This document shows, in pieces, positions 1-64,000 of a stretch of 64,000 nucleotides of DNA. A model generated the notes under the pieces. That model was given only the letters and a program-made list of their open reading frames with translations. It was not told the DNA's origin and did not search any database. Source of the DNA: Tsuneonella aeria (GTDB lineage Bacteria; Pseudomonadota; Alphaproteobacteria; Sphingomonadales; Sphingomonadaceae). How positions within the stretch are numbered: position 1 is the first letter of the stretch; every line of letters begins with the position of its first letter. The stretch lies in the NCBI RefSeq assembly GCF_009827495.1, contig NZ_WTZA01000001.1:1562001-1626000 (forward strand), given 5' to 3'. The position numbers were made by a program, and so were the translations under genes.

Positions 1-772
1 GAAGTTCGGACCGGATCGTCGATCCCGAATAGGCCGTGTAGGTGCCGATCCATTCATATTCGCCGCCGCCATGGTCGAACCGAACGAGGCGCAGGTCTTC
101 GAGGCCATTGCGCTGCTGTTCGGTAATCGGGAAGATCACGGTGTTCGAAAGACTGCTTTCCAGGTGGCGATGCACCGTGACGCCGCTGTCCGCATCCGAC
201 AGGCTGGAATCGTCCAGTTCAACCGAGGTCGCAAAGGCACTTTGCGGCCATAGGTCGAAGCGGCCGTCCGTGTGCGCGATGCCCTCGCGAAACGCGATCG
301 AGCTGATGTGCCCCTCGCCCACCGCGCGCAGGCTCATCACGAAACGCACCGCCGCCCCGTTGCAGCCGGACTGGTCTGGATGCGGCACGATCGACGGGTT
401 CATGAGCGCCGCGGCCGAGTAGGTATATTCGTGACAGAAATAAGCGCCGATCAGCTTGCGCCGCGTGCCGGAATACGCGCCAGCATCCAGGCCAAGCGTC
501 CGCTCCACATCACCGAACCGATCGCAGAACATGTCCTCGGTCTGCCAGTGACGTTCGCCGAAATCCGCCAGAACCTTTGCATACTCCCGGCGCACCGCAG
601 CTTCCGAAAGACCGCAGACGTCCTGCACCAGCCGGAGGGCGCGATTGCCCTTGGCATTCGTCGCCTGCCAACCGAGGTGAAAGGGGCGCAGCACAACCCG
701 CGACGGGTCGGCGTGAAGCCGCGTATCAAGTATATGCAAGGGGCCGCCGGTCTTGCTGTGTTCGGTCTTCAA
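1..772 (-). CDS. GH130 family glycosidase/phosphorylase, N-terminal part (gene runs off the left edge)
   Basis: About 257 N-terminal residues are visible; the stop lies outside the window. Members of GH130 act on beta-mannosides, often by phosphorolysis. The frame reads continuously, with stretches typical of the family such as HEYTYSAAALMNPSIVPH, NGLEDLRLVRF and EYEWIGTYTAYSG. The start is uncertain. A TTG at 772 gives a reading frame that overlaps the 3' end of the upstream glycosyltransferase by 47 bases, and no ATG is available nearby. The overlap implies one operon with the glycosyltransferase, a pairing common in proteobacteria. The exact substrate cannot be told from this fragment. Confidence 0.75.
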   Translation of the reverse strand, partial: MKTEHSKTGGPLHILDTRLHADPSRVVLRPFHLGWQATNAKGNRALRLVQDVCGLSEAAVRREYAKVLADFGERHWQTEDMFCDRFGDVERTLGLDAGAYSGTRRKLIGAYFCHEYTYSAAALMNPSIVPHPDQSGCNGAAVRFVMSLRAVGEGHISSIAFREGIAHTDGRFDLWPQSAFATSVELDDSSLSDADSGVTVHRHLESSLSNTVIFPITEQQRNGLEDLRLVRFDHGGGEYEWIGTYTAYSGSTIRSEL

Positions 773-3065
773 CCCGCTTCCCCGAATCGCCGGCAATGTC
801 TGGCGCGAGCGCTAGCATGGAACAATATCCAAGCTGAAACGCGAGGATCGATTCAGCACCGCAATTGAGATTCGCCCCTCGTGGAGTGATGCCGTCGCGG
901 CAACGCCCCGTCCCGCTATCCGCCAACACAACCCCGCGGTCGTTTGCGCCGAAGAACCAGTTCCAGGCGATTTCCGCGTGTTCGACCCACGCGCGGTCGC
1001 CTGTTGCGCGCCACGCAGATACTGCCGCGTCGATCGCTGCATGCGCCTCGAGCGGCTGCTGATCGAAGGGGAGCTGCGCGTACGGCTTGCCGAAGGTCTC
1101 GGAGCCGATCGGGCGGAAGTGCCCCGCCGGGGCTCTTTGGCGGTCCGAAATCCACGCAAGCGTCTCGAGGCCGGTAGCGCGCCAGGTAGCATTGGCCAAT
1201 GCCTCCCCGGCTTCGATCAGCGCTTGGGGGAGACGCGGGTTATCGTAGCCGAGCAGGGATTCGAACCATGCCCAGTCCGGCCGGCGCGCCCCGCCGAGCA
1301 ACCGTTCGAGCAGGTCCGCCCCGTCGGCAAGTGCTGTTATCGAGGGTCCGTGGCCCGGCCGCACCTTGAGCATCGCGGCTGCCCCGAGCATGACGAATGC
1401 CACGGTGCGCGGGCTCTGCGACTTCGCAACGGGCGCCAGCGCCTCGTCGTACAGCTCCCGCGCCCAGTGGCAGAGGTCGGGATCGGACGAAGTCGCCGCC
1501 GTCACGCCGAGCGCCCAGATCGTCCGGCCGTTCGAATCTTCGGACCCCAGTTCTTCGCACCAGGTGCGGTCGAACCGCATGAAGTTCCGGAAGCCTTGTC
1601 GATCCGGGTTCCAGGCATACTGGATGAACGAAGCGTACGTCATCGCGAGCGCCTGGCGCTCTCTTGGCTCGATCGCGGGCGCCTGGCATACCAGCATCAG
1701 CGCGCGCACATTGTCGTCGATGCAGTAGCCATGACGGCGATCGGGGATTGTGCCGACAGCATGCTGATACATTCCGGTGCTGTCCGTCATGGTCCGGACG
1801 CCCTGGAGCGAGGGGTGGGTTCGCGGGCCGGCTTGCGGCGCGCGTGCGACGGCGTTTTCGATGAGGCTCGCGGCCGCGGCGGCAAAGCGGGGCCAGATGG
1901 TCTTGCGACCGCGCGCGTAAGCCCGCGCCTTCATCGCCGCCAGCTCGGCCGGATCGTCGAGCAGGTCGATCACGGCGCGGGCAATCGCATCGGGGCAGCC
2001 GGGTTCGATGAGAACCCCCACGCCGCCTGCCAGCAGTTCCTGCGCGTGAACGTATGGCGTGGAAACCACCGCCTTGCCCAACGCGACGGCATAGCTGAGT
2101 GTGCCGCTGGTCGACTGTTGAAGTCCCGGATAGGGCGTGAGGTAGATGTCGCAAGCCTCCAGCTGGTCGAGCAGTTCCTCGGTCTCGACGAAGCTTTCAT
2201 CCCATTCGATGACATCGGCCACCTCCAACCGATTGGCCAGATCCTTCAGCCCATCGCGATAGCCCTCCCCATCGCGCGCAACGAGGTTCGGGTGGGTGGC
2301 GCCGACAATACGGTAGAGGATTTCCGGGTGCCGGGCGCGAATAGCGGGAAGCGCCTCGATCACGGTCTCGAGGCCCTTGCCCGGTCCCAGCAGGCCAAAT
2401 GTGGTGAGAACCTTTCGACCGGAAAGGCCGCGCTCGGCCTTGAAGGCATCCTCGCGGCCAAAGGGCCGATCCGGCGCGCCGTGCTCAATCACTTCGACCA
2501 CCTCGGGCGGAGCGCGGTAGCACTGCACCAGCAGGTCGCGCGACTTGCTCGACATGACCATGAGCCGCGAGGCGCGGGCGACCAGATGCTCCATGATCCG
2601 GCGCTGGGCGGGCGAAGGCGCGCTTAGCACGGTGTGGCAGGTAACGATCAGGGGCGCGGCGAGCCGATTGACGAAGTCGCACACCATGTCGCCATCTTCG
2701 CCGCCGAAGATGCCATATTCATGCTGAAGCCAGACCGCATCCGCCCCGCTCTGGTTGATCGCATCGGCCGCGGCGGCGTAGCTGCTGGGATCGTTGCGAT
2801 CTATGGTCCCGGCAACGCCCGCGTATTCCATGCGCGCGGCCGCATCGTCGAGCGCCCATACGGCGACATCGATTTCGGGCCTGAAGTGGCCGAGCTGCGA
2901 CTTGAGATCGGCGGTGAAGGTGGCGATGCCGCACTTGCGGGGGGTGTAGTTCCCGATCAGCGCCACCCGGCGCAGGGTGCGTGGGGGACGAAACGCGATC
3001 AGGCCCGCTTCGTCGCGACTGCGGCCTGACACGAATGAGAATACGTCGGCGCGGCGAGCGTCCAT
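726..3065 (-). CDS. GT4-type glycosyltransferase with C-terminal helical glycosidase-like domain
   Basis: A 779-residue protein. The N-terminal half is a GT-B fold glycosyltransferase: an opening near NYTPRKCGIATF, a nucleotide-sugar region around GLLGPGKGLETVIEALP and the GT4 acceptor/donor segment SGTLSYAVALGKAVVSTPY. The C-terminal ~330 residues (from about HAVGTIPDRRHGYCIDDNVRAL) look like an alpha/alpha-barrel domain often found fused to such transferases. I chose ATG 3065 rather than a start 90 bases further upstream, because the extra 30 residues are basic and unlike the family. It precedes and overlaps the GH130 gene. Likely role: transfer of a mannose-type sugar to an oligosaccharide or compatible solute; the acceptor is unknown. 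Confidence 0.85.
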   Translation of the reverse strand: MDARRADVFSFVSGRSRDEAGLIAFRPPRTLRRVALIGNYTPRKCGIATFTADLKSQLGHFRPEIDVAVWALDDAAARMEYAGVAGTIDRNDPSSYAAAADAINQSGADAVWLQHEYGIFGGEDGDMVCDFVNRLAAPLIVTCHTVLSAPSPAQRRIMEHLVARASRLMVMSSKSRDLLVQCYRAPPEVVEVIEHGAPDRPFGREDAFKAERGLSGRKVLTTFGLLGPGKGLETVIEALPAIRARHPEILYRIVGATHPNLVARDGEGYRDGLKDLANRLEVADVIEWDESFVETEELLDQLEACDIYLTPYPGLQQSTSGTLSYAVALGKAVVSTPYVHAQELLAGGVGVLIEPGCPDAIARAVIDLLDDPAELAAMKARAYARGRKTIWPRFAAAAASLIENAVARAPQAGPRTHPSLQGVRTMTDSTGMYQHAVGTIPDRRHGYCIDDNVRALMLVCQAPAIEPRERQALAMTYASFIQYAWNPDRQGFRNFMRFDRTWCEELGSEDSNGRTIWALGVTAATSSDPDLCHWARELYDEALAPVAKSQSPRTVAFVMLGAAAMLKVRPGHGPSITALADGADLLERLLGGARRPDWAWFESLLGYDNPRLPQALIEAGEALANATWRATGLETLAWISDRQRAPAGHFRPIGSETFGKPYAQLPFDQQPLEAHAAIDAAVSAWRATGDRAWVEHAEIAWNWFFGANDRGVVLADSGTGRCRDGITPRGANLNCGAESILAFQLGYCSMLALAPDIAGDSGKRVEDRTQQDRRPLAYT

Positions 3066-3242
3066 GGGGTTGCGGCCCTTTCCAGCCCGAGGCAAGTGAA
3101 TCAACCCGCTAACGCACGGACAAGAACACAAGTTCCGCTGTGACGCGCCGCTCACCTGCGCACGCTGGTTGCGGGCGTCGCTTAGGGTGCGTGGTTCAAG
3201 TTGGCCTCGTTAAGGGTGCGGGCGCGAGCCTCGAGCGCCGAA

Positions 3243-3971
3243 CTAGAACCACCGCTGCCGCCAGTAGAACGGTGCCTCCACCGGGTTTCCCGAAGAGTCG
3301 GTGGCAGGCCGGAACCGCAGGCGATCGACCACTAGGCGGCAGGTGATCCGATCGGCTTCTGCGTCGGGACTAGGCCGGAACACGCTGCAATCGCGCGCGC
3401 GACCGTTGGTGCCGACGGTGACTTTCACGACCACTTCGGTGCCGATGCGCGCCTGCCGTCCGCCAGGCGGAGTGGGATAGTCGCGCGCGTTGTTGATCGC
3501 GCCGCTGATATGCACGGGCTGCGTGGCGACGCCCCCGCCCTGCCCGCCCCCGCCGGACCCGCTGCCGGTTCCGGTCCCGCTGCCTCCGGCGCCGGTCCCG
3601 CTGCCTGCCTCGCTGGCGCCGGACGAATTGCCCGCGCCGGTGGAGCTCGCCTTGGGCGCGGGCGGTGCCTGCTTGATCACTACTGGGGGATCGGGGGCGA
3701 CGACCGGGCGCGGGACGGCCTTCTTGCCCGGGTCGCCGGCTTCGCCTGGGTCGGGCTGCGGCGCGGGCTCGGGCGGAGGCACGAAGTCCCTGGTCTCGAC
3801 CGTCACCGTGACGGCCGAGAGCACGGCCCTTTCGACCGATGCCGTCGCCCCCGGGGCGAATGCCTTCGCAAGACCGTAGATCGCCGCCAGGTGCAGCAGG
3901 ACGATCACCGCCAGGGTCGCCGGCCGGGGCCGCCGCGCCTGGGTTGCAAAGCTGCCGTCGCTCGTCACCAT
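3243..3971 (-). CDS. TonB family energy-transducer-like protein
   Basis: A 242-residue protein with one N-terminal membrane helix (around ATLAVIVLLHLAAIYGLA), then a proline-rich, acidic and Gly/Ser-rich periplasmic linker, then a C-terminal domain (about the last 75 residues) with the TonB-box-binding pattern: a conserved YPTPPGGRQARIG-type entry, VVVKVTVGTNGRARDCSV and a C-terminal VDRLRFRPATDSSGNPVEA. It should span the periplasm and couple proton motive force to outer-membrane receptors. The large receptor at 4116-7547 is next upstream but separated by a terminator, so it is not clearly one transcript. A start at 3971 was chosen over one 30 codons upstream because it puts the helix near the N-terminus. 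Confidence 0.8.
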   Translation of the reverse strand: MVTSDGSFATQARRPRPATLAVIVLLHLAAIYGLAKAFAPGATASVERAVLSAVTVTVETRDFVPPPEPAPQPDPGEAGDPGKKAVPRPVVAPDPPVVIKQAPPAPKASSTGAGNSSGASEAGSGTGAGGSGTGTGSGSGGGGQGGGVATQPVHISGAINNARDYPTPPGGRQARIGTEVVVKVTVGTNGRARDCSVFRPSPDAEADRITCRLVVDRLRFRPATDSSGNPVEAPFYWRQRWF

Positions 3972-4062
3972 GACCGGGTCAACGACAGCTTGCCCGCGGC
4001 TGTTCCTGCACCTGAGGGTGTCAAAGAGAATTCTTATCGGCCCCGAAACGGCGTCCGCCAAC

Positions 4063-4093
4063 GAAAAACGGCGGCCGCTCGCGCGACCGCCGT
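4063..4093 (-). terminator. Rho-independent terminator downstream of the Oar-like receptor
   Basis: On the minus strand the sequence forms a 7-bp stem ACGGCGG / CCGCCGT (4087-4093 and 4068-4074) followed by a T-run at 4067-4063. It lies 22 bases after the stop of the receptor gene and separates it from the TonB-like gene. Confidence 0.75.
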
Positions 4094-4115
4094 CTCGTTT
4101 CGTGTTCGCCAGCGA

Positions 4116-7100
4116 TCAGAAGTCGTAGCTGACGCCAACCTTGATCCGCCAGACCGAGGAGCTGACGTTGATCTGGTTGTCCGAATTGTACCCGTCGGCG
4201 TTAACCGCCGAGATCACGTAGCGGCCCTGGGCATCGACCCGGTCGACAGTCGCAATGTCCTGAAGCCCCGAGAAGTTGCGGCGGCGCTGCACGTTCCAGT
4301 CGGAATCGAGCAGGTTCAGGAAATTGTCGAACATCGCATAGACGCGGATCTTGTCGTCCACGCCGATCAGGCGGCCCGGTCCGGGCAGTTCCTGCGAGAG
4401 CGACAGGTCGAGGTCGAAGTACCAGTCGTTGTCGCAGGTGTTGCGAACGATGCTCTGCCCGCGATACTTCGTCGCGCAATCACCGATCGAGTTGATGAGG
4501 GCATCATACGCGGCGCCCTTCGCAGCCTGTTCGGCGACGGTGCCGGTGTACACCACGTTCGGATCGTTGGGACCCGTCGGGATGTACGCCAGCGCGTTTT
4601 CGAAGCCCGAAGCGCTGTCGTTGAACACGCCGCCACCGGTGAAGGTCAGGCTGTAGGGACGGCCCGAGCGCGCGACGAAGGTTGCGCTCAGACGCGTTCC
4701 GAGGTCGGCCAGGAACTCTTCCTCGAGGCTCATGCCCATGGTGATGTTGTGCTTCGAGCTGAAGAAGCCGCGCGATTCCGCCGGATTCTGCCGGTCGAAC
4801 GCCGCCGTCAGGTCATAGTTGGAGCCGGCCGTGGAGTTGTACATGTTACGCCGATCGTGCGCATCGGTGTACGAATAACCCAGGCTGAAGTAGCTCGACC
4901 CGCCCGAGGTGAACAGGCCGCCATCGAAGTTCTTCGAAAGGATGAACGAAGCGATGTGGCTGTCGAAACCCGGCCCGTTGGTGAGCTGGAGTTCGTCGTC
5001 GCGGCTGGTGTTGAAGCACACCGCGTTGACGTTCCGATAGACCGGCCCGGGGTTGAGCTCCACGAGGTCCGCCGTGCAACCGGCCACGTTCGGGTCGATC
5101 GCACGATAGATCGGGCGCCCGTCGACGGTGAACCCGCTGAGGCCTTCGCGGAAATCGGGGGTCTGCGACAGATCGACCAGCGTGAACGGATTGCGCGTCC
5201 GGCTGAAGATGTAGTCGAGGTTGAGGTTCCACCCGCTGAAGAAGCCCGAAGGGGCAAAGTTCAGTTCCGACACGAAGCCGATGTTCGCACGCAGGACCGA
5301 CGGCATCTTGATGTTCGGGCTGATCGACTGCGTGTCGCCCGCGCCGCGCGCCGCCGCCGCGGAGGCGGACTGCTGGAAACAGGTGGGAACACCGGTGAAC
5401 TGGCCGTTCACCACCACGTCGATCGGCCCCGTGCCGCAGGCGGCATCGGTGGTCGTCCCACCGGCGAAGCCGCGGCCGTCGTTCTGGAAGGCGTTGCCGA
5501 ACCACACCAGCGGATCGCCGCCCGAGAACACGCCCACGCCGCCGCGCAGCTGCGCCCGCGAGAACACGGCGAAATCGTCCATGTCCCAGGTCAGCGCAAC
5601 ACGGGGCGCGATGATCGGGTCGAGGTTGCTGAAGCCGCTGTTGTTGCCGAAGCCGTAGCGCTGCTGGAACAGCGGGTTGAGCGCCGGACGGCCGCCGTCA
5701 TACCAATCGGCCCGGACGCCGAGGACGGCGCTGAGGCTGTTGGTGATTTCCCATTCGTCCTGGGCGTACACCGAATAGGTGTTGCGCTTGAACGCGGCGG
5801 CGGCGTCGTTGACGTCCCCGGTGGCCGAGAAGTTGCCTTCCGCGCCGACCGCCTGGCCCGCGGCGATCTGGGCCGCGGTCGGGTTGGTGCGGGTGCCGTT
5901 GGACAGCAGCCCTTCGCGCAGGGCGTTGACGTCCCGGAAGTAAAGGGTGCCGGTCGCGTTCTGCACGAACAGGTTGAACAGGTCCGCCTGGCTCATTTCG
6001 AAGCCGAGCTTGAACTGGTGGGCACCGGCATCGAGCCGGGCCAGGGCCCGATAGGCGTCGATGTTCGTGCGCAGGTCGTTCGCCGAGCGCGAGAAGCCGG
6101 GGCCGGCCAGGACCTGGCCGAAGCTGCCGTCACCCGTCGTGGTGCCGACGATGATGCGCGGGATCGGGCTGGCCGACTGCGCTTCACCGCCGCCGACCGG
6201 ATCCTGGAGATCCCGGACTTCCGACCGCGAATAGCGCAGCTCGGTCGAGAACGCATCCGACCACTGGGAATAGAGGCGTCCCGAATAGTAGTTCGACTTG
6301 GTCCCGCTGTTGTTGAAGGTGTTGAGACCGGTCACGCGCGGGTTGCTGGTCGAGGTGCTGAAATCGTCCGGCTTGACGGTGTTTTCCTCGAGGCGCTGAT
6401 ACGTGGCCTCGAGACGGTGGGCGTCGTTGATCTGGAGGTCGGCGCGCGCGAAGTAACGATCGTTCGAATAATCGCGGTTGCGCACCAGCGGGCCGGTTTC
6501 GATGCCATAGACGCTGCTGAGCACGCCCGAGATTTCTTCGAACGCGGCAAGCGGAACGCCCCGCAGTTCGTTCGGGTAACCCGCGCCTGCCGGACCGTCA
6601 TCCTGCGACTGGCCGGCTTCCTGGTGCTCGTAGGCACCGAACAGGAACAGCCGGTCCTTGATCACCGGGCCGCCGAGATAGACGCCCCAGCGCTTTTCAG
6701 GCTGGATCGGGGCAACGTCTTCGCCGGCGACGTTATCGCCGCGCAGGCCCGAGTCGGAATATTCGAAGTAGCCGCCGCCATGGAACTCGTTCGAGCCCGA
6801 CTTGGTGACGACGTTGATCGCACAGCCCGTGAACTGGCCGTATTCCACGTCGAACGGCGCGAACTGGACCTGGGTCTCGCGCACCGCGTCATACGGGATG
6901 GGGGTCGACGAACGCGACGAGAAGCCGGTGTCGTTGAGGCCATAGACGTCGCCCTGGCTGATGCCGTCGACCGTGAAGGCGTTGCCGCGGTCGTTGCCAC
7001 CCAGGCAGGAAATGCGGTCCACGCCCGAACCGCCATCGTCGCGGTCGAGGCTGACGCGCGGGTCGATGCGGATGACGTCGCGCACGTCGCGGTTGAAGCT

Positions 7101-7547
7101 GGGCGCATTGGCCAGCACTTCTGTCGAGAAGCTGGTGCCCGGACCGACCGCGAGCTGCGTCACCTGCACGCGGCTGCCAGTGACGACGATCTCGCCGCTG
7201 CCCGAAGTGAGCGTGAAGGTAAGGTCCGTGTTGCCCTGCAGGGTCGTCTCGATGCCTTCGACGGTCTGGCCTTCGAAGCTGCCGGCGTTGGCGGCGACAG
7301 TGTAGGGCCCGCCGGTCACCAGGCCATTGGCCACGAAGCGGCCGTCGGGGCCGGTGGTCAGCGTGCGCGCGGCGCCCGTGCGCGTGTCGGTGATGACGAC
7401 CGTGGCACCGGCGAGGGGGTTGCCGTTTTCATCATTCACCGTGCCCTGGATGCCGGAGGTGATCTGCTGGGCGGCGGCAGGGGCCGGCAGAATCGCGGCG
7501 GCGGAGAGGCTGACGACGCTCGCAGCCAGCAGATACTTGAGCTTCAT
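4116..7547 (-). CDS. Oar-like TonB-dependent outer-membrane receptor
   Basis: A 1,143-residue protein. It has a signal peptide (residues 1-26, ending PAPAAAQ), then a carboxypeptidase regulatory-like beta domain (about 30-115, GIQGTVNDENGNPLAGATVV), then a plug domain (about 120-260) and a long beta-barrel ending in an aromatic residue (KVGVSYDF), the usual signature for outer-membrane insertion. The size and N-terminal domain match Oar-type receptors, which are associated with uptake of large substrates or with adhesion. The ligand cannot be predicted. A possible promoter lies 80-110 bases upstream and a strong terminator follows. Long antisense open frames across this gene are codon-bias shadows. 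Confidence 0.9.
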   Translation of the reverse strand: MKLKYLLAASVVSLSAAAILPAPAAAQQITSGIQGTVNDENGNPLAGATVVITDTRTGAARTLTTGPDGRFVANGLVTGGPYTVAANAGSFEGQTVEGIETTLQGNTDLTFTLTSGSGEIVVTGSRVQVTQLAVGPGTSFSTEVLANAPSFNRDVRDVIRIDPRVSLDRDDGGSGVDRISCLGGNDRGNAFTVDGISQGDVYGLNDTGFSSRSSTPIPYDAVRETQVQFAPFDVEYGQFTGCAINVVTKSGSNEFHGGGYFEYSDSGLRGDNVAGEDVAPIQPEKRWGVYLGGPVIKDRLFLFGAYEHQEAGQSQDDGPAGAGYPNELRGVPLAAFEEISGVLSSVYGIETGPLVRNRDYSNDRYFARADLQINDAHRLEATYQRLEENTVKPDDFSTSTSNPRVTGLNTFNNSGTKSNYYSGRLYSQWSDAFSTELRYSRSEVRDLQDPVGGGEAQSASPIPRIIVGTTTGDGSFGQVLAGPGFSRSANDLRTNIDAYRALARLDAGAHQFKLGFEMSQADLFNLFVQNATGTLYFRDVNALREGLLSNGTRTNPTAAQIAAGQAVGAEGNFSATGDVNDAAAAFKRNTYSVYAQDEWEITNSLSAVLGVRADWYDGGRPALNPLFQQRYGFGNNSGFSNLDPIIAPRVALTWDMDDFAVFSRAQLRGGVGVFSGGDPLVWFGNAFQNDGRGFAGGTTTDAACGTGPIDVVVNGQFTGVPTCFQQSASAAAARGAGDTQSISPNIKMPSVLRANIGFVSELNFAPSGFFSGWNLNLDYIFSRTRNPFTLVDLSQTPDFREGLSGFTVDGRPIYRAIDPNVAGCTADLVELNPGPVYRNVNAVCFNTSRDDELQLTNGPGFDSHIASFILSKNFDGGLFTSGGSSYFSLGYSYTDAHDRRNMYNSTAGSNYDLTAAFDRQNPAESRGFFSSKHNITMGMSLEEEFLADLGTRLSATFVARSGRPYSLTFTGGGVFNDSASGFENALAYIPTGPNDPNVVYTGTVAEQAAKGAAYDALINSIGDCATKYRGQSIVRNTCDNDWYFDLDLSLSQELPGPGRLIGVDDKIRVYAMFDNFLNLLDSDWNVQRRRNFSGLQDIATVDRVDAQGRYVISAVNADGYNSDNQINVSSSVWRIKVGVSYDF

Positions 7548-7625
7548 GGAATGACGATCCCTTGCATTCGACGAGGAGAGATGGAGAGATGCGACGGGCC
7601 GTTAGTCGCTTCCCGCGACCGCCAG

Positions 7626-7654
7626 AAGTATCTTCTGTTACGAGACTGTGACAA
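7626..7654 (-). promoter_or_regulatory. Candidate sigma-70-type promoter for the Oar-like receptor
   Basis: On the minus strand TTGTCA (7654-7649) and ATACTT (7631-7626) are separated by 17 bases, about 80 bases before the receptor start. The -35 matches the consensus well; the -10 match is only fair. This is sequence resemblance alone. Confidence 0.35.
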
Positions 7655-7793
7655 ACTTCGGCACTAAATCCGCCGCGCGGCGTTTGTCGCTCTAAGTTAT
7701 TGATTCAGATACATTTCATGACTGTTGCCGCAATGCAACATAGCGGGACGAAAGCGAGTCTCGCCGCCGCTTGCTGTCCGGCCCGCGGGCGAA

Positions 7794-8723
7794 TCAGGCC
7801 AGGTTGATCTCGCGCAGGCGCTGCAGCAGGAAGTCGTGGCTGGAGATTGGCGCCGGATGATCGTCCGGATGCGCCGGATCGATGCAGCTTTCCAGGGTCT
7901 CGATCGTAAAATCGGGCCGGAAGTGCAGGAAGAACGGCATCGAGTACCGCGAACGGTACGCCGCCTCGCCGCGCGGATTGACCACGCGGTGCTGCGTGGA
8001 CTTGAGCCGCCCGTTGGTCAGCCGGTCGAGCATGTCGCCGATGTTCACCACCAGCGCGCCTTCGGGCACGTCGATCGCCTTCCATTCCCCGCCGGCGGTC
8101 AGCAGTTCCAGTCCGGCCTCTTCGGCGCCCAGCAGCAGGGTGATCGTATTGATGTCGCCATGGGCGGCGGCGCGGATCGCGCCTTCCGCGTGCGGTCCGC
8201 TCAGCGGAGGGTAATGCAGCAGGCGCATCACCGAATTGCCGTCCTTCACCGTCGCCGCGAAGTAATCCTGTTCCAGGCCCAGGTGCAGCGCGATCGCCTC
8301 CAGCACGCGCTCGCCCGCCTTTTCGAATGCGGCGTACAGTTCCGTGAACGTTTCGCGGAATGCGGGCAATTCGGCGGGCCACTGGTTGGCCTTCATGTAT
8401 TCCGCCAGCGGATGGCCCTGCGGCAGTTCGCGGCCGACGTGCCAGAACTCCTTGAGATCGTGGACCTCGGCGTCCTTGGCCCGCTCCACCCCGAACGGCG
8501 TGTAGCCGCGGGCACCCCCGCCGCCGGGGATGTGGTAGGCGTTCTTCACGTCGTCCGGCAGGGCGAAGAACGCCTTCGACGTCGCTTCCGCGCGCGCGAT
8601 CAGGTCCGCGGGGATGCCGTGGTCGCGTATGACCGCGAACCCGCATTCCCGGAAGCTGCGGCCGAGTTCGTCGGCGACTTCGTTGAGCGGACGGGCAAGC
8701 GATACGGATGCGATTTCGGACAT
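7794..8723 (-). CDS. Isopenicillin N synthase-like 2-oxoglutarate/Fe(II) oxygenase
   Basis: A 309-residue protein of the normal length for the family. It has the N-terminal DIOX_N segment (FRECGFAVIRDHGIP) and a C-terminal jelly-roll with iron ligands H and D in HGDINT, a distal H in STQHRVV, and the 2-oxoglutarate-binding R-x-S in YRSRYSMPFF. It should hydroxylate or oxidise a small molecule in the cytoplasm. It lies 10 bases after the nucleoside transporter gene on the same strand, so the two are probably co-transcribed. That hints at a purine/pyrimidine or nucleoside-derived substrate, but this is inference; iron-dependent oxygenases of this type are diverse. Confidence 0.85.
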   Translation of the reverse strand: MSEIASVSLARPLNEVADELGRSFRECGFAVIRDHGIPADLIARAEATSKAFFALPDDVKNAYHIPGGGGARGYTPFGVERAKDAEVHDLKEFWHVGRELPQGHPLAEYMKANQWPAELPAFRETFTELYAAFEKAGERVLEAIALHLGLEQDYFAATVKDGNSVMRLLHYPPLSGPHAEGAIRAAAHGDINTITLLLGAEEAGLELLTAGGEWKAIDVPEGALVVNIGDMLDRLTNGRLKSTQHRVVNPRGEAAYRSRYSMPFFLHFRPDFTIETLESCIDPAHPDDHPAPISSHDFLLQRLREINLA

Positions 8724-8733
8724 GAGGCGGTAC

Positions 8734-10047
8734 TCAGGCGGGAAGGAACAGGCCGGCGAGGGCGGCGCTCATCAGGTTGGCGAGGCTGCCGGCGACCAGC
8801 GCGCGCAGCCCCAGGCGGGCGATCACGGGGCGCTGGTTGGGAGCAAGGCCGCCGGTCACCGCCATCTGGATCGCGATGGACGAGAAATTGGCAAATCCGC
8901 ACAGCGCGAAGGTCACGATCGCACGGCTCCGGACGTCCAGCGTCGCGGCGTCCATCTGGCCGAGATCGATGAACGCGACGAATTCGTTGAGCACGATCTT
9001 GGTGCCGAACAGGCTGCCCGCGGCGGGCGCCTGGTCCCACGGCACGCCGATGAGGAACATGACCGGCGCGAACAGGGCGCCGAGGCCCGCCTGGAAGCTC
9101 CAGTTGGAAAACCCCAGCAAATTGCCGATGCCGCCGAGAATGCCGTTGGCGAGCGCCACCAGCGCGACGAACGCCAGGACCATCGCGCCCACCGCCACGG
9201 CCAGCCGCACGCCGGTCTGCGCGCCCTGGGCCGCGGCCTCGATCAGGTTGGCGGGTTTCTGGCCTTCCTCGAAGGTTTCGGCCAGTTCCACCTCGTGCGG
9301 CTTGCCGCCTTCGACCAGCGCCCCGGGGCCTTCGGCGCTGATCCGTGCGTCGGGCAGCTCGATCGGGCCTTCGGCCGCGGGGGCCGGCGCGCCGTCGTCG
9401 GGCATGATGATCTTGGCCATGAGGATGCCGCCCGGCGCGCTCATGAACGCGGCGGCGAGCAGGTAGGGCAGGTATTCGGGGCCGAGCAGCCCGGCATAGG
9501 CCGCCAGGATCGTGCCCGCGACCCCGGCCATGCCCACCGTCATCAGGGTGAAGATCGCACTGGGGTTCAACGCGGCAAGGTACGGCCGCACCACCAGCGG
9601 GCTTTCGCTCTGCCCCACGAAGATGTTCGCCGCGGCGCCAAGGGATTCCACCCGGCTGATCCCCGTCACCCAGCCGATCGCCCCGCCCAGCCAGCGGACC
9701 AGCCGCTGCATCACGCCCAGGTGATAGAGGATCGATACCAGCGCCGCGAAGAACACGATCACCGGCAGCGCGCCGAGCGCAAACGTGTTGGCAAGGGGAT
9801 TGTCGGCGCCGAACAGGAACGCCGTGCCTTCATTGGCGTAGCTCAGCAGCGCGGCGACACCGTTTGCCATCGACTGGATGCCGGCAACGCCCCACGGCGT
9901 GCGCAGGACGATGAAGGCGAGCAGCGCCTGCATGGCGAACGCGGCCGCCGTGATGCGGAGGCTGATCCGCCGCTTGCCGCTCGACATCACGAAGGCAATG
10001 GCAAGGATCGCGACGATCCCGATGATGCTTGTCACGACTGGCGGCAT
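8734..10047 (-). CDS. NupC-family concentrative nucleoside transporter
   Basis: A 437-residue polytopic membrane protein. It shows the CNT layout: an N-terminal helix pair, a gate-type segment GALPVIVFFAALVSILYHLG, the substrate-site motif GQSESPLVVRPY, and the C-terminal signature GFANFSSIAIQMAV. A hydrophilic insertion of about 70 residues (around EGPIELPDARISAEGP) sits between transmembrane blocks. It imports nucleosides with a cation across the inner membrane. It is first in a two-gene unit with the 2-oxoglutarate oxygenase. The divergent queuosine-precursor transporter starts 140 bases away. Confidence 0.9.
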   Translation of the reverse strand: MPPVVTSIIGIVAILAIAFVMSSGKRRISLRITAAAFAMQALLAFIVLRTPWGVAGIQSMANGVAALLSYANEGTAFLFGADNPLANTFALGALPVIVFFAALVSILYHLGVMQRLVRWLGGAIGWVTGISRVESLGAAANIFVGQSESPLVVRPYLAALNPSAIFTLMTVGMAGVAGTILAAYAGLLGPEYLPYLLAAAFMSAPGGILMAKIIMPDDGAPAPAAEGPIELPDARISAEGPGALVEGGKPHEVELAETFEEGQKPANLIEAAAQGAQTGVRLAVAVGAMVLAFVALVALANGILGGIGNLLGFSNWSFQAGLGALFAPVMFLIGVPWDQAPAAGSLFGTKIVLNEFVAFIDLGQMDAATLDVRSRAIVTFALCGFANFSSIAIQMAVTGGLAPNQRPVIARLGLRALVAGSLANLMSAALAGLFLPA

Positions 10048-10187
10048 GAGCCGACCCGTTAGTGCAAACAGGTTGCGGTGGGAACCGGTTTTGCGCGTCC
10101 GCCTCGGGCCCGCGGGACTCCACAGGAAACATCGGCCCGCCCAATGCGGCGCTTTTCTTTTGCCGGGGGCAATGCCAAGCCTCGCCC

Positions 10188-10898
10188 ATGAACGAACCCC
10201 ACCCTGCTACAACTGCCGCGCCTGCCGCGCTGCGCGTGCCCCGCGCCCTGTTCACGTACCTGCTGCTCTACGGCGGAATAACGGTGGTGGCAGGCGTGAT
10301 GGCCTACAAGCAGGTGGCGCTGCCCTTCGGCCTGGCGGTCGAATCGGGCATCTTCGCGTTCCTGATCCTGGTCGTGATCTCCAGCACCGTGTCGCAGCTC
10401 TATGGCGACGCGATGGCCCGCAGGCTGGTGTGGTGGGGCTTCCTGCCGCTGCTGGTGTCCGCGTTTCTGATGCAGCTGGTGCTCGCCCTGCCGGCATCGG
10501 CGGAGATGAGCCAGTTCCGTGCCGACGATCTCGCCGCGTTCGAGCGGGTGCACTCGCAGCTGTGGCGCGTGTGGCTGGCGGGGCCGGTGGCCTATATCGT
10601 CTCGCTCCTGCTCAACATCTGGATATTCTCCCGCCTTCGCGGCGATGGCGACAGCGGCACGGTGAGCCTGATGGTGCGCGGCGCCGTCGCCTCGGCGCTG
10701 AGCCAGGCGATCGATTCGGTGATCTTCATCACGCTGGCGTTCTACGGAGAGTTCGACATCCGCAGCCTGCTGGTCGGGCAGGTGCTGGCGAAGGTCGCGC
10801 TTTCGATCGTGCTGGTGCCGCCGCTGATCGCGGGCGGGGTCGCCATCGCGCGGTGGCTGGACCGCGGCGACAGGGCGCCGGCCCCGGCCGCGCCTTAA
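10188..10898 (+). CDS. YhhQ-type queuosine precursor transporter (VUT family)
   Basis: A 236-residue membrane protein with about six hydrophobic helices. The pattern is that of the YhhQ/VUT family: AFLILVVISSTVSQLYGDAMA near residue 60 and ALSQAIDSVIFITLAFYG near residue 180. Such proteins import preQ0/preQ1 for tRNA queuosine synthesis. I chose ATG 10188; an upstream in-frame start adds 42 residues with no helix. The last four bases overlap the convergent thiamine-diphosphate enzyme gene. I looked for a preQ1 riboswitch in the 140 bases upstream and could not recognise one. Confidence 0.85.
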   Translation: MNEPHPATTAAPAALRVPRALFTYLLLYGGITVVAGVMAYKQVALPFGLAVESGIFAFLILVVISSTVSQLYGDAMARRLVWWGFLPLLVSAFLMQLVLALPASAEMSQFRADDLAAFERVHSQLWRVWLAGPVAYIVSLLLNIWIFSRLRGDGDSGTVSLMVRGAVASALSQAIDSVIFITLAFYGEFDIRSLLVGQVLAKVALSIVLVPPLIAGGVAIARWLDRGDRAPAPAAP

Positions 10899-12553
10899 CC
10901 CGGCAGCTTCATGGTCGGCGAAAGCTCCGCGGTCGGGAGCACGATCTCGATCAGCGCGGCCCTGCCCGATGCGCGGGCCGCCTCGAACGCCGGCGCGAAA
11001 TCGGCGGTCGTCTCCACCCGCCAGCCACCGATCCCGTAGCTCTGCGCAAGGGCGGCAAAGTCGGGATTGACCAGTTCCGTCCCCACGACATGGCCCGGGT
11101 AACGCCGTTCCTGGTGCATCCGGATCGTGCCATAGGCGCTGTTGTTCACCACCACCACGATGACGGGCACCTGGTGGCGGACGAGCGTCGCAAGCTCGGT
11201 GCTGGCCATCATGAAACACCCATCGCCGGCAAAGCAGACCACGGGACTTTCGGGCCGCCTGATGCCGGCCGCGATGGCAGCCGGCAGGCCATAACCCATC
11301 GCGCCGCTGGTGGGGGCGAGCTGCGTGCCGAACCGTTTGTAGCGGAAAAACCGGTGCAGCCAGATGGCATAGTTGCCGGCGCCGTTGGTGAGGATCGCAT
11401 CGTCGGGCAGGGTGTCGCTCAGCCAGGCGACGATCGCGGCCATGTCCACCGGGCCGACGTGCGCGGGAGATTGCTGCCACGCCTCGTAATCGGCGCGCGC
11501 CGCGGTGCGCCATTCCTCCCACCGGGGCGCGGCGCCCGCGTAAAGCTTGGCGGCGGCGGCCGCGAACATGTTGGCATCGGCGTGGATCGCCAGAGCCGGC
11601 TGATAGACCCGGCCGAGCTCGGCCGCATCGGGGAGCACGTGGACCAGCGCCGCATGGGGCATCGGCGCGTCGAGGTTGGTGTAGCCGTCCGTCACGATCT
11701 CGCCGAGCCGCGTGCCGACGGCGATGACAAGGTCCGCCTCGCACCAGCGCGCCTTGAGCCTGGGATTGATGCCGAGCGCGCTCTCGCCCGCGTAATTCGG
11801 GTGCCGGTTGTCGAACAGGTCCTGCCGTCGGAAGGCGCAGGTCACGGGCAGGCCGGTGCGCTCCACGAACCGGCGCATGTCATCGAGCCCTTCGGCCGTC
11901 CATCCCGACCCGCCGAGGACCAGCAGCGGTCTTTCGGCCGCCGCGATCATGCGTTCCAGCTCGCCCAGCGCGGGCGATGACAGGGCACGCACCATTTCGC
12001 CGCACGGCGCGGGCGCGGCGACCGTCTCGCTCAACATGTCTTCGGGCAGGGCGATCACCACCGGTCCCGGCCGTCCGCCCATGGCGGTGGCATAGGCGCG
12101 GCCGACGAATTCGGGAATGCGCGCCGCGTCGTCGATCTGGCAGGCCCACTTGGCGAGATCGCTGAATGTGGCGGGGTAATCGACTTCCTGGAATGCGCCC
12201 CGGCCGATCTGGTCGCGCGGCACCTGGCCAACGAACAGGATCATCGGCGTGCCGTCATGCCGGGCGGTGTGGACGCCGATGCTGGCGTGGCAGGCGCCCG
12301 GTCCGCGGGTCACGAAACAGATGCCGGGGCGCCCCGTCAGCTTGCCCCAGGCTTCGGCCATGTTGGCCGCCCCTGCTTCGTGCCGGCAGACGATCAGCCG
12401 GATCGCGTCGCCCGCTTCGTGCATGGCTTCGAGCGCGGCGAGATAGCTCTCCCCCGGCACGCAGAACACGGTGTCCACGCCCCGGGCGACCAGTTCGCGG
12501 ATCAGGATCTGCCCGCCGGTCATCCGGGCGGTTTCGCTGGAAGCCTGAGTCAT
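10895..12553 (-). CDS. Thiamine-diphosphate-dependent enzyme of the acetolactate synthase / benzoylformate decarboxylase superfamily
   Basis: A 552-residue protein with the three-domain ThDP layout. The N-terminal PYR domain carries the catalytic Glu in FCVPGESY (about residue 36). A central Rossmann-like domain follows, then a C-terminal PP domain with the GDG...NN motif (FAGDGCFMMAS and VVVVNNSAYGTI). The start at 12553 was preferred to one 63 codons upstream because MTGGQILIRELVARGVD is the usual N-terminus. It could be an acetolactate-synthase-like or decarboxylase enzyme; no small regulatory subunit lies next to it, which argues against a standard branched-chain amino acid operon. Confidence 0.85.
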   Translation of the reverse strand: MTQASSETARMTGGQILIRELVARGVDTVFCVPGESYLAALEAMHEAGDAIRLIVCRHEAGAANMAEAWGKLTGRPGICFVTRGPGACHASIGVHTARHDGTPMILFVGQVPRDQIGRGAFQEVDYPATFSDLAKWACQIDDAARIPEFVGRAYATAMGGRPGPVVIALPEDMLSETVAAPAPCGEMVRALSSPALGELERMIAAAERPLLVLGGSGWTAEGLDDMRRFVERTGLPVTCAFRRQDLFDNRHPNYAGESALGINPRLKARWCEADLVIAVGTRLGEIVTDGYTNLDAPMPHAALVHVLPDAAELGRVYQPALAIHADANMFAAAAAKLYAGAAPRWEEWRTAARADYEAWQQSPAHVGPVDMAAIVAWLSDTLPDDAILTNGAGNYAIWLHRFFRYKRFGTQLAPTSGAMGYGLPAAIAAGIRRPESPVVCFAGDGCFMMASTELATLVRHQVPVIVVVVNNSAYGTIRMHQERRYPGHVVGTELVNPDFAALAQSYGIGGWRVETTADFAPAFEAARASGRAALIEIVLPTAELSPTMKLPG

Positions 12554-12728
12554 GAAGAAATTCGAACCTTTCACGTCTGGGCGCCGCCGTTTCCATGCGG
12601 TGCGCAAGCCCCCTACAGGCGAAGCGCGGGGCTCACCACGCCTGAATCGCCGCCGAATTAAATTGGGCTGGCGAAGGGACGGGATTGCCGGGTAGGCTGG
12701 CGTTTTTTGGGGAACCTGCGCGCGCGCC

Positions 12729-13352
12729 ATGCGGCCGATCATCGTTATCGACGATCACGAGCTTGCCCATTCCGGCATCCGGTTACTGCTGGCCGACAGC
12801 GCGCACTTCCGCCTGGCCGGTTGCTTCATCCGCGCGGCGGACGGCATCGCGTTCGCATCGGTAACGCCGGGCGCGATCGTCATGCTCGACCTGGAACTGC
12901 CCGATATCGACGGACTATCCGCCCTGGGCGAGATCCGTTCCCGCAACCTGGCCGACGTGGTCATCATGACGGGGGTGACGGCGCCCGACATGCTGCGCAA
13001 GGCGGTCGAACTCGGGGCGCAAGGCGTCGTCTGCAAGGGCGATCCGATCGAGGAAGCCCATGCGGCGCTGCAGGCGGTGAATCGCGGGGAAACCTATCAC
13101 TCGCAATGCGCGGCGGAACTTCTCGCCCGCTCGGCCCAGCCGCAGGTCGCATTGTCCGAACGGCAGCATACCATTCTTCAGTTCGTTGCAGGGGGATGCA
13201 GCAACAAGGAAATCGCCTACCGCATGAACATCAGCCCGCCGACCGTATCGTTCCACCTGGCGGAAATCCGCCGCAAGCTGGGGGCGGAGAACAGCCGTCA
13301 GGTGGTCGACAGGGCGCTCGCCGCGGGCTTGCTGACGAGGCCGGCCACGTAA
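12729..13352 (+). CDS. NarL/FixJ-type response regulator
   Basis: A 207-residue two-domain regulator. The receiver domain (1-120) shows the acidic pair DDHE, the phosphoacceptor Asp in MLDLELPD (about residue 55), a Thr in IMTGV and a Lys in VVCKGDP. The C-terminal LuxR-type HTH (about 140-205) has LSERQHTILQFVAGG and NKEIAYRMNISPPTVSFHL. It is likely phosphorylated by the histidine kinase encoded convergently next door, whose 3' end overlaps this gene by 55 bases. Targets are not evident. Confidence 0.9.
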   Translation: MRPIIVIDDHELAHSGIRLLLADSAHFRLAGCFIRAADGIAFASVTPGAIVMLDLELPDIDGLSALGEIRSRNLADVVIMTGVTAPDMLRKAVELGAQGVVCKGDPIEEAHAALQAVNRGETYHSQCAAELLARSAQPQVALSERQHTILQFVAGGCSNKEIAYRMNISPPTVSFHLAEIRRKLGAENSRQVVDRALAAGLLTRPAT

Positions 13353-15535
13353 GGGTGATCCAGCATCTCGCGGCAGAGCGGCGTCACGAGCAGGGCGCGC
13401 GCCCGCGCCGCTGCATCGACCCGTTTCTCCGCCCCCGCATCGTCCGCCACCACGATCGTCGCCATTCCCTCCGCCGGCCTGTGTGCCGGGGCATGTTCCA
13501 GACCGACGATGTGGAGCCCCGGCTGGCGCGCGGCCAGTTCCGGGAGCGTTGCAGGGGTGAGCCCGCAGGCGATCGGATTGGGCAGGATCACCGTGACCTG
13601 GGTTCCGCGCGGATCTGTGTCGATCGTATAGCTGCCATGCATCAGCTCCACGATCTCGCGGATGGCGCGCCACCCGGTGCCGACGCCCAGGTCGTCGGGC
13701 GGGGACGTGGCATCGCCGGCATGATCGTTCAGCCAGCTGGCGAGCCCGTCCGGCATCCCCCGGCCCGTGTCGGTGACGCTGATCTGGAGGTGTTCGCCCT
13801 GGTTTTCGCAGGATAGTTCCACCCTTCCGCTGCACGTGAACTTCACCGCGTTGTTGAGCAGGTTGCTGACCATGCGCGCGAACAGCGCCTCGTCCACCAG
13901 GGCCTGTTCACCCTGGAGGCATCGCACGTCGAGATCGATCCCCGCGCGCAATCCGATGGGCGTGTAGATTTCGGTCAGGCTGCTGATCACATGTGCAAGA
14001 TCGCTTGCGCCAAGGGCCAGGAACCGTCCGTCCCGATTGCCGATCGAAACACTGGAAGCGATGATGTCTTCGAGGTGCCGCGCCGAAGCTTCCAGAAGGG
14101 AAACGAGGTCCGATGCCGCCGCCATGGTCGCCGGCGAATTGCGCCCGAAGTGCACCGCGCTGTTGAGCGCGTGGAGGACATGGCGCGTGTCGTGCGCCGA
14201 ACCCTGGAGCAGGCGGTCCCGGTTGCGCACTTCGGAAAGGGCGCGCGCCCGGTCGTCCGCGAGGCGGGCCGCTTCCTCGCTCAGGGCGAGTTTCTCCAGC
14301 AGGGCGGAGTGCGCGCGCCGATCGGCATCGATCCGCGCGGCGTAAAGGGTGCGCAGATGCAGCGCCAGGGTAAGCGTCGCCATCAGGCATTCGAACAGGC
14401 CGATGGGACCTATCCAGTGCCAGCTAACGGGCAGGCTGGGAAAGATGCCGGTGATCGCCACCGTCATGTAGACGATATAGGCGCCCATGCTGCTCCACGC
14501 GAGGAACAGGGGCAGGTAGATTGACCCGCGGCGCAAGGCGAGGACCCCGAGCACCGGCATGGTCACCGCGGCGGCCAGCAGGTACAGCCAGCCGACCTGG
14601 TGGAGCGTGCTTTCCGCCAGCAGCCCGGCCGGGATGTTGATCGCCGTCAGCGCGATCATGGCGATGCCCAGCCAGACCATCATCCGCAGGAACCGGTCGA
14701 AGCGGGGAAGCGTGTTGCGGGTATCGAGGAACGCCCGCCCGAACTGCATCATGAGAAGGCCGAACAGGCTGCGCGTGAATTCGCCGAAGACCGCCGCAAT
14801 GTCCGGCCAGCGATAGAGCACGAAGATGGTCGCGTAGCCTTCCGCGTAGAGCGTGTTGAAGGCGAACGCCCCTTCGGCGGCGGCCAGCCACAGGAATTCG
14901 CGCCGCCCGGTGGAAGCGAAGGCCAGCGCGCCCACCAGGATCAGCATCAGGCTCCCGCCCGCGACGGCCGCGACCATCGCGATATTGCCCCGCCGTTCGC
15001 GAAAGAACGATCCGTACGGTTTCACGCTGAACGGCATCCACGATGAAACGAGGTCGCGGAACTTGAACAGGTACGTGACCTGCTGGCCCGGGGCGAGATC
15101 GATCTCGATCGCCATCGACTGGTAGTTTCCCAGCGAACGGCCCATGGCCGGGATATCCGTGCTGGTGAGCAGCGCCTCCGCCCGCCCCGACGCCGGGTTC
15201 ACCTGATAGATGGAGAAGTGGTCCACCGTTCCGCGGCCCGTGGAGAGGATCCACCGGCCCTGCCGGTCGCCGACGTTCCGGAAGCGCAGCGCCCCCACGA
15301 CCGTTTCGCCGACCCGGCCGAACTGGGTGGAGCTGTGCCGGACGGGCACCATGCCCTCTATCATTTCAGGTGACGGCGCCGCATCGGGGCCGATCTCGCG
15401 GAAACGGATGCCCTCGCGGACCGAAGCCGCGGCCTCGCCCGGCACGAGCTCTATGGTCGGAAGTGTATCGGCCGCGGACGGCACGGCAAGCGCGCATGCC
15501 ATGACGGCCAGCAGGAACGCGACGACCCTTGACAA
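13298..15535 (-). CDS. Membrane histidine kinase with 7TM-DISM sensor
   Basis: A 745-residue protein. It has a signal-like N-terminus, a periplasmic 7TMR-DISMED2-type domain (about 30-190), seven membrane helices (about 200-400), a coiled linker, a phosphoacceptor region with GSAHDTRHVLHALNSAVHF, then HATPase N-box (MVSNLLNNAVKFT) and G-box (VTDTGRGMPDG). About 90 further C-terminal residues resemble a degenerate receiver-like tail. The start is uncertain. TTG at 15535 places the signal sequence at the N-terminus; a longer frame reaches 15640 but adds basic, unlikely residues. It probably pairs with the convergent regulator. 7TM-DISM kinases often sense carbohydrates or membrane ligands. Confidence 0.85.
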   Translation of the reverse strand: MSRVVAFLLAVMACALAVPSAADTLPTIELVPGEAAASVREGIRFREIGPDAAPSPEMIEGMVPVRHSSTQFGRVGETVVGALRFRNVGDRQGRWILSTGRGTVDHFSIYQVNPASGRAEALLTSTDIPAMGRSLGNYQSMAIEIDLAPGQQVTYLFKFRDLVSSWMPFSVKPYGSFFRERRGNIAMVAAVAGGSLMLILVGALAFASTGRREFLWLAAAEGAFAFNTLYAEGYATIFVLYRWPDIAAVFGEFTRSLFGLLMMQFGRAFLDTRNTLPRFDRFLRMMVWLGIAMIALTAINIPAGLLAESTLHQVGWLYLLAAAVTMPVLGVLALRRGSIYLPLFLAWSSMGAYIVYMTVAITGIFPSLPVSWHWIGPIGLFECLMATLTLALHLRTLYAARIDADRRAHSALLEKLALSEEAARLADDRARALSEVRNRDRLLQGSAHDTRHVLHALNSAVHFGRNSPATMAAASDLVSLLEASARHLEDIIASSVSIGNRDGRFLALGASDLAHVISSLTEIYTPIGLRAGIDLDVRCLQGEQALVDEALFARMVSNLLNNAVKFTCSGRVELSCENQGEHLQISVTDTGRGMPDGLASWLNDHAGDATSPPDDLGVGTGWRAIREIVELMHGSYTIDTDPRGTQVTVILPNPIACGLTPATLPELAARQPGLHIVGLEHAPAHRPAEGMATIVVADDAGAEKRVDAAARARALLVTPLCREMLDHPYVAGLVSKPAASALSTT

Positions 15536-15743
15536 ACGACCCCCCGTTCGTTGACGGCCAGGAGTGTGCGGCGCGCGCGGGTGGGAGTCAATCGGGACCG
15601 CATCCGGGCGTGGACGGCCAGCCGCCCTTCCCCGCCGCACTTGCCCGGCCGCCCTTGCCTGCCGGACTTGTCACGGGGCGCGCAGCCGTTAATGCCGCCG
15701 GGCCGGCGGCCGGCAATCCTCGCAACGTTTCGACGGGAGCCCC

Positions 15744-17768
15744 GTGATCCATTCAGGCCGCCTGTTGCTTGCAGCGAGCACGCTGGCGTTCCCGGCCGTT
15801 CCTGCCAACGCCGCGGGCGACCAGGGACCGGACGACGAACCGGTCATCGTCGTCACCGGCACCGGCCTTCCCGACACGCCATCCACCCCGGCCTACGACA
15901 CGCAGACCCTCGATCGCGAGACGCTGGTGTCGACGGCCAGCGGACGGATCGAGGATGCATTGTCGGCCGTCGGCGGTTTTCAGCAGTTCCGCCGGTCCGA
16001 CAGCCGGTCGAGCAATCCCAGCGCGCAGGGCGTGACCCTGCGTGCCCTCGGCGGAAACGCATCGAGCCGCGCGCAAATCCTGCTCGACGGCGTGCCGATG
16101 GCGGACCCGTTCTTCGGTTACATCCCCTTCAGCGCGATCGTCCCCGAGCGGCTGGGCAGCGCGCGCGTGACGCGCGGCGGCGGTTCCGGGCCGTTCGGTT
16201 CGGGCGCGCTCGCCGGCACGATCGAGCTGTCGAGCGCGGACGCGGGCGAACTGGGCCTGTTCGACGGCCGGGCGCTCGCCAACCACCGCGGCGAGACAGA
16301 GATCGGCGCGACCCTCGTCCCCAGGCTCGGCGCAGGCTACGTCGCCGTTTCGGGGCGATGGGATCGGGGCCAGGGCTTCTTCACCACTCCGGCCGAGCAA
16401 CGCGTGCCGGCGACCGCCCGCGCGGCATACGATGCCTGGTCCGCGCAAGTCCGCGCCGTCGCGCCGCTCGCGCCGGACATCGAGCTCCAGGCTCGTGTCC
16501 TCGCCTATCGCGACGATCGCACCTTGCGCTTTCGCGGCGCCGACACCGGGATGGAAGGCCACGACGGATCGCTCCGCATCGTAGGCCGGGGGCGCTGGCA
16601 GTTCGATGTCGTCGGCTATGTCCAGGCGCGCAATTTCACTAACACCGTGATCAGCTCGACATTGTTCGTCCCGACGCTTGATCAACGCAACACGCCGGCA
16701 ACGGGCATCGGCGGCAAGATCGAGCTTCGGCCGCCGACCCCCGGCAATCACGTGCTGCGGCTCGGCCTCGACTACCGCCGGGCTAGCGGCGAATTGTACG
16801 AGGAAGCGATCAGCGTCGTCACCGGCGCCGTCACGCAGAGCCGTAACGCCGGCGGGACGACCAGCGATTTCGGCCTGTTCGTCGAAAACGACGTGACGCT
16901 GGGCAACCTGGTCCTGACCGGAGGCGTGCGCGCCGACCGTTGGGACATTCGCGACGGATTCTATACCGCGCGCGCGCCTTCGGGCGATGTCATCGCCGCC
17001 GATCGCTACCCGGACAGGGCCGGCTGGGACCTGTCGCTTCGCGGCGGCGCGGTGTGGCAGGCCGGGAACGATCTGCAGTTTCGCGCGGCGGCCTATACCG
17101 GGCTGCGCCTGCCCACGCTCAACGAACTCTACCGCCCCTTCACCGTCGTCCGCCTGACCACCCGGGCAAACGCCTCCCTGCGCAACGAGCGGCTGGAGGG
17201 CTATGAGGCGGGGCTGGACTGGACGGTCTTGCCGGGGGTTTCGCTCGCCCTCACCGCGTTCGACAACACGGTGAAAAACGCGGTCGCCAATGTGACGATC
17301 GGCCCGGACCTTCGCCAGCGGCGCAACATAGACGCCATCCGTGCGCGCGGGATCGAGGCTAACGCCGCGCTCTCGTTCGGGCGCTTCGAACTCGCAGGCT
17401 CCGTGGGCCTGACCGATGCAGAAGCGCGCGGCAGCGGCGTCGCGGCGGCGCTCGACGGACGCCGGCCCGCGCAGACCCCGCGGTGGACCGCCGGCGCCAC
17501 AGCCAGCTGGCGCCCCGCGGACGGCGCTCTCGTGTCGCTGACGATGCGCCATGTCGGCCTCCAGTTCGAAGACGACCTCGAAAGCGACCGCCTGCCCGCC
17601 GTCACCACATTCGATGCGTTCGCCCGCGTGCCCATCGGCGGCGGGCTCGCCGTGATCCTGCGTGCGGAGAACCTCGCGGACGCCGCCATCGTGACCCGCA
17701 ACCAGGGCGGCTCGATCGACCTCGGCACCCCGCGCACAGTGTGGGCCGGCCTCGCGCTGCGCCTTTGA
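15744..17768 (+). CDS. TonB-dependent receptor (BtuB/FecA-like architecture)
   Basis: A 674-residue outer-membrane receptor. A signal peptide is followed by a TonB-box-like PVIVVTGTG, a plug domain (about 45-170, VTLRALGGNASSRAQILLDGVP), and a barrel ending in a hydrophobic aromatic-poor TVWAGLALRL. The GTG start at 15744 gives a proper signal sequence. It stands alone between the divergent histidine kinase and the convergent Lrp regulator, so its ligand is unknown. I checked the 208-base leader for a cobalamin riboswitch without finding the conserved core. Confidence 0.85.
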   Translation: MIHSGRLLLAASTLAFPAVPANAAGDQGPDDEPVIVVTGTGLPDTPSTPAYDTQTLDRETLVSTASGRIEDALSAVGGFQQFRRSDSRSSNPSAQGVTLRALGGNASSRAQILLDGVPMADPFFGYIPFSAIVPERLGSARVTRGGGSGPFGSGALAGTIELSSADAGELGLFDGRALANHRGETEIGATLVPRLGAGYVAVSGRWDRGQGFFTTPAEQRVPATARAAYDAWSAQVRAVAPLAPDIELQARVLAYRDDRTLRFRGADTGMEGHDGSLRIVGRGRWQFDVVGYVQARNFTNTVISSTLFVPTLDQRNTPATGIGGKIELRPPTPGNHVLRLGLDYRRASGELYEEAISVVTGAVTQSRNAGGTTSDFGLFVENDVTLGNLVLTGGVRADRWDIRDGFYTARAPSGDVIAADRYPDRAGWDLSLRGGAVWQAGNDLQFRAAAYTGLRLPTLNELYRPFTVVRLTTRANASLRNERLEGYEAGLDWTVLPGVSLALTAFDNTVKNAVANVTIGPDLRQRRNIDAIRARGIEANAALSFGRFELAGSVGLTDAEARGSGVAAALDGRRPAQTPRWTAGATASWRPADGALVSLTMRHVGLQFEDDLESDRLPAVTTFDAFARVPIGGGLAVILRAENLADAAIVTRNQGGSIDLGTPRTVWAGLALRL

Positions 17769-17823
17769 GCAGGGGTGATGCGGACGCGCGCACGCACGCC
17801 GCGCCCGCTAGCCGCCACCCCCT

Positions 17824-18297
17824 CTAGAGGACGGGATAGCCGGTGAAGATCTTGGGCTTTCGCATGAGGACATGCGTCGTGATCCGGCGCACGCCGAGAT
17901 CGCGGCCGATCAGATCGTCTTTCATCCCGGTCCATTCCGCCATGTCGCGAACGACGACCTTGAGAATGTAATCCACGTCTCCGCTGACGTCCGACACTTC
18001 CACGATGTTGTCGATGTGCGCGATCGCGGCCTCGAACCGGTGCTGCTCGTCGGCCATGTGGCCTTGCAGCGTGACCTCCGCGAAAAGCACCAGCCCAATG
18101 CCGAGCCGGAAGGGGTCGAGCCGGGCATGATACCCTTTGATGAAGCCGTCGTGTTCCAGCCTTCGCGTGCGGGCAAGGCACGCGCTCGGTGAAAGATTCA
18201 CCTTTTCCGCAAGGGCCTGGTTCGTGAGGCGCCCATCCGCCTGGAGAGCGACCAGGATCGCCCGATCGATCGCATTGAGAAGGTCGTGCGGCGGCAT
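17824..18297 (-). CDS. Lrp/AsnC family transcriptional regulator
   Basis: A 157-residue protein with the standard layout. The N-terminal HTH is LLNAIDRAILVALQADGRLTN then LAEKVNLSPSACLARTRRLE. The C-terminal RAM/ligand-binding domain is VEVSDVSGDVDYILKVVVRD. ATG 18297 was chosen because Lrp members start just before the L-x-x-x-D-R motif; longer frames continue upstream but are not conserved-looking. These regulators sense amino acids and form octamers. A small membrane peptide is divergently encoded 123 bases away and may be a target. Confidence 0.9.
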   Translation of the reverse strand: MPPHDLLNAIDRAILVALQADGRLTNQALAEKVNLSPSACLARTRRLEHDGFIKGYHARLDPFRLGIGLVLFAEVTLQGHMADEQHRFEAAIAHIDNIVEVSDVSGDVDYILKVVVRDMAEWTGMKDDLIGRDLGVRRITTHVLMRKPKIFTGYPVL

Positions 18298-18420
18298 GCA
18301 CGCAGAACCGCAGAATCTGCGGAAGCAGTCAATATCTTCCGTCACCCATTCTGCCGGGCCCAATGTAGCCTGCGACGCAGAAAGGGCCATCCCGGCCCCC
18401 TGACTATTCAAGAGGTTGAC

Positions 18421-18519
18421 ATGAGCAAGACGCACGACATCGCCGTCTATATCTTCGGTTTCTTCGTGGCTGCGGCTCTTCCGGTAGCCGTGGTCGTCAG
18501 CAGTCTCATCGCAGGCTGA
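18421..18519 (+). CDS. Small 32-residue membrane peptide
   Basis: ATG at 18421, preceded by AAGAGG at a proper distance, opens a frame of 32 residues that starts MSKTHDIAVYIFGFFVAAAL and ends in VVVSSLIAG. About 24 residues are hydrophobic and would form one membrane helix. The codon choice matches its surroundings. No function is known to me. It is divergent from the Lrp gene and may share a regulatory region with it. It is too short for most gene finders, so it may be unannotated elsewhere. Confidence 0.55.
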   Translation: MSKTHDIAVYIFGFFVAAALPVAVVVSSLIAG

Positions 18520-18631
18520 TCCAACCCGGCAGGCTTGCCATTGACCAAGTGCAGCCGGTTCACCGGTCCGGTTTGCAGCAGGCGCGGAACGATCGCCCGC
18601 GCCGCGAAGGTCTGCCGGGCGCCGCTGGCGG

Positions 18632-20089
18632 CTAGGCCATGGGCGTCGCGAGGCTGAGGCGCGGTATCGCGACCGACCGGCGTCCGCCGAAATCGGTGCG
18701 CACGACAACCAGGTCGCTGCGTTCGAGATGCTCGAGCATTCGGCGCGCACGGCCCACTGACCGCGTGCCGTAAAGCACGGCGAGGGTCTCGTCATCGGGG
18801 CACGGCTTGCCTGCGATCGCCGCGTTGCCGATGGCCAGAAATGGCGCGAGGAGTTCTTCCGGCACGGAGTCCGCCAGTTCCAGCAGGCGGGCGTCCTGTT
18901 CCGCGGGGGGATCGAATTCGACGCCCGCCACCGCCCTGGCAAAGCGTCTGCGAAACCCGAGTGCGTCGAGCCCGTGGGTTTTCAATCCGCGCATCCGGCA
19001 CCGCACGGTAAAATCCTGGAAGAGTGAAGCGGCGGGCTGGAACGTGCATCCCTCCTCGCTCGCCATCTCCTGCAAAACGGCGCGGACGATCGCTTCGGCC
19101 TCCTCCGCCGTGAGCTGGATTTCGTTGCGGGCCGGCGCGGGCGCGGTCTGCTGCGCGATATGTTCCTGCAACGACGCAGACGATGCGGGCCCAGGTTCGG
19201 CAAGGCTCAGCAGGTCGGCCTGGGCCGGGGGCGCCTCCGGCTGCGCGTGGAGCATCGCGGCCATGTCTTCGCCACTGGGCATCGGAGGGGGCGTGAGGCC
19301 CGCCACCGTGGACTTCGCGCGTGTTTCCACGCTCCCGATCCTGACTGCCACCGGGCGGCGGCTGATCGCGGGGCCGAGCCCCAGGAAGTGACCGCGTTCC
19401 AGATCGCGAATCTGTTCGGCCTGCCTCCGCTCCATTCCCAGCAAGTCCGCCGCGCGGACCATGTCGATGTCGAGGAATGTCCGCCCCATCAGGAAATTCG
19501 AAGCCTCGGCCGCCACGTTCTTGGCCAGCTTCGCCAGTCGCTGCGTGGCGATCACGCCGGCAAGCCCGCGCTTGCGGCCACGGCACATGAGGTTCGTCAT
19601 GGCGGCAAGCGAGCTGCGGCGCGCGTCATCGCTGACTTCCCCGGCGGCCGAAGGCGCGAAAAGCTGCGATTCGTCCACGATCACCAGCGCGGGGTACCAG
19701 TGCTTGTCCGGGGCATCGAACAGCGCGCTGAGGAACGTGGCCGCACAGCGCATCTGGTTTTCGATCTCGAGACCGTCGAGCGCCAGCACGACCGAGGCGC
19801 GGTGCTCGCGCGTGCGGGCGGCAAGCCGGGTGATCTCCACGTCGGAGTAGGCCGCACCGTCGATGACCACGTGACCATAAGCCTCGCCCAGGCTCACGAA
19901 GTCGCCTTCGGGATCGATCACGATCTGCTGAACGATGCCGGCGCTCTTCTCCAGCAAGCGGCGGAGCAGGTGCGATTTTCCCGAACCGCTGTTCCCCTGC
20001 ACCAGCAGGCGCGTGGCAAGCAGTTCCTCCACATCGAGGTAAACGGGCTTTCCGGCGATATCGGAGCCAAGGTCGATCTGATTCTGCAC
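18632..20089 (-). CDS. HerA/DUF87-like P-loop ATPase
   Basis: A 485-residue protein. The ATPase domain (about 1-260) has Walker A GNSGSGKSH (residues about 33-41), Walker B LVIVDESQLFAP and a HerA-type GVIATQRLAKL sensor segment. The C-terminal ~200 residues hold a Pro/Ala-rich linker and a helical or winged-helix domain. HerA-like ATPases act as DNA translocases, often with a NurA nuclease, but no nuclease gene adjoins it here. It is therefore likely a solitary DNA-pumping or conjugation-like ATPase of unknown role. Confidence 0.75.
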   Translation of the reverse strand: MQNQIDLGSDIAGKPVYLDVEELLATRLLVQGNSGSGKSHLLRRLLEKSAGIVQQIVIDPEGDFVSLGEAYGHVVIDGAAYSDVEITRLAARTREHRASVVLALDGLEIENQMRCAATFLSALFDAPDKHWYPALVIVDESQLFAPSAAGEVSDDARRSSLAAMTNLMCRGRKRGLAGVIATQRLAKLAKNVAAEASNFLMGRTFLDIDMVRAADLLGMERRQAEQIRDLERGHFLGLGPAISRRPVAVRIGSVETRAKSTVAGLTPPPMPSGEDMAAMLHAQPEAPPAQADLLSLAEPGPASSASLQEHIAQQTAPAPARNEIQLTAEEAEAIVRAVLQEMASEEGCTFQPAASLFQDFTVRCRMRGLKTHGLDALGFRRRFARAVAGVEFDPPAEQDARLLELADSVPEELLAPFLAIGNAAIAGKPCPDDETLAVLYGTRSVGRARRMLEHLERSDLVVVRTDFGGRRSVAIPRLSLATPMA

Positions 20090-20163
20090 GGAGACCTCGT
20101 AGCAAGGTCGCTCGCCGGCCGAGGCCGGGCCGGCCAGTTATCCGCAGCTTTAACCGGCGTCGT

Positions 20164-20787
20164 TCAGCGCCGGTCACCCCGCACCGCCGCCGCGGCGAGG
20201 CGGTGAAGCAGCGCACGAAAGCGCGCGAGTTCGGCGGGATCGGCAGGATCGTAGCGTCTGTTCTCACCCACCTGACCTGCGTTGCACACGTAGAACAGCG
20301 CGCCAGCCCCTACGCTGTTGAGGAGCTGGATCGGGGAAATGTCGACAAACTGACCGGCGGCGACGCCTTCGTTCACGACCGCCTCGATGTCCTTGAGCGC
20401 GCTGTTCGAATACTGGACCGGGTTGCCCTGGCGCGGCGTCACGTCGGCCACCAGGCGCTGGATGATGCGTGCGGCGGAAGGCCGGCCGACATGGAAGTCG
20501 AGCCACGCGTCGAGGAGCGCGATGAGGCGCGGGAAGCACGCGTCCGCCTGCTTGAGCCGCGCCTGCGAAAACGCGTGCAGATCGGCGAAGATATCCGCCT
20601 CGACCGCGTCGTAAAGCTCCTGCTTGGACGAGAAATAATAAACGATGGACGGCCGGCGGATGCCGACTGCCTCGGCCACGTCCTCCAGCCGGGCGGCGGC
20701 GTAACCGACTTCTGCGAAAACGAGTTCTGCCGCTTCGAGGATCGCCTGGCGGGTCACCTCGCCGCGAGGTTTTCGGTTGAGCTTCAT
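20164..20787 (-). CDS. TetR family transcriptional regulator
   Basis: A 207-residue protein. The N-terminal HTH is clear: RQAILEAAELVFAEVGYAAA, then VAEAVGIRRPSIVYYFSSKQELY, the usual TetR signature. The C-terminal ligand-binding domain is helical. Two overlapping palindromes sit 51-77 bases upstream, in the space shared with the divergent TonB-remnant/SDR/SurE cluster, which is the likely target along with tetR itself. Confidence 0.9.
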   Translation of the reverse strand: MKLNRKPRGEVTRQAILEAAELVFAEVGYAAARLEDVAEAVGIRRPSIVYYFSSKQELYDAVEADIFADLHAFSQARLKQADACFPRLIALLDAWLDFHVGRPSAARIIQRLVADVTPRQGNPVQYSNSALKDIEAVVNEGVAAGQFVDISPIQLLNSVGAGALFYVCNAGQVGENRRYDPADPAELARFRALLHRLAAAAVRGDRR

Positions 20788-20837
20788 GGACCCCCTCTAG
20801 CGTTGCCTCTTCAGGTGGGCAAAACATCGCTTGCATT

Positions 20838-20864
20838 CTACCTTCATGTAGGTAGAAAATCTAC
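20838..20864. promoter_or_regulatory. Probable TetR operator (two overlapping palindromes)
   Basis: CTACCT (20838-20843) and AGGTAG (20850-20855) form a perfect inverted repeat with a 6-base spacer. An overlapping palindrome GTAGA-AAA-TCTAC covers 20852-20864. They sit between tetR and the divergent cluster, where an autoregulated TetR operator is expected. Confidence 0.6.
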
Positions 20865-20911
20865 CCAGAAGTAGAAAATGCGGCTCACGCGGACTGATGG
20901 GAGAGAAAGTC

Positions 20912-21289
20912 ATGAGGCAAGGGCTTGTTCGGTTGACACTGCTTGCGAGCGCGATGCTGGCTTTACCAGCGATCGTCCACGCGCAGGATGCCGGGGGCGA
21001 GGCGCAGGCCGACGATCCGACCGGCGCAATCGGGGAGATCGTCGTCACCGCGCAAAAGCGCGAGGAATCGCTTCAGGACACGCCAATCTCCATCGTCGCG
21101 CTGACGGCCCAGGACCTGGAGAGCAAGCGGATCGAAGGCCTGCAGGATTTGCGCGCCAATGGCGCGCCGGACGATCCGACGGTGGTCGATCACATCATGG
21201 GGGTGGCGATGAGCGGAGACCAGCCGAAGATGACCAATATCCGGCTCGACGGATTTTTCGACAAGCGCGGACCGGGGCAAGCCCGATGA
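20912..21289 (+). pseudogene. Truncated TonB-dependent receptor fused to an unrelated-looking tail
   Basis: A 125-residue frame. It starts as a TonB-dependent receptor: a signal peptide (MRQGLVRLTLLASAMLALPA) and a plug start with the TonB box GEIVVTAQKREESLQDTP. After LESKRIEGLQDLRA, where a receptor would continue for 600-700 residues, the frame changes character (NGAPDDPTVVDHIMGVAMSG) and stops. The stop overlaps the SDR start as ATGA, so the tail probably belongs to a gene that was once coupled to the SDR. An internal deletion that joined the two genes in frame is the simplest reading. A strong GAGAGAAAG ribosome-binding site precedes ATG 20912. No transport function is expected. Confidence 0.7.
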
Positions 21290-22056
21290 GGCGCACAAGC
21301 ACAGGGCCTGCAACGGGCGTTATCGTGACCGGCGGTGCCTCCGGAATCGGCCTCGCATCGGCCCGGGCGCTGGCGGAGGACGGACGGCCCGTCGCGCTGT
21401 GGGACCTCCAGGGCCATGTCGCGGAGACTGAAGCGAAATCCATCAGTGCCGCGTTCGGCGTCCCGGCACTGGGACTGGCGGTCGATCTGACGCGCCCCGC
21501 CCAATATGGCGCCGCGATCGCGCGCAGCCGCGAAGTGCTGGGTTCGCTGGGCGGACTGGTCCACGCCGCCGGCATCGTCGACACCGCTTCCATCGAGGGA
21601 ATCACCGAAGCCAGCTGGGCGGCCGGGATCGACACCCACTTGCGTCCGCTGGCCCTGCTTACGCGCGATCTGCTGCCGGACCTTGCCGGCAATCCGGGCT
21701 CGGCCATCGTGGCGATCGCCTCGATCAACGCCACTCTCGGCAACGCGATGAACCCGATCTACAGCGCGGCCAAGGGCGGCATGCTCTCGCTCGTGCGCAG
21801 TCTGGCTGACCGGCTGGCGCACGATGGCATACGCATAAACACCGTGTCGCCCGGGGTGATCCGCACGCCGATGACCCAGCCCGCGCTCGACCATTTGCCG
21901 GCCGGGACATTCGAACGCCGGGTCCTGCTGGGGCGCCTGGGCGAACCGGAGGAAATCGGCCGCGTCGTGCGCTTCCTGTTGTCGGAAGAGGCAAGCTACG
22001 TGACCGCCGCGGAGCTTGTGGTGGACGGCGGCAATATCTCATCACAGCGCGTATGA
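21286..22056 (+). CDS. Short-chain dehydrogenase/reductase
   Basis: A 256-residue classical SDR. NAD(P)-binding TGGASGIGLA is at the N-terminus, AGIV in the NNAG position, catalytic Ser in AIVAIASINA and Tyr-x-x-x-Lys in YSAAKGG, and a C-terminal VDGG. It reduces or oxidises an alcohol/ketone substrate. The start overlaps the upstream remnant as ATGA, and its own stop overlaps the SurE-like gene as ATGA, so all three are translated as one unit under the TetR palindromes. Confidence 0.85.
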   Translation: MRRTSTGPATGVIVTGGASGIGLASARALAEDGRPVALWDLQGHVAETEAKSISAAFGVPALGLAVDLTRPAQYGAAIARSREVLGSLGGLVHAAGIVDTASIEGITEASWAAGIDTHLRPLALLTRDLLPDLAGNPGSAIVAIASINATLGNAMNPIYSAAKGGMLSLVRSLADRLAHDGIRINTVSPGVIRTPMTQPALDHLPAGTFERRVLLGRLGEPEEIGRVVRFLLSEEASYVTAAELVVDGGNISSQRV

Positions 22057-22927
22057 CAGGAACTCCCATGTTCCGCCCGATGCTCGCTTCCGCCCTGCTC
22101 GTCGTTGCGACCACGTCTTCCGCGCAGGAGGTGGAACCGCGTTTCCGCGTCCTCGTCACGAACGACGACGGCATCGCGTCCGAAGGCATAGCCGCGCTGG
22201 TCGCCGCGCTTTCCCCCATGGCCGAGGTCGTCGTATCCGCTCCGCAGGAAAACTTCTCTGGCGGCAGCCAGTCGGTCACGTTGTTCTCGAAAACGCTCGA
22301 AGTGGAAACAGTCGCCCCGGCTGGCGCTCAGGCCCGTTACGCGGTTCGCGGCAGCCCGGCGGACGCGGCGATCTTCGGTCTCCTCGGCCCCGGACGGGAG
22401 AAGCCGTTCGACATGGTCATCTCGGGCATCAACAAGGGCGAGAATGTCGGCGGCGCCGTCCCCGTCTCCGGCACGATCGGTGCCGCGCGCCAGTCCGCGA
22501 TGCTGGGCGTGCCCGCCATCGCCGTCTCGCAGCAGGTGCGGACTGACGGAAAGTACGATTACACGCTTGCCGCGCGCTACACCGCGCAGATCGCGCGCGC
22601 ACTGCACCAGATGGGTGACAAGGCGCCCCGGCTTGTCTCGATCAACGTGCCCACGGTCGCCAGGGGCGTGCGGCTGGTTCCCGCAGAGGGCGATGCCTTC
22701 ACCATGACAGGCCTCCGCAAGGTCGAGGAGAAAGGTGCGCAGAGCACCTACCGCGCGGAGTTCGCAATGGCGGCGAACGCGCGCCGGGAACGGACAGCGC
22801 CGCGCTGGCCGATGGCTATATCACGGTGACCGCGCTCGACCTCGATTTCACCGACCGGGCCGCGACCAGGCGGCGCCGTTCCATCGCCGCCAAGGCCACA
22901 AGGGCCACGCTTCCCGCCACGCGTTAG
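22053..22927 (+). pseudogene. Secreted SurE-like 5'/3'-nucleotidase, frameshifted near its C-terminus
   Basis: The N-terminus is a signal peptide (MFRPMLASALLVVATTSSAQ). Then comes the SurE fold with the metal-site Asp pair in LVTNDDGIAS, GGSQSVTL, VRGSPADA and the conserved VISGINKGENVGG. After about residue 245 the frame reads out of register and stops at 22829. Switching by one base near 22,787 gives GTDSAALADGYITVTALDLD, the expected SurE C-terminal strand, with a stop at 22927. One base is therefore missing (or two added), by mutation or sequencing error. SurE is normally cytoplasmic; a signal peptide implies periplasmic nucleotide or ester hydrolysis. Confidence 0.7.
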
Positions 22928-23075
22928 GCGCCGCGGGCGCGGAAACGCACATCCGCCGCGAGCGTCACCTGAGGGACAAAGTGCCACTGTCCTGCGCGCC
23001 TGGTGAGATTCGCCGCGAAAGTGGCGGACGCACCCCGGTCACCTGACGTCGCTTGGCCGGGAACTTGCGTAACTG

Positions 23076-23124
23076 CGTGGTGAGCCCTGCTGGGTTCGAA
23101 CCAGCGACCTACTGATTAAAAGTC
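23076..23124. repeat. Left attachment site: 49-bp copy of the tRNA-Lys 3' part
   Basis: Identical base for base to 41712-41760. It covers the anticodon loop to the CCA end of tRNA-Lys but lacks the 5' half, so it is the displaced remnant of the original tRNA gene rather than a functional tRNA. Identity ends at 23124 (then TCCC, against AGTT at the right copy). Confidence 0.9.
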
Positions 23125-23243
23125 TCCCATCTTGAAACCGGATGGCTTGCGATCGGCGATGGTGCCTTACGCTTGTCCTTGATTCAATGTGAATTGGCGG
23201 GTCCCCCAGCTGCGATAGGCGTTGCCGCGATTCGCTCCAGTCT

Positions 23244-23263
23244 GCTACCTGATTGCTACCTAG
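23244..23263. repeat. Candidate integrase arm-type repeats, left end
   Basis: Two 9-base direct repeats with an 11-base period: GCTACCTGA (23244-23252) and GCTACCTAG (23255-23263), 12-32 bases before the integrase ATG. A matching pair with the same period lies near the right end at 41650-41669. Confidence 0.45.
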
Positions 23264-23275
23264 CAGGAAGTAGAT

Positions 23276-24502
23276 ATGAAGACCAAGCTCACCGTCAAAT
23301 CCATTGAAGCGCTGCAACCAGCCGACAAGGATCAAATTATCTGGGATGCTGAGCTTCCAGGGTTTGGTTGCAAGGTCACGCCAAAAGGACGCAAGTCCTA
23401 CTTCCTCTATTACCGCACAAAGGATGGGCAGCAGCGCCGCCCCGCAATCGGGACGCATGGACCCCTAAGGCCAGAGGCTGCGCGAGAGATTGCTAAACGC
23501 TGGCTTGCCGAGGTGGCCGCTGGCGGTGATCCGTCGCAGACACGGAAGATCGATCGGTCGGCCCCCACAGTGAACAAGCTCTGCGATCGCTACCTTGAAG
23601 AGCATGCCGAGACGCGAAAGAAGGCAAGCTCAGTCAAGAACGATCGGCGTATCATCGATGTGCACATTCGCCCTGCCATCGGCGCAAAGAAGATTGCTTC
23701 CGTGGCTCGCAGTGACATTTCGGCTCTGCACCACTCGCTGCGTTCGACGCCTTATGAAGCGAACCGGATGCTCGCCCTTGCCAGCAAGATGTTCAGCTTG
23801 GCTGAGCGATGGAGCCTTCGCCCCGACAACACCAATCCCGCGAAGAACATCGATCGTTTCCGCGAGGAAAAGCGAGAGCGGTACCTTTCTCCCGCCGAGC
23901 TGAAGCGCCTTTGGATTGCGCTCAACTCACCCGAAGCGAAGGAGAAGGCCTCTGACAGTGCGATTGCAGCTATCAAACTGCTCATTCTGACCGGGCGCAG
24001 AGTGTCAGAAGTTCTGGGCCTGAGGTGGGAGTGGATCGACTTCAAGGCCAAGACGATGCGGCTGCCGGACACGAAGGGCGGCACACTGTTCGTTTCCCTT
24101 GCTGACAGCACCATCGCGGTTCTCGAAGAGCTGCACCAATCGCGTCAGGCGAGGCTTGAGCGACAGAAGAACGCTAAGCCAGACGAAGACAGCGAACTCA
24201 ATCCCTTCGTGATCGAAGGCAAGCGGCAAGGTCAGCCGCTCGTCAATCTTCAAAAGCCATGGCGTGCCATGCGCGAAATGGCGAAGATTGATGATGTCAG
24301 ACTGCACGACCTGCGGCACACCTATGCGAGCGTCGGCGCGGGGCTAGGCATGAGCCTTCCGCTGCTAGGCCGGCTGTTGGGGCACTCGCAGCCCGCTACA
24401 ACCAGCCGCTATGCGCATCTCGCACAGAGCCCAGTCAGCGTCGCAGCTAATCAGATCGGCGATGAGCTCATTAGGCTAGCGACAAACGATCAACATCCAT
24501 GA
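23276..24502 (+). CDS. P4-type tyrosine integrase
   Basis: A 408-residue phage-type integrase. It has an N-terminal arm-binding DUF4102-like domain (1-90, with FGCKVTPKGRKSYFLYYR), a core-binding SAM-like domain (about 100-190) and a C-terminal catalytic domain. The active site is complete: Arg in LTGRRVSEVLGLRW, His-x-x-Arg in LHDLRHTYAS, a His in LLGHSQPATT and Tyr in SRYAHLAQ. It should recombine the 49-bp attachment repeats. It lies at the island end that carries the displaced tRNA fragment, reading inward, and the candidate arm repeats sit just upstream of its start. Confidence 0.93.
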   Translation: MKTKLTVKSIEALQPADKDQIIWDAELPGFGCKVTPKGRKSYFLYYRTKDGQQRRPAIGTHGPLRPEAAREIAKRWLAEVAAGGDPSQTRKIDRSAPTVNKLCDRYLEEHAETRKKASSVKNDRRIIDVHIRPAIGAKKIASVARSDISALHHSLRSTPYEANRMLALASKMFSLAERWSLRPDNTNPAKNIDRFREEKRERYLSPAELKRLWIALNSPEAKEKASDSAIAAIKLLILTGRRVSEVLGLRWEWIDFKAKTMRLPDTKGGTLFVSLADSTIAVLEELHQSRQARLERQKNAKPDEDSELNPFVIEGKRQGQPLVNLQKPWRAMREMAKIDDVRLHDLRHTYASVGAGLGMSLPLLGRLLGHSQPATTSRYAHLAQSPVSVAANQIGDELIRLATNDQHP

Positions 24503-24612
24503 AGCCTGATTATTTTTGGGTGGTTGAAAGTGGTTGCCCAGTCTCGCCTTGAGCCTCTGAAGAGCTCTCCCTTATTCCTCCCAGCGATTGAGAACGCTTG
24601 TGAGGATTTGAA

Positions 24613-24795
24613 ATGCCCAACCCCCCCCTTCTTCGTGAAACGCAGGCTGCTGACTACCTCGGCCTTGCTCCCAAAACGCTAGCTAGATGGCGCTGGGCAG
24701 GCAAAGGCCCGACGTTCAGGAAGCTCGGAGCTGCTGTTCGTTATACCGTCTCCGACTTGGACGCCTTCATAGCTGATGCAGAGGTCGCTCGATGA
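24613..24795 (+). CDS. AlpA-like/excisionase-type HTH protein
   Basis: A 60-residue protein with a MerR-like winged helix: TQAADYLGLAPKTLARWRWA, then FRKLGAAVRYTVSDLDAFI, typical of AlpA and related recombination directionality factors. It probably regulates or assists excision with the integrase. Codons 3-6 contain an 8-C homopolymer (24621-24628), a possible slippage site. Its stop overlaps the start of the primase as ATGA, so the two are coupled. Confidence 0.85.
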   Translation: MPNPPLLRETQAADYLGLAPKTLARWRWAGKGPTFRKLGAAVRYTVSDLDAFIADAEVAR

Positions 24796-26867
24796 GTAGC
24801 CTGGCCTCGGCGGCTGCCGCCTATGTCGCAGAGGGGTTGGCGATTCTTCCCCTTCGTCCGCAATCCAAGCGACCAGCAACAAGCCACGGCAAGAATGATG
24901 CCTCAGCCGACGCGGCGCTTACCGCCCTTCGCTTCCCCAAGGAGACGGACCAAAACATTGGCATATTGACTGGCGCAGAGGCGGGACTGTTGGTCGTCGA
25001 CATAGATCCCCGGAATGGTGGGGAGGAGGCATTCGCGCGGCTTGAACGCGCCTTTGGCAAGCTGCCCGAGACCCGCAAAGTCACGACCGGGGGCGATGGC
25101 GTGCACCTGTATTTTCGCGTCCCCTCCGCGACAACAGGTTTGAGCGACCGCCCCAACGTGGCTGGATACCAAGGCGTGGACCTGAAAGCTGGCGGTTATG
25201 TCGTAGCGCCGCCGAGCATTCATGAATCCGGCAAGGCTTACGAGCTAGCGAATGACCTGCCCATGGCCTGCGCCCCCGATTGGCTCATCCGACTTGCCCA
25301 AGGAGGGAAGCGGATCAGACCAGCCGTGTCGAGGGGGAATGGCGCGATCAAGGAAGGCGGGCGCAACGACACGCTGTTTCGGATGGCTTGCGCATTGCGT
25401 TCGCGAGGCCTTGGCGAGGATGCAGTTCTTGCGGCGATCCTCGCAGAGAACGAACGACTTTGTTCGCCGCCGCTCGATCAAGATGAATGCGAGCGGATCG
25501 GGGCGAGTGCGATGCGCTATGAGCCGAGCACTGCCCATCCTGATACTGACTTGGGGAATGCGCGCCGCCTCGTAGACCGGATGGATGGAGCTGCGAGATA
25601 CGAACCTGCCTCTCGCGCATGGTTCGTCTGGGATGGCCGGCGCTGGCGGCAGGATGCGGCAGGTGAGGTTACGCAACTCGCGAAGGCCGTGGCGGATCAG
25701 TTGCTGTTCGACGCGGGGCAGATCAATGATCCTGAGACATCTAAGCGGCGATTGGCCTTCGCCAACCGGTCGCAAGGTATCGCTCGCATCAAGGCTATGA
25801 TCGACCTGGCCGAGACTGAGCCGGGAGTACCAATTTCATTTGGTCAGTTCGACCGCCAGCCGCACTTTTTGAACGTCGCAAACGGTATGGTCGATCTCCG
25901 CTCAGGCGCATTGGTCGCACCGGACCACTCTGCGTTCATCACTAACCTTATTGATGTGGATTTCGATGCCGACGCACGCTGTCCGGTTTTCGAGAGCTTC
26001 CTCTTCGATGTTCTCTCGGGCGACGAAGACCTAATCGAGTTCGTTCATCGGGCGATTGGCTACGCGGCTACTGGTGAAACGCGAGAGCAGTGCTTTTTCA
26101 TTTTTCATGGTGAAGGGGCAAACGGCAAGAGCACCTTCCTCAACGTCATTCGCGGTCTGCTTGGTGAATATGCGAAGCACACGCCTACCGATACCCTGGT
26201 TTCGAAATCCGGCGGCGCATCGAACGATCTTGCGCGGTTGGCGGGTGCCCGGTTTGTCACCGCCTCCGAGGCCAATGCTGACCAGCGCATGGCCGATGCC
26301 CCGGTAAAACAAATCACGGGCGACGAACCGATCACCGCCCGTTTGCTCTATCGCGAGTTCGTCACCTTTCAGCCGACCTTCAAGCTATTCCTGGCGACCA
26401 ATCAGCTGCCTCAAGTGAGCGGCAACGACCCCGCCATGTGGCGGCGCATCAGGACCGTCCCTTTCGACCGCGTGTTCCAGCCGGAAGAACAAGATCACAC
26501 GTTGTCGGAGAAATTGGCGACGGAACGCAGCGGCATTCTCGCATGGATCGTGCGAGGTGCCGTAAAGTGGTATTCTGACGGCCTCACCAAACCCGACGCA
26601 ATATCGCGCGCTAACGCCGAATATCGCGCCGAGATGGATTCGGTTGGTCAGTTCATAGCAGAGCGCTGCCACATATCGCGTGCAGCCGAGGTGTCCGCCT
26701 CGGTGCTCTACAACAGCTATCGTCGGTTCGCGAACGACAATGGGCACTCGCCCGTGTCTCAAACCATGTTCGGCAGAACACTTACCTCACGCGGCTTCAA
26801 CACGATCAAGCGCGGCGGGATTTTCCGCACTGGCCTGACCCTGCAATCAAATCTTCTGGAGGCATGA
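24792..26867 (+). CDS. Primase-polymerase / P4-type SF3 helicase fusion
   Basis: A 691-residue replication protein. The N-terminal archaeo-eukaryotic prim-pol domain (1-200) has the metal-binding DID of LLVVDIDPRNGG (70-72) and a His in GGDGVHLYFRV (about 105). The C-terminal half has D5_N and superfamily 3 helicase motifs: Walker A HGEGANGKST (about 440-449) and the FKLFLATNQLPQ sensor segment. It would let the excised island replicate from its own origin, as in P4-like satellites. Starts overlap both neighbours as ATGA. Confidence 0.9.
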   Translation: MSSLASAAAAYVAEGLAILPLRPQSKRPATSHGKNDASADAALTALRFPKETDQNIGILTGAEAGLLVVDIDPRNGGEEAFARLERAFGKLPETRKVTTGGDGVHLYFRVPSATTGLSDRPNVAGYQGVDLKAGGYVVAPPSIHESGKAYELANDLPMACAPDWLIRLAQGGKRIRPAVSRGNGAIKEGGRNDTLFRMACALRSRGLGEDAVLAAILAENERLCSPPLDQDECERIGASAMRYEPSTAHPDTDLGNARRLVDRMDGAARYEPASRAWFVWDGRRWRQDAAGEVTQLAKAVADQLLFDAGQINDPETSKRRLAFANRSQGIARIKAMIDLAETEPGVPISFGQFDRQPHFLNVANGMVDLRSGALVAPDHSAFITNLIDVDFDADARCPVFESFLFDVLSGDEDLIEFVHRAIGYAATGETREQCFFIFHGEGANGKSTFLNVIRGLLGEYAKHTPTDTLVSKSGGASNDLARLAGARFVTASEANADQRMADAPVKQITGDEPITARLLYREFVTFQPTFKLFLATNQLPQVSGNDPAMWRRIRTVPFDRVFQPEEQDHTLSEKLATERSGILAWIVRGAVKWYSDGLTKPDAISRANAEYRAEMDSVGQFIAERCHISRAAEVSASVLYNSYRRFANDNGHSPVSQTMFGRTLTSRGFNTIKRGGIFRTGLTLQSNLLEA

Positions 26868-27277
26868 AAATGACAACCGCAGCAGACATCGTCGTTCCAC
26901 TTCTGGAGGTCGGCTTGGACCGTCGGGAAGTGACCTACCGGGATGATTGGTATCCGTCCCAGCCGGTCAGATATGAATGTGAGGTATTTGGGATTCCGGC
27001 GCTGGTTCAACTCGCTGTCCCAAAGGAAGGGAAGCAATGGGTCGACTGGTGCTTGAACCCGGTAAGCTCGGGGGTGTCCTTCAGCGGCATCTGGCACGGG
27101 AGAACTCGCGATTGGCCGGGGGATGTGTGGGGCGTCGCCATGATCGATCGCCGCATTCGCTTCTGCGTGAATGCCGACCTACCCTTCCGATGTCGGCGAG
27201 ATGCCCGCCCCCTCCTCCGCCAATTTAGGCCTCGCAGCACTGACGAGCTGCGGATGTCCATCGGCTGGGGAGCATAG
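26864..27277 (+). CDS. Hypothetical island protein
   Basis: A 137-residue frame whose start overlaps the primase stop (ATGA; a second ATG lies six bases on). I do not recognise a domain. It is mixed alpha/beta in appearance, with WCLNPVSSGVSFSGIWHGRT and a basic C-terminus (FRCRRDARPLLRQFRPR). It overlaps the region in which longer versions of the next frame could begin. Its position suggests a role tied to the replication or mobility module. Confidence 0.55.
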   Translation: MKMTTAADIVVPLLEVGLDRREVTYRDDWYPSQPVRYECEVFGIPALVQLAVPKEGKQWVDWCLNPVSSGVSFSGIWHGRTRDWPGDVWGVAMIDRRIRFCVNADLPFRCRRDARPLLRQFRPRSTDELRMSIGWGA

Positions 27278-27326
27278 TTGGACCGTTTGGACGGGCCACC
27301 CCAGTCTTCCCCCCTCTCTCGCTCAC

Positions 27327-28064
27327 ATGTCCCCTTTTATGTCGCAAACCGTCCAAACCATCCAAGCGGTCACCACTGGAAACAGCGCGAAAATACCGGC
27401 GCGGTGTGAAGGGATACCTCTCGCCACCAATTCTCACGCAACTTCGCTCGAATGTGCCCCATCTGAGTGGTCGCCGGTATTCCCACCCAGCCGAGGCGCA
27501 GACGCCGATGCCTTTCACGCCTACGTACTGATGCCGGGGCTTTCCGTCGCCTTTCACGCGACGACCCTTAACCGATCCCGGTCTATGGTTTCGCTCTATC
27601 GGAAGCGGGCGAGGGCAGCGGCGGAACGGAATCCGGAATTGTCCCTCCTCGTTCGGGGAATGGTAGAGGCGCTCACCCCAGCCGACGGTTTGCGGATGGC
27701 TCAGTTGCGCGGCTCCGGCCATCTGCCCTACTGGTCCCGCCTTGCGATCTGCGCATTCTGCAAATTGGGAGCGACCCGAGCCGACATCGCTGATGCGTTT
27801 CGGTGCTCGCTGAGCACAGCAGGAAACGTGCTTACCGGAAGAGGAGCGGCTTACTTTCCGTTGTCGGGGGAACGCAGGTTTACAGCCTCCCAGCTAAACC
27901 CCCCCAGCGAGGTTCACAACGGCATCCGGACCCCTTCAGAAGGGAGGCGGATAGAGAGGCGCCGCCTCCGCCTCACGCCACCTCAAGTGCTGCTGCAAAG
28001 TTTCGGCCAGTTGAGCTCTCCCGAAATCCCGGCGGACATGGGTTCGAGCGAACGTAGGGGATAG
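27327..28064 (+). CDS. Hypothetical island protein with a helix-turn-helix segment
   Basis: A 245-residue frame if ATG 27327 is used; in-frame starts also occur at 27171 and 27339. Coding character is strongest after about 27580: RKRARAAAERNPELSLLVRG, then WSRLAICAFCKLGATRADIA and ADAFRCSLSTAGNVL, the last part resembling an HTH that would bind DNA. The tail is Arg-rich. I cannot name a family. It ends 56 bases before the methyltransferase, so it might regulate the defence-like operon. Confidence 0.45.
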   Translation: MSPFMSQTVQTIQAVTTGNSAKIPARCEGIPLATNSHATSLECAPSEWSPVFPPSRGADADAFHAYVLMPGLSVAFHATTLNRSRSMVSLYRKRARAAAERNPELSLLVRGMVEALTPADGLRMAQLRGSGHLPYWSRLAICAFCKLGATRADIADAFRCSLSTAGNVLTGRGAAYFPLSGERRFTASQLNPPSEVHNGIRTPSEGRRIERRRLRLTPPQVLLQSFGQLSSPEIPADMGSSERRG

Positions 28065-28120
28065 ATCTTTCGGGTGTTCTTCGCTATGACCGGGTATCTT
28101 CCAACCAGATGTGAGGCGTC

Positions 28121-29002
28121 GTGGCGGGTAAAGCACTGAAGGAAAGCACGGTTATCCAATTTCCGCGCCGAGGTGAGCCCCAGGCTCTCATCGAATGCGA
28201 GGATAACCTTTCGTTTATGCGGAAGCTCAAGAATGAGAGCATGCACCTCATCGTGACTTCCCCTCCTTACAACATCGGAAAGGAATATGAGCGCCGCACC
28301 TCGAACGATGTCTATGTTGAACAGCAAGCCGCAGCCGTAGCAGAGGCCGTCCGGCTACTTCATCCGAGGGGCTCTATCTGCTGGCAGGTGGGGAATAGCA
28401 TCGAGGACGGCGAGGTCTTTCCACTCGACATTTTGCTGTATCCCATCTTTAAGAATCATGGATTGAAGCTGAGAAATCGGATCGTGTGGACGTTCGGCCA
28501 TGGACTCCATTGCCAGAAGCGGCTCTCCGGAAGGCACGAAACAATCCTGTGGTTTACAAAGTCCGATGACTATACCTTCAACTTGGACCCAATCCGAGTG
28601 CCATCTAAGTACCCTGAGAAGAAGCACTTCAAGGGGCCTAATAGGGGAAAAGTTTCCAGCAATCCGTTGGGAAAGAACCCTTCTGATGTTTGGGATATTC
28701 CGAACGTAAAATCCAATCATGTTGAGAAGACTGATCACCCATGCCAATTTCCTGTTGGCCTTGTTGAGCGTTTAGTTCTTGCCCTTACAGAGAAGGGAGA
28801 TTCTGTTCTGGATCCTTACCTCGGTGTCGGATCAAGTGCTATTGCAGCTCTCAAAAATGGCCGACATGCATTCGGCTGCGATATCGGAGAGGAATACATC
28901 CAGCTTGCCCGCGGGCGCATTCAGTCGCTCCGGAATGGGGAGCTGCGAACGCGTCCCATGAACAAGCCGATCTATGAGCCGCCACTCAAGGGGGACCAAT
29001 GA
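28121..29002 (+). CDS. Beta-class site-specific DNA methyltransferase (N4-cytosine or N6-adenine)
   Basis: A 293-residue enzyme. The catalytic motif TSPPYN is at residues 46-51 and the SAM-binding motif DPYLGVGSSA near 231-240, so the order IV-TRD-I defines the beta class. The SPPY form of the catalytic motif favours N4-cytosine but does not exclude N6-adenine. GTG start, preceded by GTGAGG. It is the first gene of the cargo operon, and its stop overlaps the endonuclease start as ATGA, the classical layout of a type II R-M pair. Its job would be to mark self DNA. Confidence 0.9.
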   Translation: MAGKALKESTVIQFPRRGEPQALIECEDNLSFMRKLKNESMHLIVTSPPYNIGKEYERRTSNDVYVEQQAAAVAEAVRLLHPRGSICWQVGNSIEDGEVFPLDILLYPIFKNHGLKLRNRIVWTFGHGLHCQKRLSGRHETILWFTKSDDYTFNLDPIRVPSKYPEKKHFKGPNRGKVSSNPLGKNPSDVWDIPNVKSNHVEKTDHPCQFPVGLVERLVLALTEKGDSVLDPYLGVGSSAIAALKNGRHAFGCDIGEEYIQLARGRIQSLRNGELRTRPMNKPIYEPPLKGDQ

Positions 29003-29460
29003 ACTTCGCGGGAGCCTATTCCCTCCACAACGGACAAGCGGAGTGGGAAAAGCGGGAGTTGAGCGACTGGCTTACGGACCTCTTCGAGGCTCCAGGCATA
29101 GCGATCGGCAGTCGATGCACCAGCCGCATTAGGGAGCATTTGAAGGACGAACTCACGGCCAGTGGGTGGACCCACAATGTTCGCATAGAGCAGAACTGTG
29201 ATCTAACCGTCACCGGCAGATACCGAGATCTTGCCTTTCAGATCCAGACTGGAAACGTAAGCCGCGCATTCTACGACTTGATGAAAATGCAATATCTTTA
29301 CTTGGAGCACAAAATACAGGCAGCCGCTCTCGCCGTTCCGACTAAGGCCGCGGCCGCCCGCATCAATTCCAACATAGCGAGTGCCGAACGAGTTTGGAGT
29401 GAGGTCCAGATGTTTGATCGGATCATCACCTTTCCTCTACTCGTCGTTGCGTTTGAGTAG
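28999..29460 (+). CDS. Small BglII/BamHI-like restriction endonuclease homologue
   Basis: A 153-residue protein. Weak but consistent resemblance to the BglII/BamHI fold: an N-terminal helix pair, an acidic residue in EQNCDLTV (Asp68), then a strand with QIQTGNVSRAFYDLMKMQY (from Gln81), IQAAALAVPTK and a C-terminal ITFPLLVVAFE. BglII uses Asp...Glu-x-Gln; here the Glu position is Gln81, so catalysis may be altered or the protein may need a partner. It is also shorter than BglII (about 223 residues). Position directly after the methyltransferase, overlapping as ATGA, supports the call. Confidence 0.6.
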   Translation: MNFAGAYSLHNGQAEWEKRELSDWLTDLFEAPGIAIGSRCTSRIREHLKDELTASGWTHNVRIEQNCDLTVTGRYRDLAFQIQTGNVSRAFYDLMKMQYLYLEHKIQAAALAVPTKAAAARINSNIASAERVWSEVQMFDRIITFPLLVVAFE

Positions 29461-29470
29461 GGGGGGGAAC

Positions 29471-30820
29471 ATGGCAGGGTATCAAGTAAACACCAGTCCG
29501 CAGCACCAACGTAAGGACACAATCGCAGCGTTGGCAGCCAAGCCAGTTTGTGGCGAACAACCCACTTACGATGTCTATGAAGGACAGCGGACAATGCTGC
29601 CGGTAATCCGGCTGCCGCTCGACCTTCCCGTCTACCGGATGGCGAACGCGCGGACGCAGACTGCGCAGCTCGCCTTCATCGCCGAGAAGAAGCTGCAAGC
29701 AGATTTTTTCGAAGCTGGGCAGGACAATGAGGAGGCTCAGCAGGCTCAGCACAACATTTTGAAGGGGTACGCGCACGCAACCGCTGGCTCGATCAAGCCG
29801 ATCATAGATGAGCTTGATAGGACGAAGCAGACAGAGCCAATCATGATCACGCCTTCTGGGGTGGTCGTGAACGGGAATCGCCGGCTGGCTGCGATGCGGG
29901 AGCTATACTGGGACCGTAAATCAGAATTTCCCACTTTCGCTGAAGTAGAGTGCATGGTTCTTCCTCCGCTAACCGAGGACCAAATCGACGACATTGAGAC
30001 GCGTCTTCAGGAGAGGCCTGAGACAAAACTCCCTTACAGTTGGATTAACGAGACCCTTAAGATCAGGCGTCAGTTGCAGCAGAAGACAAAGAAAGAGTCT
30101 GACATCGCCGACATTCGCCGAAAAACAGTAGGCGACATTCGTAAATCTCTGAGTGCTCTCAACTATGCGGAGATTTATCTCCGGGATTGGTGCGGATCGC
30201 CGAATGACTACCGCTTGGTTGAAAAGGGAGGCGAGCAGTTTTTCAGTGATCTAGTAACCCGGCTGAAGGGCAAAGACGGCCCCCTCCTTGAAGCGAATCT
30301 GCGAATGGCTTGGTTGTTGTTCGACAACCGGGACAGCTTGGGAACACGTATATACAACTTCAACAAGGTGCTTGGTGAGAAGGCTGAGCAGGTCTTGGCG
30401 CAGCTAGCCGAGCGCCTTGATGTTGAGGATCAGGCGGATCCGGAGGAATCCTCAGGTTCTGACGACTCACTTGAAATCGACCTCGGAGATGTAGGGAATA
30501 GCGATGCAGCGTACGCGCCGTTGATCGAGATTTTTGATACTCCCGACGCGCGAGACGAGGTGTTCGACGAACTCCGGGCAGTCTGCCAGACCATCCTCGA
30601 TACCGGGCAGGCGAGCAAGCTGGGCAAAGCCGCTTTGAGAGCAGCTCAGGATGCAAACACTCGGCTAACTGAAATCGACCTCACGACCGCAGATCCTGCC
30701 ACTCATGCTGGCATCGAGAAGCAGCTTGACGAGGTTGTCCATCGTGCGACTGCCCTCCGAACGAAGCTTCACCAGATCAAGTCGGGAGATTCGAGCGCGA
30801 CGGAAGATGAATCGGAGTGA
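29471..30820 (+). CDS. ParB/sulfiredoxin-fold protein
   Basis: A 449-residue protein. A ParB-like core lies near residues 45-150, with EPIMITPSGVVVNGNRRLAA (GNRR at 135-138), the phosphate-binding motif of CTP/ATP-binding ParB folds. Later parts are helical (LNYAEIYLRDWCGSPNDYRL), with an acidic stretch (EDQADPEESSGSDDSLEID, about 318-336). ATG 29471 is preferred to a longer frame from 29381 because it follows an 8-G Shine-Dalgarno run and avoids a 90-base overlap with the endonuclease. ParB-like proteins in defence operons may bind DNA or act as nucleotide-dependent sensors or nucleases. Confidence 0.75.
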   Translation: MAGYQVNTSPQHQRKDTIAALAAKPVCGEQPTYDVYEGQRTMLPVIRLPLDLPVYRMANARTQTAQLAFIAEKKLQADFFEAGQDNEEAQQAQHNILKGYAHATAGSIKPIIDELDRTKQTEPIMITPSGVVVNGNRRLAAMRELYWDRKSEFPTFAEVECMVLPPLTEDQIDDIETRLQERPETKLPYSWINETLKIRRQLQQKTKKESDIADIRRKTVGDIRKSLSALNYAEIYLRDWCGSPNDYRLVEKGGEQFFSDLVTRLKGKDGPLLEANLRMAWLLFDNRDSLGTRIYNFNKVLGEKAEQVLAQLAERLDVEDQADPEESSGSDDSLEIDLGDVGNSDAAYAPLIEIFDTPDARDEVFDELRAVCQTILDTGQASKLGKAALRAAQDANTRLTEIDLTTADPATHAGIEKQLDEVVHRATALRTKLHQIKSGDSSATEDESE

Positions 30821-32715
30821 GCGCCGATCCCGTCACGATTGGAATCCAATACCTGCCCGGGAAATTGTCGGGACGGCTGGTGCTGGAAGGCTCTCCCTCA
30901 ACGTCCGTGTGGGAGCGGTTGCAGCAGACGGTCATTAACCTTGGCTTCGACTATTCCTTCGGACCAGGCTCCATTGAGCTGTCGTGGTCGGGCGTGCTCA
31001 CGCTGATCGGACAATTCGCTCCGCAACAAAAGCATCTCGATTTTCGATTCAGTCCGCGCGACGACGATGCTCGGGATAAAATCGCTGCATTTGTCCAGCA
31101 ATTCAAACAGGTTCAGCACTCGAAAGGTTCGCTGAAGCTGAGAATCACTCCAGAGGAGATCGAAGAGCGGCTCTTTGCTTCCGGCTTCACTAGAGAGCTG
31201 CGACCCTTTCAGCTTCGCGATCTGCAGCGTCTTCTCTCGCTGGAAAATGGAGCAAATTTCTCCGTACCTGGTGCGGGCAAAACTACTGTCACGCTGGCCC
31301 TGCACCTCCTTACGCGACAACCGAATCAAGTTTTGTTAGTGATCGGGCCCAAAGCCTCGTTTCCGGCGTGGCGGGAAGTCGTTTCTGAGTGCGTGAGAGA
31401 AGATGCGCCGGACGGCAATGCCGAGCCCTTCACTTTCCTAACGACATCGGGTGAAGCACTCTCCGAAGCTCTGCGCTCTGGGGCAACCCGCTTCGTCCTG
31501 AGTTACGATCTCATGATTCAGACCTCGGAGATAATCACCGAGTTCATGTCTCAACATCCAGTACACCTCGTGCTTGATGAGGCACATCGGATGAAAGCTG
31601 GATACGGCTCTCAGCGCGGATCACTGTTGTTGAACCTCGCACCACTCCCAATTCGGCGCGACATTCTCACCGGTACGCCAATGCCTCAGCAGCCGTCGGA
31701 CATCCAATCACAGCTTGATTTCCTATGGCCGGGCGCCGGGTTGGGGCTCCAAATTAGCCGCGGCACCGCGCCGCGGCAGGTGCTCGGAGAGCTATACGTT
31801 CGAACCACAAAGCAGGATCTCAATCTGCCGGAGCCGCTCCGCCACTTCCGCTCCGTCCCGATGGCCGAAGGGCAAATGGCACTATACGGAATCGTGAAGC
31901 ATGAATTCCTGCGGCAGGTGAGCACGCTCGGATTAGACGGTCGCTTCGATGCGCCGGCCGCTCGGCGCTCTGTCATGCGCCTCCTGCAGCTGTCTGCGAA
32001 CCCGGTTCTCGCGCTCCGTTCGATCGCAGATGATGCAATCAAGATGGACTCGGGAATCCTCGAACAAGTGATCTCAGAGGGCCCATCCACCAAGATGCGT
32101 GCCGTCGCAGACCACGCCCGGCAGCTAGCCGCAGAGGGCAAGAAGAGCGTCGTGTGGACAATCTTCACCGACACAATCCAACAGATGGAAGTGATGTTGG
32201 CTGACCTAAACCCGGTGAGCCTTTATGGCGCGGTGCCTTCCGGTGAGCCAACAGACCCCGAAACTCGCGAGGGGCGCATTCGCCGCTTCCATGAGGACCC
32301 GTCCTGTATGGTCATGATCGCAAACCCTGCTGCAGCAGGTGAAGGCATCAGCCTGCACAAGGTCTGTCATGACGCGATCTACTTGGATCGGAGCTATGTG
32401 ACGACACACTACCTTCAATCCATTGATCGGATCCACCGCCTCGGGCTGCCGCCCGGAGTCGAGACCAACATCTATATCTACCGCACACTTGCGCCGATGG
32501 GGCTCGGATGCATCGACCATTCGGTGAGTCATCGTCTACGCCAGAAACTGCGCGCGCTTCAGATCTTGCTTGACGATGCGGACCTTCACAGGATCGCACT
32601 CGATGAGGAGAATTCAGAGGACCCAATCGCCTGGGACATCAGCCCAGATGACGTTCGAGACCTCATCGAAGTGCTAGAAGGTCGCGGGAGTTTGCCGGAC
32701 GAGGAAAGTGAGTGA
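30817..32715 (+). CDS. SNF2-family DNA helicase/translocase
   Basis: A 632-residue SF2 ATPase of the SWI2/SNF2 group. After a 120-residue N-terminal extension come FQLRDLQRLL (Q-like), Walker A PGAGKTT (151-157), DEAH in VLDEAHRMKAG (about 254), motif III ILTGTPMPQQPSDI, and in the second RecA domain ANPAAAGEGISLHKV and SIDRIHRLGLP, the SNF2 form of motif VI. It should move on duplex DNA using ATP. GTG start overlapping the ParB-like stop (GTGA), and its stop overlaps the next start (GTGA). Confidence 0.92.
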   Translation: MSADPVTIGIQYLPGKLSGRLVLEGSPSTSVWERLQQTVINLGFDYSFGPGSIELSWSGVLTLIGQFAPQQKHLDFRFSPRDDDARDKIAAFVQQFKQVQHSKGSLKLRITPEEIEERLFASGFTRELRPFQLRDLQRLLSLENGANFSVPGAGKTTVTLALHLLTRQPNQVLLVIGPKASFPAWREVVSECVREDAPDGNAEPFTFLTTSGEALSEALRSGATRFVLSYDLMIQTSEIITEFMSQHPVHLVLDEAHRMKAGYGSQRGSLLLNLAPLPIRRDILTGTPMPQQPSDIQSQLDFLWPGAGLGLQISRGTAPRQVLGELYVRTTKQDLNLPEPLRHFRSVPMAEGQMALYGIVKHEFLRQVSTLGLDGRFDAPAARRSVMRLLQLSANPVLALRSIADDAIKMDSGILEQVISEGPSTKMRAVADHARQLAAEGKKSVVWTIFTDTIQQMEVMLADLNPVSLYGAVPSGEPTDPETREGRIRRFHEDPSCMVMIANPAAAGEGISLHKVCHDAIYLDRSYVTTHYLQSIDRIHRLGLPPGVETNIYIYRTLAPMGLGCIDHSVSHRLRQKLRALQILLDDADLHRIALDEENSEDPIAWDISPDDVRDLIEVLEGRGSLPDEESE

Positions 32716-33533
32716 TTGCTTCGTCGGATATTCCGGCCGAATTCCGAATGAGCGCTTTTACAGCGGCGATCGGAATTTGCAGGTATCTTCGCGATCACCC
32801 CGGCACAGCCGCTGAGGATGCGGCGCTCGCATTAAGACGCAGTGATGCAGATTTCGCGGGTGCAGATTTCACGGGCGGCCTTACTCTGGTCGGGCGGCTA
32901 CCTGAGGACCTCGCACTAGCGGACATCTCTGTGTTCATACGAGAGGCACTATCCGCCCTGATTGAGGTGCACCGCCCTTGGTGGATCAAACTCAGCCCAT
33001 ATGGCCGGCAGCGTCTGGCGAGTGCACTAACACTGGACGAGCAACAGACTTTTCGCGCTGCGGGTCTTTATGATCCACAACCGTCTTCAGAGGCAATCGA
33101 GTGGTGGGACCGACTGGCTGCCCAAGCGCGCGCGGATCAAGATGAGCGCCTTGGCGCCCAAGGCCGCCGGGCGGAACTCTTATCACTCAATCACGAGATC
33201 GAGCGAATGAAGACCGAAGGCATTCAGCTGGCGCCGGTTTGGACCGCCCTGGATGACAATGCGGCGGGATACGACATCAGGTCGTACAGCAAGACGCTGT
33301 ACGGGATCGCCAACCTCCTAATCGAAGTGAAGTCTACCAGTCGAACTCCGCCTCGCATTATCCTCACCCGAGGCGAGTGGGAGGCCGCACAGAAGTACCA
33401 AGCTGCCTACACTTTTCACATTTGGCAATTTCCGGACGAGACGCTCACCATCCGGACCGTCCAAGACATTTCCGCGCACATTCCTGATGACCGTGGGGAG
33501 GGCGCCTGGCAGAAAGTCGAGATCATCATCTGA
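32712..33533 (+). CDS. DUF3883-type protein with a PD-(D/E)xK-like core
   Basis: A 273-residue protein. The C-terminal ~90 residues match DUF3883: GYDIRSYSK (Asp188), then NLLIEVKSTSRTPPRI (Glu205-x-Lys207) and ILTRGEWEAAQKY, a pattern widespread in defence and helicase-associated proteins and thought to be a nuclease-like or DNA-binding fold. The N-terminal 170 residues are helical with no clear family. GTG start overlaps the SNF2 stop as GTGA, so the two proteins are probably made in fixed ratio and may act together. Confidence 0.8.
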   Translation: MIASSDIPAEFRMSAFTAAIGICRYLRDHPGTAAEDAALALRRSDADFAGADFTGGLTLVGRLPEDLALADISVFIREALSALIEVHRPWWIKLSPYGRQRLASALTLDEQQTFRAAGLYDPQPSSEAIEWWDRLAAQARADQDERLGAQGRRAELLSLNHEIERMKTEGIQLAPVWTALDDNAAGYDIRSYSKTLYGIANLLIEVKSTSRTPPRIILTRGEWEAAQKYQAAYTFHIWQFPDETLTIRTVQDISAHIPDDRGEGAWQKVEIII

Positions 33534-33655
33534 CGTAGGCCCGGAACACCCGCGGCTGATGCGCCCCGGAGTCCGCAAGAAATTAGTCGATGCAGGTGGT
33601 GACATGAAGCTGAGTTAGGGGCTGGAGTCACCAGGGCGTTGATAAATCGCCCAAC

Positions 33656-36600
33656 TTGCTGTTCAAAGGACAAGACTGGCGCTGTCTCGGTCCCGAATGG
33701 GCTGGCGTTGCAAGAGGGGCAGGGGATTTGGTTGCTTTCCCGAAAGTCGAGACCGATTCTCGGGAATCGCGATCGCGCCAACAACTGCAGACTTGTTGGC
33801 CGCTCAATCAAGACGGGCCGCTCCCGCGGCATCTGATCGATCCAGAGCTTGTTCGTGCATCCTTGTTTGAGACTCTGCCTGCCGTCCGAAACTGGCCCAC
33901 GTCAGCTCTACGGCAGGGCCTAAAAAGAGCGGCTAAACGGCTCAAGCTGCCGATTGAGCGCATCCAGGGAGTCGAGGGCGATCCGCAAATCTTGCGGGAC
34001 CGCGCGCTCGCTTATGGCTTCGCCGATGACCCAGCCGGTCGAGCTCACCTCCCCTCGATCGAAGTTTCGATAAAAGATCGAGACCCTGTTCGGAGGGGTG
34101 AGTGGCTGTCGGGTATAAACGCCAACTTGGCTGATCTTCTTTGGGGCTGGTACTGTGAAAACTCTGAGTTCGATGATCTGGTCGAGTGGGTCAAAGAGAT
34201 TGCGATTGAGCGCCCGTACATTAAACGAAACGCCTACTTCATTACCGAAGAGGTCCTCGTCTCTTTAGGAAACGGAGGTGAGCTTCCCCTTGCTCTTGAT
34301 GATGCGGACTTCGCGACTACGCTCCTCCTGTTTGCTGCACAGTTAGCGCCCGATGAAGCACTTCAAATGCTTCGTGCCGCAGCCGGGCTGGGGGTAAGCT
34401 CCTTCTCAGAGCTTCTCTGCGATCAAACGAATGTCGTTGAGCTCGCGACTGTCGAAAAACAGCGCGACAAGCCGGAGCCTCGGTCGCCTTCGGAAGCGCC
34501 CCAGAAGCCATCCCTTTTGTTTGAAAAAGGGCCGCGCCTTGCTACTCTTGACCCCAGCGATCTTGCTCTTGCAGAGCTACCCTCTCCGAGGAAGGAGGTA
34601 CAGGAGGCGCTCGCGCCCCTGCGGAAGTTAGCGGCCGATGCGGCCGAAGCAGAGTCAGCTTTCTCTAAAGTGGACCCCCTGCTCTCCATTAGCAATCTAA
34701 CCCATCTGGAGGACGACGACTACAATAACGTCGTCAAGCTGGTGACGAACGTCCGTGATACTCACCGGCAGAAAAATGCGATGTGCGACGCGGTGCGCGA
34801 AGAATTGTTGAACCGCGTCGAGAGCTTGCTTGCCTTGGCTCATGTGCCGGCGCAGCAGTGGATTACTGCCTTCTTCGATGGAGCAGATATTCATTCCCTC
34901 TGCGAAATCGCCAATCAAGTCGACACCGCTGAGCAGCTGATCTCAGGCGAGATAACGCCGGAGGCGCGTTACGCTTTATCTGCCCGTGTCGAAAGGGCGC
35001 GGCACTTCACTGACCTTGTTGATGCCTGCCGATGGTTTTCAGCTTTCCGAACACAACTAGCCGCTCGAGCTAGTGCGGAGGCAGCGTTCGTGCAGGAGGC
35101 AAAAGCTTACCTGAGGGAGGCGAAGCTCCCTCAGGTCGTCGAGTGGCTTGCGAATTTGGACAGTGCAGAGGTTGAGTGCCTCGCACGCGAAACGACGTCT
35201 GACAAATGGCCCATCCAGCGGAGCCTACTGTTTCGATTAGGGATCGATAAAGGCGAAAGCTTCGCCGATTTCTGTCAACGGGCATTGACTGGTGAAACGA
35301 ATTTCCAGTCCCGTCGCAACACAATGGTCTATTTCGATCCAGCTTCGGCCGCATTCGACCGACACCCGGTGCTGCAGCGGATCATAGCCGTAGAACGGTT
35401 CCGCGACCTGCTGGAATTCGGACCATTGGCAGCAATCACAGACCCGACAAGCCGCCTGTGTGACGCAGAGCTCGTGGGCACCCCTAGCAGCAACCTAGTG
35501 GGTGCTATTGTGAAGCATCTTGATCTAGTTGGCGCAGGTAACGAACTAAAACGTCTCGCTTGTCCCTTGGAGCCGCTCGACGATCATGCAGAGCAATCGT
35601 TGCTCGCGTTCGCTGCTCAAAGTTTCATTCCGTCGAACCTATATTTGCAGTTAAAGGAGGTGGCTCGCGAGCAGTTCTTCGCGCCGCTTGTTCGAGCCGG
35701 GGCTGTTATTCCTGCGCAGGCGGGAAAGTTCACCCGCACCTTCAACATCGAGGATGCCGTGAGCTTCGCGGTCGAGGCTGTGAAGGACGCTTCTCCAAAG
35801 CTCACCCGAATTGAGAAGCGGCATGAAGCGTACCTTGAGCGATACCTCCGTGTCGGCGAGAACCTGGTGCAGGCCTACGATGCAGCAGCGCGGCCAGAGA
35901 CAAAGGGGCGTCGCAGAGAGTTCCGGCAAGAGCTCGCAGATCATGTGGCTGCACTGGCCACTGAAGGGGGTGAGATTGGCAGCAAGTCTTGGCTTGAGGC
36001 GGAGATACGCGCCGCTCTTTTCGGTGACGGTGCGGGTCACATCCAACCAACATTAGTCGGCGTGGCTACGCCCCTCGCGCGACAGGAATGGACCGCGGCC
36101 GACAGTTTGCGCGCGCAAGAATCGTCACTTTTCCTCCCCGAGTTCTATATCAATGAACCTCTCACCCGCCTTGAGGTATGTGCACTGGGCCTTCGCTTGT
36201 GGGCCGCCGAAGAAACGCTCGAACCAAGGGATATCGTTGAAGAATTGCTATCCCGGGAACTGTTTCAAGCCGCGCTCTCGCTGATCGACGACGCTCCTCT
36301 TACGGATGAGGAGCGTCGTCTGCTCAAAGAGAAGGCCTCTTCTTCGGCCGCTTCTGCCATAGCCCCTCTGCGGCAGCAGCTGGACGACCTGAAGGCAAGA
36401 TATGGACAGGCGGCGGTTGAGGCGTCCCCGGTTTGGCAGGAAATCTTGGCTGCCCTTGATCATGTGAACCTCACCGAAGCTCGCACGTGTCTAGAGCTGC
36501 TCGAGCTGGACGTCGAAGAAGCAGAGGACGCTGCGGTGCCAGAGCCTCAGCCTGCTTTCAGCGGAGAGGCCGCCGAAGTTCTCCGGCTCCTTTTGAAAGC

Positions 36601-39598
36601 TGGTGTGCAAGGGGTGAGCCCCGACTGGACCACAGAAGATCTCAAAACTCGATGGCGCACGGAACTCCACCAGCGGGTGGACGAGCGAACTCACTTGCGC
36701 CTCGTTCAGCGAGCGCTCGATGACGCGCCTTCAGATGTGGCCATGATCGAGGACGTGCGAAGCTTCTTTGCGCAGTCAGAAAACCCCGATCTTTGGCTTC
36801 CAGCCGCCCGAGCGAAGGAGTTTTCGGACCTGCTGGAAGCGGCGGCAGAAAAACTGAGGACGTGGGTTCAGACTTCCCCTGCTTTCGAACCTAAGGCTCG
36901 ACGCGCATTGGCTGAGATCGTGCGTTGGTTTCAGCGCTTTGTCGTCGATCAATCGACAGCTCTTCGTGCCGTTGGCGAAGGCGGTAGCGTTGACGATCTT
37001 CTGGAACATGTGTTGGAAGCTGTCGACTGCATCGAGCAGCCGTCTGATCCCGTTAGCTCTTTGAGCGCCCTTGTTGCCATGGGCGAGCTAGAGGAACTTA
37101 GCTCTGATGAAGAGCCGGGCGAGATATCGCCAGCCTCTGTCGCGCCGGCTTCCCCAAAGGCGACGCAAAGTGCCGAACTCAGCGAATTCGTCGAATCCGA
37201 AGATTGGGCTGCTCTCGCCGAAGCTTCTAGATCCTTGCGCAGCCAAGCCAATCAGGACGAGGCACGTCGACTGGATGATCTTGGGGACTTCGCGGACACG
37301 ATGCTGGCCCTCGAGAAGGGGGATGTTTCCGCGATTGCTGGAGGTCTGGTGGGGGCGGCGCGCAGCCTAAGTGCGGGTGGCCAAGTGGTCAGCCGGATCA
37401 TGCCGCTCAAACGTCAGCAGGCGGTTGCTGCAAACCTTCTCGCAGCCGCCCTAGCGCAAGAACAGGGCCCGGCTGCCCAACTTCCGCGGCCGGCGCTCGA
37501 CGGAAGCTGGGCGCCTCTCTTCACGCGACGTGGCGACTTGCTCAGTGTTCTCGAAGGAGGGACACAAGCGACTAAGGTCCTTGAGCAGCTTAGCACAGGT
37601 GCACTGGGGCGTGAGATTATTGAGCTCATCTGGGACGCGCCAACCAAAACGGCTGATCCCGGCCAGGCTCGTGCAGCCTTCCTGTCTTTTCTGCACGACA
37701 GACGCCTCGACGAGCACATCCTCGCCCTTGCGCAGCGGCACGATCCCGGCATCAGATCGCGCTTGGGTCAGCTGCTCGACCTGCGAGCCGTCGCGGCTAC
37801 TCGCCCCGATTTGATCCCGATGTCTCAAGCCGTGGCAGAGCAGGTAGCCGCCTCTGCCCGAACGCTTCCTTTTCGAACCTTTGTGAAGTCACTGCCGAGC
37901 GCAGGGACTGCATTGGATATCGACCTCATCGTGGAGGCCGAGAAGGACATCGTCCTCCGGTTCAACCAGCGGCGTGCATGCGAAGTCACAATTGCCGTCT
38001 CTGTCCAGCCTCAGGGCATGGTGCCGGAGCGATTGGAGTTCAGCCTCTTTCCTGAAGATGATGTAAGCTTCACCGACGGCTCGCGCCGGTACACTGCAAC
38101 CGAACAGCCAATCTACATGTCTACCGAATGGCCGCTGACTATCTCGTTCGGCGAAACTTGGGGTGCTGGCGAGCTAGGCAAGGAGAGTTTCCGCCTACGT
38201 GCAAGCGCACGTTTGCTCACAGGCGACCTGGTCAATCGCGATGTTCTGTGCTCGCTCGTGCGGGCAGATCGAGAAGCCACCGGGCTGCGCCGGATTGACA
38301 ATGAAACGCTCATCGAGACCTATCCAGGAGTGGAGAGCACGCCTGCGCAGGACGAGGCGTTCATTGGCCGATTTGACGAGCTGGAGCAGCTGAACGAGGC
38401 TCTTGTCACTGCCCGTCGGCCGAGCCCGGTCCTGCTCACTGGTATGCGCCGCATCGGCAAGACCTCGTTGCTCTATGCCTTCCACGAGAAGAACAGGCGT
38501 CCCACGCCCAACGGAGCTGTGACCGTCTATCTGTCAATTGCTGAAAAACGTGCTGCTTTGATGGATCCGCAACGCGACGTGGGGAGCACGATATTCTCGA
38601 CCATACTGCATGCTTTGGGGAAACACCGGTTCGGCCAGTCTGATCACAATCGTTTCGTCGGCGAAAAACTTCAGCACTCTCTCGGCAACGAGAAAGGTGC
38701 GGTACGCCACGCCCTATCAGACCTTCGCGACCCCGAAAGCCTGTCCGACAGTTTGATACTGCTGGGCGAGCATCTGGTGGAATGGCTCGGCGGTGTCAGC
38801 CGGGTCGTCTTCTTGATAGACGAAGCCGAGACCCTGGTGCTTCCGTACCGCGCAGGTGGGGCTAAGCGATTGGAGCTTGAGCAGTTCCTACAAAGCTTGC
38901 GGGAAGTCTCTCAATCATCGCCTGCTGTCGGCATACTGTTGTCAGGAAGCAACCACATCGCGGAATTCGCGAAGTCATATAAGAACGCGTTTTTCGGCAG
39001 CTCGCGCCAGATCGAGCTCGGGGGACTGTTCGATTATGATCTTGCGCGCCGAATGGTTGCTCCGAGCCAAGTTGAGCCTTACGTGCGCTTCGATCATGAG
39101 GCTATCCGCTACGCGATCCAGATGTGCGCCGGTATGCCGCAGTTTCTGTGGCAAGCCGGCGCTGCTACGACAGCGCTAGTCCGAACGGGGCCAGTCACTC
39201 GGTCTGATGTGCGCCGGGGCATTGCCGCGATCATAGCCGATCGAGTCTCAGAACTGCCATTCAAGGCCTATAATGTGCTTGAGCCCGTCGAGCACATGCT
39301 TGGTCTTCAGGGGGAGCGGGAGCAGGACCTCCTTTGGCTACTGCTTTGGCGGGTCGCGAATGCAAGCTCCTTAGTCGCAGACGAAGCCCAGCAACACTTC
39401 ATAATCGATCAATCTCTACTAGAACTCGACGACCCAGATGCTTGGAAGCAGCGATTGATAAACCTCGTCGATCTGAACATCCTCGAAATGCCGCGCTCTG
39501 CCATGTATCGGTTCAAAGTCCCCATCTTCGCTGAAGGCTTTCGCGCGCCTCGCCACCGCCAAAATTATAATCTGCGGCACCAGAGAGCAGCCGCTTGA
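33656..39598 (+). CDS. Giant protein with C-terminal STAND/AAA ATPase domain
   Basis: About 1,980 residues. The first ~1,550 are mostly helical and match no family I know. A C-terminal ATPase follows: Walker A LLTGMRRIGKTSLLYA (about 1594-1609), Walker B VVFLIDEAETLV (about 1717-1728), a sensor segment GILLSGSNHIAEF, and a winged-helix-like end (MYRFKVPIFAEGFR), the organisation of archaeal-type and other STAND NTPases. The start is uncertain. TTG 33656 is the first usable codon after an in-frame TGA (33611); no ATG occurs for the first ~240 codons. It is read after a 122-base gap, while its stop overlaps the last gene as TTGA. Confidence 0.8.
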   Translation: MLFKGQDWRCLGPEWAGVARGAGDLVAFPKVETDSRESRSRQQLQTCWPLNQDGPLPRHLIDPELVRASLFETLPAVRNWPTSALRQGLKRAAKRLKLPIERIQGVEGDPQILRDRALAYGFADDPAGRAHLPSIEVSIKDRDPVRRGEWLSGINANLADLLWGWYCENSEFDDLVEWVKEIAIERPYIKRNAYFITEEVLVSLGNGGELPLALDDADFATTLLLFAAQLAPDEALQMLRAAAGLGVSSFSELLCDQTNVVELATVEKQRDKPEPRSPSEAPQKPSLLFEKGPRLATLDPSDLALAELPSPRKEVQEALAPLRKLAADAAEAESAFSKVDPLLSISNLTHLEDDDYNNVVKLVTNVRDTHRQKNAMCDAVREELLNRVESLLALAHVPAQQWITAFFDGADIHSLCEIANQVDTAEQLISGEITPEARYALSARVERARHFTDLVDACRWFSAFRTQLAARASAEAAFVQEAKAYLREAKLPQVVEWLANLDSAEVECLARETTSDKWPIQRSLLFRLGIDKGESFADFCQRALTGETNFQSRRNTMVYFDPASAAFDRHPVLQRIIAVERFRDLLEFGPLAAITDPTSRLCDAELVGTPSSNLVGAIVKHLDLVGAGNELKRLACPLEPLDDHAEQSLLAFAAQSFIPSNLYLQLKEVAREQFFAPLVRAGAVIPAQAGKFTRTFNIEDAVSFAVEAVKDASPKLTRIEKRHEAYLERYLRVGENLVQAYDAAARPETKGRRREFRQELADHVAALATEGGEIGSKSWLEAEIRAALFGDGAGHIQPTLVGVATPLARQEWTAADSLRAQESSLFLPEFYINEPLTRLEVCALGLRLWAAEETLEPRDIVEELLSRELFQAALSLIDDAPLTDEERRLLKEKASSSAASAIAPLRQQLDDLKARYGQAAVEASPVWQEILAALDHVNLTEARTCLELLELDVEEAEDAAVPEPQPAFSGEAAEVLRLLLKAGVQGVSPDWTTEDLKTRWRTELHQRVDERTHLRLVQRALDDAPSDVAMIEDVRSFFAQSENPDLWLPAARAKEFSDLLEAAAEKLRTWVQTSPAFEPKARRALAEIVRWFQRFVVDQSTALRAVGEGGSVDDLLEHVLEAVDCIEQPSDPVSSLSALVAMGELEELSSDEEPGEISPASVAPASPKATQSAELSEFVESEDWAALAEASRSLRSQANQDEARRLDDLGDFADTMLALEKGDVSAIAGGLVGAARSLSAGGQVVSRIMPLKRQQAVAANLLAAALAQEQGPAAQLPRPALDGSWAPLFTRRGDLLSVLEGGTQATKVLEQLSTGALGREIIELIWDAPTKTADPGQARAAFLSFLHDRRLDEHILALAQRHDPGIRSRLGQLLDLRAVAATRPDLIPMSQAVAEQVAASARTLPFRTFVKSLPSAGTALDIDLIVEAEKDIVLRFNQRRACEVTIAVSVQPQGMVPERLEFSLFPEDDVSFTDGSRRYTATEQPIYMSTEWPLTISFGETWGAGELGKESFRLRASARLLTGDLVNRDVLCSLVRADREATGLRRIDNETLIETYPGVESTPAQDEAFIGRFDELEQLNEALVTARRPSPVLLTGMRRIGKTSLLYAFHEKNRRPTPNGAVTVYLSIAEKRAALMDPQRDVGSTIFSTILHALGKHRFGQSDHNRFVGEKLQHSLGNEKGAVRHALSDLRDPESLSDSLILLGEHLVEWLGGVSRVVFLIDEAETLVLPYRAGGAKRLELEQFLQSLREVSQSSPAVGILLSGSNHIAEFAKSYKNAFFGSSRQIELGGLFDYDLARRMVAPSQVEPYVRFDHEAIRYAIQMCAGMPQFLWQAGAATTALVRTGPVTRSDVRRGIAAIIADRVSELPFKAYNVLEPVEHMLGLQGEREQDLLWLLLWRVANASSLVADEAQQHFIIDQSLLELDDPDAWKQRLINLVDLNILEMPRSAMYRFKVPIFAEGFRAPRHRQNYNLRHQRAAA

Positions 39599-41517
39599 GG
39601 TCGGACATCAGCTGGTTTGCCGACAGGGCAACGACAACCTGGTCGGTGCAACCCGGTCGATCCTTCATTCTCATCGTACCTGCAGGTTGCGACATGGACG
39701 GCGCGGCGGCCGACGTGAAGCGTTGGTGCGCTGATAACATGCAACCTCCGCTTGAGGGGCACAACAAACGCCCTGCCTTCATTTCCCTTGCGGTCGATAA
39801 TGTTAGTTCCAGCCATCACTTCGTTCACCGCGTCGGAAAGCAGCTAAACGCGATCAACGCCGACGTGAGCAATGGAGTGGACGAGCATTATCCCGCTGAT
39901 CAGTTGGCTGAACTGGTCGAGAACGCGAATGACTGCGGTCTTCATCCGGTGATAATCATCAACCGATTTCATGCCTTTGCGCGCATTGCTGACGATCATC
40001 TTTTGTCTGTTCTTTCAACAATGCGAACACTAGAGAACGACGGCCTTCTCACCACCTTGGCTTTGTCACCAATGCGTTACCAAGCGCTGCGGAGGAAGCT
40101 TAGCCAGGCTGGTCACTATCCTTTCGTAAACTCAGCATACGGCGATAATCATGATGAAGTCGGCTTAACTCCGATGAGTCGGGAGGATTTCGTTCATGCC
40201 GCCAAACTCGCCGGTCTCAGCAATCCAGATGCGCATCGACTATACAGTTACGCTGGAGGCCCCGACGAGGTTAATAAGGCCCTGATAGCCTGCGGTTCAG
40301 CAGGTTTGAATGGCGTTGTCGAACGAGCTGCGGCCCTGCTGGGAGACCGGCTTGAGAGCTTCTTCGACAATGCGATTGATCCGGAGCTTCCAGAACGGGA
40401 CGAATTGCGAGTGCGCCTAGCGACTGGGCAGGTTCAGCCCAGCCAAGAAGACTATCTTGAAAGTTCAGAGGGAGCGCCCTTCCTCGTTCGAAGAACAGCC
40501 GGCTCCCGCTTAGTTGCAGCTTCGCCCGTGCTAAGCCGCCTACTTCTACGGGGTCGCGGTGGCACTTGGCGCCGCTACGACCAGGTTCTCGAGCAGCTAA
40601 ATGTGAAGAACTACGCAGGCGCTGCGGAGATGGTCTCTCTCCTCGATCATAGAACACCTCATCTTGAGGTCTTCGCCAAGTTCGTGATGATGCTTAGGGC
40701 GGTCCACGCCGCCAAGAAGCCGGGGCTACTGGGCATCGACTGGCCTTCCCTTCAGCAAATCGGAAGCTCGTTGGATTTAGACGATCCCTTAGTGAGCCCA
40801 CATTCGGACTGGATTCTGACGCTAGTTGATTGGTCTTCGCGAGTGCGGCGCTCCGTCGACCCAAGCGTTAGCCCTCACGTTCGCCTTGACGTTCTACTGC
40901 GGAACGCGGCCGATCAGGAGGTGCAGAGATTGTTCGTGTTCATGATCTCAACTTTCCTGAGCAAGTGTGCGTCGAGCGACTCTCCCGCGCAACGGATTCG
41001 AGATGCAGCAGTGATCCCGGAGTCCATCCTGCAAGCACTCGCCTATTCTCTTGGCATAGACATCCGTTCGGCACCAGAGCGCCTTCCCGCCGTCGACTTT
41101 CAGCCTTTCTTCGGCCGAAAAGAGCCCTTCGAGAGCCCTGCGCCAGGGCAACGCATAGCGATGAGCCACCTGCTGGTTATCGTGCCGGCTATTCTCGCGG
41201 ATACCTGGACAAAGAAAGAGGCTCTTCCGTCGCTCCTCGATCCGACGAAAGTTGTACCGCTGCACCAGAAGTTGGTTGATCGTTTCAAGAACGCGGCATC
41301 TCACACCTACAGTGATGCGACTGAGGATGACGCGAGTTTTTTCTACTCTCTCTGTGGAGGCTGGTTGGAAGACCTGAAGGCCATCTGGAATCTGGATTGC
41401 GCTGCGGGCAGAGAGGTAGAGCCACCCCAACCAACCCCTGATCACCTTGCCCAGCTACTTTTTGGGGAGCCACCGAACACTCCCCCCGACTGCTTGGAGG
41501 CCGAGTGCGCCGGCTGA
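39595..41517 (+). CDS. Second ATPase-like protein, nucleotide motifs apparently degenerate
   Basis: A 640-residue protein starting at TTG that overlaps the giant gene's stop (TTGA). The N-terminal ~270 residues look like an AAA/STAND core: SFILIVPAGCDMDGAAADVK in the Walker A position lacks the G-K-T/S, and HPVIIINRFHAFARI in the Walker B position lacks the Asp-Glu, then LTTLALSPMRYQALRR as sensor. The remainder is helical. The arrangement suggests a catalytically dead partner that pairs with the giant ATPase. I do not recognise the family, and a missed variant Walker motif cannot be excluded. Confidence 0.65.
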   Translation: MRSDISWFADRATTTWSVQPGRSFILIVPAGCDMDGAAADVKRWCADNMQPPLEGHNKRPAFISLAVDNVSSSHHFVHRVGKQLNAINADVSNGVDEHYPADQLAELVENANDCGLHPVIIINRFHAFARIADDHLLSVLSTMRTLENDGLLTTLALSPMRYQALRRKLSQAGHYPFVNSAYGDNHDEVGLTPMSREDFVHAAKLAGLSNPDAHRLYSYAGGPDEVNKALIACGSAGLNGVVERAAALLGDRLESFFDNAIDPELPERDELRVRLATGQVQPSQEDYLESSEGAPFLVRRTAGSRLVAASPVLSRLLLRGRGGTWRRYDQVLEQLNVKNYAGAAEMVSLLDHRTPHLEVFAKFVMMLRAVHAAKKPGLLGIDWPSLQQIGSSLDLDDPLVSPHSDWILTLVDWSSRVRRSVDPSVSPHVRLDVLLRNAADQEVQRLFVFMISTFLSKCASSDSPAQRIRDAAVIPESILQALAYSLGIDIRSAPERLPAVDFQPFFGRKEPFESPAPGQRIAMSHLLVIVPAILADTWTKKEALPSLLDPTKVVPLHQKLVDRFKNAASHTYSDATEDDASFFYSLCGGWLEDLKAIWNLDCAAGREVEPPQPTPDHLAQLLFGEPPNTPPDCLEAECAG

Positions 41518-41649
41518 TGGCGACCGGCCGAAGAGCTTGCAGCCATCTCCTTCCTCAGAAAACGCCGAAAATTCTGGCGGAGCAGCGTGGGCAGTATTTG
41601 AACTATCGATAGATCAGCTGTCTCAAATAGGTGTTACCCTTCTCAGTCT

Positions 41650-41669
41650 GATACCTATGCGCTACCTAG
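41650..41669. repeat. Candidate integrase arm-type repeats, right end
   Basis: GATACCTAT (41650-41658) and GCTACCTAG (41661-41669) with an 11-base period, 43 bases before the right attachment repeat. The second copy is identical to 23255-23263 at the left end. Confidence 0.45.
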
Positions 41670-41711
41670 GAGTTTGACCGCGCGCATCTACCCGGATAAG
41701 CCCTTGAAAAA

Positions 41712-41760
41712 CGTGGTGAGCCCTGCTGGGTTCGAACCAGCGACCTACTGATTAAAAGTC
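41712..41760. repeat. Right attachment site: 49-bp direct repeat inside tRNA-Lys
   Basis: Identical to 23076-23124. It covers the tRNA 3' part from the anticodon loop through the encoded CCA plus two bases beyond. Recombination here regenerates a complete tRNA-Lys on the chromosome side. Confidence 0.9.
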
Positions 41761-41789
41761 AGTTGCTCTACCGACTGAGCTAAGGGCCC
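41714..41789 (-). tRNA. tRNA-Lys (anticodon TTT)
   Basis: 76 bases with encoded CCA. Acceptor stem GGGCCCT pairs with AGGGCTC (one G-U), the D arm holds AGCTCAGTCGGTAGAGC, the anticodon stem-loop is ACTGA-CTTTTAA-TCAGT with anticodon TTT, and the T arm holds GGTTCGAACC. Its 3' half lies in the island's right attachment repeat, so the present gene is a chromosome/island hybrid with unchanged sequence. Confidence 0.96.
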
Positions 41790-41826
41790 GACCACGGGCG
41801 GCCCTAGGGCAGCGGGTCGGCGCGGG

Positions 41827-42321
41827 TCAAGCGCTGTGCGCTGTCCTTCGGGCGAGACGGACATGGAGTTGGCGCACCGACAGTCCGGTCATCGGGTCTC
41901 GCCAGTCCGGCGCGACCGTCACCGCGGGGGCGAGGACGAAGGGGCGGGTGCGAAAATGGGGGTGCGGCAGCGTCAGTTGCCAGCTGGCCCACGGCCCGCC
42001 CGACCACAGCACGAGGTCCAGGTCGAGCACCCGGGCGCCCCACCGCCGGCCGCGGCGGATGCGCCCGAATGCGCTTTCGACTTGTTGCAGCCGGCCGAGC
42101 ATGGCCTCGGGATCGAGCGCGCTTCGTACCACGGCCACGGCATTGGCATATCGGCGGCGGGACGGGCCGAGCGGGTCGCTGTCGACGATCGGGGAGCGGG
42201 CGGCCACCGTCACCCCGTCGCGCTCCAGCGCATGGCAGGCAGCGGCGATCACCGCGCGCGGCGGTCCGAACCGGGGGTGCCGCATGTTGGAACCCAGCGC
42301 GACCAGGTAGGCGTGGGTCAG
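41827..42321 (-). CDS. folK: 2-amino-4-hydroxy-6-hydroxymethyldihydropteridine pyrophosphokinase
   Basis: A 164-residue enzyme of folate synthesis that transfers pyrophosphate from ATP to the pterin. Family motifs are clear: YLVALGSNMRHPRFG at the N-terminus, RRYANAVAVVRS, and GARVLDLDLVLWSG with PHPHFRTRPFVLAP. The N-terminal VALGSN strand is needed for the fold, yet no ATG, GTG or TTG precedes it within reach. CTG at 42321 starts just before it and overlaps the aguB stop as CTGA, mirroring ATGA couplings. I therefore take CTG as the start. An ATG at 42286 would cut off the conserved strand. Confidence 0.88.
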   Translation of the reverse strand: MTHAYLVALGSNMRHPRFGPPRAVIAAACHALERDGVTVAARSPIVDSDPLGPSRRRYANAVAVVRSALDPEAMLGRLQQVESAFGRIRRGRRWGARVLDLDLVLWSGGPWASWQLTLPHPHFRTRPFVLAPAVTVAPDWRDPMTGLSVRQLHVRLARRTAHSA

Positions 42322-43211
42322 ATGTCCTCGCAGATCCGGCCGTAGAGCTGAGGACGGCGGTCGCGGAAGAATCCCATGCCCGCCCGATGCTTCGCGGCCC
42401 GGTCGAGGTCGATCGTCGCCACCAGCGCGCCACTTTCCGCCGCGCCGTATTCGGCCAGGAAATCGCCCCATTCGTCTGTGATGAAGCTGTGTCCGTAGAA
42501 CCGCTGCGCATCGCCGCCGTGCTCGATCTCGCTGCCGATCCGGTTGGCGCTGATGACCGGCATGCAGTTCGACACTGCGTGCCCCAGCATCGCGCGGCGC
42601 CACATGCGGCTGGTGTCGAGGTCGGCGTCATACGGCTCGGAGCCGATGGCGGTCGGGTAGAACAGGAGCTCTGCACCCAGCAGCGCCATGACGCGCGCGC
42701 ATTCAGGGTACCACTGGTCCCAGCAGATACCCACGCCGATGCGCGTGAACCCGCCCGATCGGAGCGGCACCTGCCATACCTTGAACCCGTCGTTACCGGG
42801 GCGGAAATAGTACTTTTCCTCGTAACCCGGGCCATCGGGGATATGGCTCTTGCGATAGGTGCCAGCGATCTCGCCGCTCGCATCGATCATGGCCAGGGTG
42901 TTGTAATAGTGGTGGCCGTCGCGTTCGAAGTAGCTGGTGGGGATGGCCACCTTCAGGCGGGCGGCGAGCGCCTGCATCGCCTGCACCGACGGATGCTCAG
43001 CCGTCGGGCGGGCCAGCGCGAACAGGGCTTCGTCCTCCAGCTTGCAGAAGTAGGGGCCGGAGAAAAGCTCGGGCGGAAGCACGATTTCGGCCCCGCGCCC
43101 GGCCGCGTCCTCTACCAGTGCAGACACGGCCGCGATGTTGGCCTGTTCGTCGACCGATGAAAGATCGAGCTGCAACGCGGCGACGGTGACGGTTCGCGAA
43201 CGGGTGGCCAT
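42318..43211 (-). CDS. aguB: N-carbamoylputrescine amidase
   Basis: A 297-residue nitrilase-superfamily enzyme that converts N-carbamoylputrescine to putrescine, CO2 and ammonia. The catalytic triad is visible: Glu in LPPELFSGPYF, Lys in YRKSHIPDGPGY and Cys in GVGICWDQWYPE. The length and the DGPGYEEKYYF stretch fit the AguB group rather than general nitrilases. Its stop overlaps the apparent folK start. No agmatine deiminase (aguA) gene adjoins it in this window. Confidence 0.9.
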   Translation of the reverse strand: MATRSRTVTVAALQLDLSSVDEQANIAAVSALVEDAAGRGAEIVLPPELFSGPYFCKLEDEALFALARPTAEHPSVQAMQALAARLKVAIPTSYFERDGHHYYNTLAMIDASGEIAGTYRKSHIPDGPGYEEKYYFRPGNDGFKVWQVPLRSGGFTRIGVGICWDQWYPECARVMALLGAELLFYPTAIGSEPYDADLDTSRMWRRAMLGHAVSNCMPVISANRIGSEIEHGGDAQRFYGHSFITDEWGDFLAEYGAAESGALVATIDLDRAAKHRAGMGFFRDRRPQLYGRICEDI

Positions 43212-43221
43212 GGGCGCGGGG

Positions 43222-43983
43222 TTATTTCGCCCGCAGGGCGAAGTCCACCTGAATGAACACGTTGGAGGCGGTGGTGCCGATCATCATGCCCGAACCGGCG
43301 TTCACGGGCGGCGGAGGAGGCGCCACGGGCACCGGGCCCTGTTCCGGCCGCGCCGCTGCGGCATCGATCGTGGTGGCTTCGGCCGCCCGAAAATAGGTGT
43401 TGCCCTGGCTGCCGCCCGCATCGCGGATGTAAAGAACCCGCACCACTTCCATGTCGGCGGCGGCGGCATAAGCCTCCGCCCGCTTGCGCGCGGCCTTGTA
43501 CGCATCGGCATAGGCGAGGTTCGCGGTCGATTCCGGATCGGACATGGAGAGATTGGGCCCGGCGACGATATTCGCACCGGCTTCCGTCACGGCGCTGACG
43601 GCGGCGCTGGCGCGCGCCGGATTGCGCAGCGTCACGTTGACCACGTTGGCGGCCTGGAATTGTCCGCGCCGGTCGCCGTAGTCGATGCGGCTGACGTTGA
43701 CCGCGCGGGTCTGGATGTCGTCAGCCGCCACGCCGAGGGCGCGCAGGGCCGCGACGACTTCGGCAATCCGGCGGCCATTGGCGGCGGCCGCTTCACGCGC
43801 GCTGCCGGCCCAGGTTTCGACGCCGGCCTGGAACTCCGCCCTGTCAGGACGGGACTCCGCGCGGCCGGATGCACTGACGGACAGCAGCGTTTCGTCCCGC
43901 GAGACGCCGCGGGGATCGTCGGGCTGGCCGGCGCATCCGCCGACAAGGGCCGCGGCGGGCAGCAGAAGGTTCCGAATAGACAC
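43222..43983 (-). CDS. SIMPL-domain (DUF541) lipoprotein
   Basis: A 253-residue protein. It has a signal peptide with a lipobox (LVGGC, Cys at about 17), then the SIMPL domain: DETLLSVSASGRAESRPDRA, AAANGRRIAEVVAALRALGV, IQTRAVNVSRI. SIMPL proteins are periplasmic; some homologues lessen oxidative stress, but the molecular function is not known. The lipobox suggests anchoring to a membrane. It ends 10 bases from aguB on the same strand. Confidence 0.85.
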   Translation of the reverse strand: MSIRNLLLPAAALVGGCAGQPDDPRGVSRDETLLSVSASGRAESRPDRAEFQAGVETWAGSAREAAAANGRRIAEVVAALRALGVAADDIQTRAVNVSRIDYGDRRGQFQAANVVNVTLRNPARASAAVSAVTEAGANIVAGPNLSMSDPESTANLAYADAYKAARKRAEAYAAAADMEVVRVLYIRDAGGSQGNTYFRAAEATTIDAAAARPEQGPVPVAPPPPPVNAGSGMMIGTTASNVFIQVDFALRAK

Positions 43984-44042
43984 AGGGCGACTCCGACAAC
44001 GAATGATACCTTGTTACATGATGTGTGCCGGAGTGCATTCGG

Positions 44043-44918
44043 TCAAGCGCGCTTGCGGAACAGCAGGGTCATCCGGTCGCTCTCGCCCAGTGCCTTGAGA
44101 TCTTCACGCTTGGTGGAAAGGGTGGGCGCCATTTCCCACACACCTTGGGCATGATTGGCGGGATCGGCGGGGTTGGCGTTGTAGTCCGCACGGCCGACGA
44201 AATCGAAACCGTTGATTTCCATGAACTTGATGACATCCGCCTCGCGCAGGTATCCCTTGCTTCCGTCGGCGTAGGCGTATGGGGCATCCGCGCGGGCGCG
44301 GTGCTGCTCGATCCCGATCATGCCATCGGGCTTCAGCAGTTCGCGCATCGCCTTGATCTCGCGGTCGGCGATGTTCCAGCGGCTGAGGTTGTGCAACATC
44401 CGCATGACCAGGATGCGGTCGAAAGTGCCCTTCTCGGCGTCCGGAAGCGCTTCCAGCGTCATGGCGGAAAACCGTTCGGCCGGGATCCCGGACCATTCCG
44501 CGATATCGGCCGGATATTTCGCCGCGCCATCGCGAATGCCCGCTTGCGCTTTCTCGTTGAACGCGCCGGAGGTCGGATCGAAATAGAGCCCCACCAGGCG
44601 GCCTTTCGGCCCGAGGTAAAGGCCGAGAAGGCGCGAATACCACTCCCCGCCCGGCGCGTATTCGCCCACTTTCATGTCCGGCGCGACCTGGAAGAAGGAC
44701 AGGGTTTCAGCCGGCCGGCGCCACCTGTCGCGCGCACGGTCGGCGTCGCGGCGAGGATCGGCCACGGCTGCTGCGAGCGCCGGGTCGATGGCAATCGAAC
44801 CGGACGATGCGGCGGCCGGTGCCTGATAGCCGGCTATGGCGGGCGCGGCCGTGAGTATTCCCGTGGCAAGCGCGGCGCCCAGGATGGCAGTGGCGGCGGC
44901 GGCAGTCGCGATCCGCAT
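44043..44918 (-). CDS. Secreted class I methyltransferase-like protein
   Basis: A 291-residue protein with a signal peptide (MRIATAAAATAILGAALATG, cut near APAIA) followed by a Rossmann-type methyltransferase fold: VGEYAPGGEWYSRLLGLYLG in the SAM-binding position, FDRILVMRMLHNL and LLKPDGMIGIEQHRA. Homologues are annotated as predicted methyltransferases, but export from the cytoplasm makes SAM use doubtful. ATG 44918 was chosen because it starts the signal peptide; a start 21 codons upstream exists. Confidence 0.8.
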   Translation of the reverse strand: MRIATAAAATAILGAALATGILTAAPAIAGYQAPAAASSGSIAIDPALAAAVADPRRDADRARDRWRRPAETLSFFQVAPDMKVGEYAPGGEWYSRLLGLYLGPKGRLVGLYFDPTSGAFNEKAQAGIRDGAAKYPADIAEWSGIPAERFSAMTLEALPDAEKGTFDRILVMRMLHNLSRWNIADREIKAMRELLKPDGMIGIEQHRARADAPYAYADGSKGYLREADVIKFMEINGFDFVGRADYNANPADPANHAQGVWEMAPTLSTKREDLKALGESDRMTLLFRKRA

Positions 44919-45025
44919 GAAGCATTCCTCTCTCTTGGTCGGCGATTTCGATGAGCGTAGCCGGCTTGCCGCCGATGACAAGCGTGGCCCGCAATCCTAT
45001 CTCTCGCGCGAAGGAGTTCGAATAG

Positions 45026-45559
45026 ATGAGCGAACAGGCAATCATCGCCGGCGGGTGCTTCTGGTGCACCGAAGCGGTATTTCGCGACGTGGTCGGCGTG
45101 AGCGAGGTAGAAAGCGGCTATATCGGCGGCACCGTTCCGGACCCGACATACAAGCAGGTATGCGGCGGCGATACCGGTCATGCCGAAGCGATCCGCGTGA
45201 CCTTTGACCCCGACGTCATCACCCTCCCCGAAATTTTCGACGTGTTCCTGGGTACTCACGATCCGACCCAGCTCAACCGCCAGGGCGACGACGTGGGCAC
45301 CCAGTACCGCAGCGCCATCTTCCCCCTCGACGATCGCCAGCGCGCCGAGGCCGAGGCGGCAATCGATCGCTGGAACGCCGAACACCATGCCAATGCGGTG
45401 ACCACCATCGAAAAGGCGAGCGCGTGGTACCCGGCGGAGGATTATCACCAGGAGTACTGGGAAGGCGAAGGTCAGCGCAATCGATACTGCCTTGCGGTCA
45501 TTCCCCCCAAGCTGATGAAGCTTCGGAAGAGCTTCCAGGACAAGGTAAAGACCGCCTGA
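45026..45559 (+). CDS. msrA: Peptide-methionine (S)-S-oxide reductase
   Basis: A 177-residue enzyme that repairs the S-form of methionine sulfoxide. The active site GGCFWCTEAVF is at residues 9-19, with GYIGG, YKQVCGGDTGHAEA and a C-terminal EDYHQEYW. The resolving Cys may lie near NRYCLAVI. Cytoplasmic form, no signal peptide. Its partner MsrB is encoded separately at 58913-59335. Confidence 0.95.
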   Translation: MSEQAIIAGGCFWCTEAVFRDVVGVSEVESGYIGGTVPDPTYKQVCGGDTGHAEAIRVTFDPDVITLPEIFDVFLGTHDPTQLNRQGDDVGTQYRSAIFPLDDRQRAEAEAAIDRWNAEHHANAVTTIEKASAWYPAEDYHQEYWEGEGQRNRYCLAVIPPKLMKLRKSFQDKVKTA

Positions 45560-45575
45560 TTCGCCTGACGCCCGT

Positions 45576-46829
45576 TCAGTTCGGCGCGCGCCGTCGCCAG
45601 CGCGCGGCGAAGAAACCGTCCATCCCGCCAACATCCGCCAGCATGGCGGGATCGGTCCGCAGCCACCCCTCGGCGGTCGGCGCGAGCGGGGCCGGGAGCT
45701 CTCCCGTTGCGATCGGATGCGGCGTCAGCGCGACTGCGCCAGCCTGCGCCTCGCCCTCCTTCGGCTCGAGCGAACAAGTGGCATAGACCAGCGTTCCGCC
45801 GGGCGCGAGCCAGCCGGCCGCACGGGCGAGCATGGCCGATTGGAGCCCGGCCATCTCCGCGATGTGGCGCGACGCGATCCGGTGCAGCACATCGGGATGG
45901 CGACGGCAGGTGCCGGTGGCGGTGCACGGCGCATCGAGCAGGATGGCGTCGTACGGCCGGGCCGGTTCCCACGTGAGGGCATCGGCGGCGACGACTTCGG
46001 CAGCCAGACCCGTGCGGTCGAGGTTTTCGACCAGTCGGTCGAGACGCTTCGCGCTCTTGTCGAGCGCCGTCACCTGCCATCCGGCTGCGGCGAGCTGGAG
46101 CGTCTTGCCACCCGGCGCAGCGCAGAGATCGAGAACGCGGCGGCCGTCTCCCGCGCCGAGCAGGCGGCCCGGCAAGGTGGCGGCGATATCCTGCACCCAC
46201 CATGCGCCTTCGGCAAAGCCGGGGAGTCGCTCCACCGCCGTGCCGCGCGGCAGGCGGACGTGGCCGGGGGCGAGCGATATGCCTTCCAAGGTTTCGGCCC
46301 ACTGCTCCGTCTCGCCCCAGTCCTTCAGCGCGAGGTCGAGCGGCGGCGGAAGGGCCAGCGCGGCGGCGATCGGCCCGGCGCGGTCCCCCCATCGGGCCGC
46401 GACGTCGGCGGGCAAGGTTGGCGTCGGCGGCAGCGTGCCTTCAGCCCTGGTCAGCGCGGAAAATACCCCGTGCGCCAGGCGTCGGGGCCCGCCGGTGAGC
46501 AATTCCAGCCCGGTGGCAATCACGGCGTGAGGGGGCGTGTCCAGCCGCAACACCTGTGCCAGCATCATCCGCAAAACCATGCGCGGCTTCGCGTCGGAGG
46601 GCAGCACCTCGCGCGTAGCGGAATCGATCAACGCGTCGAGGTCGATCAGCCAGCGCAGGGTCTCTCCCGCAATGGCCCGGGCGAGCAGCCGGTCGGACGG
46701 CGTCAGCCCCTTGGCATAGGCGCGCTCCGCTATGTCCAGCGTCTCGCCCCGGCGCAGCACCGCGTCGAGCATGCGCAGCGCCGCGGTGCGCGCGGGCAGC
46801 CCCTGAACTTTCGTGCGAGTACCGGCCAT
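45576..46829 (-). CDS. rsmB: 16S rRNA cytosine methyltransferase, RsmB-like
   Basis: A 417-residue protein. An N-terminal NusB-like RNA-binding domain (about 10-135) is joined to a Rossmann-type m5C methyltransferase domain. The latter has the SAM site LDLCAAPGGKTLQLA, the first catalytic Cys region LLDAPCTATGTCRRHPDVL and the second VYATCSLEPKEGE. This matches RsmB/Sun, which modifies C967 of 16S rRNA. It is convergent with msrA (16 bases apart). Confidence 0.9.
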   Translation of the reverse strand: MAGTRTKVQGLPARTAALRMLDAVLRRGETLDIAERAYAKGLTPSDRLLARAIAGETLRWLIDLDALIDSATREVLPSDAKPRMVLRMMLAQVLRLDTPPHAVIATGLELLTGGPRRLAHGVFSALTRAEGTLPPTPTLPADVAARWGDRAGPIAAALALPPPLDLALKDWGETEQWAETLEGISLAPGHVRLPRGTAVERLPGFAEGAWWVQDIAATLPGRLLGAGDGRRVLDLCAAPGGKTLQLAAAGWQVTALDKSAKRLDRLVENLDRTGLAAEVVAADALTWEPARPYDAILLDAPCTATGTCRRHPDVLHRIASRHIAEMAGLQSAMLARAAGWLAPGGTLVYATCSLEPKEGEAQAGAVALTPHPIATGELPAPLAPTAEGWLRTDPAMLADVGGMDGFFAARWRRRAPN

Positions 46830-46883
46830 GTCCGCGCCCTAGAGGCGATTGCATCCCGGCGCCAGCGCGCCCATCTTGCGCGC

Positions 46884-47042
46884 ATGACCCAGCGCGCGAC
46901 CCGACGGCCCGGACAATTCGTGAAGCCGGCGCATTGGTCCAACGATCCGCCGCCCACCCCGCGCGCGGCGCCGGTGGACGAAAAGCTCAGCCCCACCCGC
47001 TACGGCGACTGGGTGAAGAACGGCATCGCGATCGATTTCTAG
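46884..47042 (+). CDS. DUF1674 protein (SDHAF4-like)
   Basis: A 52-residue protein ending in SPTRYGDWVKNGIAIDF, the hallmark of DUF1674, whose eukaryotic relative Sdh8/SDHAF4 assists succinate dehydrogenase flavinylation and assembly. The rest is Pro-rich and basic. ATG 46884 gives the natural length. It is encoded between rsmB and the P450, and its last four bases overlap the convergent P450 stop. It is short enough to be missed by default gene calling. Confidence 0.8.
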   Translation: MTQRATRRPGQFVKPAHWSNDPPPTPRAAPVDEKLSPTRYGDWVKNGIAIDF

Positions 47043-48457
47043 AGCGGCTTGAACGTCACCTGCAGGCCGTCCTTCGGCTTGGGGATCGGCCACGGCTGCC
47101 ACGCCGGCACATACCCGTCGGCGATCTCGATCGTGTAGCGCTGCAGGATCTGCGCCATCAGAATCTTCACCTGCATGTAGGCAAAGTGCAGGCCCAGGCA
47201 CATATGCGCGCCGCCGCCGAACGGCAGCCAGGCGTATTTGTGGCGGGTCTTCACCTTGTCTGGCGTAAAGCGCATGGGATCGAAGGTTTCCGGATCGTCC
47301 CAGTGCTCCTCCATCCGGTGCGTCAAATAGACGTTGAAGCCCACTTCCGTGCCGCCGGGGATGCGGTATCCGCCGAATTCGAAGCTGCGCAGCGCCCGGC
47401 GCGGCAAGCTGGGGACCGGCGGGATCAGCCGCAGCGCTTCCTTGAACGCCATTTCCGTGAGATCGAGCTTGCCGAGATCGTCGTAGGTCAGGCCGCGCGG
47501 CTTGCCTTGCGCATCGTGGCCGCCTGTCACCGCGACGATTTCCTGCCGCAACCGTTCCTGCCAGCCGGGATTCTGCGCCAGCAGCCAGACGAGGCTGGTT
47601 GCGCTGGAGGTGATGGTATCGTGCGCCGCCATCATCAGGAAGTTCATGTGATCGACCACCTGGTCCACCGCCAGCAGCGCGCCGTCTTCGCGCGTGGCGG
47701 TGGCGAACTGGCTGAACATGTCCTGCCCCAACCCTTCGCCTGCGCGGCGGCGCAGCGTTTCGCGGGTGAACACGTCGACGAGGTAGGCGCGCCCATCCAC
47801 CCCGCGCTTCATCTGGGTGAACGGCAGCGGCTTGCGGATCGGCGCGACGGAGGCCTGCACCATGTCCACGAACGCCTGGTTGATCCGCGGTGAATCGGGA
47901 CCGAGCCCGCCGCCAAGGAAGCTTTCGGCAGCGAGATCGAGCGTCAGCTGCTTGATCGCGGGATAGAACTTCATTGGCCCCGCCCAGCCAGCAACTTCGG
48001 CGGCTATGCCGCGGTCGAGCGCGGCGGCGTAGTGACGCATGGGTTCCGGCTTGAACGCGATGGACAACGCGCGGCGATCCACCCGATGATGGTCGAAATC
48101 CATCAGCATCAGCCCGCGCGGGAATAACTTGTCGAGCGTGGGGCCCCAGCCCTGTTCGGAGCTGAAGTTCTTGTCCCGGTCCATCAGGATCAGCTCGTTC
48201 GCGTCCGCGCCCACCAACGCAACGTGCCAGCCGCCGAACGCCCAGTTCTTGTACACCCGGCCATACGTGCGGGTCATGCGCCGGGCGAAAGCATGCGGGT
48301 CGGCCAGCAGGCGCAACGTGTTGCCGACCAGCGGCAGGCCTCTCTCTCCGGGGATATGGGCCAGGTCCTCGGTGGACGGATGCCCCGTCCGCCAATGCGC
48401 GGGCGCGGCCTCTCGCGCCTGGTTCGCTTGGATAACGGGCTCTGCGATAGAGGCCAT
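47039..48457 (-). CDS. Cytochrome P450
   Basis: A 472-residue soluble P450. The I-helix is MMAAHDTITSSATSL, the K-helix Glu-x-x-Arg is in KEALRLIPP, and the haem-binding Cys is in FGGGAHMCLG. No membrane anchor is apparent. Ferredoxin and reductase partners are not adjacent. A 20-base perfect palindrome lies 15 bases upstream of the ATG, so expression is probably repressed by a TetR-like regulator encoded elsewhere. Next upstream on the same strand is the ferrochelatase that makes haem. Substrate not predictable. Confidence 0.92.
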   Translation of the reverse strand: MASIAEPVIQANQAREAAPAHWRTGHPSTEDLAHIPGERGLPLVGNTLRLLADPHAFARRMTRTYGRVYKNWAFGGWHVALVGADANELILMDRDKNFSSEQGWGPTLDKLFPRGLMLMDFDHHRVDRRALSIAFKPEPMRHYAAALDRGIAAEVAGWAGPMKFYPAIKQLTLDLAAESFLGGGLGPDSPRINQAFVDMVQASVAPIRKPLPFTQMKRGVDGRAYLVDVFTRETLRRRAGEGLGQDMFSQFATATREDGALLAVDQVVDHMNFLMMAAHDTITSSATSLVWLLAQNPGWQERLRQEIVAVTGGHDAQGKPRGLTYDDLGKLDLTEMAFKEALRLIPPVPSLPRRALRSFEFGGYRIPGGTEVGFNVYLTHRMEEHWDDPETFDPMRFTPDKVKTRHKYAWLPFGGGAHMCLGLHFAYMQVKILMAQILQRYTIEIADGYVPAWQPWPIPKPKDGLQVTFKPL

Positions 48458-48471
48458 GGGTCTCTCCTGAC

Positions 48472-48491
48472 AACTTACCGCAGTGTAAGTT
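48472..48491. promoter_or_regulatory. Palindromic operator upstream of the P450
   Basis: AACTTAC (48472-48478) and GTAAGTT (48485-48491) form a perfect 7-bp inverted repeat with a 6-base spacer, placed just before the P450 ribosome-binding site. The size and form fit a TetR-family site. It differs in sequence from the palindromes near 20838. Confidence 0.6.
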
Positions 48492-48508
48492 ATGTTAGGC
48501 GCGCTTGG

Positions 48509-49531
48509 CTAGACCCAGCCGGCCAGTTCACGGCGGACGATCGTTTCCAACATGTCCATGCCCGGCGCGCCGGCATTGAGACAGGCAAGCGCGGCGAAGC
48601 GTTCGCCGCCCGCCCCTTCGAACTGCGCGCGCCCGCGAATTCCGAGTTCCTCCAGCGTCTCCAGACAGTCGGCTGCGAAGCCCGGCGCAGCGATCGCGAG
48701 GCGGCGCGTGCCGTTGCGGGCCTCCTCCGCCAGCAGCGTCTCCGTGGCCGGCTCCAGCCATTTCGCGCGGCCGAAGCGGCTCTGGAAGGCGGTCTCGATC
48801 CGCAGGTCCGGCCGGCGCAGCGCGGCTTCGAGCAGACGGGCGGTCTTACGGCAGTGGCAGTGGTATGGATCGCCCAGGAGCAGCGTGCGCTCGGGCATCC
48901 CGTGAAAGCTGAGCACCAGGACTTCGGGCGCGAAGTCGAGCGCGTCGATCTGCGCGCCGATATCCGCGGCGAGCGCATCGATGTACACGGGGTCGTCATG
49001 GTAGGGTGGAAGCGTGCGCATGGCGGGCTGCCAACGCATTGTCCGCAGCGTGTCCGCAGCCTTGTCCACAACTGTCGCGGTCGTCGCGGCAGAGTATTGT
49101 GGATAGAGCGGCGCCAGCAGGATCCGTTCGCATCCGTCGTCCATCAGCGCCTGCAACGCGGCGCCGATCGCCGGCCGGCCATAGCGCATGGCGTAAGCCA
49201 CCTGGACACCGGCGCCCAACCGCTCCTGCAGCGCCGCCGTCTGTGCCGCGGTGATGGCGGCGAGTGGCGATCCGGCGTCGGTCCACACTTCGGCGTAGGC
49301 GCGAGCGCTTCGCTTCGGTCTGGTATTGAGGATGACGCCGCGCAGGATCGGCTGCCACGCCAGCGCCGGGATCTCGACCACGCGGCGGTCGGAGAGAAAT
49401 TCCTTGAGGTAGCGCCTTACCGAACGCGCATCGGGCGCATCCGGCGTGCCCAGGTTGACCAGCAGCACGCCGACCTTGCCCGAACTCACCCGTGGGTGAT
49501 CGGCGGGCAACGATGATGGAATACGGGTCAC
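48509..49531 (-). CDS. hemH: Ferrochelatase
   Basis: A 340-residue enzyme inserting Fe2+ into protoporphyrin IX, the last step of haem synthesis. It has VGVLLVNLGTPDAP at the N-terminus, the active-site region LLAPLYPQYSAATTATV and the conserved His in LSFHGMPERTL, plus YHCHCRKTARLLEA with Cys residues seen in proteobacterial ferrochelatases. GTG start overlapping the stop of the molybdopterin subunit gene (GTGA). It is last in the apbC-dehydrogenase-hemH unit. Confidence 0.93.
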   Translation of the reverse strand: MTRIPSSLPADHPRVSSGKVGVLLVNLGTPDAPDARSVRRYLKEFLSDRRVVEIPALAWQPILRGVILNTRPKRSARAYAEVWTDAGSPLAAITAAQTAALQERLGAGVQVAYAMRYGRPAIGAALQALMDDGCERILLAPLYPQYSAATTATVVDKAADTLRTMRWQPAMRTLPPYHDDPVYIDALAADIGAQIDALDFAPEVLVLSFHGMPERTLLLGDPYHCHCRKTARLLEAALRRPDLRIETAFQSRFGRAKWLEPATETLLAEEARNGTRRLAIAAPGFAADCLETLEELGIRGRAQFEGAGGERFAALACLNAGAPGMDMLETIVRRELAGWV

Positions 49532-51816
49532 AGGCCCTCCGACAGCAAGGGGAGGCGCCGCAGGCGGAGCCCGGTCGCCGAATGAAGCGCGTTGGCGATC
49601 GCCGGGGCCGCGACGGCCACGCCGATTTCCCCCGGATCGGCCGGATCGCCGGCTCCTGAAATCAGCTCGATCGAAATCTCCGGGCTGTCGGCCAGGGTCG
49701 GCAAGCCGAGACCGGCGAAGCTGCTGACGGTGGGCAGGCCCGCTTCGTACCGCAGGGCCGACCCGGTCGCCAGGCTCGTGCCGAAAATCAGCCCGCCTTC
49801 CACCTGCTGGCGGGCGATATCACGGTTGACGATGCGCCCCAGATCCACCGCCGCAGCCAGCCGTTGCACGCGCACCCCGCCTTCCCCCGGACGCGCGGTC
49901 GCGACACAGGCGATCCGCGCCACTGGCCCCCCGCCCGCCGGGTCGCCGATGCGCCAGCAGGCAATGCCGTTGCCGCTCTGCGACGCGCCGCCGTCCCACT
50001 GGGCCAGCCGGGCTGCCCGCTGGAGACATTCGGCAAGGCGCGGATCGGCGCCCAGCAGCGCCATGCGGAATGACAGCGGTTCCCGGCCTACGCGCGCCGC
50101 CAGCTCGTCGATGAAGCTTTCCACCACGAAGGCGAGGTAGGCGGGGGCGTTGCCCCGCATCCGCCCGGTGGGAAGGCCGACATCGACCGGCACGTGATCG
50201 ATCGCCACATTGGCGATGGCATAGGGCGTCGTCGCGCCTTCGAAGGCCAGGGGGTCGGGGCCCTCGCCCGCATACACCCTTCGCGCCGCAAGCGCAGTCC
50301 GGTTCCCGAACAGGCGCGCGCCGAATTCGCGGACCGTGGCAGGCATCGCGACGCGCAGACGCAGGCCCACGGGCGTGCCATCCTCCTGCGCGGTCCATGC
50401 GCTGGCAAGGCACGCGAGCGGCGCACGCGGACGCCCGGCGACCATCTCCTGCCACCGCGACCAGGTGAGCTGGACCGGTGCGCCAATCTCGGCCGCGATC
50501 ACCGCCGCCTCGATCGCGTGGTCATGCTCCAGCCTTCGGTCGAAGCTGCCGCCCGCGGCCATGGGATAGAGGACGACATCGTCCGCCGAGAGGCCGACGG
50601 CCTTACCGGCCGCCGCCTTCGCTTGCGCAGGTGCCTGGCTGGCGAGCCACAGCTCCAGCCGCCCGTCCGCAAGGCGCGCGGTCGCGCTGGCCGTCTCCAG
50701 CGTCGCATGCGTGGCTGGCGCGATATCATAGCGGTACGTGACGTCCGGCGTGCCCAGCGCGCTGTCGCCATCGCCGCGAGTCACGATGCGGCTCGCCTCC
50801 CCTTTCAGGAGCGCGGAATCGAGCCGTTCCTCGATCGTGCTGCTGCGCGCGCGCTCGCTTGTGCGCCAGACGGGGGCCATTTCCTCCAGCGCGCGTTCGG
50901 CAGCCCACCAGGTGTCCGCCACCGCTGCGATCCAGCCGCGTGCCTTGACCACGTGGCGCACGCCGCGCACGCGGCTTCCCGCCGCCTCGTCGTAGCCGAG
51001 CAGTTCCGTGTCGCCGATGGGGCCGTGGCGGATGGCGGCGTAGAGCATTCCGGGCAGGCGGATATCGGCCGCGAACGGAAAGCTTCCGTCAACCTTGGCC
51101 GGCAGGTCGAGCCGGCGAAACGGCACCTCCGCCTCCGCCTCCGCACCGCCCGGCACCGCGGGTTCGGAATAGGGCGCAGGGAGCAGGGGCGGCCGATCGG
51201 GCGGCGTCTGGCGGGCAGCCTCTTCCGCCAGGGCCGCGAAGCTCAGGTGCTTGCCGGCATGGAACACCACGCCCCCGCGCACCGCGCATTCGTCCCACGA
51301 TACCCCCCAGCGGTCGGCCGCGGCCATGCACAGCATCGCCCGCGCCGCAGCCGCGGCATCGCGCGCCGGCGCCTCGTATGCGGCGAGCGAGGTTCCCTCG
51401 GCCGTCGCCATGAACCCGCTTTCCCCCGCCCAGCGCCGGGCGATCGTCTTGCGCGGGTCGTCCGCCAGAGCAGGTGCGAAGGGCATCCACAGGGGCGCCC
51501 ATTTCGCCGCCAGCGACAGGTTGGCATAGGCGCCCGAAACCGGCGCCGGCTCCACCGCCACCTGCCGCCAGTCCGCCCCCATCTCCGCCGCGACGATCTG
51601 CGGGATCAGCGTGGCGACCCCCTGACCCATCTCGAGCTGGGGGACGGCGACCGTCAGCACCCCGTCACGCCCGAGCTTGAGCCAGGCGGAATAAGCCCAT
51701 TCGCCCCGTCCGGGCGTCAGTGGTACGCCGTATTCGCGCGGCCACAGCCCCCAGGCGACAAGCAGTCCGCCGCCGATGGCAGCGCCGGCCAGAAGTCCCC
51801 GGCGGCTGACGTCCAT
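49528..51816 (-). CDS. Molybdopterin-binding subunit of an isoquinoline/xanthine dehydrogenase-type enzyme
   Basis: A 762-residue protein with a twin-arginine-type signal (VSRRGLLAGAAIGGGLLVA) and the fold of the large molybdopterin subunit of aldehyde oxidoreductases: VAVPQLEMGQGVATLIPQIV near residue 60 and MRGNAPAYLAFVVESFIDEL near 580. The usual 2Fe-2S small subunit and FAD subunit genes are not adjacent. It may use a distant partner or act as a stand-alone subunit. It lies two bases after the Mrp/ApbC gene, which handles Fe-S clusters. Confidence 0.82.
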   Translation of the reverse strand: MDVSRRGLLAGAAIGGGLLVAWGLWPREYGVPLTPGRGEWAYSAWLKLGRDGVLTVAVPQLEMGQGVATLIPQIVAAEMGADWRQVAVEPAPVSGAYANLSLAAKWAPLWMPFAPALADDPRKTIARRWAGESGFMATAEGTSLAAYEAPARDAAAAARAMLCMAAADRWGVSWDECAVRGGVVFHAGKHLSFAALAEEAARQTPPDRPPLLPAPYSEPAVPGGAEAEAEVPFRRLDLPAKVDGSFPFAADIRLPGMLYAAIRHGPIGDTELLGYDEAAGSRVRGVRHVVKARGWIAAVADTWWAAERALEEMAPVWRTSERARSSTIEERLDSALLKGEASRIVTRGDGDSALGTPDVTYRYDIAPATHATLETASATARLADGRLELWLASQAPAQAKAAAGKAVGLSADDVVLYPMAAGGSFDRRLEHDHAIEAAVIAAEIGAPVQLTWSRWQEMVAGRPRAPLACLASAWTAQEDGTPVGLRLRVAMPATVREFGARLFGNRTALAARRVYAGEGPDPLAFEGATTPYAIANVAIDHVPVDVGLPTGRMRGNAPAYLAFVVESFIDELAARVGREPLSFRMALLGADPRLAECLQRAARLAQWDGGASQSGNGIACWRIGDPAGGGPVARIACVATARPGEGGVRVQRLAAAVDLGRIVNRDIARQQVEGGLIFGTSLATGSALRYEAGLPTVSSFAGLGLPTLADSPEISIELISGAGDPADPGEIGVAVAAPAIANALHSATGLRLRRLPLLSEGL

Positions 51817-51818
51817 CG

Positions 51819-52832
51819 CTATCCAGCCCGCCCGTCAAGCCAGTCAGCCACCTGCCGCGCGATCGCGATGAACAGTGCCGCGTCAGGGCCCTCGCCCGCA
51901 GCAGGGGGCGTGCCCGCGTCGCTCGCCTCGCGCACCGACAGGCTGAGCGGTATGCGGCCGAGGAACGCGAAGCCCGCCTCCGCCGCCGCGGCCTCGGCGC
52001 CGCCGCGCCCGAACGGATCGCTTTCCCCGCCGCAGTGGGGGCAGATGTAGCCCGCCATATTTTCGACCAGCCCGATCACGGGCACCTTGCCTTGCGCGAA
52101 CAGTTCCGCCGCACGGCGTGCATCGATAAGGGCCAGGTCCTGCGGGGTGGAGACAATCACTGCGCCTGCCGGGCGGTATTTCTGTACCATCGTGATCTGC
52201 ACGTCCCCCGTCCCGGGCGGTAGATCGAGGAGGACGATTTCGGTGTCGCCCCAATGCGCATCGACGAGCTGGCCGAACGCGCCGCTCGCCATCGGGCCGC
52301 GCCATGCCAGCGCCCTGCCGGGTTCGACGAGGTGTCCCATCGACAGCATCTTCACGCCGTACGGACTTTCGATCGGCACGAGTTTTTCGGCTTCGGACTC
52401 GGGCCGCTGGCCCAGGGTGCCGAGCAGGGTCGGCTGGCTGGGGCCATAGACGTCCGCGTCGACCAGCCCGACCTTGCGGCCCAGCCGTCCCAGCGCGACC
52501 GCCAGATTTGCGGTGAGGGTGGACTTGCCAACCCCGCCCTTGCCGGAGCCAACCGCCACGATGATCGGGCCAGAACCGCCGTCGCGCAGGGCGGAGGGTC
52601 TGGCAGCAGGACCTGGCCCTGCACGGTCCGCCATCAGCGCCACGCGCACTTCCGACACCCCAGGCACGCCCGACAGCGCGCCGTGCACCTCGCGCTCCAG
52701 CGCCGCGCGCCCCCCGGCGTCGAGGCCGGCAGCGTCGAGGATTGCCGTAACCACGCTGCCGTTCTGTTTCAACGAGCGCGTGCGCGCGGCCAGCGATTGC
52801 GGCAAGCGTGCCTTCAGGGCCTGTTCGTCCAT
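51819..52832 (-). CDS. Mrp/ApbC-type Fe-S cluster carrier ATPase
   Basis: A 337-residue P-loop protein. An N-terminal DUF59-like (MIP18) domain of about 80 residues is followed by the ParA/MinD-like ATPase with deviant Walker A IVAVGSGKGGVGKST and Walker B LLDLPPGTGDV, and a CxxC in YICPHCGGE that holds the cluster. It transfers Fe-S clusters to apoproteins. ATG 52832 was chosen; a longer frame to 53207 runs antisense to hflK. First gene of the unit with the dehydrogenase subunit and hemH. Confidence 0.92.
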   Translation of the reverse strand: MDEQALKARLPQSLAARTRSLKQNGSVVTAILDAAGLDAGGRAALEREVHGALSGVPGVSEVRVALMADRAGPGPAARPSALRDGGSGPIIVAVGSGKGGVGKSTLTANLAVALGRLGRKVGLVDADVYGPSQPTLLGTLGQRPESEAEKLVPIESPYGVKMLSMGHLVEPGRALAWRGPMASGAFGQLVDAHWGDTEIVLLDLPPGTGDVQITMVQKYRPAGAVIVSTPQDLALIDARRAAELFAQGKVPVIGLVENMAGYICPHCGGESDPFGRGGAEAAAAEAGFAFLGRIPLSLSVREASDAGTPPAAGEGPDAALFIAIARQVADWLDGRAG

Positions 52833-52905
52833 GGGCAGGCCGATAGCACCAAATTCCAAGGGGCCACCCCTGTTTTTCCCGGTATCGCCGCCTATAAAGA
52901 CGGAC

Positions 52906-54084
52906 ATGAACATCAATGACGGGATGGGACGCTTGCTGGGCATGGCCGCGGGCAAGAGTCCGTGGGGTGGAAGCAAGGGCGGCAACACCGGCGACGGTCC
53001 GCCCAACGGCGGCGGCACGGGCGATCGTCCGCCGAGCGAGCCCGCGGACGGCGGATCTTCTGCCGACAAGCCTTCCCAGGACAAGCCGGCCGGCGACAAG
53101 CCCAAAGGCCCGCGCAATCCGTGGCTGCCACCGGCGGAGGAGCCGCGCCGTTCCGCCAGCATCGAGGATATCTTCCGCAACCGCGGACCCGAAGGTCCGC
53201 GCCGCACCGGCGGCGGCGGACCAGGATTCCGCCTTCCCGATGCGCCCGGCGGGCGGAGCTGGTTCCCCTATGCCGTGGCCGGGATCGCGGCGATCTGGCT
53301 GGCGCTGTCGATGGTGCACCAGGTCGGCCCCAAGGAAGAAGGCATCGTCACCACCTTCGGCAAGTACTCGCGCACGCTGACGCCGGGCCTCAACCTCACG
53401 CTGCCCTGGCCGATCCAAAACGTGGATATCGAGCAGGTCAGCGAGTTTCGCGTGGAGCAGATTCCCGATGGGTCCGCACAGAAGCTGATGCTGACCGGGG
53501 ACCAGAACCTGGTCGATCTCAGCTACATTGTCCGCTGGTCCATCAAGGACCTGAAGCAGTTCCGCTTCCAGCTCGACGAGCCCCAGCAGACCGTGCGCGA
53601 CGTGGCAGAAGCCGCGATGCGCGCGTCCGTGGCGCAAAAAGACCTCAACGACGTGCTGTCAGGCTCGGGCCGTGCCGCTATCGAGCAGAACGTGACCACG
53701 CGGATGCAGGCCATCCTGGATGCCTATCGTTCCGGCATCGCGATCCAGGGCGTGCAGATCCGCAAGACCGACCCGCCGACCGAGGTGGAGGAAGCGTTCA
53801 AGGACGTGTCCGCCGCGCAGCAGGATGCTGACGCGGAAATCAACAAGGCAGAGGCGTTCGCCCAGCAGGTGCTCGCCCGGGCACAGGGCGATGCGGCATC
53901 GTTCGACAAGATCTACGCCGAATACAGGCTCGCCCCCGAAGTCACCCGCCAGCGCCTCTACTATGAAACGATGGAGCGCGTGTTGCGCCAGAACGACAAG
54001 ACGATCATCGAGGCACCGGGCGTGACGCCCTACCTCCCCCTGCCCGAGGTGCAGAAACGCGCCCGCCCGGCGGAGGCGCAGTGA
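52906..54084 (+). CDS. hflK: Membrane protease modulator HflK
   Basis: A 392-residue SPFH protein. A Gly/Pro-rich cytoplasmic N-terminus of about 110 residues, one membrane helix (WFPYAVAGIAAIWLALS), then the band-7 domain starting VGPKEEGIVTTFGKYSRTL, and a C-terminal coiled-coil. With HflC it forms the periplasmic cage that regulates the FtsH protease. ATG 52906 is taken as the start. Its stop region overlaps hflC (GTGATG). Confidence 0.93.
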   Translation: MNINDGMGRLLGMAAGKSPWGGSKGGNTGDGPPNGGGTGDRPPSEPADGGSSADKPSQDKPAGDKPKGPRNPWLPPAEEPRRSASIEDIFRNRGPEGPRRTGGGGPGFRLPDAPGGRSWFPYAVAGIAAIWLALSMVHQVGPKEEGIVTTFGKYSRTLTPGLNLTLPWPIQNVDIEQVSEFRVEQIPDGSAQKLMLTGDQNLVDLSYIVRWSIKDLKQFRFQLDEPQQTVRDVAEAAMRASVAQKDLNDVLSGSGRAAIEQNVTTRMQAILDAYRSGIAIQGVQIRKTDPPTEVEEAFKDVSAAQQDADAEINKAEAFAQQVLARAQGDAASFDKIYAEYRLAPEVTRQRLYYETMERVLRQNDKTIIEAPGVTPYLPLPEVQKRARPAEAQ

Positions 54085-54932
54085 TGCAGGCGCTCTGGGA
54101 AACCCACAAGACGTCGCTGATCGCGGTCGGCATTGCCATCGTCGCCCTCCTCTCCAGCCTGGTTGTGGTGCCGGAATCGGAACAGGCGGTCATCATCCAG
54201 GCCGGCCGGCCCGACCGGGTCGCCAACCGCTATGTGCCCGATCGCCCGTATGGCGAGACTGGCGCGGGGATCGTGTTCCGGGTGCCGTTCTACGAGCGCG
54301 TGGAGCGGATCGACAAGCGTGTGCTCTCCGTCGACATGGAACCGCAGACGGTACTGTCCACCGACCAGCTTCGTCTCAACGTCGATGCCTACGCCCGCTA
54401 TCGCATCATCGACCCGGTGACGATGGTGGAGACCGCCGGCACGCTGGCGGGGGTCGAGACGCAGCTTGCGCAGATTCTGTCGTCCGTCGTGCGCCAGGAA
54501 CTGGGCCGGCGCAGCTTCGCCTCATTGCTCGCGGCTGAGCGCGGAACGACGATGGCCAACATCCGCACCAAGCTCGATGCCGAGGCGCGCAAGTACGGCG
54601 CGCAGGTGATCGACGTGCGCATCGCGCGCGCCGACCTGCCTGACGGGACGCCGCTTGAATCGGCGTTCAACCGGATGCGCACGGCCCGCGCGCAGGAAGC
54701 GGCCACCTTGCGCGCCCAGGGACAGCGCAACGCCCAGATCATCCGGGCCGAGGCGGAGGCGGAAGCGGCGAAGATCTATGCCGCGGCCTATGGCAAGGAC
54801 CCGGAATTCTACGATTTCTACCGCGCGATGCAGAGCTACGACACGACGTTCGCGCCGGACTCCAAGTCCGCCAGCACGATCATCCTGTCGCCTGACAACG
54901 AATATCTGCGCCAGTTCCGCGGACAGCGGTAG
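54081..54932 (+). CDS. hflC: Membrane protease modulator HflC
   Basis: A 283-residue partner of HflK. One N-terminal helix (SLIAVGIAIVALLSSLVVV), band-7 domain with SEQAVIIQAGRPDR and a C-terminal Ala/Glu-rich coiled-coil (EAATLRAQGQRNAQIIRAEA). The start is GTG 54081 or ATG 54084; both overlap or abut hflK. The htrA gene follows 95 bases downstream, giving an envelope-quality-control cluster. Confidence 0.93.
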   Translation: MMQALWETHKTSLIAVGIAIVALLSSLVVVPESEQAVIIQAGRPDRVANRYVPDRPYGETGAGIVFRVPFYERVERIDKRVLSVDMEPQTVLSTDQLRLNVDAYARYRIIDPVTMVETAGTLAGVETQLAQILSSVVRQELGRRSFASLLAAERGTTMANIRTKLDAEARKYGAQVIDVRIARADLPDGTPLESAFNRMRTARAQEAATLRAQGQRNAQIIRAEAEAEAAKIYAAAYGKDPEFYDFYRAMQSYDTTFAPDSKSASTIILSPDNEYLRQFRGQR

Positions 54933-55027
54933 GCGTTCAAACACGGTTCAGCCCCGCGGGCGAGAAAATGGCCCCGGGGACGACAGGCGGACCATCCCCG
55001 TGGCCGCCCGGACAAGAGGAAGCAAAG

Positions 55028-56578
55028 GTGGTGCGCGTGCGCTATTCATACGGTTTGACTTCGGCCCTTCTGATCGGCGGGGCCGCCATTTCCCTCATCA
55101 CCGGCAACCCCGCCGGGGCGCAGGTAGCGCAGAACGACGAAGGGCAGATGGCCCGCGTGGTGCCGCGCGCCGGCGCACCGGAAAGCTTCGCGGACCTGAC
55201 GGCACAGCTGCAACCGGCCGTCGTCAACATCTCCACCCGGCAGCGCATCCAGGTCCCTGCGCAGCAGAACCCGTTCGCGGGCACGCCGTTCGAAGGGCTG
55301 TTCGGCAACCGCGGCGGAGGCGGCCAGGCCCAGCCGCAGACGCGCGAGGCGCAGTCCCTGGGTTCCGGATTCATCATCTCGGCCGATGGCTACGTCGTCA
55401 CCAACAACCACGTCATCGCGCCGCAGGGCCGGGGCGAGGTTGAAGAAATCACCGTCACCATGACCGACGGGACCGAATATCCCGCGGAGCTGGTCGGCAA
55501 CGACAGCGCGTCGGACCTCGCGGTGCTGAAGATCAACGCGCCCAAGACCCTCCCATTCGTGAAGTTCGGTGATTCCCGCCAGGCGCGCGTCGGCGATTGG
55601 GTGATCGCGATCGGCAACCCGTTCGCACTGGGTGGGACGGTGACCAGCGGAATCGTCTCGGCGGTCTATCGCAACACCGGGACGGGGGGCGCGTACGACC
55701 GGTACATCCAGACCGACGCCAGCATCAATCGCGGCAATTCCGGCGGCCCGCTGTTCGACATGCAGGGCAACGTGATCGGCATCAACAATGCGATCTTCTC
55801 GCCCAGCGGCGGCAGCGTTGGCATCGGCTTCGCCATTCCGGCGGAAATCGCCGCGCCGATCGTGGACAAACTGCGCCAGGGGCAGGAGATCGCCCGTGGC
55901 TATCTCGGCATCCAGATCCAGCCGGTGACGGGGGACCTGGCCGATTCGCTCAACCTGCCGCAGAACCGCGGCGAGTTCGTGCAGTCGGTGGAGCCTGCGC
56001 AGGCCGCCGACCGCGCGGGAATTCGACCGGGTGACGTGGTGACCAAGGTCAACAACCGCGACGTGACAAGCGACCAGACCCTGTCCTTCATTGTTGCCAA
56101 CATCGCGCCGGGCACCCGTATTCCCGTGGAGCTTTACCGCGACGGCGAGCGCCGCGTGGTCAACGTCACCGTGGGCAAGCGCCCGAGCGACGATGAACTG
56201 GCCCAGTCGCAGATGTTCAACGCCGATCGCGCCGAAGGCGACGGCGCGGTGGCGCGTCCCGAGGGCGAAAACAGCGCGCTGACGCAGAGCCTGGGGCTGC
56301 GGGTGTCACCGATGACGCCGCGCTTCGCCCAGCAGCTCGGCGTGTCGGCCGATACCGATGGCCTGGTGATCCTCGGCGTCGACAACGGGTCGGACGCGGG
56401 CCAGAAGGGCCTGCAGCCAGGCGACATCGTGGTCAGCGCCAACTACAAGGCAGTCAACGCCCCGGCGGATCTGGAACGCATCGTGGCCGAGGCGAAGGCC
56501 GCGAAGCGGGTTAGCGTGCTGCTTCGCATCCAGCGGCGCGGACGGCCGCTGACATACGTGCCGATCCGCGTGCGCTGA
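55028..56578 (+). CDS. Do-like periplasmic serine protease (DegP/HtrA family)
   Basis: About 516 residues. Signal peptide (residues 1-30, GLTSALLIGGAAISLI), then a trypsin-like domain with triad His in YVVTNNHVIAP, Asp in NDSASDLAVLKI and Ser in RGNSGGPLFDM, then two PDZ domains (about 290-380 and 410-510). It degrades or refolds damaged envelope proteins. GTG 55028 gives the best signal peptide and follows AGAGGA; a longer frame from 54968 adds an unlikely Pro-rich start. A strong hairpin terminator follows at 56599. Confidence 0.93.
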   Translation: MVRVRYSYGLTSALLIGGAAISLITGNPAGAQVAQNDEGQMARVVPRAGAPESFADLTAQLQPAVVNISTRQRIQVPAQQNPFAGTPFEGLFGNRGGGGQAQPQTREAQSLGSGFIISADGYVVTNNHVIAPQGRGEVEEITVTMTDGTEYPAELVGNDSASDLAVLKINAPKTLPFVKFGDSRQARVGDWVIAIGNPFALGGTVTSGIVSAVYRNTGTGGAYDRYIQTDASINRGNSGGPLFDMQGNVIGINNAIFSPSGGSVGIGFAIPAEIAAPIVDKLRQGQEIARGYLGIQIQPVTGDLADSLNLPQNRGEFVQSVEPAQAADRAGIRPGDVVTKVNNRDVTSDQTLSFIVANIAPGTRIPVELYRDGERRVVNVTVGKRPSDDELAQSQMFNADRAEGDGAVARPEGENSALTQSLGLRVSPMTPRFAQQLGVSADTDGLVILGVDNGSDAGQKGLQPGDIVVSANYKAVNAPADLERIVAEAKAAKRVSVLLRIQRRGRPLTYVPIRVR

Positions 56579-56598
56579 TCCCACGCACACTTCAGCAG

Positions 56599-56637
56599 AC
56601 GGCCCGCCCGGCTCTCACGCCTCGGCGGGCCGTTTTG
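56599..56637 (+). terminator. Rho-independent terminator after the htrA-like gene
   Basis: ACGGCCCGCC (56599-56608) pairs with GGCGGGCCGT (56624-56633): a 10-bp GC-rich stem and 15-base loop, followed by TTT. It sits between two convergent genes, so it may also stop transcription of the PBP1A gene. Confidence 0.75.
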
Positions 56638-56648
56638 CGTTCAGGCCA

Positions 56649-58850
56649 TCAGAAAGGCCGCGGTGCGGCGGTCTGCTGCGGTTGGGGCGGCGGGGTGAGC
56701 GTGCGCGTGCGGGGCGAGGGCGCAGGCACGGGCGCTGGGGACGGCCGGGCGCCGGTCGCGCGGTCCAGGAAATCGTCGCTGGCGGCCTGCCCGCTTTCGT
56801 CGGGGTATTGCGGCTGGCGCGGCGCCGGATAAGCCGGGGGTTGTTCGCCATCCGCGGGGAACGGATCCTGAGGGCTCTGCCCGGGTCCGGGGCGTTGCGG
56901 TTCGACCAGGTTACCGCTTTCGTCGACGTAGTAGTATTCGTCCGGATCGCCGCCGTAGTAATATTCGTCGTCCGGCTCGAGCTGCCATTCAGGGAGCTGG
57001 AGGTCGGTCTGGAATTCTTCCACCGGGCGATCCTTCACGGCATATCGCATGTAGGCGGCAAAGGCCCTTGCGGGCGCAGTGCCACCCTGAAGGCCCGGCA
57101 CGGCCTTGGCATCGTCGCGGCCCATCCACACACCGGTTGTGATCCCGCTGGAGAAGCCCAGGAACCAGCCATCCTTGTTTGAACTGGTCGTGCCGGTCTT
57201 GCCGGCAACCGGCCTACTGATCTGGCCCGCCCGGCCGGTCCCGGTGCTCACCGCCGTCTGCAGCAGGTCGGTCATCCCGGCGGCGACGTAATCGGGGACG
57301 AGGCGCGTGGGATTGCGCCCTTCGTGCTGGTACAGCACATCGCCCGCTGTCGTCGTCACCTTGACGATGCCGTACGGTTCCACGCTGTTGCCGCCGGCTG
57401 ATACGGCCGCGAACGCGCGGGTCATGTCGATCACCCGCGTCTCGCTCGAACCCAGGACCATAGCGGGGTAGGTGGAGATCGGCGTGGTGATCCCGAACCG
57501 CCGCGCCATCGACGCCACGGTGCCGAAGCCCACTTCGTTGCCGAGCTGCGCGGCGACCGTGTTCTTGGAATAGGCGAAGGCGGTCCGCACGTCGATTTCG
57601 CCGGCATAGCTGCCGCCGCTGTTGCGCGGGCTCCACCCGTCGATCGTCACCGGCACGTCCTTGACCCGGTCTTCCGGAGTATAACCCGCCTCGAGCGCCG
57701 CCAGGAATACGAACAGCTTCCACGCCGACCCCGGCTGGCGCAAGGCATCCGTGGCACGATTGTAGTTCGTCGCGACGTAATCGGTGCCGCCCACCATCGC
57801 CAGCACCGCGCCGTCGCGGTCCAGGCTCACGAGCGCACCCTGCGCTCCGCGCGGCACGTTCCCCTTGATTGCCGTGGCCGCGGCCTGTTGCATGCCGACA
57901 TCGAGCGTGGTCCAGACCTCGATCGGCTCGAACGTTTCGGGCAGCAGGATCTCGAGCTGTGGCAGCGCCCAGTCGGTGAAATAACGGACGGAGTTCTGGC
58001 TGACGTCTTTCTTCAGCTTCACGGCGCTGGGATCGACCGCGGCTTCGCTGGCCGAAATGCGGCCCTGTTCGCGCATGAGGCCCAGCACGACGTTGGCCCG
58101 GTCCACGGCGGCATCGACATCGGCCGTGGGCGAAAACCGGCTGGGCGCCTTGACCAACCCGGCGATGATCGCGGCCTCTGCCGTCGACAGCTCCGTCGCG
58201 TCGTGGCTGAAGAACTTGCGGCTGGCGGAATCGATACCGTACGCCCCGCCGCCGAAATAGACCTTGTTGAGATAGAGCTCGAGAATCTGCTGCTTGGAGA
58301 ACTTCGCCTCCAACGCCAGCGCCAGGATGCCTTCGCGCAGCTTGCGGTCGAGCGAGCGGTTGGAATTGAGGAACAGGTTCCGCGCCAGCTGCTGCGTGAT
58401 CGTGCTGGTCGCCTGTAGCCGCCGTTCGCCCGTCACCCAGACATAGACCGCGCGGGCAAGCCCGATGGGATCGACCCCGGGGTGCGAAAAGTACCGGCGA
58501 TCCTCTACCGAGATCATCGCGTCCTTCATCACCTCGGGAATCTGTTCGCTGTCCAGCCACTTGCCGGGGCTGGGGCCCAGTTCCACGATCGCGGTGCCGT
58601 CGCGCGCGCGGACGACGATGGTCTGGCCCGGCTGGGTGGCCTTCAGCGCGCCGTAGCTGGGGAGGGAGCGCGCCGCGAAGGCCACGGCGAGGCCGAGGAA
58701 CAGCGCACCCAGCAAGGCAAGGGCGCCGCCCCACAGGACGGCCCGGCGCAGCCACAGCCGCCAGCCGGTGCGTTCCTGCCCCCGCCTGCCCGAAGTCTGC
58801 CGCCTGCGCTGCGTTTCCGCGGCCGCGCGCCGGCTACCGCGCTTCGCCAT
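56649..58850 (-). CDS. Class A penicillin-binding protein (PBP1A-like transglycosylase/transpeptidase)
   Basis: A 733-residue inner-membrane protein. Basic cytoplasmic start, one membrane helix (about 36-60), then a GT51 domain with catalytic Glu in SVEDRRYFSHPGVDPIG and TITQQLARNLFL, then the transpeptidase domain with SAWK (Ser-x-x-Lys), a SKN motif and KTGTT. The C-terminal ~90 residues are Pro/Asp/Tyr-rich and probably disordered. It polymerises and cross-links peptidoglycan. Confidence 0.93.
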   Translation of the reverse strand: MAKRGSRRAAAETQRRRQTSGRRGQERTGWRLWLRRAVLWGGALALLGALFLGLAVAFAARSLPSYGALKATQPGQTIVVRARDGTAIVELGPSPGKWLDSEQIPEVMKDAMISVEDRRYFSHPGVDPIGLARAVYVWVTGERRLQATSTITQQLARNLFLNSNRSLDRKLREGILALALEAKFSKQQILELYLNKVYFGGGAYGIDSASRKFFSHDATELSTAEAAIIAGLVKAPSRFSPTADVDAAVDRANVVLGLMREQGRISASEAAVDPSAVKLKKDVSQNSVRYFTDWALPQLEILLPETFEPIEVWTTLDVGMQQAAATAIKGNVPRGAQGALVSLDRDGAVLAMVGGTDYVATNYNRATDALRQPGSAWKLFVFLAALEAGYTPEDRVKDVPVTIDGWSPRNSGGSYAGEIDVRTAFAYSKNTVAAQLGNEVGFGTVASMARRFGITTPISTYPAMVLGSSETRVIDMTRAFAAVSAGGNSVEPYGIVKVTTTAGDVLYQHEGRNPTRLVPDYVAAGMTDLLQTAVSTGTGRAGQISRPVAGKTGTTSSNKDGWFLGFSSGITTGVWMGRDDAKAVPGLQGGTAPARAFAAYMRYAVKDRPVEEFQTDLQLPEWQLEPDDEYYYGGDPDEYYYVDESGNLVEPQRPGPGQSPQDPFPADGEQPPAYPAPRQPQYPDESGQAASDDFLDRATGARPSPAPVPAPSPRTRTLTPPPQPQQTAAPRPF

Positions 58851-58912
58851 CCATCACCTTCATCGCCATCCGTTGCGGCGTGCATAGGCGAGATGGAACC
58901 CGGCGTGAACGG

Positions 58913-59335
58913 CTATTCCTCAGCGCCGGGCGCCCGTTCACGCGGCGCGAAATCGAGCGCGGCGGAATTGATGCAATACCGCAAGCCGCCCGCGTCGCGC
59001 GGCCCGTCGGGGAACACGTGGCCGAGGTGCCCTTCGCACGTCGCGCAGACCACTTCGGTCCGGACCATCCCGTGGCTTGCGTCCCGGTGTTCGGCCACCG
59101 CCCCTTTTGCCGCCGGCGCCGTGAAACTGGGCCAGCCGGAGCCGCTGTCATACTTGGTATCGCTTTCGAACAGGGTCTCGCCGCACCCCGCGCAGCGATA
59201 GGCGCCGGCGGCCTTGTTCTTGTCGTACTTCCCGGCGAACGCACGCTCCGTACCCGCTTGGCGCAGGACGTGATACTGTTCGGGGCTCAGCCGTTCGCGC
59301 CATTCGGCGTCGGTCAGCGTCTTGGGATCGGCCAT
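58913..59335 (-). CDS. msrB: Peptide-methionine (R)-S-oxide reductase
   Basis: A 140-residue enzyme. Four zinc-binding Cys occur as two pairs ([11 protein letters not shown] and [14 protein letters not shown]), with DSGSGWPSF and a C-terminal [13 protein letters not shown] holding the catalytic Cys. It reduces the R-form of methionine sulfoxide and complements MsrA (45026-45559). Same strand as the PBP1A gene, 62 bases upstream. Confidence 0.95.
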
Positions 59336-59394
59336 GGGATTCTCCTTCGCGCGATCATATGGGAAAGGCAGCCCCGCCCCTCAACCTTCGCCTC

Positions 59395-60066
59395 TCAACC
59401 ATCGACCTTGGCGTAATGGACCGGCGGCTGGATGACCTCCATCCGCTCCGTCAACAGGGGACGAAAGCTCGGCCGGCTCTTGAACACGGCATACCATCCG
59501 CGTGACTGTTCATGCCCGGTCCAGTCGATCCCGCCAAGGTAATCGGCGACCGAAATCTGCGCCGCGGCGGCAAGGTCCGCCAGGCTCATCGTACTTCCGC
59601 CAAGCCAGGCGCGCGTGTCCACCAGCCAGTCGATGTATTCGAGGTGTTCGTGCGCCAGCTTCATCGCCTCGCGCAGCACGCGGCTGTCAGGCGGCTGGCG
59701 CAGGACCAGCCGCTTCTTCATCCGTTCGTGAAGCAGGGGGGCGACGACATCGCCATGAAAATTCTCGTCGAACAGCGCCACCAGGCGGCGGATTTCGGCC
59801 CGGTTCGCGGCCGTGCCGTTGATCATCGCGGCCCGGTCGACCGTCTCTTCGAAGTATTCGCAGATCGCGCGGCTATCGGCGAGCACGATGCCCTTGGCGC
59901 TGTCCTCCAGCACCGGGGTGCGGCCGGCGGCATTCAGGCGCCAGAGCCCGTCAGAGGGATCCCACGGATTTTCCCGCCACAGTTCGTAGCCGACGCCCTT
60001 CTCGCTCAGCAGCAGGCGGACCTTGCGGCTGAATGGGCACAGGGGAAATTGATAGAGGCGCCACAT
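59395..60066 (-). CDS. Glutathione S-transferase-like protein
   Basis: A 223-residue two-domain protein. The thioredoxin-like N-terminal domain has LYQFPLCPFSRKVRLLLSEK with a Cys-Pro-x-Ser at the active site, GRTPVLED and a LADSRAICEYFEE glutathione-binding turn. The C-terminal domain is all-helical. It resembles FzlA, a GST-like protein tied to FtsZ in Caulobacter, as much as a detoxifying GST; the active-site form suits either. ATG 60066 is the natural start; an upstream ATG adds eight residues. Confidence 0.85.
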   Translation of the reverse strand: MWRLYQFPLCPFSRKVRLLLSEKGVGYELWRENPWDPSDGLWRLNAAGRTPVLEDSAKGIVLADSRAICEYFEETVDRAAMINGTAANRAEIRRLVALFDENFHGDVVAPLLHERMKKRLVLRQPPDSRVLREAMKLAHEHLEYIDWLVDTRAWLGGSTMSLADLAAAAQISVADYLGGIDWTGHEQSRGWYAVFKSRPSFRPLLTERMEVIQPPVHYAKVDG

Positions 60067-60134
60067 GACCTGCCGGTCATGGACCAGCAACCGTCACAAA
60101 TCCACCGGCCAGAACGACTTGCGGCGGGAAAATC

Positions 60135-60572
60135 TCAGTCGGCGGGCACCGTTGCGCTCGCCGCGCGATCCACGGCTTCGCGCATCCGGTCGGCCATTTC
60201 GCGTAAAGCCGGCATCATCGCGCCCACGCCGCCGGCCATCCCGGCGACCGCGCCCATCATCCGCGGCAGGCTTTCGCGCACCTTTGCGGGAATATCCTCC
60301 GCTCCGGGCGAAGTGCGGCGCAAGGTCATGTCCGGGTCAACGTCGCGCGGGTCTTCGCCGGCCGCCTCGGCCGCAGCGCGGGCAAGGGGGGCGAGCGGCA
60401 CGTCGAGCATGGCCTCGGCCGCCGCCGCGACGCCGCCGGCGACGGCGTCCTGCATTGCGGGATCGCGCAGGGTCTGCTCGATCTCCGCTGCAGTCGCTTC
60501 CGTATCCTGCGCCGCGACGGACGTGGAGAGAACCGCCAGGGTCACGGCGGCGGTGATGGCAATGGGACGCAC
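60135..60572 (-). CDS. Hypothetical secreted protein
   Basis: A 145-residue protein with a clear signal peptide (MRPIAITAAVTLAVLSTSVA, cut near AQ). The mature part is Ala/Glu-rich and helical, with RRTSPGAEDIPAKVRESLPR and a Gly/Met-rich stretch. No family recognised. Likely periplasmic. Confidence 0.65.
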   Translation of the reverse strand: MRPIAITAAVTLAVLSTSVAAQDTEATAAEIEQTLRDPAMQDAVAGGVAAAAEAMLDVPLAPLARAAAEAAGEDPRDVDPDMTLRRTSPGAEDIPAKVRESLPRMMGAVAGMAGGVGAMMPALREMADRMREAVDRAASATVPAD

Positions 60573-60653
60573 GCGTTGCCTCCTGAAGACAGGCCGATTT
60601 CTCGAGTCGGCACCCTAATGTCTTGCGGTTGACCCGCGCTGAACGGTGCGGCC

Positions 60654-61028
60654 TTAGAGGCCCGACGCGTCAAGCAGCAGCAGGCATGGCGGCATCGCGG
60701 CGGCGAGTGCGGCCGGGTCGGAAAGCGCGCGCGCCTGGGCGGTGATTTCCGCGGCGACCTGATCGCGGGTGCGGCCGGTCTCGTCCATGATCTGCGCGGA
60801 GGTTCGGACGAAGAATTCGCGCCCCCGCGGCATGATCTGCGGCCACTCGGCCCCCTCCCCCCGCGCCTGCAGCGAGGCGCCGAGGGCGAAGGCCGCCGCG
60901 CACTTCATCGCGGTGGATTGCTGAAGGGTCAGCGGGGCGGGGGCGGGGGCGGGCGTCGGCGCGGGCTGCTCCTGCGCCAGCGCAGGCGCGGCGAGGAGCA
61001 CGGCAATCGGTATCAGGCGTGAGTGCAT
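60654..61028 (-). CDS. Hypothetical secreted protein
   Basis: A 124-residue protein with a signal peptide (MHSRLIPIAVLLAAPALA) and then a Pro/Ala repeat (PAPTPAPAPAP) followed by a short helical domain with two Cys (MKCAAAFALG and MPPCLLLLD). Not recognised. Divergent from the aldehyde dehydrogenase, 101 bases away. Confidence 0.65.
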   Translation of the reverse strand: MHSRLIPIAVLLAAPALAQEQPAPTPAPAPAPLTLQQSTAMKCAAAFALGASLQARGEGAEWPQIMPRGREFFVRTSAQIMDETGRTRDQVAAEITAQARALSDPAALAAAMPPCLLLLDASGL

Positions 61029-61129
61029 TCCGACGTCCTAACCCGACCGGGATGAACCGCGCCAGACCGTCCGCGCGGATTGACGCTGGGCCCCCGCGCC
61101 GGCATCGCGGGGTGCAAGGAGAATTCTCA

Positions 61130-62560
61130 ATGGCCGATAAACTCGACAGTATGCCTCTCATTGCCGGCGAACCTGTGCGTGAGGGCGGACGCCAGGTGGG
61201 TGACGTGCTCAATCCCGCTACCGGCGAGCGGATCGGCGGCGTGACCCATGCCAATTCCGACGATCTCGATCGCGCGCTCGAGGCGGCGGCGCGCGGGTTC
61301 AAGGCCTGGCGCGGGAACGGCGCCGATCAGCGCGCGGCGATCCTGACCAGGGCCGCCGGCCTCATCCGCGAGCGCGCCGCCGCCATCGGCGAGACGATCA
61401 CCCGCGAACAGGGCAAGCCGATCAAGGAAGCGGTGGGCGAAGTCGTCTATTGCGCCATGCTGCTGGAATTCTACGCCGGCGAGATCAAGCGCATCTACGG
61501 CCGCACGCTGGTGCGCCCGGCAGGCGCGCGGGTGGAGGTGCAGTACCATCCCGTCGGCCCGGTCGCGGGCTTCGCCGCGTGGAACTTCCCGGCGCTCAAC
61601 GTCATGCGCAAGATCGGCGGCGCGCTGGCGGCGGGCTGCTCCACGATCGTCAAGCCTTCGGAAGAAACGCCGTCGGGCGGGCTGGCGCTGGTCCAGGCCC
61701 TGATCGATGCCGGCGTGCCGGGCGACGCGGTGCAGTGCGTGTTCGGCGAACCCGACGCGGTGAGCCGCCACCTGCTCGCCTCCCCCGTGATCCGCAAGGT
61801 CACCTTCACCGGCTCCACCGCGGTGGGCAAGCACCTGGCGAAGCTGGCGGCCGAGGATCTCAAGATCGCGACGATGGAGCTTGGCGGCCACGCGCCGGTG
61901 CTGGTGTTCGCCGACAGCGACATCGACGCCGCGCTCGACACGATGGCCGGCGCGAAGTTTCGCAACGCCGGCCAGGTCTGCGTCAGCCCCACCCGTTTCC
62001 TGGTGGAAGAACCGGTGTTCGAACGCTTTCGCGACGGGTTCGTCGAACGGGCCAGGGCGGTGAACGTCGGCGACGGCATGGACAAGGGCACGCAGATGGG
62101 CCCGATGGCGAGCGCCCGCGGGCTGGAGCGGATGGAATCGCTGATCGCCGATGCCACCGGCGCCGGCGCGAACCTCCTCACCGGCGGGGAGCGGATCGGC
62201 AACCAGGGCTATTTCCACCAACCGACAGTATTGTCCGAAGTGCCCACCAGCGCCGAGATCATGAACGAGGAACCCTTCGGCCCGATCGCGCTGATCAACC
62301 CGATGCCGGGCGAAGACGCGATGATCGCGGAGGCAAACCGCCTGCCCTATGGCCTTGCCGCCTATGCCTGGACGAAGGACCCGGCGCGCCGCCGCCGCCT
62401 GGCCGCGGAGATCGAGAGCGGGATGCTCGGCATCGAAGCCGCCAGCGTCTCGGCCGCGGACGCACCGTTTGGCGGGGTCAAGTGGTCAGGCTATGGCAGC
62501 GAGGACGGGCGCGAAGGCGTCATGGCCTGCATGGTCACCAAGACCGTCCACGAAGGCTGA
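61130..62560 (+). CDS. NAD(P)-dependent aldehyde dehydrogenase (succinate-semialdehyde type)
   Basis: A 476-residue enzyme. Family residues are present: Asn in AAWNFPALNVM, VTFTGSTAVGKHLAKLA, Glu in ATMELGGHAPV, Cys in NAGQVCVSPTRFL, and EEPFGPIALINPM. Length and motifs suit succinate-semialdehyde or related aldehyde dehydrogenases. ATG 61130 is preceded by AAGGAGAA. It lies 27 bases before the class III alcohol dehydrogenase, suggesting joint aldehyde metabolism. Confidence 0.9.
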   Translation: MADKLDSMPLIAGEPVREGGRQVGDVLNPATGERIGGVTHANSDDLDRALEAAARGFKAWRGNGADQRAAILTRAAGLIRERAAAIGETITREQGKPIKEAVGEVVYCAMLLEFYAGEIKRIYGRTLVRPAGARVEVQYHPVGPVAGFAAWNFPALNVMRKIGGALAAGCSTIVKPSEETPSGGLALVQALIDAGVPGDAVQCVFGEPDAVSRHLLASPVIRKVTFTGSTAVGKHLAKLAAEDLKIATMELGGHAPVLVFADSDIDAALDTMAGAKFRNAGQVCVSPTRFLVEEPVFERFRDGFVERARAVNVGDGMDKGTQMGPMASARGLERMESLIADATGAGANLLTGGERIGNQGYFHQPTVLSEVPTSAEIMNEEPFGPIALINPMPGEDAMIAEANRLPYGLAAYAWTKDPARRRRLAAEIESGMLGIEAASVSAADAPFGGVKWSGYGSEDGREGVMACMVTKTVHEG

Positions 62561-62587
62561 ACGCGGACACACGATGAGGATTTCCCG

Positions 62588-63700
62588 ATGAAGACCAGAG
62601 CCGCCGTCGCCTTCGAAGCCAGGCAGCCGCTCGAGATCGTCGAGCTCGACCTCGAGGGGCCGAAGGCCGCCGAAGTGCTGGTGGAGATCATGGCCACCGG
62701 CATCTGCCACACCGATGCCTACACGCTGGACGGGCTCGATTCCGAAGGGCTGTTCCCAAGCATCCTGGGCCACGAAGGCGCCGGCATCGTGCGCGAAGTG
62801 GGCGCAGGCGTAACCAGCGTGAAGGCAGGGGACCACGTGATCCCGCTCTACACGCCCGAATGCGGCCAGTGCAAAAGCTGCCTTTCGGGCAAGACCAACC
62901 TGTGCACCGCGATCCGCGCCACGCAGGGCAAGGGCGTGATGCCCGATGGCACCAGCCGCTTTTCCTACAAGGGGCAGCCGATCTTCCATTACATGGGCTG
63001 TTCCACCTTTTCGAACTTCACCGTCCTGCCCGAAATCGCGGTCGCGAAGATCCGCGAGGACGCGCCGTTCCAGACGAGCTGCTACATCGGCTGCGGGGTG
63101 ACCACCGGGGTCGGTGCGGTGATCAACACGGCGAAGGTCCAGCCCGGCGACAATGTCGTGGTGTTCGGCCTGGGCGGAATCGGCCTCAACGTGATCCAGG
63201 GTGCCCGGCTGGCCGGCGCGGCCCGCATCGTGGGGATCGACATCAATCCCGAACGCGAGGACTGGGGCCGCCGTTTCGGCATGACCGACTTCATCGACGC
63301 CCGGGGCCAGAGCCGCGAGGACACGATCGCCGCCGTCGCCGCGCTGACCGACGGCGGCGCGGACTACAGCTTCGACTGCACCGGCAATACCGAGGTGATG
63401 CGCACCGCGCTCGAATGCTGCCACCGGGGCTGGGGCACGTCGATCGTGATCGGCGTGGCCGAGGCCGGCAAGGAGATCGCCACCCGCCCGTTTCAGCTCG
63501 TCACCGGGCGCAACTGGCGCGGCACCGCGTTCGGCGGGGCGCGCGGGCGGACCGACGTGCCGAAGATCGTGGACATGTACATGGACGGGAAGATCGCGAT
63601 CGATCCGATGATCACCCACGTGCTCACCCTCGAAGAGATCAACAAGGGCTTCGACCTGATGCACGCGGGCGAATCCATTCGCAGCGTGGTGGTCTATTGA
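62588..63700 (+). CDS. frmA: S-(hydroxymethyl)glutathione dehydrogenase / class III alcohol dehydrogenase
   Basis: A 370-residue zinc dehydrogenase. Catalytic-zinc ligands are in [11 protein letters not shown] and LGHEGAG, the structural-zinc Cys cluster in [16 protein letters not shown], and the NAD site in [17 protein letters not shown]. The class III feature [15 protein letters not shown] is present. It oxidises the formaldehyde-glutathione adduct. It follows the aldehyde dehydrogenase and precedes a VOC protein, forming a detoxification group. Confidence 0.94.
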
Positions 63701-63764
63701 CGCATGCCGCGCCGCCGATACGAGTGGCGCGTCGCAACGCATTTTCACACCGAGGAGGCCAGGC

Positions 63765-64000
63765 AATGTACAGCCACATGATGGTGGGGTCGAACGACCT
63801 CGAACAGGCGAAGAGGTTCTACGACGCCACGTTCAAGGCGATCGGCGGGCGGGAAGGCAGCTACGATCCCAAGGGACGGCTGATGTACTTCCACAACAAC
63901 AGCGCGTTCCTGGTGACCAAGCCGATCGACGGCCAGCCGGCGACGGCGGGCAACGGCTGCACGATCGGCTTCTCGATGACCCCGGAACAGGCCGATGCCT
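63765..64000 (+). CDS. VOC (glyoxalase/bleomycin-resistance) family protein, N-terminal part
   Basis: The first 78 residues of a VOC protein; the gene continues beyond the right edge. MYSHMMVGSNDLEQAKRFYD is the typical opening, with a metal-binding His at residue 4, and the first beta-alpha-beta module follows. ATG 63765 is preceded by GAGGAGG. Homologues next to class III dehydrogenases are common in alphaproteobacteria and may act on glutathione or methylglyoxal adducts, which I cannot verify. Confidence 0.8.

Follow-up and report, generated by a model that had tools for sequence, protein, structure and literature searches.

Parts of the locus analysed here resemble systems that have already been described. 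The passages of Kaur et al. 2021 (PMC8195603) devoted to nSTAND2 present it as a predicted, mobile two-gene counter-invader operon in which both genes code for STAND NTPases, one active and the other eroded, with an arginine finger conserved in both proteins. The eroded member carries a fused effector that varies between operons, GT4 and HEPN being the commonest. In its passages on HEPN proteins encoded next to restriction-modification (R-M) genes, PMC3710099 proposes that they fire when R-M is inhibited, in a PrrC-like manner. The Ava_2192 group, described in those same passages, comprises R-M operons that encode SNF2-DUF3883 together with a HEPN-AAA protein, and DUF3883 is termed a novel REase domain. 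For type II R-M of the BglII/BstYI kind, the features considered were an adjacent cognate methyltransferase (MTase), an endonuclease with an Asp...Glu-x-Gln/Glu site, and two genes without a helicase.

We analysed a window of 64,000 nucleotides from Tsuneonella aeria, which harbours the following features (positions within the window):

23076-23124, no strand: attL, 49-bp copy, part of tRNA-Lys, perfect repeat of 41712-41760
23276-24502, + strand: tyrosine integrase of the island (Pfam Phage_integrase, E 7.5e-21; PHROG_1)
24792-26867, + strand: P4-type primase, Prim-Pol and D5_N (Pfam E 1.1e-38 and 4.7e-27; TIGR01613)
28121-29002, + strand: A, N6/N4 DNA MTase with a TSPPY motif (PF01555, N6_N4_Mtase, E 6.2e-51)
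28999-29460, + strand: B, short BglII/BstYI/BamHI-like protein with QxQ replacing ExQ/E (PF09195, E 3e-4, below cut-off)
29471-30820, + strand: C, ParB-like protein with an NGNRR motif (14-row family; PHROG_620, E 3e-4)
30817-32715, + strand: D, SNF2 ATPase/translocase (PF00176, SNF2-rel_dom, E 1.7e-10)
32712-33533, + strand: E, NOV_C/DUF3883 PD-(D/E)XK protein, proposed cutter (PF13020, E 2e-11)
33728-39598, + strand: F, giant protein, STAND/AAA ATPase motifs intact at the C-terminus (Pfam AAA_16, AAA_22)
39595-41517, + strand: G, eroded nSTAND2 protein, C-terminal HEPN-type RNx3H motif (PF20702, E 4.5e-128)
41714-41789, - strand: tRNA-Lys (ttt), integration site (ARAGORN; attR copy 41712-41760)

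The interval 28121-41517 is filled by seven ORFs, all on one strand and in the order proposed in the initial annotation, and four of the six junctions (A/B, C/D, D/E and F/G) are 4-bp overlaps, also as reported there. Judging from the eight-G run directly 5' of it, the ATG at 29471 is probably the start of C, which leaves 10 bp between B and C. Similarly, F probably starts at the TTG at 33728, directly downstream of a G-rich stretch (the ORF itself opens at 33656), which places a 194-bp gap after E. The MTase, SNF2, DUF3883 (NOV_C) and giant C-terminal ATPase domains named at the outset were all retrieved with Pfam.

The seven genes had been taken for one operon and one system, and their neighbourhoods in other genomes speak against this. 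The A-E set is found on three other replicons (L002, L034 and L040), with neither F nor G in the stretch covered, and A, C, D and E without B on three further ones. F and G are adjacent in seven of seven loci (six of six besides that of the window), and A-E is absent upstream of them in all four loci with ~9-10 kb of upstream sequence (L015, L016, L018 and L020). As A-E recurs without F-G (3/3) and F-G without A-E (4/4 testable loci), they probably do not form one system; we rejected the single seven-gene operon on these neighbourhoods, and the genes probably represent two separate defence modules on one island, A-E and F-G. The initial annotation had made its proposal depend on conservation elsewhere and on the lack of an already named match. 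The A-E block is indeed conserved, but no second example of the seven-gene unit was found; the ParB-SNF2-DUF3883 trio recurs. No name was found for A-E in the databases and literature searched, and F-G matches the nSTAND2 system predicted in the relevant passages of Kaur et al. 2021 (PMC8195603).

MTase A, which we take to be of the beta class from its motif order, plausibly marks self, as had been suggested. It is 64-71% identical to MTases adjoining eight ordinary BglII-family genes, and MTases of its lineage adjoin BglII-family enzymes in 8 of the 20 loci that the Pfam BglII model retrieved. C, D and E are absent from all five extended canonical MTase-BglII loci. In a 15-row MTase tree, a single branch (support 95/92) separates canonical-associated from C-D-E-associated enzymes; this tree is unrooted and L041 forms a long branch, so that the change between canonical and motor-linked forms may have run either way. 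The genome of the window encodes only two N6/N4 MTases in all.

The match of B to the BglII family model spans 132 residues, and B matches a true member of that family, L073 (tblastn E 2e-7, 73 aa); HMM alignments with BstYI and BamHI are weak (E 0.05 and 0.49). The site of B is Q81-x-Q83, with Gln replacing the catalytic Glu in all four copies, whereas all 19 family members readable there retain Glu or Asp. For this count, HMM searches recovered all 20 loci, one of them gapped at the site; the seven HMM seed sequences came from an earlier motif-filtered, biased set, and the collection leaves out three further matching genomes without a fetched locus. The preceding Asp is retained in the window copy and lost in the other three. 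B is 153-154 residues long, whereas the open frames of canonical relatives are mostly >200 residues, and an SNF2 gene is then found after B in four of four B-bearing loci versus none of five extended canonical loci. Thus, A-B resembles a BglII/BstYI pair by the MTase lineage and the adjacent BglII-family protein, and differs from it by a shorter B devoid of the catalytic Glu and by the ParB-like, SNF2 and NOV_C genes that follow. The earlier view of B as a nuclease homologue of the BglII/BamHI kind hence survives as a family relationship, below the Pfam cut-off, but not for the active-site Glu. Having lost this residue, B would serve as a DNA reader; alternatively, it may be a reduced nuclease, with its Asp kept in the window copy and its BglII link below cut-off. 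B is missing at L035, L036, L039 and L041, which rules it out as the sole reader.

The ParB assignment of C is too weak with Pfam (E 0.08) and is upheld by the PHROG_620 match and a GNRR motif invariant in 14 of 14 rows. The C profile also matches ParB-like proteins encoded on Bacillota plasmids (prob 98.1, E 7.6e-14). In D, GKT (Walker A) and DE (Walker B) are present in 23 of 23 rows and motif VI DRIHR in 22, L046 having DRINR, and in E the PD-(D/E)XK set G151, E155, D188, E205 and K207 is invariant (13/13 rows). These motifs suggest that the SNF2 protein acts as a motor and the NOV_C protein as a cutter. C-family matches were obtained in 11 genomes besides that of the window; D adjoins C in eight, and a NOV_C-type gene follows D in all eight (called with Pfam in six, by tblastn and alignment in L040, and by eye, at the contig end, in L038). 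This agrees with the proposal that ParB, SNF2 and DUF3883 form a recurrent block with varying R-M partners. An N6/N4 MTase is encoded in the stretch in six of these eight genomes; none was found in L033, and the L038 contig is just 4.4 kb. C occurs without D in the stretch in the three other genomes (L026/L037, L029 and L032), and for L029 and L032 the C matches are weak and the pieces short. A different family, Y, occupies the slot before C-D-E in L003, L033 and L042-L044. A survey of 142 relatives of G153 yielded no further C locus, and a profile search of solved structures returned none for C.

Comparisons with named systems yielded partial likenesses for A-E. The Ava_2192 group shares an SNF2 helicase, DUF3883 and a HEPN-ATPase protein near R-M genes; in the passages of PMC3710099 that describe it, SNF2 and DUF3883 are fused, the ATPase overlaps DUF499, and neither a ParB-like nor a BglII-like gene is named. 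DISARM, Zorya, Dpd and BREX have an SNF2-type or related helicase in common with D, which gave partial PADLOC matches to ZorD, DpdE, DrmD (E 8e-5), DrmA (E 0.02) and BrxHII (E 0.04). Beyond these helicase stretches, PADLOC found no component of these systems in B-G, and for A the best 25 of 69 families were all type II or orphan MTases. We rejected DISARM (DrmB and DrmC unmatched in PADLOC, D matching DrmD and DrmA only partially), Zorya and Dpd (no ZorAB motor or TGT-type DpdA, only the partial ZorD and DpdE matches of D), BREX (PglZ and BrxC not among the Pfam, PADLOC and NCBIfam matches listed for A-G) and type I or III R-M (no HsdR/HsdS or Res above cut-off; ResIII in D, E 0.047). The NOV_C part of E matches PDC-S36 (E 1e-7; 1.6e-11 for the L034 copy), TmtA (E 2e-7) and PD-T4-1 (E 1e-4) in PADLOC. 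PDC-S36 is similar to E in size and in its NOV_C-like end; in our locus, E is preceded by ParB-like and SNF2 genes. Overall, PADLOC 2023, NCBIfam and Pfam yielded helicase, MTase and NOV_C matches for A-E, and a named system was rejected; for MADS, a further candidate, the rejection extends to the PADLOC scan. No ParB-SNF2-DUF3883 system was found in the literature searched, whose scope excluded subscription journals and preprints.

ParB-like/SNF2 pairs are also present in 15 of the 18 plasmid regions examined. MTase genes of the C5, type III or A kind accompany 11 of these 15 pairs in the stretch covered (by motif for L004), and four are without. On Bacillota plasmids the pair adjoins type III and other R-M genes; next to complete type III systems no NOV_C gene is annotated, so that ParB-SNF2 there looks like an add-on rather than the restriction engine. 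Profile comparison showed that the ParB families of C and of the Bacillota plasmids are related. No name for these pairs was found in the literature searched.

We then considered F and G. G had been called a second ATPase-like protein; its nSTAND2 match (E 4.5e-128) bears this out, but the eroded P-loop and the HEPN-type motif of its family had been overlooked. Walker A is absent from 24 of 24 G rows that include the N-terminal stretch, and RNx3H is found in 32 of the 33 rows that have letters at that position, the exception being the window copy, with K565 for R. Pfam HEPN models did not match G, and a profile search of solved structures gave none for it; from the family motif, we predict a C-terminal HEPN fold acting as an RNase-type effector. 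F is ~1950 residues long with its ATPase at the far C-terminus, and its Walker A, GMRR[IV]GKT, is conserved in 21 of 21 rows. In Pfam, AAA_22 is above and AAA_16 below cut-off and the nSTAND2 model does not match, making F a member of the STAND class by resemblance. In a class sample of 384 other genomes, no full-length F match was found, and four weak matches fell in the ATPase part. As in the nSTAND2 operon outlined in the relevant passages of Kaur et al. 2021 (PMC8195603), F-G consists of two adjacent STAND-type genes on mobile DNA, one eroded and of a family with a HEPN-type motif; the size of F, the far C-terminal position of its ATPase and the K for R in the window G may set it apart. 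F-G fits this already described, predicted system. F-G adjoins type I-F CRISPR genes in L018, and in L020 its neighbours are GreAB-C/PIN genes. An apparent R-M locus (C5 MTase and Vsr by eye, HATPase by Pfam) is found close to F-G in L015.

From their gene content and the intact motifs of D and E, we infer that A-E would work as an ATP-dependent R-M cassette. MTase A would protect host sites, unmodified DNA would be engaged by ParB-like C together with B as a reader, SNF2 ATPase D would translocate on the engaged DNA, and the PD-(D/E)XK protein E would cleave. F-G would be the HEPN version of the nSTAND2 pair, with giant F as the active STAND ATPase and probably also the sensor, and G as the eroded partner bearing the effector; once activated, the pair would shut the infected cell down or kill it. 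We tentatively suggest, as a possibility short of a firm assignment, that A-E represents an unrecognised restriction type, in which a catalysis-dead type II endonuclease has become the subunit that reads DNA for an ATP-driven ParB-like/SNF2/NOV_C machine, and that a portable ParB-SNF2 module has been joined to R-M systems of type II, type III and other kinds across Pseudomonadota and Bacillota. If so, one MTase lineage is found either beside an active BglII-like enzyme, with no motor, or beside a motor, with the BglII-like enzyme dead or missing, a natural comparison of how ATP-independent and ATP-driven restriction are exchanged. A recurrent ParB-SNF2 module would join the R-M repertoire and account for some of the plasmid genes labelled 'DEAD/DEAH helicase' and 'ParB domain' next to R-M genes, and the linked nSTAND2 pair, a predicted suicide system, lends itself to assays of its own.

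Other readings share out these roles differently. ParB-SNF2 might be a general accessory, loading onto DNA as it enters to aid any co-resident R-M enzyme, or to beat anti-restriction, E being one of several effectors. The abundance of the pair on plasmids, mostly alongside MTases, and the kinship of the ParB families are in line with this, but we consider it rather unlikely: a NOV_C-type gene follows D in all eight Pseudomonadota genomic C-D loci, suggesting that the trio is fixed there. It is unlikely that B is still a restriction enzyme with an unusual working site, A-B forming a plain type II pair and ParB-SNF2-NOV_C a separate second-line defence travelling along. The BglII-like matches, the Asp of the window copy, the association of ParB-SNF2 pairs with several R-M kinds and the replacement of B by family Y before C-D-E are consistent with it; the consistent Gln for Glu, the Asp lost in three of four copies, the small size of B and the lack of C-D-E in extended canonical pairs argue against it.

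A third reading unites all seven genes in one two-layer system, F-G guarding A-E and firing once the latter is inhibited. Their location on one strand and one island with no further recognised cargo, the PrrC-like logic put forward for HEPN/R-M neighbours in the passages of PMC3710099 cited above, and the F-G locus near R-M genes in L015 would suit it. However, the gap of 194 bp after E, the F-G copies beside CRISPR or GreAB-C/PIN genes without A-E, and the five-gene relatives without F-G make it very unlikely compared with two separate modules.

The two probable modules are carried by an 18.6-kb, P4-like island in tRNA-Lys. It is bounded by 49-bp perfect direct repeats (23076-23124 and 41712-41760), the latter copy inside tRNA-Lys, and in 9 of 10 genomes from the genus its right flank aligns next to the same tRNA sequence. 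With these exact repeats, the integrase and the P4-type primase, the description of the genes as defence-type cargo of a tRNA island holds. We dropped a phage origin: none of 50,697 phage records matched B or C, and a scan of viral contigs confirmed no relative of C. In the plasmid search, F, G and the DNA of the block were all unmatched. Promoter-like sites are at chance level (3 versus a mean of 4.3), and terminator-like sites slightly exceed expectation (17 versus 12.5, sd 3.4).

Seven ORFs, A to G, occupy the whole of 28121-41517 on the forward strand, and ORF calling and Pfam agree with the initial annotation of seven single-strand genes and their domains. Pfam identifies A as an N6/N4 methyltransferase (MTase; E 6e-51), D as SNF2 (E 1.7e-10), E as NOV_C/DUF3883 (E 2e-11) and G as nSTAND2 (E 4.5e-128); the giant F protein carries AAA domains at its C-terminal end, and B has a weak BglII match under the cut-off (E 3e-4). 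The ParB signal of C is marginal in Pfam, and the call rests on a PHROGs match to a ParB-like partition protein (E 3e-4) and on a GNRR motif invariant in all 14 aligned rows. Among the candidates scored, C has 637 relatives with E up to 0.001. The 4-bp overlaps reported at four of the six junctions were confirmed. The probable start codons lie at 29471 for C and at 33728 (TTG) for F, giving an E-F spacing of 194 bp.

The separate recurrence of A-E and F-G argues against the proposal that the seven genes form one system. A survey for F, scanning one genome per species, yielded seven loci with six true F relatives. G is immediately downstream of F in all six, and A-E are absent from them within the stretch examined. 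Only four of these loci (L015, L016, L018 and L020) had sufficient upstream sequence (~9-10 kb), and none of the four harbours A-E beside F-G. The neighbours of the F-G pair are an HATPase protein (Pfam) with C5 MTase and Vsr genes read by eye in L015, a 2038-aa protein without a Pfam match in L016, type I-F CRISPR genes in L018 and GreAB-C/PIN conflict genes in L020. Near the pair, L018 encodes Csy2 and Cas3 of type I-F and has an apparent CRISPR array whose repeats translate as LSAAYPAGN inside an ORF. Complete A-B-C-D-E sets were found in a Paracoccus denitrificans plasmid (L002) and in L034 and L040, with 77-78% (A), 53-58% (B), 38-40% (C), 56-57% (D) and 35-37% (E) identity to the window proteins; F and G were not found there within the stretch examined. 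Genes 1-5 make up a restriction cassette that recurs and has no name, and genes 6-7 show most of the tested features of the already predicted nSTAND2 system.

Searches for the C family in 98, 385 and 398 genomes (partly overlapping sets, own genome included) gave matches in 11 other genomes, in eight of which D adjoins C. No D adjoins C in L037 (18 kb); L029 and L032 are short pieces whose C matches are weak, and tblastn found none of A-G in them. In all eight C-D loci, D is followed by a gene of the NOV_C type, as confirmed by Pfam in six (L033, L034, L035, L036, L039, L041), by tblastn and alignment in L040, and by eye from its motif in L038, where it runs to the contig end. Six of the eight stretches (L034, L035, L036, L039, L040, L041) contain an N6/N4 MTase gene; none was found in that of L033, and L038 is too short to judge. 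As the own genome has two such MTases per 2.75 Mb, their proximity to C-D-E is not expected by chance. Of these eight, only L034 and L040 have B by tblastn, and the A-C interval of L035 and L036 leaves no room for it. Extending the search to 142 relatives of genome G153 turned up no further C-D-E case. Recurrence as a block with varying restriction-modification (R-M) partners holds for ParB-SNF2-DUF3883; the giant ATPase was not found alongside A-E at the other loci examined.

With D as the tblastn query, 179 plasmid records were collected. Of 18 regions opened, 15 contain a ParB-like/SNF2 pair (that of L004 judged by ORF coordinates that coincide with those of L005); L049, L052 and L053 show other SNF2 contexts. 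An MTase gene is present in 11 of the 15 (in L004 by motif only); in L002 this gene is A itself. Type III mod/res genes lie beside it in Enterococcus, Lactococcus and Limosilactobacillus, and further pairs have C5 MTases alongside genes for Sau3AI/MutH, Vsr or others. No MTase was found in the stretches of L007, L042, L047 and L050, though type I HsdR and HsdS genes are present in L050 and the plasmid annotation has gaps. NOV_C/DUF3883 follows the pair in five of the 15, every one from Alphaproteobacteria. Profile comparison matched C with the Bacillota ParB-like family (probability 98.1, E 7.6e-14).

A conserved family of 280-319 aa, Y, precedes ParB-SNF2-NOV_C at five loci, three of which have C5 MTase genes in the stretch. 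It harbours CRH, IQKGCPDG, WWLC and RPCPK motifs, and the four members scanned lack Pfam matches.

L003:5510-6373, Y family gene
L033:8042-8944, Y family gene
L042:599-1555, Y family gene
L043:5498-6337, Y family gene
L044:5498-6340, Y family gene

Two enterococcal pairs are preceded by a gene for an 860-864 aa protein, not a recognised R-M gene (L047:3840-6434, L050:3851-6433), with a Sigma70_r4-like HTH in L047 and no Pfam match in L050. L049 and L052 are rhizobial plasmids with SNF2, and with ParB genes in L049; the surrounding genes, for DGQHR, radical SAM, ATP-binding and PIN-like proteins, are possibly part of an unnamed DNA-modification cluster.

B had been annotated as a BglII/BamHI-like nuclease homologue. 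It aligns with a true family member, L073 (35.6% over 73 aa, E 2e-7), and weakly by HMM with BstYI and BamHI (E 0.05 and 0.49); in these weak alignments the site reads AIEVQFG in BstYI and MEFETG in BamHI versus FQIQTG or FQLQTG in B. The Pfam BglII model matched in 23 of 289 genomes. Twenty loci were fetched, 19 of them readable at the catalytic site, with Glu in 15 and Asp in four. All four B copies have Gln in place of the catalytic Glu, which speaks against nuclease activity; the preceding Asp is present in the window copy and gone in the other three. Judging from these residues, B is probably an inactive type II enzyme. An MTase 64-71% identical to A adjoins eight of the 20 BglII-family genes, and none of C, D and E was found at the five of these loci extended to 5-17 kb. 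In an unrooted MTase tree (15 rows), one branch (support 95/92) divides eight rows linked to ordinary BglII-family enzymes from seven linked to C-D-E; the four B-bearing rows group together with weak support (73/72).

Residues G151, E155, D188, E205 and K207 are invariant in E and its 12 relatives (13/13 rows), which is the PD-(D/E)XK pattern. In D, Walker A and B are conserved in 23/23 rows, and motif VI is DRIHR in all but L046 (DRINR). DUF3883 is named a novel restriction endonuclease domain in excerpts of PMC3710099. Together, these features suggest a division of labour, proposed from sequence, in which A would mark host DNA, C (plus B where present) would engage unmarked DNA, D would translocate and E would cut. 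An ATP-driven set would then probably replace the inactive type II enzyme in genes 1-5.

In the F family, Walker A is intact in 21/21 rows. The G family (35 rows) has no Walker A in the N-terminal stretch of the 24 rows that possess it; in one row a stray match falls at residue 385. At its terminus, 32 of the 33 rows with letters at the site carry RNx3H, a motif characteristic of HEPN RNases. The lone exception is the window protein (41281-41307, residues 563-571), and because Lys565 (AAG) replaces the Arg, this copy of G may be weakened. Profile searches gave G no solved-structure match, and F marginal SMC1A matches only (E 0.006-0.008). The nSTAND2 system is described, in excerpts of Kaur et al. 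2021 (PMC8195603), as a mobile two-gene operon of STAND NTPases of a novel family, one partner having eroded NTP-binding motifs and fusions to effectors that vary, GT4 and HEPN being the commonest.

PADLOC assigned none of B, C and G to a family and gave partial matches for D and E and marginal ATPase matches for F (best E 0.004), with the same outcome for the relatives tested. No ParB-SNF2-DUF3883 system was found in the literature searched, as far as the available text goes; excerpts on BREX (PMC12839542), Dnd (PMC10853773), polyvalent proteins (PMC5512222) and MORC (PMC2292703), and those of PMC3459991 and PMC6098607, contain no description of the A-E set. The claim that no named system has this gene set stands, within these searches, for A-E but not for F-G, which fits the predicted nSTAND2 operon. 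The seven-gene finding is real, and noteworthy for another reason than first given, namely that A-E recur as an unnamed cassette in which the type II enzyme is probably inactive and an ATP-driven set probably replaces it.

Exact repeats, an integrase and a primase bear out the location of these genes in a tRNA island.

23076-23124, left copy of a 49-bp repeat, perfect match to 41712-41760
41712-41760, right copy, within tRNA-Lys

Between the repeats are the integrase, the P4-type primase, two small ORFs and A-G, and GC content falls from ~68% outside to 52-62% inside. Right-flank alignments (71-77% identity) next to the same tRNA sequence were obtained for nine of the ten other genomes of the genus, the sole left-flank match being 48-69 tRNA-derived bp. 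In the tenth, G002, locus L079 shares only 48 bp with the right flank. As G002 has three tRNA-Lys sequence copies inside 17 kb (G002:C1:148051-165069), the site looks like an integration hot spot, and the copies suggest stacked islands. The primase-MTase interval (26864-28064) holds ORFs of 137 and 297 aa, without a PHROG match or any family above the cut-off; the latter has a faint HTH_23 match (E 0.004).
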